Made by a program: the position numbers and the translations under genes. The notes beneath the pieces were generated by a model. The model had not been told where the DNA came from. It did no database searches and worked only from the letters and a program-made list of their open reading frames with translations. A stretch of 64,000 bases of DNA from Eutreptiella sp. 'Long Island Sound 2002'. Taxonomy: Eukaryota > Euglenozoa > Euglenophyceae > Eutreptiales > Eutreptiaceae. Where the stretch lies: positions 42,450,704-42,514,703 of the forward strand of contig OZ038384.1 of NCBI GenBank assembly GCA_964036045.1, read 5' to 3'. Below are positions 1 to 64,000 of the stretch, one piece after another (position 1 is the stretch's first letter; the number at the start of each line of letters is the position of its first letter).

Positions 1-2645
1 ACGGCGCTGGTGTAGGTGAAGTTTTTGATGTGGCGGCGGTAGAAGTTGCACGCCCCAATGAAACTGTGTACATCATGAAGTCCTTTCTTGGGGTCTTCGT
101 GTCGTACCTTGGCATCCATCAGGGGTTTGGCCTTAGAGGCCGCTGGGGTCCACCACCCATAGCCAACATCAAACCCCAGGTACTGCATGGTCTCCTGCAT
201 GAACTCACACTTCTCCAGCTTGAGTCGTGTGTGGTTCTCCTGGCAGACCGCAAAGAACTCACCCAAGAGGATTAGGTGATCCTCCTCGGTATTGGTCCCG
301 AGGCATACATCGTCGATGTGAGCCTCCATCTGGGCACCACGGGATATGAGCTCCTGCACCTTAGGTCTTCTTCGTAGGATGGACAAGATCTTGTTCATCA
401 GCTCTTGGAATAGAGCGGGTGCTTTAGCCACGCCAAACGGCATAACCTTCCACTTGAACACCCTCCCCTGAGGGGTGATGAAGGCCAGTAGTTCCTGTGC
501 GTTGGGTGTCAGGTCCACTTGCCAGAATCCGCTCCTCTTGTCCATCTTGGTCTTGTAGCGACAGGAGGCTATCTTCTCCAGGGTAGACTCCATATTGGGA
601 ATGGGCCCTGAGTGGTTCAGCGTTTTTTTGTTCAGCTCTCCATAGTCCACTACCAGCCGTTTGGCTGTAGACCCAGGTTTAGCCACCAGGAAACAGGGGC
701 TGCAGTGTAGGGGGTAGTCCCCGTCCTTGTACTCCAGGACTAGGCCAGCGTCGATACATTCTTGTATCTGTCGCTCACTCTCGTCAGCCTGCTCTTTAGG
801 AGCTGGATAGGGTCTTCCCCGGATCCTGTGACCCACAAACTCGGGTTTCAGCTTGAGGTCCATCTGTACCAGCTTGTCACATGAGGCTGGAGGGGGTGGT
901 TCTCCGAACACCTCCACATAGGTCCTTATAAGCTTCTGTACCCGCGGGTCCAATACCTTGATCTTGTCCTCCATGTCCTTGTCAGAGTGTAAGTTGCTTG
1001 CCCCCTGAGTAATAGAGGTCAGGAGGGGGTCCTCCACCGACTCTTCGCCCGTGGTAGTGTCCTTCAGCCCTTGGTAGGCACATAGAAGGTCTCGTTGAAC
1101 CATCTCCGGTGGACGATGGCATCATAGGCACGCTCGAGGGGGTTCACATACACATTCCTCCGAGAGGTCGTCATCCTCTGGGGTCCTCACATGGGCGCCC
1201 CACACGCTCTTCATGAGCTTAAGATCTGCCTCCCTCTGCCAGGTGGTGATCTTCTGTTCGAGGTACTCCTTCAATTGGGATAGGCCTCCCATACGTCCTT
1301 GCTTCAGTGGCCATGAGCTGCGGGTAGGCTTCGCGTAGCATAGCTTTTTCGCCACCAACTTCCTCTTGGAATCCACATACTCCCTTAGCCTGGATCGAAG
1401 GTCCAGCTCCTCGTCCACGGGGTCTTCCACCCTCATGGAGAGTAGGGGTTTCAGTGGGGCGACGTACTCGGCGTTCTCCACTTCTTCCACACAGGTCTGC
1501 ACGAAGAAGGCGTCGTGCTCAGTTTCGTTGTCTGAGTGGATAGAGCTAGGTAGCTCAGATAATCCACACTCAGAGACTCCATCAGGAACAGGTACATGGC
1601 AGGGAGAGTTGGGGGCGTTGGTGTCAGTCACGACGTACTCATCTCCTCCGGGTGTAGTGTCAATAGCATCTTGAGGTCGTAGGCGATCCTTCAAGTCACC
1701 CAAGGCGAGTCCATCGCTTTCTCGTTGTATAGCCTGGACCAGAGTCGGGTCAAGATCCTCCCAGGGGATGGAGGTAAGATCTCCGTCCAACACGCTCAGC
1801 ATACTCCCCAATCCGGGTTTCCCAATAGGCGTCTTACGCCCCAGAGGCACGTAGATGGCCTCATCAGGTAACCGAACAGAGCTGATAGTCAGCCTGTCCA
1901 GGAGGTTTCGCCAGTATTCGTTGCCCCCATGGGCTCCCCAATCGGGGGAACACAGGACCATACGGGAACGTTCCAAGGCCACCTTGGTCAGCACCTTCCC
2001 CAGTTCACTGAACCTGGGGTTCCCGTAGGCCATCCCGAAAGAGGGCCAGTAAAATTTGTAGCTGCAGTTCTTCCCCTTGCTGCAGTAAAGGTCCAGTACA
2101 TGTTGCTTGTCGCTGGGGAACAACTCCACACTCAGGTCTTCTCGAGAGTAACCCAACTCCTTCAGACCTTGGTCTAAGACTTCCCCCAATAGTTGATAGT
2201 CCTCAGTTTTGGAGGCCGCCACTATGTTTGAGGGCTCCTCCTTCGATAGCCTCAGGTAACTCGAGGTATGTTCCGACTGCTCCAGTGCCACAGACTCTCT
2301 GCCACTGCCGTGGTCCACGTAGAGGAGGTAGAGCGCTTGTAGCGTCAGGGATTGTATCTGGGAGTGCTGTACGAAGAAGTCAGTCCCCAGTACAAAGTCG
2401 AAGGCCTCAGTGTCCATCACATAGAACCGATGGGCGATAGTCCGGGAGCCCATAGGTACCTCCACTTCACAGTCCCCGCAGCTGTGCACCACATGTCCAT
2501 CCCCCATGCGTATAGCAGCGGTGGTCATGGTGTTCTTCAGGCTCCCACAAGGTAAAATTTTCTTGGCCACTATAGATATGGTGGCGCCAGTGTCCAATAC
2601 CCCCAGGTATTCGCGTCCCCCTAGTCGGATACGTACCCAAAACAC
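1..2645 (-). CDS. pol: A1 pol: protease, methyltransferase-like domain, reverse transcriptase (partial)
   Basis: Polyprotein of a Ty3/gypsy element. The aspartic protease motif LDTGAT lies about 18 residues from the first Met. A methyltransferase-like stretch follows at residues ~170-275, with GNPRFSEL and CSPDW. A linker leads to the reverse transcriptase (below about position 870), with LVVDYGELN, a motif A Asp in KMDKRSGFWQVDL, MPFGVAKAPALFQ and motif C read as AHIDD. One in-frame TGA at 1122-1124 interrupts the frame; A4 has a Cys codon there. The frame then stays open to the window edge. It lies in the same frame as gag, separated by TGA codons at 2676-2678 and 2823-2825, so Met 2645 is only a convenient start; the protein is probably made as a gag-pol fusion. 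RNase H and integrase are outside the window. Confidence 0.85.
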
Positions 2646-2675
2646 CAGGTCTTGGGTGCCACCGGAGCGTCCCCG

Positions 2676-2678
2676 TCA
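2676..2678 (-). promoter_or_regulatory. Probable gag-pol readthrough stop (TGA CGG)
   Basis: In-frame TGA between gag and the protease, followed by CGG GGA. The same stop at the same place is TGA CGG in copy A' (8898-8900) and TGA CAG in A4 (40602-40604), each after a conserved Glu/Lys-Phe. UGA followed by CGG is a known leaky context in some RNA viruses. Readthrough here is inferred. Confidence 0.6.
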
Positions 2679-2822
2679 GAACTCCGGGGGACAGGTCACC
2701 TCGAAGCCCTTGTTCCGCAGTTTGCGGGCCATCCTCATGAAACGGCTCCTCTTCTTAGCGTTGCCGTCATCACCACCTTCATGCTCACGCTTTGCTCCTT
2801 GTTCTAGCTGGGCCTGAGTTCG

Positions 2823-5168
2823 TCAGCGTGTGGTAGGACCAGACTGCCCTCCAGAGGGCTCGGAGTTCCCCCCTGGATTAGGGTTGGGGTTGCCCCCGTT
2901 CTTATTCTTGTTGTCCTTGTCTGGCTGGCGGTTAGCGCCTCCTCCTCGTCCACCTTGACCTTTGTCTTGCCCTTGACCACGTCCTTTCGACTTGCCCTTG
3001 CCGGAGTCGTTGCCTTTGCCTTTGCCTCCACCTTTGCCTGAGCCTTTGCCAGGATCTTCACCCTTAAGCTTCGTCGATAGGCGTTGCTTATGGTAGCACT
3101 CATCCTCGTAGTGCTTCCGCTTCCCGCAGAATGCACACGTGATGGTGCACCTGTAATGATTCGGCAGCTTCGCTTCGGCGCCGGTGTTCTTCTCCTGCTG
3201 CTTCCCCTGGACTACAAAGCAGTCTCGCTGCTCGCATTCAGGGGCGTGCTGCAGGTGGCCCTGCTCGTCCCTGGCATCACACCAGAATAGCTCCTTCACG
3301 TTCTCCATGATACGGGCGTGGGCGTGTTTGGGGGTAGTCCCCTGCCCAGGTCGGGACCCTTGGTACCCTTTGCCATGGCCTCCAGAACCTCCACCACCAG
3401 GACGGTAGTTGTTCAAGTGCTGGTCGCTCTCCTTCTCCAGCGCCAGCTCTAGGAGTAGCACGCATAGATCCTCGTAGCAGAGGGATCTAGCCTTGCGTTC
3501 CGCCGTCGAACGGCACTCGTCCCATAGCTCTCGAGGGAGCTTGGCCACCAACCAGAACAGCAGGTCGTCGCTGCTGTAGGAACCGGGCATCAGTCGTCCA
3601 GCCCAGTGATCCAGGTCAGCCAACGGCTCAGAGACCGTGCCAGGTTTGGGGTTGTTGGGCAGCACGGGCAGGTTCTGGATCTCTGCCCTGATGGAGAGGT
3701 TGGTTTCGTAGGTCGGGTACTGCCTCTCCAGGGCAACCAACACATCGGCAAAGGTGGCGGAGTTAGTCACAATCTGCCTGACCTGCTTCTCCAGGTACTT
3801 GGTCTTGCAGCACTGCAGGAGCAGATCGCACTTGACTCGCCCACTAGCGTGGGTTTGGCCGGTCAATCGGAGAAACCGGCCAAAATTCTCAGCGAACTTG
3901 CTGAGGTCCTTGCCTGTGAACTCAGGCAGGTTCACCATGATCCTGGAGGTGGCAATAGCCTTCGCCTCCTGAGACCTGCGTCCCTCAGGGCGTCGGGTCT
4001 TCTTCTTCTTCTTCTTCTTCTTCTTCCCCTTTGGGTCCTCGGGGTCCTCCGGGTCATCCCCCTCCGAGGGCGAAGTAGAAGTCATCGACGGCGGGTCATC
4101 ATCGGAGGGGTCTCCGCCTAGATTGCTAGAGCCATAAGGCTCCACGTCCACCATTGCCCTTAAGGCTGTCAGCCCCAGCCGGTCCAGCTCGGCCCTCGTA
4201 GAGTTCGTCACGTGGCTGTAGGGCGGCTGGGCCATTCTCGGTACGAAAAGACTTCTCGGTATAGCTGCAGGGGTCGGCATCGGTCGACTCCTCAGGCTCC
4301 CCAGGGTGTTTGTCAACCCTGCCGCCAGGTGGTTGGCCTGTACTCGGTGGGGTGACATTCCCACCGTGGTAGGTGACGCTTGGGGCGGTATCATCAGGGG
4401 CTCCAGTTTCTCTCGGATCTCTTGAGTGAGGTCGCCCACGATTTTTGAAGTGGCTCCTTGGAGCACCTCGTTGATCTCGGACCGCGTCAGGGACCTGTTG
4501 GAGGATCTCCCCGATCCTCTACTCCTGCCTCCAAGAGACTCAGGTCCTCTCCTCAACCCACGCAAGGTTGCATACCCAGGTGCATACCCAGGAAAATCCA
4601 CATAGGTTCCAGTAGCGGGTAGTGGATGGGGATATTCAGCCGCATACCATCGCGGCGCAGAGCTGGAAGCCACCGGCTCACTGGCAGTAGTTGCCTCAGG
4701 GAGCGCAGTGGTAGATGGGCCCATACCATAGGCGGGGTTGGGAGGCATGCCAGTAAAGCCTGTGCACTCTGTCATAGGCGGGTTGGTTATTGGAGTGGAT
4801 GTTGCAGCAGCTGGGAGTGTGGTGGTTATAGGAGAGGGTGATGCGTGGAGGCCAGAAGCGCTTGGTGCGCCTTCGAAGGTAGGGTCATTCGTCAGGTATT
4901 GCCCTTGTTCCTCTCCTTCGTCTGCTTTGTCTCCCGCATCCTTCTCGCTCTCTCTCTTCCTCTTCACAGGCTGAGTGACCACCTCTTCGACTGTGAGGGC
5001 CCTGAAGGCCGTCTGGAGTCCATCCAACGAGTCCTCAGCCACTTCCACTGGCCCATGTAAGGGCTCCGATGGTACTGCGCTAGGTCCAGGTCCAGGTTCA
5101 CCCGGTGCTGGCCTTGCTGGTGCCTCAGGCGCTGTCTTCGCGTCGGCGTCCTCTTTCCTTGTATCCAT
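2823..5168 (-). CDS. gag: A1 Gag polyprotein
   Basis: 781-residue Gag, the structural and RNA-binding protein of the particle. The first ~340 residues are Pro/Ser/Thr-rich and low in complexity. An acidic stretch and a run of Lys codons (the poly-TTC tract near 4000-4023 read on the minus strand) come before the capsid-like region at ~405-610, which contains FTGKDLSKFAENFGRFLR and WDECRSTAERKARS. A CCHC zinc knuckle (C-x2-C-x4-H-x4-C, CAFCGKRKHYEDEC) lies at ~677-690, followed by a Gly/Lys/Gln/Asn-rich tail. The start is the first Met after the primer-binding site, 87 bases downstream of it. The stop at 2823-2825 is private to A1: A4 and A' have sense codons there and read on to the shared TGA. 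Homologues are the gag of A4, A' and, more distantly, C. Confidence 0.9.
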   Translation of the reverse strand: MDTRKEDADAKTAPEAPARPAPGEPGPGPSAVPSEPLHGPVEVAEDSLDGLQTAFRALTVEEVVTQPVKRKRESEKDAGDKADEGEEQGQYLTNDPTFEGAPSASGLHASPSPITTTLPAAATSTPITNPPMTECTGFTGMPPNPAYGMGPSTTALPEATTASEPVASSSAPRWYAAEYPHPLPATGTYVDFPGYAPGYATLRGLRRGPESLGGRSRGSGRSSNRSLTRSEINEVLQGATSKIVGDLTQEIREKLEPLMIPPQASPTTVGMSPHRVQANHLAAGLTNTLGSLRSRPMPTPAAIPRSLFVPRMAQPPYSHVTNSTRAELDRLGLTALRAMVDVEPYGSSNLGGDPSDDDPPSMTSTSPSEGDDPEDPEDPKGKKKKKKKKKTRRPEGRRSQEAKAIATSRIMVNLPEFTGKDLSKFAENFGRFLRLTGQTHASGRVKCDLLLQCCKTKYLEKQVRQIVTNSATFADVLVALERQYPTYETNLSIRAEIQNLPVLPNNPKPGTVSEPLADLDHWAGRLMPGSYSSDDLLFWLVAKLPRELWDECRSTAERKARSLCYEDLCVLLLELALEKESDQHLNNYRPGGGGSGGHGKGYQGSRPGQGTTPKHAHARIMENVKELFWCDARDEQGHLQHAPECEQRDCFVVQGKQQEKNTGAEAKLPNHYRCTITCAFCGKRKHYEDECYHKQRLSTKLKGEDPGKGSGKGGGKGKGNDSGKGKSKGRGQGQDKGQGGRGGGANRQPDKDNKNKNGGNPNPNPGGNSEPSGGQSGPTTR

Positions 5169-5254
5169 CTTCGTTCGCCCTTCTGCTTATATGTGACTGC
5201 TCGGCGCACTGGATGTACGGCGCGGGGTTGCTGCCGGTGCGCAGAGACAGTCTG

Positions 5255-5266
5255 CCTCTGCTACCA
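5255..5266 (-). other. Primer-binding site of A1
   Basis: Minus-strand TGGTAGCAGAGG directly follows the LTR. It is complementary to the 3' end CCTCTGCTACCA of an AGCAGAG-type initiator tRNA-Met. The same 12-mer is found in B. Confidence 0.8.
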
Positions 5267-5538
5267 GAAACGTTTATAGTGGTTTCAACACTGTGTTTTT
5301 GCTTCTCCTGCTGCTTGCTGCTGGTGTAGGGTTTCCTGCTGCTTGTTTTTGGAGATGAAAAGGTTTTGTTTGCTGAAATACAGTAAATCCAGGATAGCCC
5401 AAGCCAGAGGTGTGCAAGGAGAAGAGAATCAGGATCAAAGCATGAAGGGCTACAGTGTAAACAGTGAAAGATGAAAGGATATTCACAGGAACTGTAACTC
5501 AGGTCAAATCGGAATGCATATTCACAAAGATAGCTGAA

Positions 5539-6050
5539 GTTGAGGTTTGAGGTTTGATTTTGCGGGTACTAGACGCCTTTCGGCCCCGGGGGGCCACCTG
5601 GTCGGGCCAGGTGATATCCTCCCCACCGGGTCCTAGTGGGGGGCCCTCCAAGACGCACCTCCTGCCTGGTGGCGGAGTCCCCCGGGTTAACAGAGCTCGG
5701 AGCCCCGTCCTTCCCCGGCGTCCCCGTTTCGCCACTCCCCGGTCAGTGCATCAATTCGCAGCCGTGGCTGCGGGCGCTTACCCACTGCGTCGCCCCCCTA
5801 ATGCGTGGTCGCCCGGGGCGCCGGCGCCGCCGGGCCCGTGCTACTGGCTTGTCGCCAGTGGGACCCCCTTGGGCTGGCGCGGAGGCTGCCTAGCCTAGGG
5901 GTTAGGGCGTGGCGCTGTTCGCCACTACTGCCTTGGCGGGTGCAGTGTCCCGTCCGTGTGTGCGCGGCGCTCGCGGCCGGTTCGGGGGGGTTCGGGCCGG
6001 TACCTGGTGTTGTGTCTCTCCTGTTTCCCCCTTCCCGCCCCGCGTGTTCC
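5539..6050. mobile_element. 512-bp GC-rich insertion in the A1 LTR
   Basis: Absent from the A4 LTR and flanked by the perfect 10-bp direct repeat GATAGCTGAA (5529-5538 and 6051-6060). It is far more GC-rich than its surroundings. Read on the minus strand it ends in a short AAACCTC-type repeat, which could be a retroposon tail. There is no open frame of note and no terminal inverted repeat. It may be a SINE or a retroposed structural RNA. Confidence 0.65.
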
Positions 6051-6214
6051 GATAGCTGAAATGTTTTGGAAAAGAGTTGGAAAACTGCCCCATGGTCACT
6101 CTATCTCCATAGTGTCATCTCAGGAGATGTGCACTCTTTGTTTTGGGTCCCATATGTGCCCAGGTGGCAGGGCATGTGGCGATGAGGTCACTGCCATGTC
6201 ACATGGGATCTTCC

Positions 6215-6310
6215 TACTTAGCTAGGCTGACCAGGAATTGAACCCAGGACCTCTCAAAAAGAGGTGCCCAGCCCCCTAGGGTGCATACCACTAGGACAGC
6301 TAAGAATTCA
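6215..6310 (-). other. tRNA-like block inside the family A LTR
   Basis: The minus strand has a box A-like TGTCCTAGTGG and a box B-like GGTTCAATTCC. Between them is a 5-bp hairpin ACCTC/GAGGT with a T-rich 7-base loop. The flanking CTTAGCT and AGCTAAG can pair. The same block is in the A4 LTR near 30465-30570. The acceptor stem is not canonical, so this is a tRNA-derived relic, not a tRNA gene. Confidence 0.45.
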
Positions 6311-6569
6311 TGGAAAAACATAGATAAATTCATAGGCTCTGCCCTGGATATGTCAGTACTCAGTCAACTCAGGAAAAGATGATTTGCCTCACATTGAAAG
6401 GGGATTAGGGGGTCCACTCCATATCCTGATTGGGTGTTTGGTTCCATAGGTCAAAATGTGTTATCACCAGTTTTGGTGGGACCAATACTAAGATAGAAAT
6501 GCCTGGATGCTCAGTGCATCTCTAATACAACTAGAGTATGCCTCAAAGCATTGGAAAAGCACTTTTTCT

Positions 6570-6667
6570 TACTGGATCTTATGGCCCACGAACCCAGGTT
6601 TCAGCTTGAGGTCCATCTGTACCAGCTTGTCACATGAGGCTTGGGGTGGTAGTTCCCCGAACACCTT
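6570..6667 (-). pseudogene. Short fragment of an A-type reverse transcriptase region
   Basis: About 95 bp matching the protease-reverse transcriptase junction of A1 (about 825-920) and A4 (about 36175-36265). It abuts the outer end of the A1 LTR and is probably part of the copy into which A1 inserted. Confidence 0.65.
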
Positions 6668-7096
6668 TAGATAGATAGACATACAGTGTGTTATTGTATG
6701 GGAAGCAGAGCAGGATATTGTCCATGCTCACGTGTACCCGGCGGTGAAATGTTGATGTTTGCTTTGTCCCTGCACACTGAAATCGGCTAATGATAGGGGA
6801 TTGACTGTGTCAACCCTAACTCTCTACCCTTAAATAGTGTCAGCAGGGGATGCAATCACATTTTTGCGTCCCAGCCTGTTCATATGCATATATTGCTGTT
6901 CTTGGCTACAGGTTGATAAGGCCCCTCGTTGGGGGGAAACGCGTCTCACGCAACATCTCAGCTTGACATCATTCACGCCAGACACAACAAGTCGCAGAAC
7001 ACGGAAATAACTTGTCCTGGGAGGTTTGAGGAGTTTTTACACCACACCCCTGAGCAACCGAGTGACGAGTGACCCCACCCTATCAAAAAATTTTCG
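6668..7096. other. Unassigned 430-bp stretch between A fragments
   Basis: No open frame, terminal repeat or match to other parts of the window that I can see. It may be the remains of another insertion. Confidence 0.4.
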
Positions 7097-8897
7097 AGAG
7101 GTCCATCTGGAGCAGCTTGTCACATGAGGCTGGGTGTGGTAGTTCCCTGAACGCCTCCAGATGGGTCCTTAGAAAAATGTGTACCCGCGGGTCCAATAGT
7201 TTGATCTTGTCCTCCATGTCCTCGTCAGAGTGTAAGTTGCTTGCCCCGTGGGTAATATACGCCGGGAGGTGATCTTCCACTGGCTCTTCGTCCATGGTAG
7301 TATCCTTCAACCCTTGGTAGGTATATAGAAGGTCTCGCTCAACCATCTTCTGCGGACGATGGCAACATAGGCACGCTCGGGGGGGATCACATAGACATTC
7401 CTCTGAGAGTTCATTCTCCTCTGGGGTCCTCACATGGGCACCCCACACGCTCTTCATGAGCTTGAGATCCACCTCCCTTTGCCAGGTGGTGATCTCTTGT
7501 TCGAGGTCCTCCTTCAGTTGGGAGAGGTCAGTGGCCATGAGCTGCGGGTCGGCTTAGCGTAGCATAGCTCTTTTGCCACCAATCTCCTCTTGGAGTCCAT
7601 GTACTCCCTCACCCTGGATCACGGCCCAACTCCTCGTCCGAGGGCTCTTCTCCCCTCATGGAGAGTAGGGGCTTCAGTGGGGCGACATACTCGGCGTTCT
7701 CCACTTCCTCCACACAGGTCTGCACGAAGAAGGCATCATGCTCAGTTTTGTCATCAGGGTGAATAGTGCTGGGTAGGTCAGATCGTCCACACTCTGAGCC
7801 TCCATCAGGAGTAGATACAAGGCAGGGAGAGTTGGGGGCATCGTTGTTAGTCACGACGTACTCATCCACCCCTGGAATAGCCTCAATAGCATCTTGGGGT
7901 CGTAGTCGATCGTTCGGGTCCCCCAGGGCGGGTCCATCGCTCTCGCGTTGGATAGTCTGGACCAGGGTTGGGTCCAGGTCCTCCCAAGGGATAGAGGTCA
8001 GAGTACCGTCCACCACGCTGAGCATACTTCCCCATCCAGGTTTCCTGATGGGTGTCCTGCAGCCCAGAGGCACGTAGATGGCCTCATCAGGTAACCGAAC
8101 AGAGGTGATAGTCAGCCTGTCCAGGAGGGTTCGCCAGTACTCATTGCCCCCACGGGCTCCCAAATCGGGGGAACACAGGACCATACGGGAACGTTCCAGG
8201 GCCACCTTGGTCAAGACCTTCCCGTGTTCACTGAAACTTGGGTTCCAGTAGGCCATCCCTAAAGAGCGCCAGTAAAATTTGTAGCAGCAGTTTTTCCGCT
8301 TGCTGCAGTAGAGGTCCAAGACATGTTGCTTGTCACTGGCGAACAACTCCACGCTCAGGTCTTCTCTGGAGTAACCCAACTCCTTCAGACCGTTGTCCAG
8401 GACTTCCCCCAGTAGTTGATAGTCTCCAGTTTTGGAGGCCGCCATCATGTTTGAAGGCTCCTCCTTCGATACCCTCAGGTAGCTCGGGGTGTATTCAGAC
8501 TGCTCTAGTGGCACGGACTCCTCGCCATCACCATGGTTCACTTAGGGGGGTAGAGAGCTTGCAGCGTTAGGGATTGTATCTGGGTGCATTGTACGAAGAA
8601 GTCAGTACCCAGTACAAAGTTGAAGGCCTCGGTGTCCATCACATAGAACCGATGGGCTATACTTCGGGAGCCCATAGGCACCCCCACCTCACAGTACCCG
8701 CAGCTGTGCACCACATGTCCATCCCCCATTCGGATAGCCGCGGTAGGCATGGTGTTCGTCAAGCTCCCACGAGGTAAACTTTTCTTAGCCACTATAGATA
8801 TAGTGGCTCCCGTATCCAGTACCTCCAGGTATTCACGTCCCCCAAGTCGGATACGTACCCAGAACACCAAGTCCAGGGCCCCATCGGAGCCTCCCCG
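7097..8897 (-). pseudogene. pol: Copy A' pol remnant: protease, methyltransferase-like domain, start of RT
   Basis: Decayed relative of A1 pol. The protease segment (8538-8870) keeps LDTGAT. The methyltransferase-like segment (7609-8541) keeps MAYWNPSFSEHG and CSPDLG. The linker segment (7083-7538) ends just inside the reverse transcriptase. Two frame changes and several stops separate the pieces. At 8898-8900 the gag-pol stop TGA CGG is conserved. The gag of this copy continues at 28817, on the other side of element D. The reverse transcriptase, RNase H and integrase of this copy are missing. Confidence 0.82.
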
Positions 8898-8991
8898 TCA
8901 GAACTTCGCGGGACATGTCACCTCGAACCCCTTGTTCCGCAATTTGCGGGCATTCCGCATGAAGCCGGTTCTCTTCTTAGCTTGGCCATCG

Positions 8992-9660
8992 TGTAATAAG
9001 TTGGGGCATTCGGGCCTCTCAGAAGCTTTCTGGAGGAAGTCTACAAGACCTCATAGAGCTTCAAAATCCTAAGATACTAGGATATTTAGTCATATTTGGC
9101 TCATATTTCAAGCCTATAGCTTACTGCTAGAGTCTACTGCTCTTAGGTACACCACACAGAGCAGAGATCTAGATTACATTAGTAGCCATACATGAATAAT
9201 CACATTCCATATGCTTATAATGTAATTAAATCATTTTTGATGCCGTTTTACAAGGTTCTAATGTATTAGAAGCTATTTTGAAGCTATTTAGAAGCTTCAG
9301 AAGGCCTGTCGCGATTGTCGGCGCCTGCTGTCGCCGACGGCAATTTACGTGATATTGGCAAGGCCTGTGACAAGAGAGACTACTCAGAAAGCTGTTAAAA
9401 TATAGGTTTTATTGCCTTTTTAATGATATTTGAATGCTACATTAATTTTCCTGTTATTTAGGCATGTGAACCCGTATTACTGGACCAGCCAGTTGGTCCA
9501 GCTTGATATTCGTCAAGTTCTTCGTCTCCTTGCTGTTGCCTGTGTCCTGTACTTGCCAACAAGATCAATTGTAATGGAGAACATTGGAAACAATTTGATT
9601 TTTAAGTGCAAGACAAGGAAAATGGGTTTTCTATATGCACCCAAGCACAAGCATATGACA
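8992..9660 (+). repeat. Left LTR of D
   Basis: 669 bp, TG...CA ends, paired with 28148-28816. A short frame at 9430-9669 (79 codons, around VNPYYWTSQLVQLD) is present in both LTRs; I do not regard it as a gene. Confidence 0.88.
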
Positions 9661-12600
9661 GTCCAGTAATCTGAGTTCGAGCAGGACGACGACGACGAAG
9701 ACGACGCGCAGAAGCTGGGCCAGCGTACGCTGTTCCATAATGGTGAGTTCCTTGCTTGAATTTAATGAAAAGTTGGAGAAACATTGAAGATAGGAAGGTG
9801 TACTTCCAAATACCCTCAAAAAGTCTTGAAATTACGTTGAAAAATGGGAAAGCGCAGTTCCAAGCGCGCTGCAGCGACGACGACGACGACGAAGACCAGG
9901 AAAAGCGACGCTTTGGACTTCCTGGAGTCTCCTACAAGTTCGAAAAATTCATTTTCTTGAAGATATTTAAGTTTCATTAAGGACTACTTTGAGTTACTTA
10001 AGAATACCTTGAAAAGTGGTCAAAAGAAGCTTAGCAACGTCGAACCTTTGGAGCTACACGCTGCTAGGCGACGTGAACGAGCGCTGGAGGACTTCGACAA
10101 CGCGTTTTTGAGGCGCTGCAGACTGCTGCAGCCTTGTGCTTTGCAATTTTGAAGTGTAACATAGCATGCCTTTGATGTTTGTGTTGTTTCATTGCACACG
10201 GCCCCCGGTTGCCCTGTGTCGTCTATTCACGCGCTTAGACGCGCTTTTCTAGATGCAGGCGTGTCGCCAGTAGCTTGATTGTCGATTTCCCACCCTCCCT
10301 TCCCCTTCAAAGCTATGATTTCATTGAAGTTTTCCACTAAATTTTGATGTTCCAAAAGGCCAAAAATGTCGAAAATGGCCTACATCATTTTACGCATAAT
10401 TTGGCGCCACTGGCTCAAAACGCGTCAAGTAAAGCGCTAACGTGAACTAGAGAGCGCTTGCTCCCGAAAAGCGTTTTCATCCTGCTCCACTCAACAAGGG
10501 CTCCTTTCTGTGGATTTTCCAAGATGACCCATGAACCACTTTTTGCCCAACCCTCTAAAGCACTCCCAAAAGACGTTTGGTGTTTTACGCATATCTTCGC
10601 GCCACTGCGATGCAAAATTTTGGACTAAGCATATATAGAAAAAAGTAGACAGTAACACGCTTCTATTCCATACTTCACTTTCTTGAGATCAAATTTTTAC
10701 TTTTTTTCGCATCCCCAAAAACTTCACCCATGAACCACCCCATGAAAACCCCTCAAAAGTGCCTTTTGTGCTTTCTTCATATCTCCCAGAGAAAAAAATC
10801 CGAGGTTTCATATTATTTTTCCCAACAACACTGAAGTATGTGCTTTCTAACCCTGGGTCACATTCATTCTCAAACCATGAGGATGGCTATGGTAAAAATG
10901 CGACAAGTTACCACACAAACCACTTGGTGAAAAATCATGCAAAATGGTTCTGGAGTTTTAATCATTTCTCTGGGACCATGGTGACTTCGAACCTGAACCA
11001 AGGTGTTTTCTAAACCCTGGAGAATGCAGTTCCGAAAACATGTTTATTTTGAATTTCTGTGGTCAAGAATGGATTTTTCCCATGGTCGTCAATTTAGTGC
11101 ATGAAAGCATGTTTTCAATATTTGTGTTCATGAGGGTACGGGAAAAATACCTTCCTCAGAGCCTATGTTGAGTTGGAAAGTCATCAAGCTGTTTTGGAAA
11201 GGTAATGGTGTCTAGTTTGCATATATGTAATCACTGGACTTTTTTGAAAATGGGTTGCCAGTGAAAAATTTCAATTTCCTTATGCTTCTTTGATGGTTTT
11301 TCAGCATATGTTGCGGGTGAAATTCGTGTGTCTCCCCCCAACTTCTTTTCCTCTGAATCTATGATGAGTTGGGGGAACATCAAATATGTTTCGAAAACCT
11401 GACGACATGCGCTATACAGTGCAGATATTCGTTTCCTGACATCTCAGCAACATAGTACAGAAACGTGCTACAGAACCTGTGCATTTTCGAGGAAAAACAG
11501 GTTTTTTGCATCGACTTTTTGCTAAACCATTCGCGATTGTTTGGTCTTCTAACCTTGAATCATTGTATGATATGGCAGTTGGTGATTGTTTGCATCAGTT
11601 TTGATTCATTCTGACTAGGCTTAGCCTAGTTAGAGAGGTAGATACCTTAGAATTACTTTAGACACACAGTAAATAGTGAAATATTTTGTTGTCTTTTTCG
11701 GCCACAAAACAAACTTGGCCACAACCATTAACAGACCGTTTGCATCCGCCACATTCACCGTCTAAGCCTTTCCCTTCGACTCCCCAGGCTGAGTGGCTCA
11801 CTTTGGCTGGCCCGCTGTCCCAGGGACAAGAAAGACGTGGGGCTTGTTGCCACCAGGGAGTAGGGAGGCGATTGATGGGTGTGAGCGGAAGGCGGAAAGA
11901 GAAGACTCAATGCAGGCGCACCCAAGTGAAACATTAAACGACCGCATTCGACCAAACCTTTGGCATTGACCGCTCTCGGGGTCGTTGTGACCATTTTCTG
12001 ATGAGAGAGGTTGATGTTGGTATATGGCCGCGGAAGAAGCTTGCAACACTTACTTACTTTTACTTACTTACTCTAGCTAGCTAGCTAACTAGCTAGTATA
12101 GGAGATGCATTGACTTTTATGGTATCATAATCCTATTGCTAACGGTTGAGTTCAACTCAACTTAATGTCTCTGGTCCTCCCCCTGTAGGGCAGGGTGGTG
12201 AGGAGAAGTGCCGCAAGGCGCTGGTACTGTAATAGAGGTAACCATTCCAGTAGGTGCAGGCCGGTATGTTAGTGTGCGATACCATTTGACTTCTTTTCAT
12301 CCCTTTACCTTTGACCTGAAGTGAGTCCTGGGCACTGGTTACGGCCTACGGTTGCCCTAACCAACCCACTGCTGGCCTACGCATACACACGGCCTACGGT
12401 CGCCCTGTGTTGCATTGGCTTCCCACGTAGGCGCACGGCCCACGGTTGCCCTGTGTCGCATTGGGATGTGCTGAGCTTGTACGGCCTACGGTTGCCCTAT
12501 GAGCCTCAGTCTTGGTATTTTTGGCAAGCTGTGTGTTTTACATCATCCATTGTTTCATTTGAGCACAATTGCATGTGAGCTAGGAAGTGATTTGTCCTCA

Positions 12601-13508
12601 TTTCACTCTACCATGCACCTCATCCTTCACTGCATGGCCGTCAAGGCAAGCGTTTGACTAGTGACGTATTCTACTCTCCATTCGGATTGCATTTCATTCA
12701 TTCCGTTCGGCAGGTCACTCATTCTTTGCATTCCACTTTGCAAATCTTACATTTCATACTTATTGCATTACTTCCTTATTGCAAGGGTTTCCCCATAACG
12801 ATCAACATGCAATCTGGTCCGTAATTGATCTGCCCTACGTAGTTCTATGAGCACCTTTGCTCAATAGACCCCGAGTTTTGGTTCGCCACCGAACAATCAA
12901 TTCGTATCCCCTCAACTTTTGTTGCTTAACTGCAAAGTGTGAGGAATGAATCTCTTTTTCCAACCCTCGCGATCATTGACCTAGGTCGTTTGGTCTAAAG
13001 AGCTAGTTTATCCTCAAATTTGCTACCGAACCACTGCGGGTACGTTCTGCTTTGTTAACTTTCGCTAGATCGCCTGGTACAGCCTCAATTACCGGGTTTG
13101 AGGGTGCTCAATTGAGTGTCCACAGTCTACAACATTACAGTCTCCATCACATTCCATGTCAACCCCAACCAGACCATCAGACGCATGGCAGACCCGGTTG
13201 GATTCTTTTTTCACACATTCCCTCCCTCATCACACTACACATACAACACACACACAAACACCTACCATGAGTCATTTGATTATTCCATTTATTTGTGTGG
13301 ATATCACACTCTGAGGAATTGCTGTAGTACCACTTCCATCGAGCTTTTGTCTACGAGCCAACATGTAGGTCACTTCCTTCGTGTAGATAGTCAGTGTCGG
13401 CTTATAGCCGACATTGGTCTCACCTCGCCACATCTTTGTTGTGTAACACAAGTGAACAGGTTTACCTTTGGTCACTAAGCCTGTGACTTGGCTAATGCAT
13501 TCCGCGGT
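9661..13508. other. Internal region of D, left part
   Basis: About 3.85 kb without recognisable coding sequence. It holds an A/T-rich stretch with several GAC-type trinucleotide runs (9680-9710, 9876-9895) and a 46-bp tandem repeat (12341-12498). The first bases after the LTR do not match the tRNA-Met primer site used by the other elements, and I cannot name a primer. Confidence 0.6.
12341..12498. repeat. 46-bp tandem repeat in D
   Basis: The core ACGGCCTACGGTTGCCCT starts at 12341, 12389, 12435 and 12481, with small differences. A related core (CACGGCCCCCGGTTGCCCTG) occurs alone near 10197. Confidence 0.85.
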
Positions 13509-13512
13509 GTGT

Positions 13513-13856
13513 TGAAACCAGACCGGGTGGTCAGGAGCAGAGGTCGCAGTGGCATGGGCAGCAACATTGCTTGGCACAGCTGACATAACGATAGTGATGA
13601 CTGAATAGTATCCTGCAAACAGATATGGTACACATAGCCAATGAAATACCTGATATGCACATATGAGAAATCCACCCTATCATCCACTAATTGATATAAC
13701 TACTAAACATCCATGATTGCCTTATCCATCCCACATCCTATATTCCTAACAAGGAAATGGAATATGATATACCCTATCCCACATATATCCCATATATAGG
13801 GCCAAATAATGCTCCCTTAGGGGTAAAATGCCAGGGTAGGGTTGTGACCTGCTTCA
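13513..13856 (-). repeat. 3' LTR of B
   Basis: 344 bp. Read on the minus strand it begins TGAAGCAGG and ends GGTTTCA. I see no difference from 26035-26378. A 24-codon copy of the gag start is included in the LTR; the frame then runs into D sequence (13272-13586), which is only a by-product. Confidence 0.93.
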
Positions 13857-13869
13857 CCCCCCCACTTAA
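13857..13869 (-). other. Polypurine tract of B
   Basis: Minus-strand TTAAGTGGGGGGG directly before the 3' LTR; the expected plus-strand primer for LTR retrotransposons. Confidence 0.75.
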
Positions 13870-13939
13870 AACGACTGCCACGGGCAGGAAGTACATGCCC
13901 AAGAGGAACGTAGCAGTCACAAACAGCAGCAAATCAAAG

Positions 13940-14060
13940 GTTACGGATTCCCTACCAGCGGGAATCGAACCTACGCAGGCAATCTCGGAGCCGGCCGCAC
14001 GACCGCTGAACCAGCTTCGATCGGTCGGAATTGAACCACCGCCGGGATACACAAATTGAC
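13940..14060 (-). other. Two adjacent degenerate tRNA-like sequences
   Basis: On the minus strand, box A TGGTTCAGCGG and box B GGTTCGATTCC are spaced as in a tRNA gene (about 13944-14015). Just upstream lies a second box B, GGTTCAATTCC, at about 14028-14038. T arms can be drawn with one mismatch each. The acceptor stems do not pair, so these are not functional tRNA genes by inspection. Confidence 0.5.
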
Positions 14061-15384
14061 GAACGGGATCCCGCAGGTCCCGCAATAAGTAGTAGGCGAA
14101 ATCGCGAGCTGCGGCGCGTAGAGTCTGGTCCCTGCGTGTCGCATGAGGCATGTGGGGTCCAGCAGGTAAGGGCAGGTAGTTTTTCAAAGAATTAAAACTA
14201 AAGGCAAAGTGAAATCACACTTTTAAACAAAACTGAAGGTAATGGTACATGCGAAGCGGTGCGACGCGAAAGTGCAAAAATTTCACATGTTGAAAAAGAA
14301 AAACTGCCAGGAGTATTGACGGGAATGTCCAACAGTAACGTAGGACTGTGCCTGCACAAGGGAGCACGTGGGGAAACAAAGGTAGAGGTCAGGGATGCAT
14401 GACTGACTTGTGCTCGCCACTGTCTTGTGCATGCCTAAGCCACTTAACAAACACGGCCACGATGGCCCACCGTGCGCGCGGTAGCTCACTAATTAGAGGA
14501 AAGAGGTCACGATGGCCTCAGGGTAAAAGAACCGCTTAAAACACTAGGCACAAAGATAAACACGGGTACGATGCCCACACCTTCCACCTTCGTGCTTTAG
14601 ACAATTTATGAGGGCTTCATGTGCTTGATGTTCTTGATGTGCTTGATTTAACACTTGCATTAACGAGTGAGTTCTTGCTTGTAAGATGTAAGCTTGCTTG
14701 CTCACTTGCTTGTAAATTCCCAGACAAGGCCTAGCCAAAGGCCCACTTGCAAACTGAACCGACACACAAAAAAGATGGATCTGTGGGGTGTCGGAAGCCA
14801 GCCACGGCTGTGGCTAAATGCTACGGGCACGGCTCAGCCAAGGGCCGTGTCCGTGTGGATGCTTAATTTAGCATGTGTGTCACACGTGATGCACCACGTA
14901 GAGGGTAAAGGAGGAGGTACGGAGATGGGATGAGGGTGTGAGTAGACACACTTAAATAGACAAACCTCATAACCATGTAATAATAACCTGACCTCACTGC
15001 TAACCCCTCACCTAGGAGCCATACTACGTATATATATCATATATACACATAATAGAGCGATGCACAGCGACAAACACAAGACACACTTGTGCGCGCACAC
15101 CCATTGGCAGGGCCCGGGGGCACACACTCGCCCGGAGGGCATCACAGAGTGTGGGTCTCGCGGTGGCGGCCTTGGGGCACGTGATGGTGGCACTCCACAC
15201 ATACGGCACGTGCAAGAGTTTCCACAAACTACCCACGTACACACAACAAACAGTAAGCATATCCACAATAGAACACGTGTATAGATACGCCACCTTGTTG
15301 CTTGGTGTTCGTGTGTGTCTTGGGGGCGTGCGTATAAACACTTAGGTTAGCTTGCGTGTTACCTTTGTCGGTGGGTGTGCAACC

Positions 15385-15467
15385 GGTGGGCCGTAGCGCA
15401 GGGGGTCACCTCCAGGTCGCAAATTGGGGAGGTCGCCCGTACGGTCCCGCTGGTGAATCAGCCCACC
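15385..15467 (+). other. Possible tRNA-like fold
   Basis: Seven-base ends GGTGGGC and GCCCACC pair perfectly 83 nt apart, and a box A-like TAGCGCAGGGGG follows the 5' strand. There is no good box B. It may be chance or a tRNA-derived relic. Confidence 0.3.
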
Positions 15468-16985
15468 CTACTCCCCGGGGGCACGATGACACGCCCCGAA
15501 GGAGTTTTACTCCCCCAACCCCTCTACACCGTGTATGACGGATTCATGTTTACACCTCCGTGTGTAAACTTGGGCCGGTGTACACGGCTACAAAACCCCA
15601 AAGGTAGGTGTCAACCTAGGTCTTGCTTGTTCGGGGGGCGGGTGATAACCAACGTAATAGGCAACCATATAATCCCGTAACTAAATTAATGGCATGCGCA
15701 CACACACGCTACCATTGGCCACGGGCACACCCGGTTTTGGTGTGTCTCGGACAGAGAGACTCGTGTGTGTTGTGGAAATCCAAGTCCACGCACGGGTCTC
15801 TATAAAGAAAAATGCCACGCCCATATCCCAACCCGTTTGGTTGGGTGTTGGGATAGAGGACCCCTCGGGTGTTGTGGAAATCCAAGTCCACTCGTGGGGA
15901 ACTCTAGAGAAAACATTAATATACATATTCTCTCATAAACATATGCATGTGCACACTCGCCTCATTGTTCCCTTTGTTTGTTCCTTCGCGCTGCAGGCGG
16001 GAATAGCACCCATGAAATTCAACAACAACAAGAGAAAACATACCCAGCCAGCATGCGGCCCCATGCAATGGCAATACTGGGTACTCACTCCCAACCCGGG
16101 CACGCATAGCGACCGGGGACAAATACCCAGGCGGCGCCATCCGCAACGTCATAGCCTTTGAATACCCCACCCACTCAAGGAGTGACGGGGCAAAGGCACC
16201 CATTGCCGTTCATATTAGCATACCTGTACGTAGAGGACGACCCCTCCCTCTAGGTTAAGTCCTCACTGTGTGTAGTGGCAATCTTGCACGCCACGAAATT
16301 TTTTCCACGTAATGTGAGCCACACGAGTACTTCGTACCTTGTATACCTACCCTCGTGTGGACAAGGGCAAACCGGTGGAAAACCATCACGCCCAACACAA
16401 AAAGGGAAAATGGGTTGTACCCGCCAACCCAACGAAGTTTTCAAGCCTTCGCCATTTTGAGCAAATGATTTAGCTCGTTGGCTTGGGTCACGGGTCAGGG
16501 ACGGTCGTGGGGTCGTGGTTTCGGTACGGGGCGGCACTCCGAAACCTTGCAAACACCACCATGCGCACAACCCGGCAGAGTCTTCGGGAAGTGCTTGCCA
16601 CGTTGTTAGCACCCTTGACAGGGGGCGTCATCGTGGGCAGGACTGACGGCAGTAGTCCTGGTGGTGGTAGGAGTGCTCCAGTAAGACCCAAGGATAGGGG
16701 TTTGAATGGCATTAAGACCCCCGAAAGAACACGTCCCACTTCCGCCCCAGGCTATATGCCACGCCACCCCACCCCAAGGACTCTCAAGCCTTTAGCGGTG
16801 AGAGAGGTAGACGGTGGGGTAAACCTGCGGTACCCACCGCCCTGCTCCGGTGGGGATTTTTGTAACCGAGGAGCGCGCCGTGCATGCACATCTTCTTTCC
16901 TGTCTCCCACCGCTTCTCGCTCTCTCCTCCCTTCCCCAAACAATAATATATCCATATTGGTTAGGGTTTTCTTTTCGTGGCACGC

Positions 16986-19900
16986 TCATGAGAGCGGTCC
17001 ACCAAGGTGGGCAAGGATGTCAACAGTTTGGGTGAGATTCTGTTTCTGCAAGTAATCTCTCCAAACTTTGTTGTAGGATGGTAAGAAGGTTTCAACGGGT
17101 TCCTCGGTATCCCAATCCTTGGTATAACCCTCCCACCGCACCTTGAAGAGAAGTCTCTTGCGGTAAGTACGGTGACTTAATATTTTCTTGACATTATAGG
17201 TGTCCTCCTCAAACTGGGAGGGCACCCTAGCAACCTCCTCCGTGTAATTTAGAGGCACGGGGGAGCGAGGGGAGTTGACCGTTTTCATTAAACAATCAAC
17301 GTGGACGTCAACTAACCTCCGTTGGTCCACTTGAATAACATAGAGGTCGTGCGCCTTCTTGGCCACAACCTCATAGGGCCCATCCCAATAGGGACAAGTC
17401 TTATCGCCAAGATTTTTGCGTTGGCGACGGACCCATACGCGGTCCCCTTTTGAGAAATTGGGGGACATCCTCCTACTCTTATTATACTTACGAGCCATTG
17501 TCTCTTGCACTTGAATCATAGCCCTCCGTGCAAGAGCAATAAGCTCCTCACGCCGTTGGAAGTAGTGAGCGGCGTCTTGGGCCACCCCCTTAGGCTCAGC
17601 AAGAGGGGGCCCCTTAGTACGGTTGTGTTTACCAAACACAATCTCGTTAGGTGTATAACCTGAAGGACCTGTAGTCTCATGCCACGCTCGTACAACGGCG
17701 GGCAAAACCTCTACCCAATTAGTTCTCTTTTTCTTCAAGGTAATGGCTTTAGCAACGGCACGCCTTAGCTGCTTGCCAGTATTTTCGGCCTTGCCATTAC
17801 CTTGGTGCCTACCCGCGAGACACATAGTCGAGCGGGCACCAATCTTAGAACAAAGGGTTTGGAAATATTGGCTCACAAATTGTGGCCCACGGTCGGAGCA
17901 TATTTCACGAGGGGCTCCGAACCTATCCACCCAGCGCTCCATTACCAAATGGGCCGCTCTTCTCCCCGTTAGCCCTTCATCCTTGTCTCCATGACGGGGT
18001 TTAGGAATAGGGATCGCGATGAGGTAGCCGGAAAGCCGGCATACACATAGGAGCATTCGGTCATACACCTCTCCATCGTGGGAGGTGGAAGGGTAGTGAA
18101 ACACATCAAGCGCTATGGAGTCCATGGGCTCCATAGGTATAGGCATAGGGGTCATGTACCCTTGCTTGCGCTTGGTGTCATGCGTGTGAATGGCACATGA
18201 GGGACACGTTTGACATTGCAGTTCCACTGCTTTGTACAACCCCTCACCTTCCACGCCATGGTTAATTTCCTTCCAGTGTTTTTCCACACTGGAGGTAGTT
18301 AAGTGAAATGCATCATGGTATTCGGCTACCAAACGATGCACTAGCGGCGTAGGAACACACCACCGTCCATTACGGACGAGCTTGTTATCCACCAACCTCA
18401 CTCCATCTTGGAAGCTCCCATTCAAGGCATCTTGCCACATTTGTTTGTAGCGTTGACAATTTGGGTAGTGTTTAGCCCAATTTATCTCAAAAACATTGGG
18501 AGCATCCTCCCCATGTATAGGAGTTGCTTTCTTGTGGGACTTCCAAGATTTTTTTATCTTGACAATTCGCTCCAGTCTCCGAAGCTTTCTCTTTTGCTTC
18601 GTCCCCCCCCCCACTGGAGGCGAAGCCAGAGGGGGTGGATCACACGCGGGTGCCCCTTGAGCCCGAGGCGCCGCTTTAGACCTAGTAACAACGGGCGCCA
18701 CAACCGCCCTAAATACAAGGGGGCGGGCGAGAAGTTCCTCCTTCTCGGCCGCCATCATGTCCCGCACATCCCCGGCCGCTTGGGCCGTCCCATGTATGGA
18801 CACATCACCCAACGCCGGGTTAGCAGGGTAAGCCCAACGGGACAAGAAATCACCCACGGGGTTCACTGGCCCCGGAGTGTAAACCACATGGAGGTCGAAT
18901 TTAGAGAACAATTCATGCCAACGCGCTTGGCGTGGAGAGGGACCCCCCACGGTTTTGAGGTCCTCCGTAGCCCAATTTTCAAGGCTACGGTGGTCCGTAC
19001 GGACCTCCACGCGCTTGTTCCCCACCCAACCATGCCATTTTAAAAGCGCCGCCACTATGGCGTAGCACTCTTTCTCCCGAGGGCTCCAATTCAATTGGCT
19101 GCCTGACAATTTGCGGGAGAAAAAGGCAAGGGGGCGTAGGGCACCATCGGGACCTTCCTGCTGTAGGGCCGCCCCCACCGCCCAATTACTAGCGTCCGGG
19201 GTGAGGACAAAGTCCTTATCCCAATCGGCTAGTTGGAGGGGAACAATATCCGTAATAGCACGCTTGAGCTTCAAAAAGGCCTCGTTAGCCGAAGCATTCC
19301 ACGTTAGGCCTATCTTTTTGCCATTCTTATGCTTAGGCAAATCCTTCAACATATTAATCAAAGGGGTAGCTATGGAGGCGTAGTGTTGGACATAGCCCGA
19401 ATAATAGTTGGCGAGCCCCAAGAACCCCCGGAGCTCCCGAACATTATCCGGTTTGTCCCAACGCTCAAGCGCCAACATTTTCCCTGGCGCCGGCCGACGT
19501 GTGCCATTTTCCAACACATGGCCACAAAACTCAACCGAACGAACAAAGAAATCGGTTTTGCTAACCGAAGCAACCAACTCCTCTTTTCGTAGCCTATCCA
19601 ACACGGCACGCACGTCGCGGTCGTGGTTAGCCAATAGCTCCTCCTCCGTCGCACCGGAGGAACCAATAATAATATCATCAATATATACGTCCGCACAATC
19701 CAAACCCTGCAAAACATGGTCCATGACCCGTTGAAAAATAGCGGGCCCATTCTTGATACCCATAGGCATAACACGCCATTGGTATCGCTTACCCGCCAAA
19801 TTCATGGCGGTCTTAGCCCGGGATTCAGGGTGAAGGGGAATTTGATGAAACCCTTTACTCAAGTCCACAATAGTGAAAATCTTGTGTTTGGATTGATTTT

Positions 19901-21962
19901 CCAACATGTTTTCAATGAGGGGGAGGGGGTGTGCGTCGGGCAAGGTAGCCTCATTAAGTTGGCGGTAGTCCACCACGAGGCGCCATTTTCCTTTCTCTTT
20001 CTTGGGCACAACGAAACCGTTGGACGCCCATTCGGAGGCAGGGCACGGCTCAATCCAGCCACGAGCCAAAAAGTCCTCCACTATTTCTTGCTCCGCCGCG
20101 GCACGCTCCCCCACCAACCGTATAGGTTTTACGGACTTGGGTTTGGCGTTCGGGTATAGGTCAAGTTTAGCAAACCCCAACCGCTCCGTACCACGGACCT
20201 TAGGGTGTTCCTGGTCCGGACGGAGACGAACCTCCCCACTAAAAACATCCCGCTCGTAGTCCGCGAGAATGCGTTTCCTCATGAGCTCCATCTCCGGAGA
20301 CACAATAGGCTCTTGGGTGGTGACAACGCCACCCACACGAGAAGCCGCCAACAATCGTGTGGCGCCTTTACGTTTTCGGTAACGCTTAACGGTAGTGGCC
20401 CTCCCACCCAATAACTCTCGCTCAATTTTCGCAATGCGTGAACGCACGCATTCTTGTGCCTCCAAATCTTCGGGGGTAGGGTCAAGAGTAACGGGCGCGA
20501 GGAGTTTTTTATGGGTCGCCTGATATGTGAGGGTGCGCACCGAAACCAAATGGTTAGGCACCCTTTCATCCTCCGACTCTTCCTCCGAGGTCATGCCCGG
20601 CTCGCCATCCGTGTTGGGGTTAGAGACGGCCGGTGCCAAAACAGAGGCCACATGACATTTAGTGGCCGCCAAATTTTCCTCCGCAATACCACCGTCCATG
20701 TATAGCGCCACCGTGGACCAACCCCGTTGAGGAAGGGGCGTGAGGTGGTCATTCTGATAGAGACAGGCCTTAGTCTCTGGCCCAGGAAGGTGGTACCCTT
20801 GCAAAGTAATTTCCATAAGGGGTTTCCACCACTCCCTATGTGTCCACTTCGGCCCTACGACGATGGCTCGTAGTTTTTCTTGCCGAATCTTCCGAACACA
20901 ATCGGAAAACCGATGATAGGGAGGGCACATCCAATACAATTTGGAGGGGTCCGCGGGAGTGGAAAAGAAATCTTCAAGCGGCGAAACCCAACGGGTAGCC
21001 TGAGCCATACCCGGGACCCTATTGAAGGCGTCCACGTCGGGGTTTTTGCCAAATTGTTTTTTGACACGTGCGGCCCAATATGGCGTGAGGCCATAGTCAG
21101 ACTGGGTCCACATGGACCCATCACGCCGCGTAGGTAGAACATCACGGGCAAGGGTTTCGGGAGCAAATTCAACGAGCTCCAAAGCACAAGCCCGGTCCTG
21201 TACGGGGGCCACGGAGGAAGCGGTCAAGGCATAGGATATGTGTTTCTCGGCCTCAACACGGTTAGGCGGTTCGCCACCAGGGGGCGTAACCACAATGGCC
21301 GGGGCAGGGTGCGTAGGAGCGACCGCCCCAATGACTGGAACGGTTAGGCCCCACACGGACTGACGTGACACCTTACCATGAATGGGTTTCACCAAAAATG
21401 GTTTGCCGGTTCGTGGAGCCTCACGGAAGTCCTCAATCCAAAAACGGGAGTGCACTGGATGGTGAGAGTACAAACAATTGAAACGGGCAAAATGGCTCAC
21501 ACAATGTTCGTAACCCCATGGGTGCCCCAAAACCATATCCCAAGGTAAATTCGGGACAAGGTACGGGGACACGCCATACTGGGCAACACGAGGAAGTGAA
21601 ACACTACCATCCACAACCCCCGTAAATTGAATTTTGACGTCTATTTGCTCGTCCCCCCCTGGCAAAGGCGTCTCATTATCTGCTTGGAGTAGGCGCCTCC
21701 GTTGAGGGGATTCATATTTTTCGGAGAGTTGGTCTCCAAAAACATTGGGGTTGGCCAAAGCGACCGCTTGGCACCCAAAATCCACCAAAACACGGAGGGC
21801 CTTGCGTTCTCTATTGGGCAAAACAACCTGAACGGAAAGTTCGGTTTGAATCTCACTAGTCACTATATGCCCCTTCATGACTCTCGATGGAACGAGAGCC
21901 ACGGTAGTGTCACAGGGGTGCCCGAGGTTTTCTTCTTTCGAAGGGGGCGCCTCTGGGCACCT
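16986..21962 (-). CDS. pol: B pol: protease, methyltransferase-like, RT, RNase H, integrase, chromodomain
   Basis: Open frame of 1,638 residues from a GTG at 21902, open upstream to the gag stop. The protease-like region has LVDFGCQ in place of D-S/T-G (~42) and DMVLGHPWG. The methyltransferase-like domain (~285-400) has DVDAFNRVPG, LYWMCPPYHRFSD and VGPKWTHREWW. Reverse transcriptase has KWRLVVDYRQLN and VYIDDIII (~739). RNase H has LTPDASN (~900), SPREKECYA and RTDHRSLENW. Integrase has a Cys/His zinc site and the Asp-Asp-Glu residues in ALDVFHYP, CSDRGPQF and GNGKAENTGK. The C-terminal chromodomain (~1570-1620) has FKVRWEGYTKDWDTEEP. In-frame with gag through one TAG, so a gag-pol fusion made by readthrough is likely. 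All catalytic residues except the protease motif look normal. Confidence 0.93.
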   Translation of the reverse strand, partial: RCPEAPPSKEENLGHPCDTTVALVPSRVMKGHIVTSEIQTELSVQVVLPNRERKALRVLVDFGCQAVALANPNVFGDQLSEKYESPQRRRLLQADNETPLPGGDEQIDVKIQFTGVVDGSVSLPRVAQYGVSPYLVPNLPWDMVLGHPWGYEHCVSHFARFNCLYSHHPVHSRFWIEDFREAPRTGKPFLVKPIHGKVSRQSVWGLTVPVIGAVAPTHPAPAIVVTPPGGEPPNRVEAEKHISYALTASSVAPVQDRACALELVEFAPETLARDVLPTRRDGSMWTQSDYGLTPYWAARVKKQFGKNPDVDAFNRVPGMAQATRWVSPLEDFFSTPADPSKLYWMCPPYHRFSDCVRKIRQEKLRAIVVGPKWTHREWWKPLMEITLQGYHLPGPETKACLYQNDHLTPLPQRGWSTVALYMDGGIAEENLAATKCHVASVLAPAVSNPNTDGEPGMTSEEESEDERVPNHLVSVRTLTYQATHKKLLAPVTLDPTPEDLEAQECVRSRIAKIERELLGGRATTVKRYRKRKGATRLLAASRVGGVVTTQEPIVSPEMELMRKRILADYERDVFSGEVRLRPDQEHPKVRGTERLGFAKLDLYPNAKPKSVKPIRLVGERAAAEQEIVEDFLARGWIEPCPASEWASNGFVVPKKEKGKWRLVVDYRQLNEATLPDAHPLPLIENMLENQSKHKIFTIVDLSKGFHQIPLHPESRAKTAMNLAGKRYQWRVMPMGIKNGPAIFQRVMDHVLQGLDCADVYIDDIIIGSSGATEEELLANHDRDVRAVLDRLRKEELVASVSKTDFFVRSVEFCGHVLENGTRRPAPGKMLALERWDKPDNVRELRGFLGLANYYSGYVQHYASIATPLINMLKDLPKHKNGKKIGLTWNASANEAFLKLKRAITDIVPLQLADWDKDFVLTPDASNWAVGAALQQEGPDGALRPLAFFSRKLSGSQLNWSPREKECYAIVAALLKWHGWVGNKRVEVRTDHRSLENWATEDLKTVGGPSPRQARWHELFSKFDLHVVYTPGPVNPVGDFLSRWAYPANPALGDVSIHGTAQAAGDVRDMMAAEKEELLARPLVFRAVVAPVVTRSKAAPRAQGAPACDPPPLASPPVGGGTKQKRKLRRLERIVKIKKSWKSHKKATPIHGEDAPNVFEINWAKHYPNCQRYKQMWQDALNGSFQDGVRLVDNKLVRNGRWCVPTPLVHRLVAEYHDAFHLTTSSVEKHWKEINHGVEGEGLYKAVELQCQTCPSCAIHTHDTKRKQGYMTPMPIPMEPMDSIALDVFHYPSTSHDGEVYDRMLLCVCRLSGYLIAIPIPKPRHGDKDEGLTGRRAAHLVMERWVDRFGAPREICSDRGPQFVSQYFQTLCSKIGARSTMCLAGRHQGNGKAENTGKQLRRAVAKAITLKKKRTNWVEVLPAVVRAWHETTGPSGYTPNEIVFGKHNRTKGPPLAEPKGVAQDAAHYFQRREELIALARRAMIQVQETMARKYNKSRRMSPNFSKGDRVWVRRQRKNLGDKTCPYWDGPYEVVAKKAHDLYVIQVDQRRLVDVHVDCLMKTVNSPRSPVPLNYTEEVARVPSQFEEDTYNVKKILSHRTYRKRLLFKVRWEGYTKDWDTEEPVETFLPSYNKVWRDYLQKQNLTQTVDILAHLGGPLS

Positions 21963-21965
21963 CTA
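21963..21965 (-). promoter_or_regulatory. Single in-frame TAG between gag and pol of B
   Basis: Gag ends ...GRW, TAG, then AGG TGC CCA. The same frame stays open through all of pol. No other stop and no frame change separates the two, so pol expression by amber readthrough is the simplest model. Confidence 0.65.
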
Positions 21966-24900
21966 CCAACGTCCGCGCCCGTTCGGCGCTCCCTTGCCTC
22001 CTTTATCGCCCTTGCCGCCGCCACCCTTATAACCACCACCACCCTTATCACCACCGCCACCCTTATCGCCACCCTTAGGCTTACCACCTTTAGACTTACC
22101 CGCAATGTTCCAATGAGTGTCATTGCACGGAGAATTAGGCTTACACGTCCAAAGGGTGGTATTGGTGGCACCCCAATCAACATAAGACATGTCCATCTCC
22201 GTTAGTTTACGTGTTTTCCAATGCTTGGAACACGGAACCCAAAAGGTAGGTGGCGGTTTAGCCCCGGGGTCGACGGATTTCTTCGCCGGAGGTTTAGAGT
22301 GACCCACGGCGTTGACGGAGGTGTCAGCGGGTTCGGAGGTGTCAGGGTCCGCCGTAGCCTCCGCATTAACCGCATGCACCGCGGTTTTATTGTGAGAAGG
22401 GCGATGAGTGTACGTCACCGTCGTCTTGTCTCCTTTATTGAGGCGTTCGAGAGCTTCCCTCTCTGATACGCTTTTATGGGCAAGGGCGTAGATTTCCGCA
22501 GGCTTCAAACGAGGCCTACGTTGCTCCACTTTCATAGTGTAGCCGCATGTGTGAGGTGTGTTGTTGAGTTTCAAGATCCACTCCTGGAGAGCCGGGTCTT
22601 TGCAGTCAACTATCACCCCCGGCCCCGAATAGGAAACAATCTCGGGAACCGTAGTGCAAGCTTGAGCGCTATATTTCCTGAGTTCTTTTTCGAATGGGGC
22701 GCGACCCGGCGAAGGGTCAAGGCCACTAAAATCCACCACATAGCTGTCTGGGCTATTCTTAGCCTCTTGCTTGACGACCTTCTCCTTGATCCACGGGAGC
22801 TTGCTTAGGAGCTGCTCCCGGATCACGTGGGGACGAGTCTCATTGCTCAGAGGCAACAAACGTTGCCAACGAGCATAGAAATCTTCGAGGTCGATGAGGG
22901 TCACTTGCCCTCTAACCACCCTGGGGGTGAGGGCTCGCCACCTTTCATCAGCCCTTGAGGGGTCATACTCGTGGAAACGTTGTTCCAAAAAGTCCCACAA
23001 CTCTTTGAGGGTGGGGGCCGTGCGTGTGTGGTGGGTGGCCTCGGCAACCCGGGCGTTGATGATCGCCTTTAGCCATGGGGGCAAGGTACTCAAAATCATT
23101 TTTGCCTCGTTGGCCTTTCGGTACATGGAATCACACCCCCCCAACCATTGTTGAAGCTTCTCCACCCACTCGTCGTAGCACTCTAGCTGCCCATTAAATT
23201 GCGGTTTAGGCATATCACTATCCTCCACCGCTTTGGTGTAACTATTTTGCACCATAGGCATTTGGTACGGGTGGTAAGCAGGGGGAGCCATGGTTGGGGG
23301 TGCACCTCCACTTGCACTTGGTGCAACTTTCACTGGAGAGACTGTACACGTATCCGTAGGATGAGAGGGCGTGTACGAAGGTTTCCCAGGGGAAGTGAAA
23401 ACATTTTTCGTGAGGGGATTAATGTTCCCCAACGAAGAGGTGTTCTCCTCTTCATTGGCCCACGGGGCCGTAGGCTCCGTGGGGTGTTCTTCGCCCTTAG
23501 GCGTCGCCCTCCACTCGGGAACAGCACGTTCCTTCTGCTTTTCGGCGATTCCCCTCCACGATGTAGGTTCTTGGGGGTGGGGGTGTTCGTGGTGTTCTTC
23601 CCCCCCCCTCGGCCACCCCGAATCCGGACAAGCGTTCGGATGGTAGATGCAATCGTGGGATGGGTGGACGGAGAAAGGAAGGACACACCCACCACCGGAT
23701 GAACCGGATGGCGCGCCCATGGGCGCCGTAGGCGCCGCCGGTGTAGGATCAGGAACGGGCGGAGGCGCCGACGGCGGGGGTGGGACCACCGTAACGGGTT
23801 CCGCAGGCGTGGAGTACCAGTGGTCCCACGCATCGATCCTAGATGCAACGGCGGCGTAACGTGTAGCGAGCGACTCCACTGCGCTAAAGCACTTAGCCGT
23901 GTTGCCGTTGGACATCTTAAGATGATCTGCCACGCTAGCCTCCACCACCTTAGAATCCCGTTGGTATGCCTGAACCACCGCGTCAAACTTAGCCAATGTA
24001 GACAAGATTTGGGTCATCCGGTCCCCGTAGGACTGACTGATGCCCACAGTAGAGGCTACTGCCTGAGAAAGTTCCTGATGGGATCGCTGCAACTCCAGAT
24101 TCTGATTTCGCAGGTCCCTCACCTGTGCCATCAGAGATTGGATGCACGTTTCGTAGTGCACCACACACCGGGGACAGTCACAGGTGTGCTGTAGGTCGTC
24201 CTCCCCCCGTGTAGGAGTGGGGCCCCCAGAATGTCGAAAAGATGGACCCCCCCCTCCACGAGGAGGAGATGACCCACCACCGCCCCCCCCAGCAGCCCCC
24301 CCTGCCACGGAGGGACCAGAGAGCCCCCCCGCAGGGCGAGACGGGGGTGTGGGGCGCGCAGCAACAGGCGCTGGCGCCCCCCCACCAGAGGGATGTCCCC
24401 CCCCCGAACCCCCACCACTAGATGGCCGAACCAGGTGCGGGATTCCTTGCACGTGCTCGATGTAAGCCACATGGCGGTGGCGGGGTGACGGCGGAGGGGG
24501 AATATGACCAACATTATTCGGTCGCGGCGGTGGGGAATCGTCCACCACAATATACTGTGGTGACTCATGAACCACCATAGTTGATCGAGTTCTCGGATGG
24601 GAAGCAAAAACAGGCTCCGATCCCGTTGCAACCTCTGGAACCCCCCCCCAATTGGGCAGTTGGGGGTCCTCCGCAGGAGATGTATTTGTGGGGGGAGAGA
24701 CCAAATTTATTGGGAGGGTTGCTGAACCTCCCTCCACCCGATTCCCTCCCCCCCAGCACAGATTGTTGACCTTCGGCATTGCCGGAGAATCATCCACTAG
24801 GGATGGACGATCTTTCGTGCCACTCATAGGCACTGGAGATGTAGTACCGGCCCGGTCCTCCGTAGGCTCCGGAGATTCCACGACAAGACACGGGCGGTTT

Positions 24901-26108
24901 TTGACGCCGCTCATAGGCACCGGGGACTCTTCCACAACAATGAACTGAGGGGCCGGAGAGTCCTCCACCGTGATGTAGTGGGGGGCCGGGGATTCTTCCA
25001 CAAGCATGGGGCGATCCCTGGTCCCTGACATAGGTTCAGGAGGTGCAGGCGACGAGGCAACGGAAATAGGGGAATGATGGAGTTCATGACGTTCCAACAC
25101 TCCAATCTCCTCCTCCTCATCGTCGTTCCACTGCTCCACCGCCAGGGGGAACCACTGGTCACACTCATCCTCCTCGATTTGCGTGGGGGATTCCTCGATG
25201 ATCGTAGGATTTAGCCTGGATCCGCTCGGGGGATTGGGATACACTCCCAAGGCAGGAGATTCCTCCACCAGGGAGGGAAACCGCCGCGATCCACTTCTTG
25301 GAGTGGGCGACGATTCCACCACAGTGGGGTTCTGCCTAGTCCCCGACAGGGCTTGCTGGATCAGGGCCACGGCCTCTCGAGCCGGACCCAGATGGCCATG
25401 GGGATCAGGCGTGAGCGCGAGTACTCGACGGTTTTCAGCGTCGAGTTGGTCAACAATGGGGCTGATGGGCCCTGCCGCAAACAGGTTTTTTCTGACCTGA
25501 GGCTCTGGCAACCCCCCTAGCGACGGAGGAGTGCCAGAGTCGACCACGATAGGCCCCATTGGCGAAGCCATCGTACCCCAGTCGGCAGCGCGTGAGGGCG
25601 CAGCGTTCGTACGCTCGATCACCCCAGTAAATTGGTCGATTACTGCCCGATTCTCGGCGCTAGTAACGGTTCCCGAGCCCATAATAGGCGATTGTGGTCC
25701 TCTTATCGCTCCCTGAGGGTGGCCGTCTATTTCCCCCCCAACCATCCCAGGTACACCAGCTGGATTTCGAGGATGGGGGGCCCCGATGGGAACATTCGGG
25801 GATTTCGGAAACTTAGGATTTGTAGCCACTTGGGGCTTGGCCCGTTTTTGCGGCCCCTGCCTGGTCGATGGGGTCAGGGCCGAGGAGGTCCTGAGAGTGG
25901 GGACCTGGACACCCTCAGATATCCCTCCCGGGGAAGAGATTTTTTCTTGGATTTGGTCCACGATTTCGCGGACCGATCGCTTTCCGCGATGCCAAGCGCC
26001 CAACAGAGACGAAAAATTTTCGCCTCTGCTACCATGAAACCAGACCGGGTGGTCAGGAGCAGAGGTCGCAGTGGCATGGGCAGCAACATTGCTTGGCACA
26101 GCTGACAT
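21963..26108 (-). CDS. gag: B Gag polyprotein, start codon inside the LTR
   Basis: 1,381 residues, long for a Gag. The first Met lies in the 5' LTR, and residues 25 onward (HGSRG) are encoded by the primer-binding site itself, as in yeast Ty1. Residues ~260-525 carry about a dozen copies of an acidic-Ser-Pro motif (VEESPAP, VEDSPAP, VDDSPPP). A Gly/Pro/Ser-rich stretch and a short coiled-coil-like segment follow. The capsid-like region is at ~980-1150 (YDEWVEKLQQWLGG, LWDFLEQRFHEY). There is no CCHC knuckle; the C terminus has a Cys/His cluster (CSKHW and CKPNSPCNDTHW) and then GGDKGGGG-type Gly/Lys repeats, which probably bind RNA. The frame is uninterrupted. Confidence 0.9.
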   Translation of the reverse strand: MSAVPSNVAAHATATSAPDHPVWFHGSRGENFSSLLGAWHRGKRSVREIVDQIQEKISSPGGISEGVQVPTLRTSSALTPSTRQGPQKRAKPQVATNPKFPKSPNVPIGAPHPRNPAGVPGMVGGEIDGHPQGAIRGPQSPIMGSGTVTSAENRAVIDQFTGVIERTNAAPSRAADWGTMASPMGPIVVDSGTPPSLGGLPEPQVRKNLFAAGPISPIVDQLDAENRRVLALTPDPHGHLGPAREAVALIQQALSGTRQNPTVVESSPTPRSGSRRFPSLVEESPALGVYPNPPSGSRLNPTIIEESPTQIEEDECDQWFPLAVEQWNDDEEEEIGVLERHELHHSPISVASSPAPPEPMSGTRDRPMLVEESPAPHYITVEDSPAPQFIVVEESPVPMSGVKNRPCLVVESPEPTEDRAGTTSPVPMSGTKDRPSLVDDSPAMPKVNNLCWGGGNRVEGGSATLPINLVSPPTNTSPAEDPQLPNWGGVPEVATGSEPVFASHPRTRSTMVVHESPQYIVVDDSPPPRPNNVGHIPPPPSPRHRHVAYIEHVQGIPHLVRPSSGGGSGGGHPSGGGAPAPVAARPTPPSRPAGGLSGPSVAGGAAGGGGGGSSPPRGGGGPSFRHSGGPTPTRGEDDLQHTCDCPRCVVHYETCIQSLMAQVRDLRNQNLELQRSHQELSQAVASTVGISQSYGDRMTQILSTLAKFDAVVQAYQRDSKVVEASVADHLKMSNGNTAKCFSAVESLATRYAAVASRIDAWDHWYSTPAEPVTVVPPPPSAPPPVPDPTPAAPTAPMGAPSGSSGGGCVLPFSVHPSHDCIYHPNACPDSGWPRGGEEHHEHPHPQEPTSWRGIAEKQKERAVPEWRATPKGEEHPTEPTAPWANEEENTSSLGNINPLTKNVFTSPGKPSYTPSHPTDTCTVSPVKVAPSASGGAPPTMAPPAYHPYQMPMVQNSYTKAVEDSDMPKPQFNGQLECYDEWVEKLQQWLGGCDSMYRKANEAKMILSTLPPWLKAIINARVAEATHHTRTAPTLKELWDFLEQRFHEYDPSRADERWRALTPRVVRGQVTLIDLEDFYARWQRLLPLSNETRPHVIREQLLSKLPWIKEKVVKQEAKNSPDSYVVDFSGLDPSPGRAPFEKELRKYSAQACTTVPEIVSYSGPGVIVDCKDPALQEWILKLNNTPHTCGYTMKVEQRRPRLKPAEIYALAHKSVSEREALERLNKGDKTTVTYTHRPSHNKTAVHAVNAEATADPDTSEPADTSVNAVGHSKPPAKKSVDPGAKPPPTFWVPCSKHWKTRKLTEMDMSYVDWGATNTTLWTCKPNSPCNDTHWNIAGKSKGGKPKGGDKGGGGDKGGGGYKGGGGKGDKGGKGAPNGRGRW
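26023..26034 (-). other. Primer-binding site of B
   Basis: Minus-strand TGGTAGCAGAGG abuts the LTR end GGTTTCA without a gap. It complements the 3' end of an AGCAGAG-type initiator tRNA-Met and is translated as part of gag. Confidence 0.85.
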
Positions 26109-26378
26109 AACGATAGTGATGACTGAATAGTATCCTGCAAACAGATATGGTACACATAGCCAATGAAATACCTGATATGCACATATGAGAAATCCACCCT
26201 ATCATCCACTAATTGATATAACTACTAAACATCCATGATTGCCTTATCCATCCCACATCCTATATTCCTAACAAGGAAATGGAATATGATATACCCTATC
26301 CCACATATATCCCATATATAGGGCCAAATAATGCTCCCTTAGGGGTAAAATGCCAGGGTAGGGTTGTGACCTGCTTCA
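26035..26378 (-). repeat. 5' LTR of B
   Basis: 344 bp, identical by eye to 13513-13856, and includes the gag ATG (26106-26108). A TATATATGGGATATATGTGG stretch on the minus strand near 26315 is a possible TATA region. Confidence 0.93.
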
Positions 26379-28136
26379 GTGTTAGTGAGAAGTCCTACGC
26401 CGGTAGCCACCGAGACCAAGCGGTGCACTACGGTAGGCTCATGGAAAAGGATTATTGAAAGGTGGTGAATGCCTACAGTGTATAGGAATCTACCCTCGCG
26501 CGGGTAGATAGCTACTTTCCATGCAGTTGGATAGACCCTTTCTCTTGCGGTAGAGATAGATGATGGAGTTAAGCTCCATGAGGATAGCCTGAATCCTCGA
26601 AATCAGTTGAGCGGAATGCATTCATCATGTAGGAAGACAGGCCCCCGCACGGATGGCTTTGTACAACCATCTGCTGGGCAAGGGGCTCGCCGTTGATTGG
26701 TCTTCCGGTAAGGTACAGAACACACTTTGACTGCGATAAGCATTTTTCGGAGATTTACTACTTCTACTTGTCTCAGACAACAGACCATTCATTCCGCTTA
26801 TATGAGGCAGTAGCGATCCTCCAATCTCGCTTATAGGGGCAGTGGCGACCCTCCAGTCGAGTAGGATGTAGGCTTGCTTTCCGGCTAAGCGCTCCATCCA
26901 GGAAAGAGCCGACCTTTCCAACGCCATGACTACTTACCTACTTCGTTTTACAACCACCCCAGGGGACCAACCCACCCCTACCCGTAAACCCATCCCCTAC
27001 ATTCACATACAATTCATTGGTTTTGTCATCTTTAGCACTTACCACAACCCATACATCTTCTTTCTCTGAATTTACATGATCAACACACTTCTACATTTTC
27101 GCCTTTTCGTGCAAATTATTTGCATTGGTGATTTAAGTCATTTAGGACATTTCTACACAAATCAGTAATCCCGCTAGCATCATATCTCATTAGATTGCTG
27201 TGTGCTATGTCCTAGTGTGCCATGGTGCATATGTTGCATAGGATGGAGTGCAAAGCATATTGCCGTGACGGAATTTTGATTCTTTTGTACATGATTTCTA
27301 GGCATGATAGGTGACTGATGTTTCAGCTTTGTTTAGTGATAGCTAGAAGGTATGAGTAAAAGGTCAGTAATGAAGAACTATATCTTTCAACGCCTTTTTG
27401 GTTGAAGTGTTAGTATAAATCCCCATACCCCCATACAGATCAATCCTTGAATGACCCACAGATAAGAAAGAGCAGATCCGGGTCAGATGAGTTGTGTCTC
27501 ATCGTGACTGGCACCCCCCACCCTTTTCAAATCCGTCCCGCCAAACTAATCAGAGTTACTCATTACTGATGGTGCCTCGCTTTCACTGTCCATGTAATGC
27601 AGGCCAATAAACCCATTGCAGGTACCAGAATGCATCCAGCCGGAGCATTCGGGGTTGGTGCCAGACGCCCATTGAGTAAGGTGGTAGATCCCCTCTATGA
27701 ATGACGCAGACCATGTCGTGTCAATAGACAGCTTGGGCAGAGCTTGAACTTTCGGTTTAACCCCACATGTTGCGTTTCATTCTCAATTGTTATTGATTTT
27801 CCGTATAGCTCATTGTAATCTAGACATCTACATCCAGGTGTATTACTCTTACCCTCAAATTTTGCCTGAAGATTTAGGTTGTCATTGTTCATACTTTGTA
27901 TGCTAGCCTTTTGCTTAGTGTTTTTCATGTTTCATTTCGAGCCCTACTTTACGTACTTAAGACTCAGGAACTTTACCCTCTTAGGTGAAGATATGTCTTT
28001 ACCTCTAGGAAGGGGGTAGTAAGACACTACAGTAGACACTCAGAACATTGAATATGAGCGTTCCTTATGCCCATACCCCTCCTTATGTTAGATTATCAGC
28101 TTGTCATGAACATTCTCAGTGAATGTGCATGAAGCT
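26379..28136. other. Internal region of D, right part
   Basis: 1.76 kb between B and the right LTR of D. No frame with recognisable similarity. It continues the D sequence interrupted at 13512. Confidence 0.6.
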
Positions 28137-28137
28137 T

Positions 28138-28147
28138 AGGAAGGGGG
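28138..28147 (+). other. Polypurine tract of D
   Basis: AGGAAGGGGG directly before the right LTR, which sets the orientation of D as plus. Confidence 0.7.
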
Positions 28148-28816
28148 TGTAACAAGTTGGGGCATTTGGGCCTCTCAGAAGCTTTCTGGAGGAACCCTAC
28201 AAGACCTCATAGAGCTTCAAAATCCTAAGATACTAGGATATTTACTCATATTTGGCTCATATTTCAAGCCTATAGCTTACTGCTAGAGTCTACTGGTCTT
28301 AGGTACACCACACAGAGCAGAGATCTAGATTACATTAGTAGCCATACATGAATAATCACATTCCATATGCTTATAATGTGATTTAATCATGTTTTATGCC
28401 ATTTTAGAAGGTTCTAATGTATTAGAAGCTATTTTGAAGCTATTTAGAAGCTTCAGAAGGCCTGTCGCGATTGTCGGCGCCTGCTGTCGTCGACGGCAAT
28501 TTACGTGATATTGACAAGGCTCGTGACAAGAGAGACTACTCAGAAAGTTGTTAAAATATAGGTTTTATTGCCTTTTTAATGATATTTTATTGCTACATTA
28601 ATTTTCCTGTTATTTAGGCACGTGAATCCGTATCACTGGACCAGCCAGTTGGTCCAGCTTGATATTCGTCAAGTTCTTCGTCTTCTTGCTGTTGCCTGTG
28701 TCCTGTACTTGCCAACAAGATCAATTGTAATGGAGAACATTGGAAACAATTTGATTTTTAAGTGCAAGACACGGAAAATGGGTTTTCTATATGCACCCAA
28801 GCACAAGCATATGACA
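28148..28816 (+). repeat. Right LTR of D
   Basis: 669 bp, the same length as the left LTR, TG...CA ends, followed by the target repeat CATCG. Confidence 0.88.
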
Positions 28817-30042
28817 CATCGTCACCACCTTCATGTCCTCGCTTGGCCCCTTGCTCTTGTTGGTCCTGAGTCTGCGAGCGTGTGGTCGGCCCGGAACCAG
28901 ACTGCCCTCCAGAGGGCTCGGAGTTCCCCCCTGGATTAGGGTTGGGGTTGCCTCCGGATTGTCCTGGTTCTTGTTATCCTTATCTTGCTGACGGTCAGCG
29001 TCTTCTCCTCGTCCGCCTTGGCTCTTGTCTTGCGCTTTCCGACGGCCTTTCGACTTGCCTTTGCCACAGTCGTTCTTGTCCCTGCCACCGCCCTTGCCAG
29101 AGCCCTTGCCAGGATCCTCGCCCTTGAGCTTCGCCGACAGGCGTTGCTTGTGGTAGCACTCATCCTCATAGTGCTTGCACTTCCCACAAAAGGCACAGGT
29201 GATAGTACACCTGTAATGATCCGGCATCTTAGGCTTGCTGCCGGTGTTGGTCTCCTGCTTTGTCCCCTGGACCACGAAGCAATCGCGCTAATCGCAGTCA
29301 GGCATGCTGGTCTCTGGCGTCACACCAGAAGAGCTCCTGGACATTGCCCATGATACGGGCGTACTTCGGGGTAGTCCCCTATCCAGGTCTGGGTCCCTGG
29401 TACCCTTTGCCGTGGCCCCCCGAGCCTCCTCCTCCAGGAACGTAGGCATCCAGATGCTGGTCGCTCCCCTTCTCCAGCGCCAGCTCCAGGAGCAGGACAG
29501 ACAAGTCCTCGTAGGTGAGGGTCCTTGCCTTCCTCTCAGAGGTGGCTCGGCATTCATCCCACACGGAGGTAGGGATCTTGGCCACAAGCCAGAACAGGAG
29601 CTCGTCGCTGCCGGGAGATCCTGGGGTCAGCCGCCCCAGCCAATGGTCCAGGTCCGCGAGCAACTCTGTGATGCGGGCCGCCTTGGGGTTGTTGGGTAGC
29701 ATTCCCAGGTTCTGTATCTCCGTCCTGATGGAGAGGTCTGTCTCGTAGGAGGGGTACTGCCTCTCCGGGGCCACCAGCACCTCGGCGAAGGTGGCGGACT
29801 TCGTCACTATCTGTTTTACCTACTTTTCCAGGTATATTGTTTTGCAATAATGCAAGAGCACATCGCATTTGACCCTGCCACTGGCATGGGTCTGGCCGGT
29901 CATCCTCAGGGTGCGCCCAAAATTCTCGGCAAACCCGGATAGGTCCTTCCCGGTGAACTCCGGTAGGTTGACCACGATCTTCGAAGTGGCAACCGCTTTG
30001 GCATCCTGGGAACGATGATGTCGACTATTCTCCTTCTTCTAG
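28817..30042 (-). pseudogene. gag: Copy A' gag remnant
   Basis: Continues the A' element across D. It contains the C-terminal tail, the CCHC knuckle (CAFCGKCKHYEDEC), the linker and most of the capsid-like region, in pieces at 28787-29275 and 29379-29868 joined by frame changes. It stops near the Lys-rich stretch, where the A4 LTR begins, so A4 appears to have inserted here. Confidence 0.8.
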
Positions 30043-30829
30043 AAGGTTTTATAGTGTTTTCAGCACTGGGTATTTGATGTGCCTCTCCTGCCGCCTGCTG
30101 CTGGTGTAGGGTTCCTGCTGCTTGTTTTTGATGAGGAAATTGTTTTATTGTTGAAATACAACCAATCCGGGATAACCCAAGCCAGAGATAAGCAAGGAGA
30201 AGATAAACAGGGTCAAGGCATGAAGCGCTGCAGTCACAAAGAGTTAGATAAAGAGAGCTATCTACAATAGACCACAGCAATTAATCATTAAAAGAAACTC
30301 AGGATGAAATATTTTACATGTTTGAGAAAAACTGATTGGAAAACTGCCCCAAGTGCTCACACTCTTCCATAGTGCCACCTTGAGATGTGCACTCTTTGTT
30401 CTTGGGTCCCAAAGGTGCTGAGGTGGCATGGCTTGTGGCGCTGAGGTCACTGCCATGTCACGTGGGATATTCCTACTTAGCTAGGCTCACTGGGTATTGA
30501 ACCAGGGACCTCTCAAAAAGAGGTGCCCCAGCCCCCTAGGGTGCATACCACTAGGATAGCTAAGAACTCATAAGAAAACATACATAAATTCATTGGGTCT
30601 GCCTTCACTATATCAGTGCCTCAGTCACCCAGGAAAAGATGTTTTAGTGCATGTAGCTTGGGGATTAAGGGGTCCACACTACATCCTAATTTAGTGTTTG
30701 GTTCTATAGGTCCAAATGTGTTATCACCCATTTCCGTTAGGCCAATACTAAGATGAAAATGCAAGAGTGCTTAGAGCATCTCTAATACAACTAAAGTACA
30801 CCCTAAAGCGTTGGACAAGGAATTTTTCA
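30043..30829 (-). repeat. 3' LTR of A4
   Basis: About 787 bp, similar to the A1 LTR over most of its length. Its U5 end (AGCACTGGG...TTTTATAG at 30048-30072 read on plus) matches the 5' LTR remnant at 44502-44582. A tRNA-like block is repeated near 30465-30570. I first took this for the 5' LTR of A', but the purine tract on its outer side makes it the 3' LTR of A4. Confidence 0.75.
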
Positions 30830-30841
30830 TACTCCCCCCTT
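30830..30841 (-). other. Polypurine tract of A4
   Basis: Minus-strand AAGGGGGGAGTA directly before the 3' LTR start TGAAAAATT. Confidence 0.65.
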
Positions 30842-33088
30842 GTGCTGTGGTGGCCACCACTGTCGCACCTTCAGGAGAAAGGGATTCTTTTCTTGGCCTT
30901 TCCTTGGTTTCCACACCTACTTTAAAATACCTATAGCTTCCCTAACACTGAAAAAGAGCGCTTTACCATGGCCAGCGACTCTTGCTGCATTGTTCATGAC
31001 AATTTCCAACAGAAAGCTCAGACCTCTCGGCGCTGCAGGGGTTCCTGTGGCTTGGTGGGGTTAGAAATGGGCATGCAAAGACCATATGCATATGCATCCC
31101 TCCCTCCAAGCTGCAGCGTAACACAACCCAACGCCAGACTCTGCTCGATCTAACTCTCATGGAACCTGATGGAGACACCTGTCCTGGTACTGGGGCGAGG
31201 GTGCGACGATTTAATTAGAAATACCCCTTGGAGGAGTCTTGTTTCTGGTTCAGTCTCCTGCTGCTGCTTTCCGGCCCGAACAGCGGCCTACTCAGCGACG
31301 CTTTGCGAGGATATCTGTACAACAGAGGATTGGAAGGATGAGGGACGAAACCACGCAAACGCGAAGCGACAACACCTAAATCCTTCAAATGACGGCCTAG
31401 AATTTTTCTGAAAGCACATACCTGAACAGAATCCAATTGTGCATCAGATGCACATTTTTATAAAATTTGTGGTCATCTCCTGATTTTATAAATCAAGAAA
31501 TTCCTACGTAGAAAAAGACGGCGCGGAGGAGCGGGTATTAGCCAAGCGCCGAAAAACAAAGAATTAATAAGATTATAAACGTATGTTACGCATAATGACG
31601 AAAATGACGAAACACACATAAATGAATCAACATAAAGATTGCACCTACACTGACAGAAAGATTTTAAGGTTCAAGAATTCGAAAATCAACAGAAGGACTT
31701 CAATGAATCAGGTATAAACCATAGGTGTGCTCGTCACGTATGCAGCATGCACATTGCTCGTCTCGTGTCTCCGCGAACGTGCCATGTAGCAGCGCTAACA
31801 AACGATAGAGGGATAGATTAGAAGATTGCAGATGATTAGAGGTTAGTTCAGGGTGATTAGACATACACACATATGCATAGCATCGTCTTCCGCTTGTGTT
31901 TCGCTTTTTCCCTCGCCTTGCCTCACTCTCCAGCGGTGAATAAGGTAGGTAAGCCAAGGCGGGGCCACCCCCTGGTGGAGTTCGTGATTGTGGTTAAGAT
32001 TGGTAGGAAAAAAAACAAAATTGAACAAGGTTGTTAGAGAACTTTTGCATGCTAGTGCATTCTCACACGCATTAAAGGTTAGGCCACCCGTGGTGCGCTC
32101 GGTACAACCCTTGCTTAGGTTACCCAGGGGCTCCACCCCACGTTCTATAAGGGAACGGGTGGAGTTCCTTAAGCTTGCTTGCTTGTACTGGGGTTTGAGG
32201 ACAGTGTACTATAGGGCTACCTGAGAAGCGTATAATACGTGGAGGTAGTCTTGGTTCCTCAGCCGCAAACCCCAGTCATCTGCCTTTGCTTTACAGGTGG
32301 GAAGGTCAGGGAGATTGGTGCAGCAGCGATTGATTTTTTTCATACCCTGCTATGCAAGGGCGCTGATTACACAAACAAATAACTCCGCCTCTGCCTGTGG
32401 CAGAGCAGGGAGCTCGACTCCCTCAACATATGCGCTGTGCACGCCAAGAAGCACTCCTTCCCTCCAAGCCCTAGCAGGGAAACGCGTTGTGGCGTTCCTG
32501 TTAGGCCAGAGACGCTTAGTAGCTCTGTGTTTTCTTGCAATCTCACAGGTGAGCCGTTAGGGCTCGTGACCTCTCCTTCAACGCCACCGAATAGAGCGTG
32601 CGTGTAGGAGTGGTAGTCCTGAGTGGGGTCTGAGCCAGTTGCAGAAGTGCTCGTCCACCAGGATGGTGCCACTGTAGGGTCTGTAGGACCAGTAGTGAGT
32701 GTGTCACTATCCATCCTGTTTCCTGCAAGTTTAGCGGTATTGGTGGGCAGTGGCAGTGGTTAGGCTGGATTTTGGGCATCGTAGCAAATAGGCGTTTTCA
32801 AGCCTTCGTAGCTTTTGGCCACCTCTCCCCCGTAGTAGGCAGGTAGGTAGGGAAAACAATACCTGGATTAGTATGCTGGGTAATCCCCCAAGGTCTTTTT
32901 GCCAGCACAGAAACTGGGCGCTTAGGGGAGGAGAGACCCGGGGCGTACCCCGTGGCACCGGTAAGACATCCTCCAGGTTTAGCAAGCGTGCAGACTTGGG
33001 TATAATTAGGACACCATTTCTACGGCTTGCTCTCAGGACCCTAGGAATAGCACACTCACACATACGCTTAGGCAGGTAAGGGTAAGGT
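30842..33088. other. Non-coding stretch between A4 pol and its 3' LTR
   Basis: About 2.2 kb. A minus-strand frame at 32367-32714 (115 codons from MDSDTLTTG) has no similarity I recognise. No terminal repeats were found. It may be the 3' untranslated part of A4, perhaps with unrecognised insertions. Confidence 0.5.
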
Positions 33089-34916
33089 TCAGTCGCTAGC
33101 TTTAGTCTTGGAGGCAAGCGTCTGAGCCAGACTCAGCAACTCACCAAGGTTGTTCTGGGACAAGTAGTCTACCAGAACTGAGTTTAGGCGTCCCTCAGGT
33201 AGAACAAACGCAGAGAGGGGCTCCCAGGTAGCCTCTTCGACCCCAAACACTTCCCAGAGGGTGATGAAGCGCCAACCCTGGCGATAACGGTGGCGTAGGA
33301 CAGACTTCACCAGGTAGAAGCCCTCCAGATTAGGGTTAGGTTACCTCGGCGTTCATCTCAGGGAGGTCCCCTTCAAGTTCCATAGGGCTGGCAGCCCCCT
33401 GTAGGTCTAGGGCGGCGATCTCCTAATCGTTCAGCTCCCACTCCTCCCCACATAGGTCTTCAGGATCATAGTAGCGCTTCAGGTGTTAAGCAGCACACAC
33501 CAGGGTCCCCCCTAGACGGGGAGAACACCTCGCTCTGATACGGTGTCCATCCACAGAATGAATCTTGTAGGGCCTGAAGTAGGGGTCATCGCTGGTGGAG
33601 CGTGGCCAGGCGGGCAGTCGACTGTGGTGCACCAGCACCCAGTCCCCCTCTTGGTAGGAGGCCGGCACTCGGTGCTTGTTCTTCTTGTTCCACTGACGCT
33701 CCCTGACTCTCTACAGCATTGCCTTGGGCTTGTCCACCTTCGCTTGTTTTTCTTGGACCCACTCACCCACAGAAGAATGGGTGTCCTCGGGATAGGGAGC
33801 GTGTAGGAACCACGCCGGGCGCCCTAGGAATAGCTCATGGGGTGAGTAGCCAGTCGCCGAACTCTCTTGGGAGTTCATCATCAAGGATATGACGGGGAGT
33901 AGTCTCACCCAGTCTCTGGTGCGTTCAGTTTTGCACCATATCCTTACATTCCCTTTGAGGACACGAATCTGTCGCTCACATAGGGGGTTGCTCGTGTGAG
34001 AGTAGGGGATCCCCGTAGACACCTGGACATTGAGGGATCTCAGGACCCTCTTGTACCAGCCGGTATCTGAGCGTACTCGTACGTCCTCATCGGAGTTGAT
34101 CTCCTTGGGCGCCCCATAGACACAAAACCACTCCTCCAAGAGTATCTGGATAGTCTCCTCTCCGGTAATGTGCTTGGTACATAGGAACACCCTGGTGATC
34201 TTGGTCAACCCACAGGTTACCACGAGGGCGAAGTCATAATTCCCAAACTTCGGCATCTCCGTGTCGTCCACGTAGAGAACACTGTTAGCACAGTGAGGGA
34301 TGGGCAGGGTCGAGTAGAGACCCCCGTCCCTGATATCCCCAGGTTTGCAGGACCTACACAGGCACTTGTCCACGATAGGCTGGATGGTCTTCCGCAGTTG
34401 GTCATCAGTCCACGTAGTGTGGAACCACTGCTTGAATAGCCTCAGGGTACGGTCAGCACCCACATGACCGCTGGACTCATGGGTCCACTTCACCAGCGCT
34501 GGGACTCCGTCACTGGGTACCAGGATGCAGTCCTCGTGCCAGAGGTAGCTCTTGTCCCTCTTCCACTGTTCTTGGTTGACCAGGAGGGGTTCCAGGCGTT
34601 TCTCCAGGCGCTTGGAGATATCCCCAACCTCCTTCAGGTATTCCGCTTGTTGGAGTCCATCTAGGGGGCGTATCATAGTCATGTTGAGGTCCAAGTGTAC
34701 GTCCATACGGCTGAACGCCTCCTTAACCAGCGCTTCAGACCGGGCACCAATCAGGGCGTCTAAGTTGTTGCGGCTGATGTAGTCTGCACACTCGTTTTTC
34801 ACTCCCTGGATATGGTGTACCGTCAGCCGTAGTTGGCTGAGGTAGGTCGATCAGCCCCGTAGCTTGGCCTTCTCAGGTGCGGGACCCTTCTGGAAAGTGC
34901 GGACCGGCTCTTGGTC
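33089..34916 (-). pseudogene. pol: A4 pol, C-terminal part: integrase and chromodomain
   Basis: The integrase frame (33711-34802) follows the RNase H end NECADYISRNN. It has a His-His-Cys-Cys zinc site (THESSGH, WFHTTW, CLCRSC), and the three catalytic acids are present in LYVDDTEMPKF, NSDEDVR and NPLCERQIRV. Downstream, 33486-33668 encodes an integrase C-terminal segment (GDWVLVHHSR). The segment 33089-33310 encodes a chromodomain (WRFITLWEVFGVEEATWEPL). Stops (for example near 33711 and 33487) and a frame change separate the pieces. Integrase inserts the cDNA; the chromodomain is thought to guide insertion toward particular chromatin. Confidence 0.85.
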
Positions 34917-35507
34917 TCACAGCGGGACCACACGGTTACTCCCCAACAGTTGTGCCTGAGAGGATAGCACCAGCATACCCGCGAGCAATTCCTGCTCATA
35001 GGTGGAGTAGTTTCCCCTGGCCTGGTTCCATTTCCAGTTCCAGTGGCCCAAGCGTACTAGGATCCAGTTGTCGTCAGGGTAGCTCTGCTTGAGAGTTCCA
35101 TCTCGGTTGAGACCTTCAGTCCCCCATTGGGAAAAAGCCAAGTCGAACTCCTCCTTCTCTAGTGCTTGCCATTGGAACAACGTTCCACCACCGCCCACAT
35201 TGCTGGCGTTGGTCACCAGGATAATCTCACCTTGGGCTCTAGGCACGCCCAAGCACTTAGCGTTGGCCACCTTGTCTTTGAGCTCGTCAAACGCTTGTTG
35301 CTCTTGTGGGCCCCAGCGCCAAGTAGTACTCTTCTTGATCAGGCCCGTCAGAATGGCGCTGGTGTAGGTGAAGCTTTTGATATGGCAGCGGTAGAAGTTG
35401 CACGCCCCAATGAAACTGCGTACATCATTAAGTCCTTTCTTGGGGTCTTCATGTCGTACCTTAGCATCCATCAGGGTTTGGCCTTCAAGGCCGCTGGGGT
35501 CCACCAA
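34917..35507 (-). pseudogene. pol: A4 pol, RNase H domain and RT thumb/connection
   Basis: Starts in a frame different from the RT because one base in a G run near 35477 is missing compared with A1 (124-127). It contains FIGACNFYRCHIK, then the RNase H-like LVTNASNVGGGG, where the usual first catalytic Asp (TDAS) reads Asn, and YSTYEQELLAG with the expected Glu. It ends at a TGA (34917-34919). RNase H normally removes the RNA template; the Asn suggests this copy is inactive. Confidence 0.8.
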
Positions 35508-37755
35508 CCATAGCCAACCTCAAACCCCAGGTACTGCATGGTCTCCTGCATGAACTCACACTTCTCCAGCTCGAGTCGTGTGTGGTTCTCCTGGCAGACC
35601 GCAAAGAACTCACCCAAGAGGATTCGGTGATCCTTCTGGGTATTGGTCCCGAGGCATACATCGTCGATGTGCGCCTCCATCTGGGCCCCACGGGATATGA
35701 GTTCTTGCACCTTTGGTCTTCGTTGTAGGATGCACAAGATCTTGTTCATCAGCTCTTGGAATAGAGCGGGTGCGTTGGCCACGCCAAAGGGCATGACCTT
35801 CCACTTGAACACCCTCCCCTGAGGGGTGTTGAAGGCTAGTAGCTCCTGGGCGTTGGGTGTCAGGTCCACCTGCCCGAATCCGCTCCTCTTGTCCATCTTG
35901 GTCTTGTAGGGACAGGAGGCTATCTTCTCAAGGGTAGACTCCATATTAGGAATGGACCCTGAGTGGTTCAACGTTGTATTGTTCAGCTCTCCATAGTCCA
36001 CTACCAGCCGTTTGGCTGTAGACCCAGGCTTAGCCACCAGGAAACAGGGGCTGCAGTGTTGGGGGTAGTCCCCGTCCTTGTAGTCCAGGACTAGGCCAGC
36101 GTCAATACATTCTTGTATCTGTCGCTCAATCTCGTCAGCCTGCTCTTTAGGAGCCGGATACGGTCTCTTCCGGACCTTGTGACCCACGAACTCGGGTTGC
36201 AGCTTGAGGTCCATCTGTACCAGCTTGTCACATGAGGCTGGGGGTGGTAGTTCCCCGAACACCTTTACATAGGTCCTTATAAGCTTCTGCACCCGCGGGT
36301 TCAATAGCTTGATCTTGTCCTCCATGTCCTCGTCAGAGTGTAAGTTGCTTGCCCCCTGAGTAATAGACGTCGGGAGGTGATACTCCACCGACTCTTCGCC
36401 CTTGGTAGTATCCTTCAACCCTTGGTAGGCATATAGTAGGTCTCGTTGAACCATCTCCGGTGGACGATGGGAACATAGGCACGCTCCAGGGGGTTCACAT
36501 ACACATTCCTCCAAGAGGTGGTCCTCCTCTGGGGTCCTCACATGGGCACCCCACACGCTCTTCTTGAGCTTAAGATCTACCTCCCTTTGCCAGGTGGTGA
36601 TTTTTTGTTCGAGGTCCTCTTTCAATTGGGATAGATGTCCCATACGTCCTTGCTTCAGTGGCCATGAGCTGCGGGTAGGCTTAGCGTAGCATAGCCTCTT
36701 CGCCACCAACATCCTCTTGCAGTCCACGTACTCTCTTAGCCTGGATCGAGGGTCCAGCTCCTCATCCACGGGGTCTTCCACCCTCATGAAGAGTAGGGAT
36801 TTCAGTGGGGCGACGCACTCGGCGTTCTCCACTTCCTCCACGCATGTCTGCACAAGGGAGGCGTCATGCTCAGTTTCATCATCAGACTGGATAGAGCTGG
36901 GGAGCTCAGATAGGCCACACTCAGAAACTCCATCAGGAACAGGTACATGGCAGGGAGAGTTGGGGGCATTGGTGTTAGTCACGACGTATTCATCTCCCCC
37001 GGGTATAGTCTCAATAGCATCTTGAGGTCGTAGTCGATCCTTCAAGTCACCCAAGGTGAGTCCCTCGCTCTCTCGTTGTATAGCCTGGACCAGAGTTGAG
37101 TCCCCCAAGGGTATGGAGGTCAGACTACCGTCCACCATGCTCAGCATACTTCCCCATCCGGGTTTCCCGATGGGCGTCTTCCACCCGAGAGGCACGTAGA
37201 TTGCCTCATCAGGTAAGCGAACAGAGCTGATAGTCAGCCTGTCCAGGAGGGTTCACCAGTACTCGTTGCCCCCATGGGCTCCCAAATCGGGGGAACACAG
37301 GACCATACGGGAACGTTCCAGGGCCCCCTTGGTCAAGACTTTCCCGAGTTCACTGAACCTGGGGTTCCCGTAGGCCATCCTGAAAGAGGGGCAGTAAAAT
37401 TTGTAGCTGCAGTTTTTCCCCTCGCTGCAGTAAAGGTCCAAGACATGTTGCTTGTCGCTGGCGAACAGCTCCACGCTCAGGTCTTTACTGGAGTCACCCA
37501 ACCCCTTCAGACCTTGGTCGAAGACTTCCCCCAATAGTTGATAGTCCTCATTTTTGGAGGCCGCCATCATGTTCGAGGGCTCCTTCTTCGATACCCTCAG
37601 GTAGCCCGAGGTATTCTCCCACTGCTCCAGTCGCACGGACTCTCGGCCATTGCCGTGGTCCACGTAGAGGAGGTAGGGCGCTTGTAGCGTCAGGGATTGT
37701 ATCTGGGAGTGCTGCACAAAGAAGTCAGTCCCCAATACAAAATCAAAGGCCTCAT
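35471..37755 (-). pseudogene. pol: A4 pol: protease C-terminal part, methyltransferase-like domain, RT
   Basis: The protease tail (FDFVLGTDFF) resumes after insertion E at 37755. The methyltransferase-like domain is in the frame at 37253-37750 (FRMAYGNPRFSELG, CSPDLGAH) and is broken by a TGA near 37255. The RT frame (35471-37195) has LVVDYGELN, KMDKRSGFGQVDL, MPFGVANAPALFQ and motif C AHIDDVCLG. The motif C His is shared with A1, so it belongs to the family and is not decay. Confidence 0.83.
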
Positions 37756-38604
37756 TGTCCACCACAACCTCCACCACCACGACCACCTCATCCACCACCA
37801 CCACCACGTCCTCAGCCAGCACTCCACCCCCCAGGCCGCGGGGGACACCTCCCAAACGGGCCCCCAAGACCCGCCCCCACCGCGAGCAACCCCGGCGCCG
37901 CCAAGGCCCACGCCCCGACGAGGCCCACACCCGCAACCCAGCCGAAACCCAAGACCGCCGCCAAACAGCCACCCAAACCCGTCAGCGCGCCACGACTGCA
38001 ACCCGCAGCCAAGCCAAAACCCAAATCCAAACCCGGCGCCACGACGGTAGCGCGAGCCTGGCCCCCCGAGGACGTCCTCTATGACATTCGGCCCCAGCCG
38101 TCCCAGGCCCGGAGGCAGCAGCGCCCAGCACGGCGCCCCTCCACCGTCCCCGACGCCACCGCCACCACCTTCATAGCGGAGCGCGTCGCGGCCGAAGCAC
38201 AACGCACCTCGTCCCGCTACCTCTCAAAGCCCGCGCCCGAGGCCCACAGACCGCCCCGACCAGGCCAGAACGACGCCAGGGTCCGCCAGCAGCGTCCCCG
38301 CCCCCCTATCAACCCTCAATGACAGCCCACATACAGCGCACGCCCCGCTACCGCCGCCGCCGCGAGTCCCCGCCCAACCCCGAGACGGAGAGCGTGCGCG
38401 CACACCCGCGGTTCCATATCCGCGCGCGCCCCCACTCCCCGCGCACCCCCACGGAACAGGACTACGAGGAATCCCCCTAGGCCCGCCACCGCCACCGGTC
38501 CCCACGACCCCGTCACACCCACCCACGCCCACTCCTCCGCCCAAGACCGCAGGCCCGCCCAGGGACAGTGCCGGCAGCGCTGGACCCACACGCAGCTCTG
38601 GGAG

Positions 38605-39018
38605 ATGCGAAAGTGGGCCCAGGGAGAGCCCTCCCTTGAGGGCCTGGTCCATCGGCACCGCAAGGGGTCGGTGGAGAACTGCCGCCTCCGGCCGGCGGGG
38701 GGGTGGATGCCGCAGGCCGCATGGGAAGCCATGCTGGCCGATGCGCTCCACCCCCTGGGAGTCCACCCCCGGAACCTTCCCGCGCCCCAGGACCACCCGT
38801 ATGTCCTCAGGCGCCTGCAGGAGACCCTCCAGGACACACAGCGAGACGGCATCCGCCTGTGGGACATCACCCAAAGCCCAGCCCCGCACAAACACACCCC
38901 CTCACCACCCCACAAGCGTCGGCGCACCGACACCGGCGGCACCAACAGCACCCCAGGAGCCCTGCGCACCACACAACACGACGCGCCTGACCCCCCGGCC
39001 AGCGGCGCCGCCACCTAA
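38605..39018 (+). CDS. Hypothetical frame in insertion E
   Basis: 137 codons. The first ~80 residues have a mixed, protein-like composition (LEGLVHRHRKGSVENC, AAWEAMLADALHPLG, YVLRRLQETLQDTQRDG), and the rest is Pro/Thr/His-rich. The frame continues upstream of the Met without a stop for some distance, so the start is uncertain. No family recognised. GC-rich sequence produces long frames on several strands, so it may be non-coding. Confidence 0.3.
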   Translation: MRKWAQGEPSLEGLVHRHRKGSVENCRLRPAGGWMPQAAWEAMLADALHPLGVHPRNLPAPQDHPYVLRRLQETLQDTQRDGIRLWDITQSPAPHKHTPSPPHKRRRTDTGGTNSTPGALRTTQHDAPDPPASGAAT

Positions 39019-39583
39019 CCCCGTTACCCAGCAAACCAGCACCACGGGGCGCCATCCCAGGCCCCGCCCAGAAGTCACCAAACGAACCAGACGCCGAAGG
39101 ACGCCAACGCACACGACAACGAGCACCACTGCGCCCAAAGGCACCGAACCCAGGCCCGCTACCGTCGCAACTGCCTAACCGAGCCAAAACCCAAACACAA
39201 ATCAAACCCGAGCCACGCCCCGAGACCGCTAACCCTTGACTCCTAACCAGGCCCGCCGAGGGAACAACGTAGCCACAGCCAACAGAGCCGCCTAACCAGC
39301 CAGCTCCAGAAGCAAAGAGACACCTCACCAAACCCACCCTGACCCAAGCCCGTGTACATCAGGACGCGCGAGCCGCACCCCTGGGACGCAACCGCCGCCA
39401 CAGCACCAACGACACACGCCAGAGGACACAACACTATTGCACCGCCGCACCAGCTGCCCGTGCCTGTGCCTGCAGTGTATGCGCGCCCCTGTTTTTCTTT
39501 TTCTTCCATCAAAAAAAAAAATTAGGGGGGGAGCAAGAGGGACACAACCATCCCTGGCACAAGCGCACCGCACACAGAGCGCA

Positions 39584-39770
39584 CACCGGTGAACAGGAGC
39601 CAAGTGGCCCAGGACACCGCACACGCAACACAACACACCGAGCGAGCGCACCGGTGAACAGGATTCAAGTGGCCCAGAACACCGCAGACGCAACACAGCA
39701 AACCGCGCGGGCACACCGGTGAACAGGAGCCAAGCGGCCCAGGACACTGCACACACGTAGGGCGGCCGAG
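39584..39770. repeat. 65-bp tandem repeat in insertion E
   Basis: Three copies beginning CACCGGTGAACAGGA at 39584, 39649 and 39714. Confidence 0.85.
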
Positions 39771-40336
39771 GGACAGGAAGGAACCAATACCCCATGGGTC
39801 GGACGCACTGGGGCGATCCAGCCGACCCACCGGGCCAGTGGCAGGAGCGGTACTCCAAGGCCACTGGTCCGAGCCCGGCCAGGCTGCAAAGGGGACCATG
39901 GCAAACGTCACCCGGAGCCATGGAAGCATCCGGTGACAGGCGAGCCGGTACACAGTCCAGGAGGGGGTCACCTGCCAAGAAGAGTGGCCCCGCAACTCAA
40001 ACCACAAGGGTGAGGCGGTCGTACCGTAGACTAGCGGGAGCAATACCCCTTGTGGTGAGAGACACTCCACACGGCTGGGCAGCCCCCAGAGCTGCCGCCC
40101 AAAGGAGGGGGCATGTGGCCCTACCCATGGACACATGTGGGGACACCCTCCCACCTGGGACACATGGACCGGGTGGCCGCGACAATGCCTTCCCAAGCAC
40201 CTGCGGGAGCGGCTCAAGAGGCACCTGACATAGGGCAGTGGGAGGGACAGGACGTCCCCTTGGTAAGACCTTCTTCCTGCAATGTCAGAGGAGGCATCCT
40301 CAGCTCCCGAAGATACCTACCTACCTACCTACCTCA

Positions 40337-40601
40337 GTGTCTATCACATAGAACCGACGGGCGATAGTTCGGGAGCCCATTGGTACCTCCACCTCACAGG
40401 CCCCCAGCTGTGCACCACATGTCCGTCCCCCATTCGTATAGCCGCAGTGGTCATGGTGTTCTTGAGGCTCCCACAAGGTAAAGTTTTCTTGGCCACTATA
40501 GATATGATGGCTCCGGTATCCAGTACCCCCAGGTATTCACGTCCCCCTAGTCGGATACGTACCCAGAACACCAGGTCCAGGGCCCTACCGGAGCGTCCCT
40601 G
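40337..40601 (-). pseudogene. pol: A4 protease, N-terminal part
   Basis: Encodes VFWVRIRLGG and LDTGAI (Thr to Ile after the DTGA core), then is cut by insertion E. The gag-pol TGA (40602-40604) is followed by CAG. Confidence 0.8.
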
Positions 40602-40844
40602 TCAGAACTCCGCGGGACATGTCACCTCGAACCCCTTGTTCGGCAATTTGCAGGCCATCTTCATGGAACCGCTTGTCTTCTTGGCGTTGCCGTCATCACC
40701 ACCTTCATGCTCACGCTTGGCCCCTTGCTCTCGCTGAGCCTGAGTTTGCAAGCGTGTGGTAGGACCACACTGCCCTCCAGAGGGTTCGGCGTTCCCCCCT
40801 GGATTAGGGTTGGGGTGGCCTCTGATCTTGTCTGGATTCTTGTT

Positions 40845-41984
40845 CACCTTCCCCCCAATGGGGGGCTTTTACTTGGGGGGCCGGGGAATGGGGCCCCGCC
40901 CCCCTCTAAAAGCAGTCCTTATGCCATTATATGCAGTCCGCGCGCCGAAACGAAACACACTTCAAAAGTCTACGATGCAGCCCCTCTAAATGACCGCCTC
41001 AGAGAGCTGATTTGCACTGTCATATTTGTTTTGATCAATCATGGCTGTTTTGCAAAGTTAGGACCTTTACAAGGTTTTAACTTCTTTAACAGCATCCACT
41101 AATTCCATATAACCTAGCGATGCGATTTAAAGGTGCACCAGCAAAGTTGAGGTGCCGAACAACACTATATATAAGCCACAGGCCCCAAATCCCAAGAAAT
41201 CTATTTGCCATATTATTTTTTTGCTGTGCACGCGTGCATTTCGCAGTCGCCGGCATTTGCGATCTTTCATTTTGACTGTTCAAAGTGAAATCGGGCTACA
41301 GTGCACGATATTTCGATCTAAGACCAGTTTTATAAATGATTCTAAAAGCTTCGTCTTGCTGTATAGTTGAAAAGCCGCCGTCATTTTGTTTTGGCGCCGC
41401 TTTTCAATTTGACGGTTTTCAGCGCATACGGCCGCCTTCACAAGCTCAAAGATGAGAAGAATACCCCCAAATTGACCGAAATTGCCATTCATTTCGTCCA
41501 AATCCGATGCAAAAGGCCCAAGTTATGAATATGTCAATTTTATGCTATTTGCAACCTGTGTCGCTAATCTTGCCAAATGCACCCTTCCTGTCTTTGCGCT
41601 GCTAGCTTAAACACAAGGCAAAGGAGTGTTTTTGCTCCTGTTTGTCACCGCCTGGCTCCACTTCCAACATAGAAAGGTGACCCGAAAACGGCTAAAAGCG
41701 TAATAAGGCTTTTCTTTTGATGGTGCTTCGCACCAGCAAAGGAAAAGCCAGACCAAGCACGAAAGACGAAGGATTCATTTAATCCTACTTTTCCACACCC
41801 TCCACAACATATCATGTATCATTGCTTCATTGCAACTTCCTCAACATGCTCATTGTTGTTTGTTATAAATACTTGATCATGCATGTGCATATTGTGCAAT
41901 TTGACTTCCACATCTGACAGATACCTTTCAGAGGCGATCGCAGCCCGCACACTGCCCTTCCCCATCTCATGGAGCCCCCCTCCG
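40845..41984. mobile_element. 1,140-bp insertion F in the A4 gag tail
   Basis: Flanked by the 6-bp repeat CTTGTT (40839-40844 and 41985-41990), and absent from the corresponding place in A1. The ends are C/G-run rich but not a clear inverted repeat. A/T-rich interior, no ORF of note. Type unknown. Confidence 0.65.
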
Positions 41985-44407
41985 CTTGTTGTCCTTGTCT
42001 GGCTGCCGGTTAGCGCCTCCTCCTCGTCCACCTTGGCTCTCGTCTTGTCCTTTTCCACGTCCTTTCGACTTGCCCTTGCCGGAGTCGTTGCCGTTGCTCT
42101 TGCTACCGCCCTTGCCAGAGTCTTTGTCGGGATCCTCACCCTTCAGCTTCGCCGACAAGCGCTGCTTGTGGTAGCAAACATCCTCGTAGTGATTCCTCTT
42201 CCCCCAGAAGGCACAGGTGATAGTACACCTGTAGTGATCCGGCATCTTAGGCTTGGCGCCGGTGTTGGTCTCCTGCTTCTTCCCTTGGACTACGAAGCAG
42301 TCTCGCTGGTCGCAGTCGGACGTGTGCTGCAGGTGGCGAGGCTCATCTCTGGCGTCACACCAGAAGAGCCCCTTGACATTGTCCATGATACGGGCGTGCT
42401 GGGGGGTAGTCCCCTGTCCAGGTCTGGGTCCTTGGTACCCTTTGCCATGGCTTCCAGAGCCTCCTCCTCCAGGACAGTAGGCGTTCAGGTGCTGGTCGCT
42501 TTCTTTCTCCAGCGGCAGCTCCGAGAGTAGCACAGACAAATCCTCGTAGTTGAGGGCTCTAGTCATGAGCTCTGCCGTTGACCCGCCCTCGTCCCACAGC
42601 TCCCGAGAGAGCTTAGCGACCAACCAGAGAAGCAGGTCATTGCTGCTGTAGGAATTGGGCGTCAGTCGTCCAGCCCAGTGATCCAGGTCAGCCAGTAGCT
42701 TGGAGACCCTGGCAGGTTTGGGGTTGTTGGGCAGCACGGCCAGGTTCTGGATCTTGGCCCTGATGGAGAGGTCACTTTCGTAGGTAGGGTAGTCGCTCTC
42801 CAAGGCAACCAACACGTCGGCAAAGGTGGCGGACTTAGTCACGGTCTGCTTGACCTGCTTCTCCAGGTACTTGGTCTTGCAGCACTGCAGGAGCAGATCA
42901 CACTTGACTCGCCCACTAGCATGGGTTTGGCCGGTCATTCGGAGGAACCGGCCAAAATTCTCAGCGAACTCGCTGAGATCCTTGCCTGTGAAGTCAGGCA
43001 AGTTCACCACAATCTTGGAGGTGGCAATTGCCTTAGCCTCCTGAGACCTGCGTCCCGCATGGCGCCTGGTCTTCCTCTTCTTCTTCTTCTTCCGCCCACT
43101 CAGGTTCTCGGGGTCCTCTGGGTCGTCGTCTGACGAGGGCGAAGCAGAAGTCTTGGACGGCGGCTCATTGTTAGAGGGGTCTCCGCCTAGGTCACTAGAG
43201 CCATAGGGCTCCACGTCAACTATTGCCCTTAGGGCTGTCAGCCCCAGCTGGTCCAGCTCGGCTCTGGTGGAATTACCCACGTGGCTGTAGGGAGGCTGCG
43301 CCGTTTTTGGTATGAAAGGGCTTCTCGGGATCACACCAGGGGTCGGCATCGGTCGGCTCCTCAGGCTCACCAGGGTTTTTGTCAGCCCTGCCACTAGGTG
43401 ATTGGCCTGTACTCGCTCGGGTGAAACTCCCACGATTGTAGGTGACGCTTGGGGTGGAATCAGGGGCTCCGGTTTAGCCCAAATCTCTTGAGTGAGATCA
43501 GCACCAAATTTAGAGGTGGCTCCTCAGAGTGCCTCATTGATCTCCGACCGCGTCAGAGACCTGTTGGAGGATCTCCCCGATCCTCTACTCCTGCTCCCGC
43601 ATGACTCAGGGCCTCTCCTCAGCCCACTCATGGTTGCATACCCAGGAACATCCACATAGGCTCCCGTAGCGGGTAGATGATGGTGAGTGTCTGCCGCATA
43701 CCAGCGCGGCGTAGAACCGGAGGCCACTGGCTCACTGGCAGTAGTTGCCTCTGGAAACACAGTGGTAGATGGTGCCAAGGAACCAAATGTATTCAAGCAA
43801 TGGATTTTGCAAAAATTCATGTTTGAACGACAAATTTTTGGCACCGCGGCCGTTTCTGATCCGTTGGGCCGTTTCGGATCCACTGCGGTAGCGTAAATGC
43901 GGTTTTGGCCGCAGAATGGCCCACAAAATCATAGGTGGATGGGTCCACACCATAGGCAGGGTAGGTAGGCATAGCAGTAAAGCCTGTGCCCTCAGCCATA
44001 GGCGGGGTGGTTATCGGTGTGGATGTTGCAGCGGCTGGGTCTGGAGTTGGGAGTGTGGTGGTTGTAGGAGAGGCTGATGCGTGGAGGCCAGAGGCGCTTG
44101 GTGCGCCCTCAAAGGTTGACTCACTCGTCTGGTCGTGCCCATGGTCTACTCCTTCGTCTGCCATGCTTTCTCCTGCATCCTTCTCTCTCTCCCTCTTTCT
44201 CTTCACAGGGTTGGTGTCCACCTTCTCGACTGAGAGGGCCCAGAAGGCCGACTGAAGTCCCTCCAGCGAGTCATCAACCATGTCCACTGGCCCATGTAAG
44301 GGCACCGAAGGTACAGCACTAGGTCCAGGTCCAGGTTCACCAGGTGCTGGCATTGCTGGTGCCTCAGATGCCGTCCTCGCGTCGGTGTCCTCCTTCTTTG
44401 TGTCCAT
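41985..44407 (-). pseudogene. gag: A4 gag, broken by insertions F and G
   Basis: Starts MDTKKEDTDAR, as in A1. The N-terminal part (43934-44407) is cut by insertion G, and a TGA at 43524 replaces a Gln codon of A1. The central frame (41967-43433) has the Lys-rich run, the capsid-like region (FTGKDLSEFAENFGRFLR) and the knuckle with one change (CAFWGKRNHYEDVC, second Cys to Trp). The last ~80 codons continue at 40605-40844 beyond insertion F and read on to the shared TGA. Confidence 0.83.
43773..43933. mobile_element. 161-bp insertion G in A4 gag
   Basis: Absent from A1 and flanked by the 9-bp repeats GGTAGATGG and GGTGGATGG, which differ at one base. No clear terminal inverted repeat. Could be a SINE or MITE fragment. 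Confidence 0.55.
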
Positions 44408-44488
44408 ATTCGCCCTTCTTGCTTATGACAGTACTCGGCGCACTGGATGTACGGCAAGGGGTTGCTGCCGGTACGCAGAGACTCGGTG

Positions 44489-44501
44489 CCTCTTGCTACC
44501 A
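44489..44501 (-). other. Primer-binding site of A4 (one extra base)
   Basis: Minus-strand TGGTAGCAAGAGG, the same site as in A1 with one inserted A. Confidence 0.7.
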
Positions 44502-44582
44502 GAACGTTTTATAGTGTTTTCAGCACTGGGCTTTTGATGTGCCTCTCCTGCTGCTTGCTGCTGGTGTAGGGTTCCTGCTGCT
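44502..44582 (-). repeat. Truncated 5' LTR of A4
   Basis: About 80 bp of the U5 end, matching 30043-30120 and 5267-5340. The remainder of the LTR is lost. Confidence 0.75.
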
Positions 44583-45285
44583 AGTGAGATTGAGCGCCAT
44601 GGAGTATATATTTTGAACTCAGAATGTACTTTTATTTGAACTCAGAGCGGACTCGGATTAGTCATCATCATTCATCATCATCATCATTCATCATGCATCA
44701 TGTGTCATGTGTCATGCGTCATGTGTCATGACATGCTTTTTTGAATTGTACAGCCACTTTGATGTCCGGACAGGGACACAGCCCTCAATCAGAGTGATGT
44801 GTATAGACAAACATGCTTTGCTCTCCCTAGCAGTATGTGAGGATTGTAGCCATGGAGGAACCTTGGAACTCGCCCTGTCATGGATGGGTAGGGTTGTAGA
44901 GAACTAGGTTGCCTTGGCACGCGCCCGTGTGGGTGCCTGGTTGGTTGCACATAGAACTGGCGGCTTGACAGAATGAGATCAGGATCAAGGGGAGGAATGG
45001 AGGCGTTGTGGTGTGAGACATGGTGAGACGTGAGACGTGGACAACATCAGCCGAGGCTTACTCAAGTGTTGGAACAAATTGGAAGTACTGAGAACTGTGC
45101 AGGCAGGGGGGGGGGGGTGGGATCTGGATGTGGCTCTGAGAACGGAGTGATGCCGGTGGTGGCCTTACCGTAGCAATGGAGCGGTTGCCGCTTCCAAAAT
45201 TGACCTCACAGGTTAAGGGACTCACAGGCCAACTTCAGCGTTCAAGGGGACTGGAACGAGGATCTCAGGGTACTTGGTTAATCTG
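44583..45285. other. Gene-free stretch with an ATC/ATGTGTC microsatellite
   Basis: Contains a CAT/CATGTGT simple repeat at about 44660-44735 and a poly-G run near 45108. No gene seen. It may include the 3' end of the LINE. Confidence 0.55.
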
Positions 45286-46370
45286 TCAACATGCAGCGTC
45301 AGGGCAAACGCCGTTTGTGAGTGGGCTCCATGCACTGGAGTGCTGCTTACATTTAGTCCAGATACCACAGGATTTCCGGGGACGGCTCGCGGGGTTCCGG
45401 TATCCAGAACCAGCAATAGTATTATCCAAAACCTTCAGGTTCATACCAGCAGTGAATGCCGAGGCACCACATGACAGCAATGGATGGGGAAAAAGCCTGT
45501 GAATTGGATGATTGACTGGAAGGGGCAGGGGCCTCGTTATTTCGGACGGGGTTCGCTCTGTGTTTGGCCGAGAATAAACCGAATGCTGGGGGGGGGTAGG
45601 GCAAGCGATGGGGGGGGGTGAAAAAGACTCTGGCGTTGAACTCACTAATGGGGGCGGCTCGGCCGGAGGCAGGGGGGGGGCTGGAGCTCGGAAGAAATCT
45701 GTAATCCGTCGGTTGGAACTGTCAGCGCCGGGGGGTTGGGGGGGTGCCACTGCTTTGAGGGCGTAGGTGTCACTACGTGTTTTGCGTGGTGGAGGGTCTT
45801 CAGTGTCCTGGCTGCGTTTCGTGGGTGGTTGTTTGGGATGCATGGGCATTTTGCTTTTGTGGGTGCGTGTTTTTTTTTAGAGGGGGGGTTGGACTGAGTC
45901 TGGCAGGTGGTCTGGAGGCAGGGGATAGTGGTAATCGCTGTGCGCCTGTGGGGTGTGTGACGTGCTGTAGGTGCTGTGTGGTTTGCCCCAGGTGTTGAGA
46001 CCTTGGGGGGGGGGGCACGGAAGGGGGGGGGGATCTTCGTCTAGCCAAGTGAGTGCTTCGGACAATGCGTCTTTCAACTGTCGCTGGCGAGTGGGGAGTG
46101 CATTCTTAAAAGCCAAAACGCGCTGGGGTTTTGTTTCGCCTGTGGTGGGTGTAGTCATGCCTTCGGACAGGGTGGCAACAAAAATTTGACGAAATTTCCT
46201 TTGTCTCCTCGGTAACCCTAACCCTAACCCCACCAGATGCTTGCTACCTGGTTGAAGGGCGGAGGCCACGCATGTATGAAGCTTTGCACAATGTGGTCAG
46301 CGCTGGGGCAATGAAACAAGAAGGAGGCTGCATCGAGGGGGTGTGACTGTGAGCATTTGTGGCAAATTCA
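45286..46370 (-). pseudogene. LINE pol, C-terminal zinc-finger and Pro-rich tail
   Basis: After RNase H there is a Cys/His cluster (ICHKCSQSHP...FHC, about 46310-46368) like the zinc finger at the end of many LINE polyproteins. A second part (45877-46269) has RRQRKFRQIFVATLSEG. A third (45286-45849) is Pro-rich with NRRITDFF, similar to a PCNA-binding box. A frame change near 46215 coincides with a GGTTAGGGTTAGGGTT run, and a TAA lies in a poly-A run near 45875. Confidence 0.6.
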
Positions 46371-46625
46371 GGGGGTCAAGTCGTTGTGGAAGGCATATGT
46401 AAGAAAATTCATGTTGCCTGATGACCATTTGAAGGGGGGTCCGGAGAACCACGATGAGTGATTGATGAAGAAAAAACTGGACGGCACGTGGATGTTGTAG
46501 TGGTGATGACGGGGGATGAGGGCCCTCGATACAGAGCTGGGCAGGCGCTGACAGACGGGCAAGCTACCGAAGGATACAGTTCCCAGGGGGGGCGGGGGCA
46601 GCAACTCAGGAGAGGATGATGAGCT

Positions 46626-47288
46626 CTATGCAATCCACTTGGAGAACAGATCCGAACATTCATTCCCCTGAAATCCTGCATGTCCTTTGATCCATGCAAA
46701 GTGCGTTGACACAAATGTAGGCATTTGAGCTTGGGAAGAGGAGTAAGCCTTAACCCATGTGCCATGCGATGAGCGTGATGCCATCACGTATGATTGGACG
46801 TTCGCAGTGCGAATCACTTGTTCGTTATCTCCAAGAATGATGCACTGCATGGGTGTGTTTAGGGAGGATACCCATCAAAGAAACATAATGCCGGCCCAGT
46901 ACTCAGATCCCTCAGAGGAATGGTAGGGAGATGGGAGGCACAGAACCAGGATTGTACCGTTGGGTTTGTAGATGGTGGCAGCAGAGCCTAAACCCCCTTG
47001 CCCTGCTGAACCATCCAGGTACACCCAGGTTGTTTCGGAGGAGGCCTCTTGCAGAAGTTGGGATGCTCTGTTGCAGTTCCACGCTTTGAGGTCTTCACTT
47101 CGTAGGCCGTGGCGGGGTAAACCGTGGACCTGGTACAGGTATCCCATTGGTGAGGCTTGTAGCAGGACCCCGTTCAAGGGGGGGGTGGGGTTGTCACGTA
47201 AGGGAGGGCATGCGTTGTAGGACGGGATTAAGAGAAAGTGGTTCCTGAGGATGTTGTCGGGTGCTGCTATGACCGGGGGGTGGATGGT
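46626..47288 (-). pseudogene. LINE pol, RNase H domain
   Basis: Cellular-type RNase H as in several LINE clades: VYLDGSAGQGGLGSA (first Asp), SEGSEYWAGI (Glu), ILGDNEQVI (Asp) and WIKGHAGFQGNECSD (His and last Asp). The frame is the same as the RT segment above, with a TAA near 47290, a TGA near 46875 and a TAG at 46626. Confidence 0.82.
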
Positions 47289-48029
47289 TTAGACGTTTCC
47301 TGAACCCCGGAGGTTGAAGGTTGTGTCGTCCCCTGGGAAGTAAATGGATGCTTGGTCGCAGGAGGTATCAGTCACGATGCCTCTGTGGATGCCAAGGTCT
47401 GTGTTTTGGTGGAGTTGTTTGTTTCCCCACTTAGTAACTCTGTTGTTGGAGTAAGTGGTGAAACGAACATACGCCTGTTCATGTATTTCGAGCAGGTGGG
47501 GTGGGGTGTTGATTTCAGAACTTGTGGTGTTGAATCTTAGGTGGAGACTGTGACAGGCGTCGCTGACTAGCTTCAGGACCATCGAATTTTCCTCGTTGGG
47601 TGCTGCTTGCTGAAAAAGTTGGTTCGTTTCGTCCGGGCCCTCGTTGTTCACGTAACGGATGGCCGCATTGACAGTAGAGGTGTTTAGGCAGTGTTGGAAG
47701 TGGCGCAAGTCAAGTCCTCCATGGGGTCTGGAAGTGTATTTGTCTTTGTTAGACACTAACCTGGAGATCCGGTTGCATTCCTCTGGATCACGGTCAATGG
47801 CAATGTTTTTCCAAATGATGTTTTGCAGGAAGTGAAGCTGTGATTGTTCGAGTGGGTGTGCCAGGAGGCAATATTGGAGAGTGGGGATGAGTTGGAGGTT
47901 CACCAGTCGGATATATTCAGAAAGGGTGAGGTTGAGTGGATGTAAGAAAGTAAAAAAAGACGTGATTTCAGATTTAGTCAGTTCATATGTGAGGGTGGGG
48001 TCGGGATCTGTAAACAGATAGACACCGAG
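47289..48029 (-). pseudogene. LINE pol, RT C-terminal and thumb region
   Basis: Contains YKYLGVYLF, the conserved KYLG block after the RT palm, then LRHFQHCLN within a GGLDL block typical of LINE polyproteins. It continues from the RT core at 50196 once the retroposed cDNA is set aside. Confidence 0.82.
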
Positions 48030-48044
48030 GTATTTGTATACCTT

Positions 48045-50182
48045 TTTTTTGAGACATGGCGGTTTCCTGCCAAAAATTTCATCACAAACTGCTCACCATG
48101 CGAGGTTCCTCGAAGGACAGCCGCGGGTATGAAACCCATACAAATCGATCATGCCACAGCGAAGCACTGCCAAGAGAGGCACCAATAGCCTAGGGAGAGT
48201 GACAAATGGCAGTCAAAATTTTTGCGGCTATCAACAGGTGAGGAAACAGTTTGAAAATGGAGCTGAAAATGACTGAAAAAGATCGTGACAGGCCTAGGTT
48301 TAAAAAGCGACAGAGCAGTGCACACATATGCTGACCCTCCCTACACCGAGGCAAGCGCTGAGAGCGATCAAGGGTTGCGTTTGTGTTCATTACAGGATGA
48401 AATCAGAAGTTTCGCCATATCGGCTGAGAACCAAGGACAGTACTGCTTGCAGGACCATAATCATGCTTTCTGGAAGGCTTTGTGGTTCTGGTGAGCTTCT
48501 TTTAGTGTGGATGTCAGCGTGCTTCTGAGTGAGACATCCTTGAACGTGAAAGCTGCTGGGTCGGGAATGAAGGGCTCCTGTGCCTTTTTGGTCGCCTGGC
48601 CATCGCTGTCAGATGATGACTCCAAGTCTGGCATCTCTCCTTCGCTTGTGTTGGAGTTATGAGTACCCATGCACCAAAACGTTTCTTGTTCCGAAGGATT
48701 GTCGTAATCGAAATCTTTTTTGTTATTTAAGTCATGGTAAGGACGAGGATTGACATCTGGGAGTTCCTCTGCAGAGTCTTGAGATGAGACGGATGTGGAG
48801 TCCCAGAAGGCTCCCGTTGGTTTATCGTCAGGAGTTGTGCATGAGCTTGAGGTCTCTCCGAGTTCCTCCGAGGTCGATCGTCGTATTCTCGCTTTTCTTT
48901 TCCTCGATGTCCTTTGGGCTTGTCTTCGTGCGTGTTTGAGACGCTTGAGTGGGTAGCAGCATCGCTTGATTGCGATTCTTCATCATGGACTTCAGAATCA
49001 ACACGTAGGGTTGTATTTCCCTTGTTCGAAGGAAACTTGCGTCCTATGTGTGATACGTGTGACTGTAGCGTCGGAAAATTCACGTGGGTGAACGATGGCA
49101 CGCGGTCTCCTATCGTGTCTGAGTGGCGTAGAACCGGAGGCGTGAGGTCAGGTACAAACAGGAGGCGTGGAGCTGGATGATTCTTCCGTGTCAAGACTTT
49201 TGTTCCTTGTCTGCATGCTTCGCACCTGCGAGGGATTTGAAGACTTCGGTCAAGGAACCATTTATTTGCTGACTCGGTAATTACGAATTCATTTGAACAA
49301 TTCTTGCATATAGGACGTGGTTCTAGGACTTCAGGCTTTTTGACACAAGGTTTCCATTTCTTGTTCTGGGCGATCTTCCAGCTTCCGGATTCACTCTGAG
49401 TAGAGGTATCGTTATCAGAGCTCTGGCTTCCGGACAGCTGGCTCATGTTCGCTTGAAGGTCTCCATATCCAGACAGATGAGAATCATACCTTTGTTGATC
49501 GTAGTGTTTTTTATTCGGCGGTTGCTGCTTGCTTTTATTGGTGTTTTCAAATTCCTTCTGACAATTTCTGCTTGTTTGGAATCCTCCAGAGAGCGGCTTT
49601 GGCGTTGAAGTTGAAACACTCTTGTCGTTGTAGTTGCTGAAATCAATGGAGGTTTGGTTGAAAGAATTATATAAACCCTCAGCGCTTGCCTGGGGAGTAG
49701 AAGAGGTACCTGGAATATCAGCGATCTCGTCTCCGAGGTTTGCTACCGCGCTCGCAGTCGTTTCGCTTGAAAGGGGGTTTCTGTGTGGAAAGGAGCATAG
49801 ATTTGAGAGAGGTGTTTTGTTTGTTTCATGTCTCTGACGTCTTTGAGTAAAGCTTTGTAGCGGAGCGTAAGGATCATACGTAAATTGAATTTCTGAGTTT
49901 TCGGGATGTTTGAACCAGCACAGATTAGGGCCAAACCGACATTTCCGTAAATACGGGCACGCACGATTCTGTGCTAGCAGTTTGGCGAGAACTTTGTTCA
50001 CATATAAGAGTACTGATAATTGCGTTTCTTCAGGGAAGGTCCGAACGACGTCTGCAATAGCTGCCACTGTCGCTGAACGTTCTGCCGGCATACAGCAATA
50101 AAATTACGCTTTTCAGAATTCTGCTGCCACGTCAATTTCTTCGTTGTTTTGAAACTTCATTTTAATGCGCAACAGCGCAGGC
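48045..50182 (-). mobile_element. Retroposed cDNA (processed pseudogene) inside the LINE
   Basis: Flanked by a 13-bp perfect repeat ATTTGTATACCTT (48032-48044 and 50183-50195). It ends on the minus strand in an A run (T8 at 48043-48050) next to the duplication. It has a 5' leader of about 90 bases, a coding region and a 3' region of about 410 bases, and no LINE or SINE features. This is the structure left by LINE-mediated copying of an mRNA. Confidence 0.82.
48461..50091 (-). pseudogene. Retrocopy of a CCCH and zinc-ribbon protein gene
   Basis: A 454-codon frame (50091-48727) begins MPAERSATVAAIADV. It has a CCCH zinc finger at ~45-62 (C-x5-C-x6-C-x3-H, CPYLRKCRFGPNLCWFKH). A treble-clef zinc ribbon of the zf-trcl type lies at ~265-298 (CKNCSNEFVITES and PRRCEACRQG). 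The rest is Ser/Gln/Asn/Lys-rich and probably disordered. The last part reads in another frame: a second frame open from about 48860 to 48461 has an acidic Ser-rich protein-like composition (EEGEMPDLESSSDSDG-type) and a TGA stop, so one frameshift lies near 48860-48960. The parent gene is not in the window. CCCH fingers often bind RNA; function here is not known. Confidence 0.75.
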
Positions 50183-50195
50183 ATTTGTATACCTT

Positions 50196-50542
50196 CCGGG
50201 GGGCGAGGGCTTTTGGGTCGATGGTTGACAGCCTTTTTCCAGAGGGCGCTGTGATTGTGGTTTGAGGGGCCTTTCCCATGCTGTGGAGTTCGGTTCTGCT
50301 TAGGTTGATGTCTAGGCCCCATGCCCGACCCTTGGAGTCGTAGAAAGATAGGATCTCTTCTATGCGTTGGGAGGATTCAGAGCGGTACTGCAGGTCATTT
50401 ACGAATGCATGGCTAGATTCATGTTGTGTGATGGGAGTGGACAGGTGGTGAGGGACGGCGAATAATAAGACATTCACATACAACACGAACAGGATCGGTG
50501 ATAAGGGACATCCTTTGCGGACGCCCCTGGTTTGCAGGTGTG
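50196..50542 (-). pseudogene. LINE pol, RT palm core
   Basis: Contains TRGVRKGCPLSPILFVLY (motif B) and SSHAFVNDLQYRSES, where the catalytic F/Y-A-D-D reads FVND, then WGLDINLSRTELHSMG. The Asp-to-Asn change would inactivate the enzyme. Bounded by the retroposed cDNA and the TIR transposon. Confidence 0.83.
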
Positions 50543-50548
50543 ATGCAC

Positions 50549-52849
50549 CTAGTGCTTGGTATGAGACTTTTTTTGCCCAAATGAGATGAGCGTTTTTTTT
50601 TCTCGTTTTAATGAACGATTTTTTTTTCCGTTTCATATGAAATGAGCGATTTTTGTTTCTCGTTTCATTTTTTCCGATATGTCTTGACATAGTTGATGTG
50701 ACCAAAAAACAACGAGGCATTGTTGATGTTATCTCCAGGCGGCAATGAGTGCACTTCCTACGATGAATGGTACCCATTGAATAAACATTTTGGCCAATAC
50801 CTCCTTCAAAGAACCTTAATACGTACAACAAACCATTGTTAACACCATTTGTATCATGGTTTGCTTTAGTATTCATTATCTGATATGAAGTCGGAGGCTT
50901 CCGCATTTCTAAATGCCAATGCTACTCATTGGTGAAATGCTTTTGCGACTATGGCATTCAACAAACCTTATCGTCAATAACAACCCTTTTGCTCAACGCT
51001 TTGCTTTACTCTTTACGATGTTGTATCAAGCCGGGGCCTTGTGCATTTTTTAAAACCTATGTTACCCACCGATAATGTGTTTTCGCAAAACAAGCTCTTC
51101 AAGAAATGTTTTGAAATACACCATGCCACACTATGTGAAACAAACCATGGTTTCCATGCTATGTCATTGCTAACCCTTTCCACTTTCTCCTCCTTCTCCC
51201 TTGCTTTGACTAATATTTCAGCAACTTCCATTTTTTTGCAGAATACTTCGCTGGTTTTGAAAAGACTGCAGTATCTCCAATGATTGTTTTCCTGCTTGGG
51301 CTGAAACCTCCTGCTGGTTTTGCATTCAAAACTGTCATTACCCAACAGCGCACAGAACCCTGAGCTTGAACATGCAACAGAGACCGTGAAAACTGAAGCA
51401 AGGACGCATATCAGTGTGTCACAGGCAGGCCAAAAAGGCACACTTCGGAGTCCTGTGGAGCCTCAGGGCCATAGCCGGTTTTCACATGAGTGTAAATTCA
51501 ATCAGAACCACAAACGTGGTACAAACAGAGGGTGGGAAGGCAGGAAAACAGAACTTATTGGTGCCTCCACTGGGAAGCTCCCTCCACTGCTCACTAGCTG
51601 TTATAAGCACGCGCAAACACACGCACGCAGAGACACACACTCACAACAGTACTTTGGTCTCACAAGTTCGTTCTTGGAAGGTCTCCAGGCAGGAGCATCA
51701 AGTCCGTAAAGAAGATCAGTTGTCATGTAAACTTTGAAGCGCCTGGCGCCACGAAGATGGAGCGCCGAGCGACAAAGAAGAAGCCGCAATCGCGTCGAGC
51801 TGCTATTCCACTCGCTGCTGCTCAAGGAGACTGCTCAAGAAGACTTGCACGAAGACTACTACCTGCTGCTGACAGTGCCGTTCAAGGTGTAGGAGTTGAA
51901 GAACTCCTCGGCGAACAACCGGCAAACCCAGATGGCGCGTACTTCAGCTGCAGGTTCCCACGAAGATCTCGCAAAGCACAGTTCTACGTGTCAGGGGTCC
52001 AAAAGAGCAGAGCGAACACACCAAAAATCACGTGAATACGAACACGACAGTGGCTGCGAAAAACAAAACCAGGCACATCAGGTCGCAGCAACTTCGGAGT
52101 GAGTACGGTGAAGCGTTCTCAGCTTGCTGTCGATGAATCTTCAAGAGATGAAACAGAGAAGTGAGACTGGACGTCGTGTTCTTAACATCTCGCTGTAAGA
52201 TCTCGCTGGAAGCACAGAAGCACTAACGCCTGCAACGCTTGAACAAACGGCGCTAGAACAAACGACTCGGACTCCTTGGATGGCAATCCCATACTCGCAG
52301 AACCTCAACGGGACGATGCTACCATGCAACAGAGCGCGCATAATAGCAAGGCATGCTATACAAACAAACCCTGAAGTGACAGTAATCGATAATGATAAAC
52401 ACATACAAACATATAACAACAATCAATCAGAGCAAATATCGAAAACATGAAACCCAAATAATCGCAAATCCTACAGGCGCAATGCATCTGCGACTATCTG
52501 CGCTTACCTCTGCCTGTGACCTCCTGCAGATGTTGTATCAGGCCGGGGCCTTGTGCACTTTTTAAAAGCTCTAGACAATAACAACAACCATCCCAAAACC
52601 TCTAGGAAATACAAGAATGCAAATACCCAAACACCACAATGTCAAAAACAAGGATTGCTTGAGGGAGCGGATTGTTGAGCCTGAAGCATCGCAGTGTCAT
52701 TGATTTGAATGCCAGTTTCTCATTTTCTCGAAAGACAGGGTGTTTTTCATGAAATGAGCGATTTTTTGTTCTCGTTTCATATGAAATGAGCAATTATTTT
52801 GTCTCGTTTCACTTTTTTCGAGAATATTTTTTCTCATACCAAGCACTAG
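50549..52849. mobile_element. 2.3-kb TIR DNA transposon H
   Basis: Perfect 18-bp terminal inverted repeats (CTAGTGCTTGGTATGAGA at 50549-50566 and its complement at 52832-52849), with a 6-bp duplication ATGCAC (50543-50548 and 52850-52855). Subterminal ATGAAATGAGCGATTTTT and TCTCGTTTCA motifs recur at both ends. No transposase-like frame, so non-autonomous. A direct repeat of about 37 bp (51018-51054 and 52529-52566) lies inside. Removing H restores the LINE RT frame. Confidence 0.88.
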
Positions 52850-52855
52850 ATGCAC

Positions 52856-54099
52856 CGCTGTGGCCGTTAACTACCGGGTAGTCTCCTGGAGCTCGGTAGA
52901 TCCCTGGGATGAGACGGATGAGGGGGGAAGGGAGGCGGTAGTGTTCCACGGTCTTAAACAGGGACCCGTGAGGGACACTGTTGAAAGCTTTGTTGAAATC
53001 TATGTAGAGGCTGTATGAAGCCGGGCAGTTTTGGTATTTGGCTAATAGCTGAAAAATGTGATCCGAGCACCGGCGGTTGGGAAGGCCCCCGAACAGGGTT
53101 TTGTGGATCAGGCCATAAAACGAGGAAATTTCGTATAGGTGTTTGGCAGCGTGAGTGGCCACAATTTTATAGAGCGTGTTGAGGAGGGCGATTGGTCTGT
53201 AGTTCACCGGGTCGTGTGTTCGGCCTTTTTTGTAAAGCAAGACCACGTTGGCTTCCAACCACTCATCAGGCATATCATTGGTAAGGTGAAGGTTGCAGAC
53301 AGAGAGCAGAAATCGTTTCAATGGTTCAGGGGAGATGTGGAAGAGGTAACCATTCGTGGAGTCTCGGCCACCCGCCTTTGAAGGTTTGCAGGAGTGCAGG
53401 TAGGAGGTGAACCTGTGCCATGAGATTTCTGGCGTAGGGGTGATGGCAGTGGTGGGGGGGCACTGGGGCGTATGCTGGAGGAGTTCCTCGGCAGTGTGTG
53501 CACTGGGCTCATAGTTTAGAGGACCGTTCAGCGTGAGTAGGGTGTCGGAAAAAATTCCAGTTGGACGTTTAGTGTCACATGTTAGTTTGCCTGTGTTTGG
53601 GTCCTCGAACGAGGCTGCTCGATGTTCCGTTGGGTTTGCCGCTTCGTTGACTGTTGTCTTGATGTTTGATTTTATGATGAGGCACCTGTTTATCTTTGAC
53701 CGTTTAGATTTGTTGTAAGTGTCATCCCATTGGTGGATTGCATCGTTCAATTGTGCCATTCGGGCCGAAAACTGCGGGTGCCTTGGGGGGGGGGCATCAT
53801 TTAACGCCTGGCGAATGGATTGGACGGCTGGGGAGTCGGGTTTGATGCGGGGGGCTGTGGTGTTGTGGTATTGAGCGCTTAGCTCCCGAATGCCCATGGA
53901 GGTGTATTTTTGGACCGTAGCAAGGGGGGTGTTGTTGATGAGAGGGGTAAATGATTGGCACCAATCAGACATTTCTTTCAGTGCATCGTTGAACGTGCTG
54001 ATCTCAGACTTGTTGAGCTTTCTGGAAACACTTTTGGTAATTGTAGATGAGTGGAAGGGGGTGGGGGGGACAGAAAGGGTGCACGAGGAGGGATGGTGA
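52856..54099 (-). pseudogene. LINE pol, RT fingers and motif A
   Basis: The frame at 52856-53972 and upstream contains PDEWLEANVVLLYKKG, VNYRPIALLNTLYKI and YIDFNKAFNSVPHGSL (motif A with its Asp). The N-terminal linker holds KLNKSEISTFNDALKEM. It continues to 50542 across transposon H, and from the endonuclease across element I. Confidence 0.85.
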
Positions 54100-55980
54100 C
54101 ACCTAGGATTTTATGGGGTCCAAAAATCCCAAAACCAGCTACAGTCAGGAATACTACTTTTTTTGTCAAATTATACCATAAAGAGGATATTTTCCGGAGT
54201 TAGCCCCCCCCCACACCCTCCAAATTGGAAATTTTTCAGCCCCTAGATCGACAATGCAGGCTTGATTCCATCTAAAATCGGCCGTATCAGAGAAATATGA
54301 CATTCACCACCTAGTTGCGAATAGCAGCTTTTGTATAGCACAAACCATACATGTTTGTTTTTGGCAAGAAATACGGTTTTTGGTGATGGCGGTGACCATT
54401 ACAGCATTTGCAAATCTAATGATGGCGTGTGTGCAAATACAGTTGTTTTGAGCCTTTCTTTGCACCCTCCGGTTCATATTCTTGAGTAAAGAGCATGCAC
54501 GGGCACAAATTGTTCATTGTCTAGCCTCACCTAGCACCAGTGAACAACTTGAACAACTTGAAATCACACACACGGGCAGCGATAGCACTTTAATCAACAT
54601 TTATGTGTTCAAAAGTGCAAATGTAGCTGTTTTGGGCGTTTTTTGGCACCCTCCGGGCCCTAACCCTGAGTAAAGAGCATGCAGGGTCACAAATTGTTGC
54701 TTGCCAAGCCTCACCTAGCACTCGGGACACATTTCATCAACTTGAAATCCCACGAAAGCGCGACCGTATCACTTTAATCAACATTTGTGTGTTCAAAAGT
54801 GCAAATAGAGCTGTTTGGGGCCTTTTTTGGCACCCTCCAGGCCATAACCTTTAGTAAAGGGCATGCACGGTCACAAATTGTTGCTTGCCGAGCCTCACGT
54901 AGCACAGGGGACAAACGTGATCAATTTGAAATCACACGAAAGCACGACCGTATCACTTTAATCAACATTTATGTGTTCAAAAGTGCAAATATAGCTGTTT
55001 TGGGCGTTTTTTGGCACCCTCCGGATTATTATCTTGGGTAAAGGGCATGCACGGGCACAAATTATTGCTTGCCAAGCCTCACCTAGCACTAGGGACACAT
55101 TTCATCAATTTGAAATCACACGAAAGCGCGACCGTATCACTTTAATCAACATTATTGTGTTCAAAAGTGCAAATATAGCTGTTTGGGGCCTTTTTTCGGC
55201 ACCCTCCAGGCCATAACCTTGAGTAAAGGGCATGCACGGTCACAAATTGTTGCTTGCCAAGCCTCACGTAGCACAGGGAACAAACGTGATCAATTTCCAA
55301 ATCACACGAAAGCACGACCGTATCACTTTAATCAACATTTATGTGTTCAAAAGTGCAAATATAGCTGTTTTGGGCGTTTTTTGGCACCCTCCGGATTATT
55401 ATCTTGGGTAAAGGGCATGCACGGGCAGAAATCATTGCTTGCCTAGCCTCACAGAGCACAGCCGACAAACGTGATCAATTTGAAATCACATGAAAGCACG
55501 GCCGTATCACTTCAATCAACATTTATGTGTTCAAAAGTGCAAATATAGCTGTTTTGGGCGTTTTTTGGCACCCTCCGGATTATTATCTTGGGTAAAGGGC
55601 ATGCACGGGCACAAATCATTGCTTGCCTAGCCTCACAGGGCACTAGGGACAACCTTGATCAATTTGAAATCTCGTGACACCACAAGGACATCATCAAAAT
55701 GACGGTTTATGGCCCGAAAGTGGCAAAAATGGGCAAAAATGGTCGTATTTTGGTTTTATCTGGACATCCGGTAATGCAATCGACGTGATTTCAATACAGC
55801 AACTAGATAACGTCGTATTTTACCGATTGCGCTATCTAAATTGGGGCAGATGCGCATAGATTTGGCACAAATCACCAAAAACCTCGGCAAAATTGGGTTG
55901 CGGCGGGCCGTAAATCGCGATAGCGCCAGTTTTTGGACGGTTCAGTTACGGGATTCCGGTACCTCAGAAAATCCTAGGTG
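54100..55980. mobile_element. 1.9-kb TIR element I carrying a satellite
   Basis: Inverted repeats CACCTAGGATTTT (54100-54112) and AAAATCCTAGGTG (55968-55980), extendable to ~30 bp at about 75%. The target duplication is ambiguous because GGTGA occurs at both junctions and overlaps the right repeat. No ORF with similarity. Most of the inside is a 184-bp tandem repeat. It interrupts the LINE frame between endonuclease and RT. Confidence 0.78.
54380..55670. repeat. 184-bp satellite array, about 7 copies
   Basis: The box GCACCCTCC recurs with starts 184-185 bp apart (54461, 54645, 54829, 55013, 55198, 55383, 55567). Two subtypes follow the box, CAGGCCATAACC and CGGATTATTATC, and they alternate between 54829 and 55383, giving a 369-bp higher-order unit there. 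Confidence 0.92.
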
Positions 55981-56976
55981 ATCAGTAGCACGGTTCTCTG
56001 AGTGAATGCTGGCATCCAAAAGGGACATCTGCTCTAGTGAGGCCGGGTAAATGAAAATGTAGTCTAGTCTAGATGAGCTGGTACGGTGTCATTGTGGATA
56101 TCTGGTGAACTCGCGTGTTGTAGGGTTAGCCAGGTGGTAGGTGTCACCTAGTAGGGGTGGGGTGGCCGTGGCTGAGTGTCTGATCCATGGCCAATGATTG
56201 TCACTCAGAAGCCCCTGGCTGTCCAAGGCGGGATGAATCAGACAATTGAAGTCACCCCCCAACAGGAAGCTTGGAAATTGCTTGAGGAGGGGGCGTAAGC
56301 TGGCTTCCACTTTCCTTCTCCATACCTCGTCTGCAGGCGCGTACACAGGGGCGACTAGGAGAGGTGGTGTACCGGGCAGGGTTAGGAGGCCAGCTGTGAT
56401 GAGTCCATCTTTGTCTGGATTATTGCAAGGGGTGACGAACTGGCTTAGGAGGGGTGAGAAGGCTAAACCGGACCTGTGTTTGTGGTGGGGGGATAAGTTT
56501 GAGAACATCACAGCTCTGTGACCTTTTTGGTTGTAAATGTGGGGCAGGAGGGGTTTTTTTCTGAGTTCTTGAAGGAAAACAACGTCGAAGCCTTGCTTGA
56601 AGTGTTGCAAAAGAAGGGGGGTCGGAGGCTTCTTTTCTGTATTGTGCGTGACGGCACGGATGGTGTGGATTAGGCTTTTGGGTGATGACTTTGCCGGAGC
56701 GTAGCCTTTTTTCATTTTGGTTGTCACTGGGGGGGGGGGGGTTCTTGGGTTTGAGGGTGGCTCGAGTCGTGAAGTATTTGAATTATGTGTTGGACGTGCG
56801 GCAACTGTCGGGGGGGTGGTAGGTTCAAGGTCCGTCGCCGTGAGGTGTGTGAGATCTGGGGGTAAGGGAGGAGAAGGGAAAAAAGGCACGGTGTTCATGT
56901 GGGATTCCACAAGGGTCGAGGCAGACGGGGCTGCGATGCCAGCCCCGATGAGCACGTCCTTCAGACTTTTAACCAT
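55981..56976 (-). pseudogene. LINE AP-type endonuclease domain
   Basis: Apurinic-endonuclease-like fold that nicks target DNA to prime reverse transcription. Motifs: FDVVFLQEL (catalytic Glu), APVYAPADEVW, LLGGDFNCLIHPALDSQG (Asp/Asn), RTSSSRLDYIFIYP and ATDH before insertion I (the final Asp-His). A TGA at 56089-56091 interrupts the frame. The first ~100 residues are Pro/Thr-rich. It begins 40 bases after the AlkB-like ORF. Confidence 0.86.
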
Positions 56977-57016
56977 GGCATTAGCAATGGCGCAATATCA
57001 TGGCGTATCAGAGATT

Positions 57017-57841
57017 TCATTGCGTGTATTGGCCATTTCTTTCATCCATGGTAGTTTTGGGAATTGCATGCAAGTATGACCAGCGGGCTTGTCCTCGCAA
57101 ACATGTAAGCGAACCGGATTCCATCCAGTGGACGTAGGGATGTGCCCCTTTCAAATGGCAAAGGTGCATGGGGACGGGACATCTGAGGTTCAAGTCTAGC
57201 ACATATTTGCCCAACGCTTCGGCATCCACATGATCCCCTATGCCTGAACCAGGCTCGTAACGGGCAACAGTCACTTGGTTTGGAGCATCGATAGAAATGC
57301 CGCGGGAGGACAATTGAAGCAGAATTTTTTCAATGTAAGGCTCGAACTCGGGTGGTAGGTCTTCCAACCGTGTGATATCGGTGCCATTAGCTCCCATTCC
57401 ATATCCAAAGTGCTTCAGATGTCGATGCATAGAGGTGTCCAGATTCGGTTGGAGGTGATCAAACATAGTAATGAGGCTGTCTTCTTCCTCAGCAGTGAAG
57501 AGTTCTGGAAAGTAATCGAGGCCGTCGGGGACTTTGCTAGAGGCGAAATGTGCAGGGGGCATTTTGTAGGGAGCTTCGGGGTTCTCTTCAGGCGGAGGGT
57601 CGTGGTCCACTTCGATGGTGTCAATTCTCTCAGCTTTCTCTTCTGGCGGGGGGTCTTGATCTACATTGATAGCTTCGGAGACGGAGTGCACCTCAGGCAC
57701 AGGATCGTGGTCAACTACGATGGTGTCGGTTTTCTCGGTTTTCTCCACCGGCGAGGGGTCTTGATCTACATTGATAGCTTCGGCGAAATTGTGATCTCTT
57801 TGGGAGTCTGAGATGGCTTTGTTCCCAACTTTTTTATTCAT
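57017..57841 (-). CDS. AlkB-like 2-oxoglutarate/Fe(II) dioxygenase in the LINE
   Basis: 274 codons. AlkB enzymes remove methyl groups from nucleic-acid bases by oxidation. Residues 1-95 are acidic and repetitive, with imperfect repeats around EAINVDQDP (PPEEKAE). The catalytic domain at ~100-265 has LDYFPELFTAEEEDSL, HFGYGMGANG, YEPGSGIGDHVDAEALG (His-x-Asp iron ligands, ~205-207) and GSLTCLRGQARWSYLHAIP (second His ~257), followed by DERNGQY with an Arg in the expected place for 2-oxoglutarate. The ATG lies 3 bases after the stop of ORF1b, and the endonuclease ORF follows, so it is part of the LINE transcript. The frame is intact although the flanking LINE ORFs are damaged. The exact AlkB subfamily and substrate cannot be told. 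Confidence 0.82.
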   Translation of the reverse strand: MNKKVGNKAISDSQRDHNFAEAINVDQDPSPVEKTEKTDTIVVDHDPVPEVHSVSEAINVDQDPPPEEKAERIDTIEVDHDPPPEENPEAPYKMPPAHFASSKVPDGLDYFPELFTAEEEDSLITMFDHLQPNLDTSMHRHLKHFGYGMGANGTDITRLEDLPPEFEPYIEKILLQLSSRGISIDAPNQVTVARYEPGSGIGDHVDAEALGKYVLDLNLRCPVPMHLCHLKGAHPYVHWMESGSLTCLRGQARWSYLHAIPKTTMDERNGQYTQ

Positions 57842-57844
57842 GTT

Positions 57845-58723
57845 TCAGCTGTATGGGTTGTGGGTTTGTGCTTCGAGTATAGGAGTCAGGAATTGTTGGT
57901 CATCCGTGTCCCCTTCGGTCTGAGGATGCATCTCTGGCGGGGGCGATGGGTGGTCGTTGCTTGGCGGTGCCGGACCGGATGTGGTTGGACAGGGAGTGCT
58001 TGAGGTTGACTCGGAGATTTCGGGTGCCGTAGCTCCTGAAGGAGGAAAGAGTGGTGGTGAAGGAGGGGAGGCCATGGAGGTGTCAGCGAGTGTTGGTGTC
58101 TTAGGCATGTTGTCTTCTGTGTCCCATTGGGATATTTTGTCACGCGGGGTCGGAAGTGGTGGGTCGAGTTTCTCTTGGAGTTCCATGAGTTGGGTGACAA
58201 AGGCTCCGGCACCAAGGGTTCCTCCACATTGGAAAATGGCGATGAGGTCGTTGGGGTGTTTTTCGTCAGTGTGCGGTTTGAGGATTTTTTCCCAAGAGAC
58301 ATGGTCCGGTTCGAGGCAACGTGCAGATAATCCCCGGTAGCTGAAGCCATGTGCCAGTAGAGCCGAGTCCCTCTTTTGATCTTTGAGTTGGTATAGAGTG
58401 GCAACGCTAGATGACGTGATCACCTTGTCAATTGAGAGAAAGGGTCCTAGCAAGCCCATAACAATTTTGACCGAACGAAGAGATTCCGTCACCGGCGCGG
58501 CAACTTCAACTAAGCATGGGTCACTCGGCATGCGGACTGGGTCTTTCGGAAGAGGCCATTTGTCTTGGGGGAGAGCCGTAGATGCAAGGGAGGCTGCTTG
58601 AGGTTTTTCATTCCAAAAGGGAACCATGGCGCCCGCCGGTCCTTTGAATAACAAGAATCCATCGTCACAGAATAATCTTGTTGCTACAGTTTGGAGCGGG
58701 GTTTTTTGAGGTTCGCATGGCAC
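57845..58723 (-). CDS. LINE ORF1b, function unknown
   Basis: 292 codons, intact. The N-terminal ~170 residues are protein-like (FCDDGFLLFKGPAGAMVPFW, ALLAHGFSYRGLSARCLE, DLIAIFQCGGTLGAGAF). The C-terminal ~100 are Pro/Ser/Thr-rich. No zinc knuckle, RRM or coiled coil that I recognise. Position before the enzyme ORFs and tight spacing (3 bases to the next ATG) suggest a LINE structural or RNA-binding protein. Confidence 0.65.
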   Translation of the reverse strand: MPCEPQKTPLQTVATRLFCDDGFLLFKGPAGAMVPFWNEKPQAASLASTALPQDKWPLPKDPVRMPSDPCLVEVAAPVTESLRSVKIVMGLLGPFLSIDKVITSSSVATLYQLKDQKRDSALLAHGFSYRGLSARCLEPDHVSWEKILKPHTDEKHPNDLIAIFQCGGTLGAGAFVTQLMELQEKLDPPLPTPRDKISQWDTEDNMPKTPTLADTSMASPPSPPLFPPSGATAPEISESTSSTPCPTTSGPAPPSNDHPSPPPEMHPQTEGDTDDQQFLTPILEAQTHNPYS

Positions 58724-58781
58724 CGCCGAGTAGTCTAGGGTAACTAGCAGACTCGTTGGAATATTTTATGAGAGTTCATTT

Positions 58782-60143
58782 CTACATGCAGTAGCGTGGG
58801 TGGGCCGCAAAATTCCGCCTTGTGATGGACCAAATATCGCCCGCTTTGTCATCGGGGTTGCGAGATTCGCAATCCCGAGAGGGTACAACCTGGAATGTTC
58901 GTAGGCTTTGGAGATCTTCGATACGCATGATGAAAATGTCTCCTTTGGCAAACGCCGGGGAGTTGACCACCGCATTGCGAGGGTAGGTGTCGAAGGGTGG
59001 TGGGAGATCCCAATCATACCTCACAAAACCTTTAAGAGGAGAGCGGAAGTTGCGGATTCCTCCTAGTGGGTGGAAAGCATTGGATGAGTTTATGCTAGCC
59101 GCATCACTCAAACCGCCGAAGGCTCGATTGAAACCCGTTCGCATGATTCTGTTGTCGGTGGGCGAGAAGTCTCCCTGGATTTTTGCGTTGAGAACTTTGG
59201 ATTCTTCATAGAAAGCGCGTAGGGTCTTGATGGAAACCTCAATCCGAACCTTGGAGTTGACCGTGTTGGGTGGTTTGTTGATGCGGGCGTGTTGGAAGGC
59301 TTCGGAGAGAGATGGGTCGTAGACGTTGACGTCAAAGAATTGAATTTCATCCGTTTTGCTTTTACGGCTGTCAAGCCATTAGGCCACGACGGGGAGAGAT
59401 TGTCTGTTTGTTTCGACAACGTTGGGTGTGTTGTTCCTTACCAAAGCAAATTGGTGTTTGGTCTCCTTGAAAATATGGATCTCGGCGATTAAGTCTTTTA
59501 TTTGAACGAGAAACCCATTCATTGTGGGGAGGTAGGACTTGGATGTGACCTCCCTATCGTAGCTCGTAGTAATGAACCATCCACGGGTTGGAGTGCTTGG
59601 TGAAGCAAAGCGGCTTTTCAACAATTCTACGTAGTGTATGGAAGTTTTCACCATTGGTGGCAACCCCGCTTTGTCCATGGGAGGTGCAAGGTAGAACGCA
59701 ACTTCAGGCATGTACTCATCTTTGTGCATGAACAAGTCGTGAGCGGGCGATAGGTAGGTGTGTTGAGTTTGTTTGTTGATGTCTATGTTGATGAAGGCGT
59801 TGGTGAAGTCGGTGCCCCTTAGATCTCGGTCAAACGGATGTCTGTTGTAGAGGAATTGGCGTATGTTGGAGTGTGCAATGAAGAGTTTTGAGTCAACCAT
59901 GCGAGTACCTTCTTCGTAAGTGCCGAATGTGACGTAGTCATTTTCCCAGGATGTTTTTGGCGTAGCCAAGAGTTGAGCGGCACCATAGGTGAGGCCTATT
60001 TGGATTGGAAAAGGGGACGGCGGCGGAATGGTTGGCAATTTGTCTTTTGAGGCAAGACCAAAGAACGACATGTTGTGCGGTGAACGGTGAATGCTCAAAG
60101 TTCGGAAATGGGATGCCAAAGCGTAGGAAATGACGGTAAACAC
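58782..60143 (-). pseudogene. LINE ORF1a, function unknown, one in-frame stop
   Basis: A frame of about 454 codons with a single TAA at 59379-59381. The start may be Met 60143 or Met 60071 (MSFFGLASKDKL). The sequence looks globular throughout (YDWDLPPPFDTYPRNAV, MPEVAFYLAPPMDKAGL) with no low-complexity tail. I do not recognise the family. It ends 58 bases before ORF1b. It could be a second ORF1-type protein or a captured gene. Confidence 0.6.
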
Positions 60144-61013
60144 GGAGTTTGTTCAATATAGAGATAGCGGAAATGACCGTAATTCCAAAGGAAATGACGG
60201 TAAATTCGAAGGGAATTGAGAATCGGCCCAGAACTTGAACAGCCCAGAATTTTTGCAAATCACCGAATAGCCTGGAATATTGGTGGATCCATCCAAAGAA
60301 TTCTGAGCGTCGATCGAAAAGAAATAGACACTCTGAAAGTGAGTGTGTCATGACACGCTGGCGCTGTAGCATGTGTTTTTCACATTTCAACCCAAAACCT
60401 CACTTTCGCTCAGAACTAACACAACCACAACCCCACTCTTATGGGTTCCTAAGAAGAGTATACTATTCATTTTTCACAACTATTCGACTTTGGATGATCA
60501 CATTTTTCTGATCATGGATTGTCATGCATGTCATGCATGATCGACTCATTTTGTGAGTGGTACCACCCATACTACCTTCGAAGGAGTCTATGGCCCCTAA
60601 GGGACCTCTATTTACTCTACAACCCTTTTCCATGGTTGTCCCCACTTTTACATGTATGTTACTCCCTATTTGGTGGGTCCCATGCATGTTTCATGTATTG
60701 GGGGATCCCAAGAGTATACCCAGGCCTAAGCCAAGCCCCAAACACGAGAGGAGAGAAGAGAGATAGATAGAGGAGAGGCGGTTGGCGGCGACACCAGGGA
60801 GCACGTGGTGCTTCCTAGGTAAGTCCTAACTAGGTGTATTTTTACTACTCAAGGAATATTTGTATGGTGAGAGTGCAAGAGAGGTAAGGATTGAACATGA
60901 GTGTAAATAATGATTGTGTTTTATAGTCCCTTTTATTGCTATGGACGACCTGGGATTAACAACAACTATGAGCCCATTACTTTGCATTCTTGTGTGAGGG
61001 TGCCAAATCTGAC
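60144..61013. other. LINE 5' flank and probable 5' LTR/leader of element C
   Basis: A GGAAATGACGGTAA-type phrase recurs three times at 60127-60207. Palindromic ATGCATGTCATGCAT sequence lies near 60523-60540, and a GA-rich run near 60746-60780. The LTR of C should end at about 61013, just before the primer-binding site, but its other copy is outside the window, so its start cannot be set. Confidence 0.5.
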
Positions 61014-61026
61014 TGGTAGCAGAGAA
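61014..61026 (+). other. Primer-binding site of element C
   Basis: TGGTAGCAGAGAA; the first 11 bases match the primer site of A1 and B. Confidence 0.75.
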
Positions 61027-61147
61027 AACCTGCTCTGCCTAAATCTAGTACCCTTTGGATTTAATTTCGATTCAATTCCAGCCTGGAAGTTTAGTAAGGG
61101 ACGGAGAAGAATTCCTGAACTCAGAAAATTGAGTCCGAAAAATTGAG

Positions 61148-63106
61148 ATGGACCCTGTGAGAACTCCAAGCAGCCTAGAAGCTACGGGCGCTTCTGAAAA
61201 CGACGTGCAAGTCTTGATGCCTGTCTCCGGTGAGAAACTAGTGGCGCCTACCATGGCCGGGTTTGGAACCCCAGAAGTACCTCTTGACGGATCTCGATTC
61301 GAAGCCTATCGTTTTCCTGCGCCTACATGTCCTAAGTATGCAGAAGCTGTAGCCCCACGTCCAGAGCCTTCAGCGAGTAACTTGACGACAGCTGAACTAG
61401 CGAAAGCTATGGAAGTCCTATCGTTGCTCGACCAGAGTGGTCGGTTGCAACAGATGGTTCAAGAAGTCGAACACCATGAAGGTTCATTTACCAATGCCCC
61501 ACAGACTCATGAGTCGGAGACCACATCGTCTTCGACTAATCCTTTTCAATCCGTGCCATGGCGTTCTAACGTGACTTACGCCACTATGCCTGAACCCCCT
61601 ATCCATGGAGAACCCATTGTGCATGGAGTGCCTACCGGAGTTCCTGAGTCTAAGTTTTTCTCTGAGCCTCACGCTCCGAAAAGGCCTCATGTTTTCAAAG
61701 CCTCTCCTTCTTCGGAAGAGAGGACTATCCTTTTCTCGACCTTGCAACAACTCAAGGGTCATCTTGAAAACTTAGAAAATAGGACTAGTGCTAACTTAAC
61801 CACTAACCCTTGTGTCCCTTACAACCCCTCTCCTCTAACCCGAGTGTGCACCGGGCTGGCCGGTGTGCCTCCCAGAGTCAAGTTGCCCTTTGTACCCCGT
61901 ACCAAAGCACCCAAACCCGTTGCGTGCTTTACCACTACCTACGAAGTTTACACCCTCGACCAAGCCCTCGCCCTAGGACTCGGTCCACTAGTGCCTATGG
62001 CACTACTCCCCGACCCCACACAACCGGTGCCACATACCGGTAGAGGAACCAAAGCTTTTTTCAAACCCCAAACCGAAACCAAACTACTCAAGTTTTCGGG
62101 TAAAGACCTCGACGTTTACGCCGAAGATGTTTTGAGGTTCTTGAGGTCGACGGGACAGGAAGACCTCAACGAAAGAGCCAAAGCGGACCTCCTTATCAAC
62201 GGTTGTGATAACAAGGACGTGAAAGAAGTGGTTTCGGGGGCGCTCAAGGAAAGTGACTCTTGGGTAAGGTTCCTTATCACGCTCGAAAAGCTCTACTCAA
62301 CTTACGTTACCGACCTAGACCTTATTCTAGAGATAGAGCATATCCCTCGGTTGAAGGAATACCCGACAACCGCGGACATAGCCCAATACGTCCAAAGGTT
62401 TACTACACTTACGGACCAATTGGCTACGTCCTACTACGACGACTCCAAAGCCCTCTTACACCTCCTGCCCCGTGTTCCGCCAAAGACCATGGACGAAATA
62501 CGGGCTACTCCCGTGAGGTTGTCTAGGATACACACCTTCAACTCTCTCGTTGACCTCCTCTATGAGTTGGCACTTCAGAGAAAGTCGGACGCTACGCTCA
62601 AGAACTTGCACTCTATGGCGCAGTTCAAGTGGCTAGACGGCAACGCCAACACCAACGCCAACGCCAACAAGGATCAAGAGGAAGCTTTTGCCCACTCGTT
62701 GTGTGAGGAGTGCTTTGTGGTCTTTCAACAAGCACGAGGACAAAGACAAGGCAACGGCAACCGTAGTGGTGGTGGTCGTGGCCGTGGAGGCAGCAGTCGT
62801 GGCAAGGGTCAAGGCCATGGACAATGGTATTGGCGAAGGCAAGTCGAAGAGGACAACTCTCAAACGCCCAAGTTTTTCGCCACCGTGTTTTGCCCCAATT
62901 GCGGAACAAAGCACAACGTGAGGGCCAAGGCGTGGCAAGAGAGCCTTGACGCTCGAAAAAAAGACCAAAAGAACACTAAGAAAAGTCAAGGCAAAAGAAG
63001 GAAAGGACCAAGCAAAAGGAGGCTCAAAAGGAGAAGAAAAAGAAAGTCGAGGAAAAGCAAACGGAGGAAAGGCAAACAAAGGAAAAGGAGGCAGAAGAAA
63101 AGGTGA
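61148..63106 (+). CDS. gag: C Gag polyprotein
   Basis: 652 codons from the first ATG after the primer site. Pro/Thr/Ser-rich N terminus, then a capsid-like region at ~310-490 (LLKFSGKDLDVYAEDVLRFL, IEHIPRLKEYPT, LVDLLYELALQRKSD) that aligns with A1 ~410-610. An Asn-rich and an Arg/Gly-rich stretch follow. The knuckle region has only CPNCGTKH and lacks the last Cys of the CCHC pattern. The end is Lys/Arg-rich in two frames: the frame 62946-63251 continues a similar composition to DFLAGETQGEG and a TAG. One frame is original and the other follows a frameshift near 62960. Confidence 0.85.
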   Translation: MDPVRTPSSLEATGASENDVQVLMPVSGEKLVAPTMAGFGTPEVPLDGSRFEAYRFPAPTCPKYAEAVAPRPEPSASNLTTAELAKAMEVLSLLDQSGRLQQMVQEVEHHEGSFTNAPQTHESETTSSSTNPFQSVPWRSNVTYATMPEPPIHGEPIVHGVPTGVPESKFFSEPHAPKRPHVFKASPSSEERTILFSTLQQLKGHLENLENRTSANLTTNPCVPYNPSPLTRVCTGLAGVPPRVKLPFVPRTKAPKPVACFTTTYEVYTLDQALALGLGPLVPMALLPDPTQPVPHTGRGTKAFFKPQTETKLLKFSGKDLDVYAEDVLRFLRSTGQEDLNERAKADLLINGCDNKDVKEVVSGALKESDSWVRFLITLEKLYSTYVTDLDLILEIEHIPRLKEYPTTADIAQYVQRFTTLTDQLATSYYDDSKALLHLLPRVPPKTMDEIRATPVRLSRIHTFNSLVDLLYELALQRKSDATLKNLHSMAQFKWLDGNANTNANANKDQEEAFAHSLCEECFVVFQQARGQRQGNGNRSGGGRGRGGSSRGKGQGHGQWYWRRQVEEDNSQTPKFFATVFCPNCGTKHNVRAKAWQESLDARKKDQKNTKKSQGKRRKGPSKRRLKRRRKRKSRKSKRRKGKQRKRRQKKR

Positions 63107-63286
63107 CGACAAGAAACCTCCGGAAAAGAAACGCTTGGAAGAGTTGTCGGAAGGAGAGCGGGAGAAGAAGCGTAAGAGAGTTCTCAAGCTTGGAAGGCAA
63201 TCGAAGAACCTCAAGGACTTTCTTGCAGGAGAGACTCAGGGGGAAGGCTAGGTGGACACCAAGACGCACCGAGGTATTGCTACCTA

Positions 63287-64000
63287 TTGAGGGTCGCTAT
63301 TAATGGTGTATGGGTGGACGCATACCCTGATACCGGCGCTACAATCTCCCTAGTCTCCTCTAGGTTCGTAAACTCCGAGGACCTAGTTCCCATAACTATT
63401 TGTGGGGTAAAAACGGGAGAAGGGGGAGTCACTCTCACCGAAGGCGAGATAGAAGGAGAAGTACAAGTGGGGGACGGAAAGGTACTTCAAAAGTTTCAAG
63501 CGTTCGACACCAACGCCTTTGAAGCCGTATTGGGGACGGACTTCTTTGCGCAAAACGAGTGTATAAAATATTTATCGCTTCAAGAGCCCACTCACTTGCT
63601 GGTTGTGAACGAAGGGCAGAAATGGGAAGCAATACCCCTCAAGGAGACAAAGTGTCCAAGACCTACGCTCAAGACTCTCAAGAGTTTTCCGTTGGCACTC
63701 GATAGCGAGGTGATACAAGAGAGTATCCTCGCTACCTTGAGCCTACACAGAACGGAGAACTACACTCTCAACTCCGCCGCCAAGCGTGACGCGTTTCGAG
63801 AACTTTGCCTTAACCCGAACATGTGTAACCGCGACTTTGTCGAACTCTTTGCGTCCAAAGAGAACGCCAACGCGGACTACTTTTGTACTTCCAAGACCAA
63901 CAACACGTGGTGGTATGATTGGGGAACGTTGGGAGCTTGGAAGATGCTCTACGCGAACCCCCCTTTCTCAAAATAACTCCACACGTTGGTGAATGTCGAT
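63287..64000 (+). pseudogene. pol: C pol: protease and start of methyltransferase-like domain
   Basis: The protease has YPDTGATISLV and FEAVLGTDFF, as in family A (DTGATISIV, FDFVLGTDFF). The linker leads to CNRDFVELFASKEN and LYANPPFSK, the counterpart of A1 VELFPSDK and GYNPRF-type GNPRFSEL. A TAA (63974-63976) follows Lys and interrupts the domain; the same frame then reads LHTLVNVD, which still aligns with family A. Upstream the join to gag needs a frame change. The first codon used (TTG 63287) is arbitrary. Confidence 0.82.

Follow-up and report, generated by a model that had tools for sequence, protein, structure and literature searches.

AlkB-type dioxygenase domains in ORF1 of several LINE families of a Eutreptiella genome

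A decayed LINE copy and its AlkB-type ORF

The stretch of Eutreptiella DNA analysed here (the window, 64,000 nucleotides) contains a long LINE copy on the minus strand. The copy runs from position 60341 down to 44737 and lies between two 12-base target-site duplications, TGTCATGACACA, the 5' one at 60344–60355 and the matching 3' one at 44722–44733. Its 5' end is a spliced-leader sequence, CACTTTCAGAGTGTCTATTTCTTTTCG (60315–60341), with two differences from the Euglena spliced leader, and homology to nine other copies begins at the 60341 end or within 2 bases of it. Behind the leader come a remnant of ORF1 (57845–60143), an AlkB-type domain ORF that forms the C-terminal part of ORF1 (57017–57841), a relic of the ORF1 C terminus with the Arg motif (56969–57016) and the start of ORF2 with its endonuclease region (Exo_endo_phos, 56089–56976). 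ORF2 resumes at 52849–54099 with the end of the endonuclease and a first part of the reverse transcriptase (RT; RVT_1, E = 1e-10), continues with a second RT part at 50179–50549 (RVT_1, E = 1.8e-9) and finishes at 44737–48044, where its remainder is followed by the 3' end and a short A tail; in the sister copy L015 this last part includes RNase H. All of these features are on the minus strand. The ends of the copy show no long direct repeat and no flanking LTRs.

Three later insertions sit inside the copy (55976–54100, 52848–50550 and 50178–48045). Because of them the endonuclease and RT frames are broken, and they account for part of the stops noted in a preliminary description of this DNA. 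The first, within the endonuclease, consists of about seven 184-base direct repeats flanked by inverted ends (CACCTAGGATTTT...). The second has inverted ends TAGTGCTTGGTATGAGA and TCTCATACCAAGCACTA. The third has a short duplication at its ends and holds a 454-codon ORF with a match to zf_Tbcl (PF13451, E = 2.3e-6), probably a treble clef. Elsewhere in the window, positions 16986–26108 hold a Ty3/Gypsy-type element in which a 1,381-codon ORF without a Pfam match precedes a 1,638-codon ORF with RT, RNase H, integrase and chromodomain. Beside the 5' flank of the LINE, on the plus strand (61148–63976), lie a Gag-like ORF that Pfam does not match firmly and a protease of the aspartyl class as in LTR elements.

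The 274-codon AlkB-type ORF matches PF13532 (2OG-FeII_Oxy_2) in Pfam with E = 1.2e-9 and 39.1 bits, above the curated cut-off of 31.2 bits. This match is far beyond chance, because a search of the genome with the window protein gave at least 143 matches, at identities down to 36%. The AlkB assignment made in the preliminary description therefore holds, as does the placement it gave: the ORF is flanked by the ORF1 remnant and the endonuclease ORF, all on one strand, with a 3-base gap (AAC) after the upstream stop. The endonuclease ORF itself matches PF03372 with E = 1.8e-4 and 21.8 bits, below the cut-off of 24.5 in the window copy and above it in copy L010.

Both ends of the AlkB-type ORF are acquired stops. 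The upstream ORF (57845–58723) shares its frame, and the codon separating the two (57845–57847) is TGA in the window copy and CCA in all seven other copies read across it (L002–L008). Farther upstream, the ORF1 remnant is broken by frame changes and stops, the ORF1 of family A, the family of the window copy, being open elsewhere. At its other end the ORF terminates at a TGA immediately before the motif RYAMILR, of which the opening Arg codon is itself TGA in the window copy. Directly past this stop the other copies read, with small changes, RVLRYAMILRHCECHG, and in 7/7 the ORF1 frame continues to CHG or CHD and then stops. The last 16 codons of the ORF1 relic have acquired three stop codons in the window, and one of these replaces the opening Arg of RxxxxxR. 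Because these stops cut the ORF before RxxxxxR, the 2-oxoglutarate (2OG)-binding Arg motif is lost; HxD and the distal His are kept.

Judged by comparison with its relatives, the window ORF is a fragment of a longer ORF1 lying between two acquired stops. It had been called intact, which it is not, and the remark that it stays open while its neighbours carry stops is misleading, because acquired stops bound it at both ends. The HxD and distal His of the ligand set first ascribed to it are present, and the Arg of that set is cut off. Nor does it stand alone: in less decayed copies of this LINE type AlkB is the C-terminal domain of ORF1. A stand-alone AlkB gene was considered and rejected, the stops of the window being missing from all seven other copies. 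The window AlkB is thus evidently a decayed example of an ORF1-borne domain.

AlkB in other copies and other LINE families

Less decayed copies of family A give the architecture. Among nine long family A loci (L009–L017, window copy excluded), seven (L009–L015) have ORF1 and AlkB in one open frame of 1,111–1,289 codons with AlkB C-terminal; the open frames of L016 and L017 are shorter (782 and 562 codons). Endonuclease, reverse transcriptase and RNase H follow ORF1-AlkB in that order. In six of seven other copies the ATG of ORF2 shares bases with the stop codon of ORF1 (ATGGTTAA); the seventh (L007) reads ATGATTAA. ORF2 of L010 matches both PF03372 and PF00078 above their cut-offs, which gives it an endonuclease and a reverse transcriptase and places the element among the LINEs; the ORF2 sequences scanned contained the endonuclease and no integrase. 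The closest solved reverse transcriptase, in a search of solved structures, is human L1 ORF2p (E = 4.1e-22). Target-site duplications, with an A tail, measure 16 bases in L009 and 12 in the window copy.

Family A is one of several families with AlkB. A PF13532 search of the genome, which yielded 1,107 first-look candidates of which 150 were scored, found 151 places, the longest open frame among them reaching 1,546 codons. Thirty loci were cut out from it; 14 (L041–L054) belong to family B, and the remaining 16 resemble host genes or were left unassigned, as judged by eye. In families B (L055), C (L056) and D (L019), ORF1 ends in AlkB and ORF2 lies behind it. Family A' (L018) has AlkB in a 404-codon open piece, ORF1 being broken in this copy, and in family F (L071, L072, L081, L082 and L085), found via its 5' end, tblastn places AlkB and then the start of the endonuclease. 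A separate AlkB ORF, as first proposed for the window's LINE type, does occur in family E (L057 and L058), where it follows ORF2, downstream of the end that carries RNase H (identified in L058). PF13532 scores are 38.7 bits for L010 and 31.5 bits for L018, against the cut-off of 31.2, and places of families B, C and E are also above it. Several very different LINE families of one genome thus carry AlkB, mostly joined to ORF1.

Family D departs from this pattern. Its ORF1 (L019) has no Pfam match at all, and its AlkB was assigned by alignment to the other families and by E = 6.7e-23 in the window-protein search of the genome. At L019:1895-4729 the domain has HxE for HxD, and His for the first Arg of RxxxxxR (HxxxxxR). 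Because of these replacements and the lack of a Pfam match to ORF1, this one family may be altered or inactive.

The ORF1 parts before AlkB are 20–27% identical among families A, B, C and D and alignable along their length; AlkB shows 23–35% identity in comparisons among families A–E (70% from A to A'); between A, B, C and D the endonuclease is 31–36% and the RT 38–49% identical. On these identities the ORF1-borne AlkB is evidently old in this LINE lineage. A tree of AlkB domains (19 rows; of 27 sequences, 8 were first dropped because they were partial, nearly duplicated another row or only added to family B) puts the LINE sequences on one side together with L033, L039 and L040 (96/95). Families A, A' and D form one clade (98/95), and C joins L040 weakly (85/75). 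The rows beyond the LINEs are AlkB places of the same genome, of which L039 is ALKBH8-like by eye only.

Searches of protein collections returned 22, 26 and 1 relatives, two of these searches having scored only the 7,996 and 7,979 candidates that shared most words. All but one of the proteins come from the source 'ena', and those 'ena' proteins whose sequences were compared are pieces of the same LINE families. The sole relative from elsewhere (P0032, source 'lgn') is 25% identical. One 'ena' entry, P0033, is a family B ORF1 cluster of 110 member proteins with 769 residues.

The metal- and 2OG-binding residues are widely kept. In 14 family A copies including that of the window, the first His is present in 13 (Tyr in L014), the Asp and the distal His in all 14, the first Arg in 12 (a stop in the window, Gln in L006) and the second Arg in 13 (His in L008); in family B, 14 of 14 distinct copies have all five. 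HxD, the distal His and RxxxxxR are all present in the copies used as reference for families A, A', B, C, E and F; the set is incomplete in the window copy, which is truncated before the Arg motif, and in family D.

Profile and fold comparisons agree on an AlkB-type enzyme. A profile of nine AlkB sequences from families A–E finds human ALKBH8 (3thp) with E = 7.1e-34 and NMAD-1 with 5.6e-14. The predicted model of P0005, which comes from 'ena' and belongs to the same family, has the double-stranded beta-helix of the AlkB type, at pTM 0.60 and mean pLDDT 65, with 129 of 255 residues at pLDDT of 70 or more and the first 66 residues disordered; an earlier model, of P0007, was poor (pLDDT 38.9). 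The best 50 of the 329 PDB matches of the P0005 model (E ≤ 0.001) are all AlkB enzymes, among them NMAD-1, ALKBH8, ALKBH6, ALKBH5, AlkB, ABH2 and Ofd2. The top match is C. elegans NMAD-1 (7.2e-12), whose entry name is DNA N6-methyl adenine demethylase, and the title of the ALKBH8 entry speaks of tRNA hypermodification, not of methyl removal. Members of the ALKBH8 subfamily have an RRM ahead of AlkB and a methyltransferase domain after it. A Pfam search of the L010 ORF1 found no methyltransferase domain, and this ORF1 ends shortly after AlkB. The region of ORF1 before AlkB looks RRM-like by eye and has 0 hits in Pfam and PDB.

Substitution rates point to constraint on the domain. The dN/dS comparison suggested in the preliminary description gives 0.27 for AlkB in family A (14 copies), equal to the endonuclease (0.27, 12 copies), with 0.20 for the RT (8), 0.26 for the N part of ORF1 (9) and 0.34 for its middle (14); these are pairwise Nei-Gojobori values from related copies, pseudogenes included, picked by similarity. 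In family B, where copies were picked by PF13532 score, which favours conserved residues, the values are 0.19 for AlkB (15 rows, L045 and L055 being the same copy), 0.28 for the ORF1 middle and 0.38 for the endonuclease (14 rows each). Between the AlkB domains of A and A' synonymous sites are saturated (pS 0.80, pN 0.20). AlkB is thus, on these estimates, under purifying selection and held as firmly as the endonuclease.

The spliced leader at the element 5' ends

The elements begin with the spliced leader of their host. PMC6242988 gives ACTTTCTGAGTGTCTATTTTTTTTCG as the invariant spliced leader of Euglena gracilis, identical in E. longa. The present genome has 5,926 matches to the leader with at most two mismatches, against 0 for the reversed pattern. 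The element starts read in families A (10), B (3), C (3) and D (1) all open with CACTTTCTGAGTGTCTATTTTTTTTCG, intact or decayed, and their flanks differ; the family C starts were placed by the leader region and the distance to the AlkB place (L063, L064) or by AlkB (L074). The leader is exact in only 3 of the 10 family A starts. On C1, an exact leader lies within 4.5 kb upstream of 5 of 17 AlkB places from the PF13532 search (expected 0.001 each) and of 0 of 15 places from the window-protein search. Four sites near the start of C1 resemble spliced-leader (SL) RNA genes, three with GT after the leader (L060, L069 and L070) and one with GA (L059). Insertion of the elements into SL RNA genes was considered and rejected, the flanks of 12 element starts differing by eye.

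The base before the leader varies in a restricted way. Copies started by the leader are the window copy (60315–60341), L009–L017, L019, L055, L062–L065, L067, L068, L074–L076 and L078; they have C before ACTTTC, A or T before that C and, in most, ATT...CAG after the leader. All 22 LINE starts read have either A (9 starts) or T (13) directly before the constant CACTTTC, and 4 of 4 SL RNA genes read have A there. Five leader sites of unassigned kind have G (L066, L077), A (L073) or T (L079, L080). Because the SL RNA genes have A at this place, T there could be the trace of a misread methylated first A; a preference for A or T at the target site explains the base equally well. The T of L009 falls inside its own target-site duplication.

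One pair of copies bears on how the leader is kept. L064 (C1:95165990-95166150) has the leader, then attgaccctcag, then aaatttattgatgg, and L063 (C1:82373440-82373600), an element of the same kind, has the leader joined directly to aaatttattgatgg, without attgaccctcag. Because the L063 junction matches the product of splicing at that CAG, this single pair suggests that the leader may be renewed by trans-splicing. Two other sites were noted. L061 (G000:C1:62485300-62485500) has two tandem leaders at a spacing of 42 bases, and the 15 bases that precede the leader are repeated (gaccatgttcactga); L077 has a leader followed by a possible coding-sequence start and is possibly a retrogene of a trans-spliced mRNA.

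Tracing downstream from six LINE-type starts (L067, L068, L074, L075, L076 and L078) reached AlkB in 6/6. These starts were chosen from spliced-leader sites for a LINE-type 5' region and a downstream part new to the analysis; sites of other kinds (L066, L073, L077, L079 and L080) were left aside, and leader-bearing elements without AlkB may therefore exist. AlkB lies at the expected distance in all six. In five it was found by tblastn: L067 (L071, L085), L068 (L072, the C-terminal part of AlkB), L075 (L081), L076 (L082) and L074 (L084, a family C AlkB with the first His changed to Tyr). The sixth, L078, leads to L083, where AlkB is recognised only by its tail, in the same shifted frame as in L072. 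Copies without the AlkB ORF, a case that the preliminary description had raised, were therefore not met among these six, a sample of five family F starts and one of family C recognised by a 5' region common to AlkB-bearing families.

A possible role, and known systems

LINE ORF1 proteins coat and package the RNA of their element, and m1A, m3C, m3U and dimethyl-A stop or mislead reverse transcriptases. Our preferred reading, which we give an even chance of being right, is that the window holds the decayed C-terminal domain of the ORF1 of an endonuclease-type LINE, and that AlkB borne on ORF1p oxidises methyl groups on the element's own RNA. The evidence reaches as far as conserved residues, a modelled fold and selection on the domain, and we infer enzyme activity, RNA as substrate and a benefit to copying. 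ORF1p would consist of a long N-terminal RNP part and a C-terminal AlkB-type Fe(II)/2-oxoglutarate dioxygenase, and ORF2p would bring endonuclease, reverse transcriptase and RNase H. Binding of the mRNA, with the spliced leader at its start, by ORF1p would put AlkB on the template, where it would oxidise base methyl groups of the bound RNA. The result would be a methyl-free template for the reverse transcriptase, or the erasure of m6A-type marks used by the host. ORF2p would then copy the entire RNA at a nick in the target, with a target-site duplication of about 12–16 bases as the result.

The same domain could serve other ends. It is possible, if unlikely, that AlkB acts on DNA, removing N6-methyladenine or oxidising methyl marks on LINE DNA or its target and so countering silencing. 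The best fold match, NMAD-1, which is named a DNA demethylase, speaks for such a substrate; the sequence profile nevertheless prefers ALKBH8 to NMAD-1, and the domain rides on ORF1p, in LINEs generally the RNA-packaging protein. Another idea is that AlkB serves ORF1p chiefly by binding RNA or as a structural module, with catalysis dispensable. We consider it unlikely: family D, which deviates from both HxD and RxxxxxR, would fit it, but the metal- and 2OG-binding residues persist in the reference copies of the other families in spite of the low AlkB identity between families A–E.

ALKBH8, the nearest solved sequence relative, raises the further thought of a tRNA modification that improves translation of the element mRNA. 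Its chances are slim, given that the L010 ORF1 lacks the methyltransferase domain and that the RRM search gave 0 hits. As for a single captured host gene, or a host AlkB pseudogene next to a LINE, the window copy taken alone would be compatible with either; the 143 or more matches in the genome, their spread over several families and the purifying selection refute a one-off capture, and we give it practically no credence.

A special case of the preferred reading, action of ORF1p-borne AlkB on the element's own RNA, concerns the methylated 5' end. Here the LINE's own AlkB would strip RT-blocking methyls from its mRNA, cap-near spliced-leader nucleotides included, with the whole leader copied each time. 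This is a long shot, because the author of PMC5491325 knows the heavily methylated cap 4 from kinetoplastids only, and the Euglena spliced leader is reported to bring a trimethylguanosine cap (PMC3388326).

Searches of the open-access PubMed Central literature turned up no description of a LINE with an AlkB domain, an unnoticed entry in a repeat database being possible; the main texts of PMC12455990 and PMC11252322 contain no word beginning with AlkB. For the related Diplonema, the accessible part of PMC10161547 describes a dozen homologs of the AlkB type and, in a separate context, ORFs resembling LINE-1, without a link between them.

Should the enzyme be active, methylated RNA bases would be an obstacle that LINEs have had to overcome, with a retroelement protein doing this in cis. 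Parallel gains of AlkB in plant RNA viruses, in the orchid Ty3/Gypsy elements and in these LINEs would then mark RNA methylation as a general line of conflict between parasites and the genomes they inhabit. The role of AlkB can be tested in this host on numerous LINE families, which have open frames and a 5' end that is defined, and the elements add a LINE lineage that bears its host's spliced leader at the 5' end.

Several known systems share part of this design. AlkB domains occur in plant flexiviruses, likewise RNA-copying parasites, but there as part of virus replicases and not of LINEs. Orchid (Phalaenopsis) Ty3/Gypsy retrotransposons have an ALKBH5-like ORF, whose AlkB protein binds RNA and demethylates m6A in vitro (PMC9289625); those are LTR elements with an ALKBH5-type domain in its own ORF, whereas here the domain is ALKBH8-like, fused to ORF1 and found in several LINE families. 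The ALKBH8, ALKBH6 and S. pombe Ofd2 group (PF13532) shares HxD...H...RxxxxxR, the modelled double-stranded beta-helix and, for ALKBH8, the profile match; in our case the domain ends a LINE ORF1 protein, in L010 with no methyltransferase domain. Endonuclease-type LINEs with RNase H have the same enzymes (endonuclease, RT and RNase H), target duplication and short A tail, but here ORF1 ends in AlkB and the 5' end is the host spliced leader. Finally, SLACS and CZAR of trypanosomes are also euglenozoan LINEs tied to the spliced leader; they insert into SL RNA genes, whereas in the Eutreptiella elements the spliced leader is the element's own 5' end.
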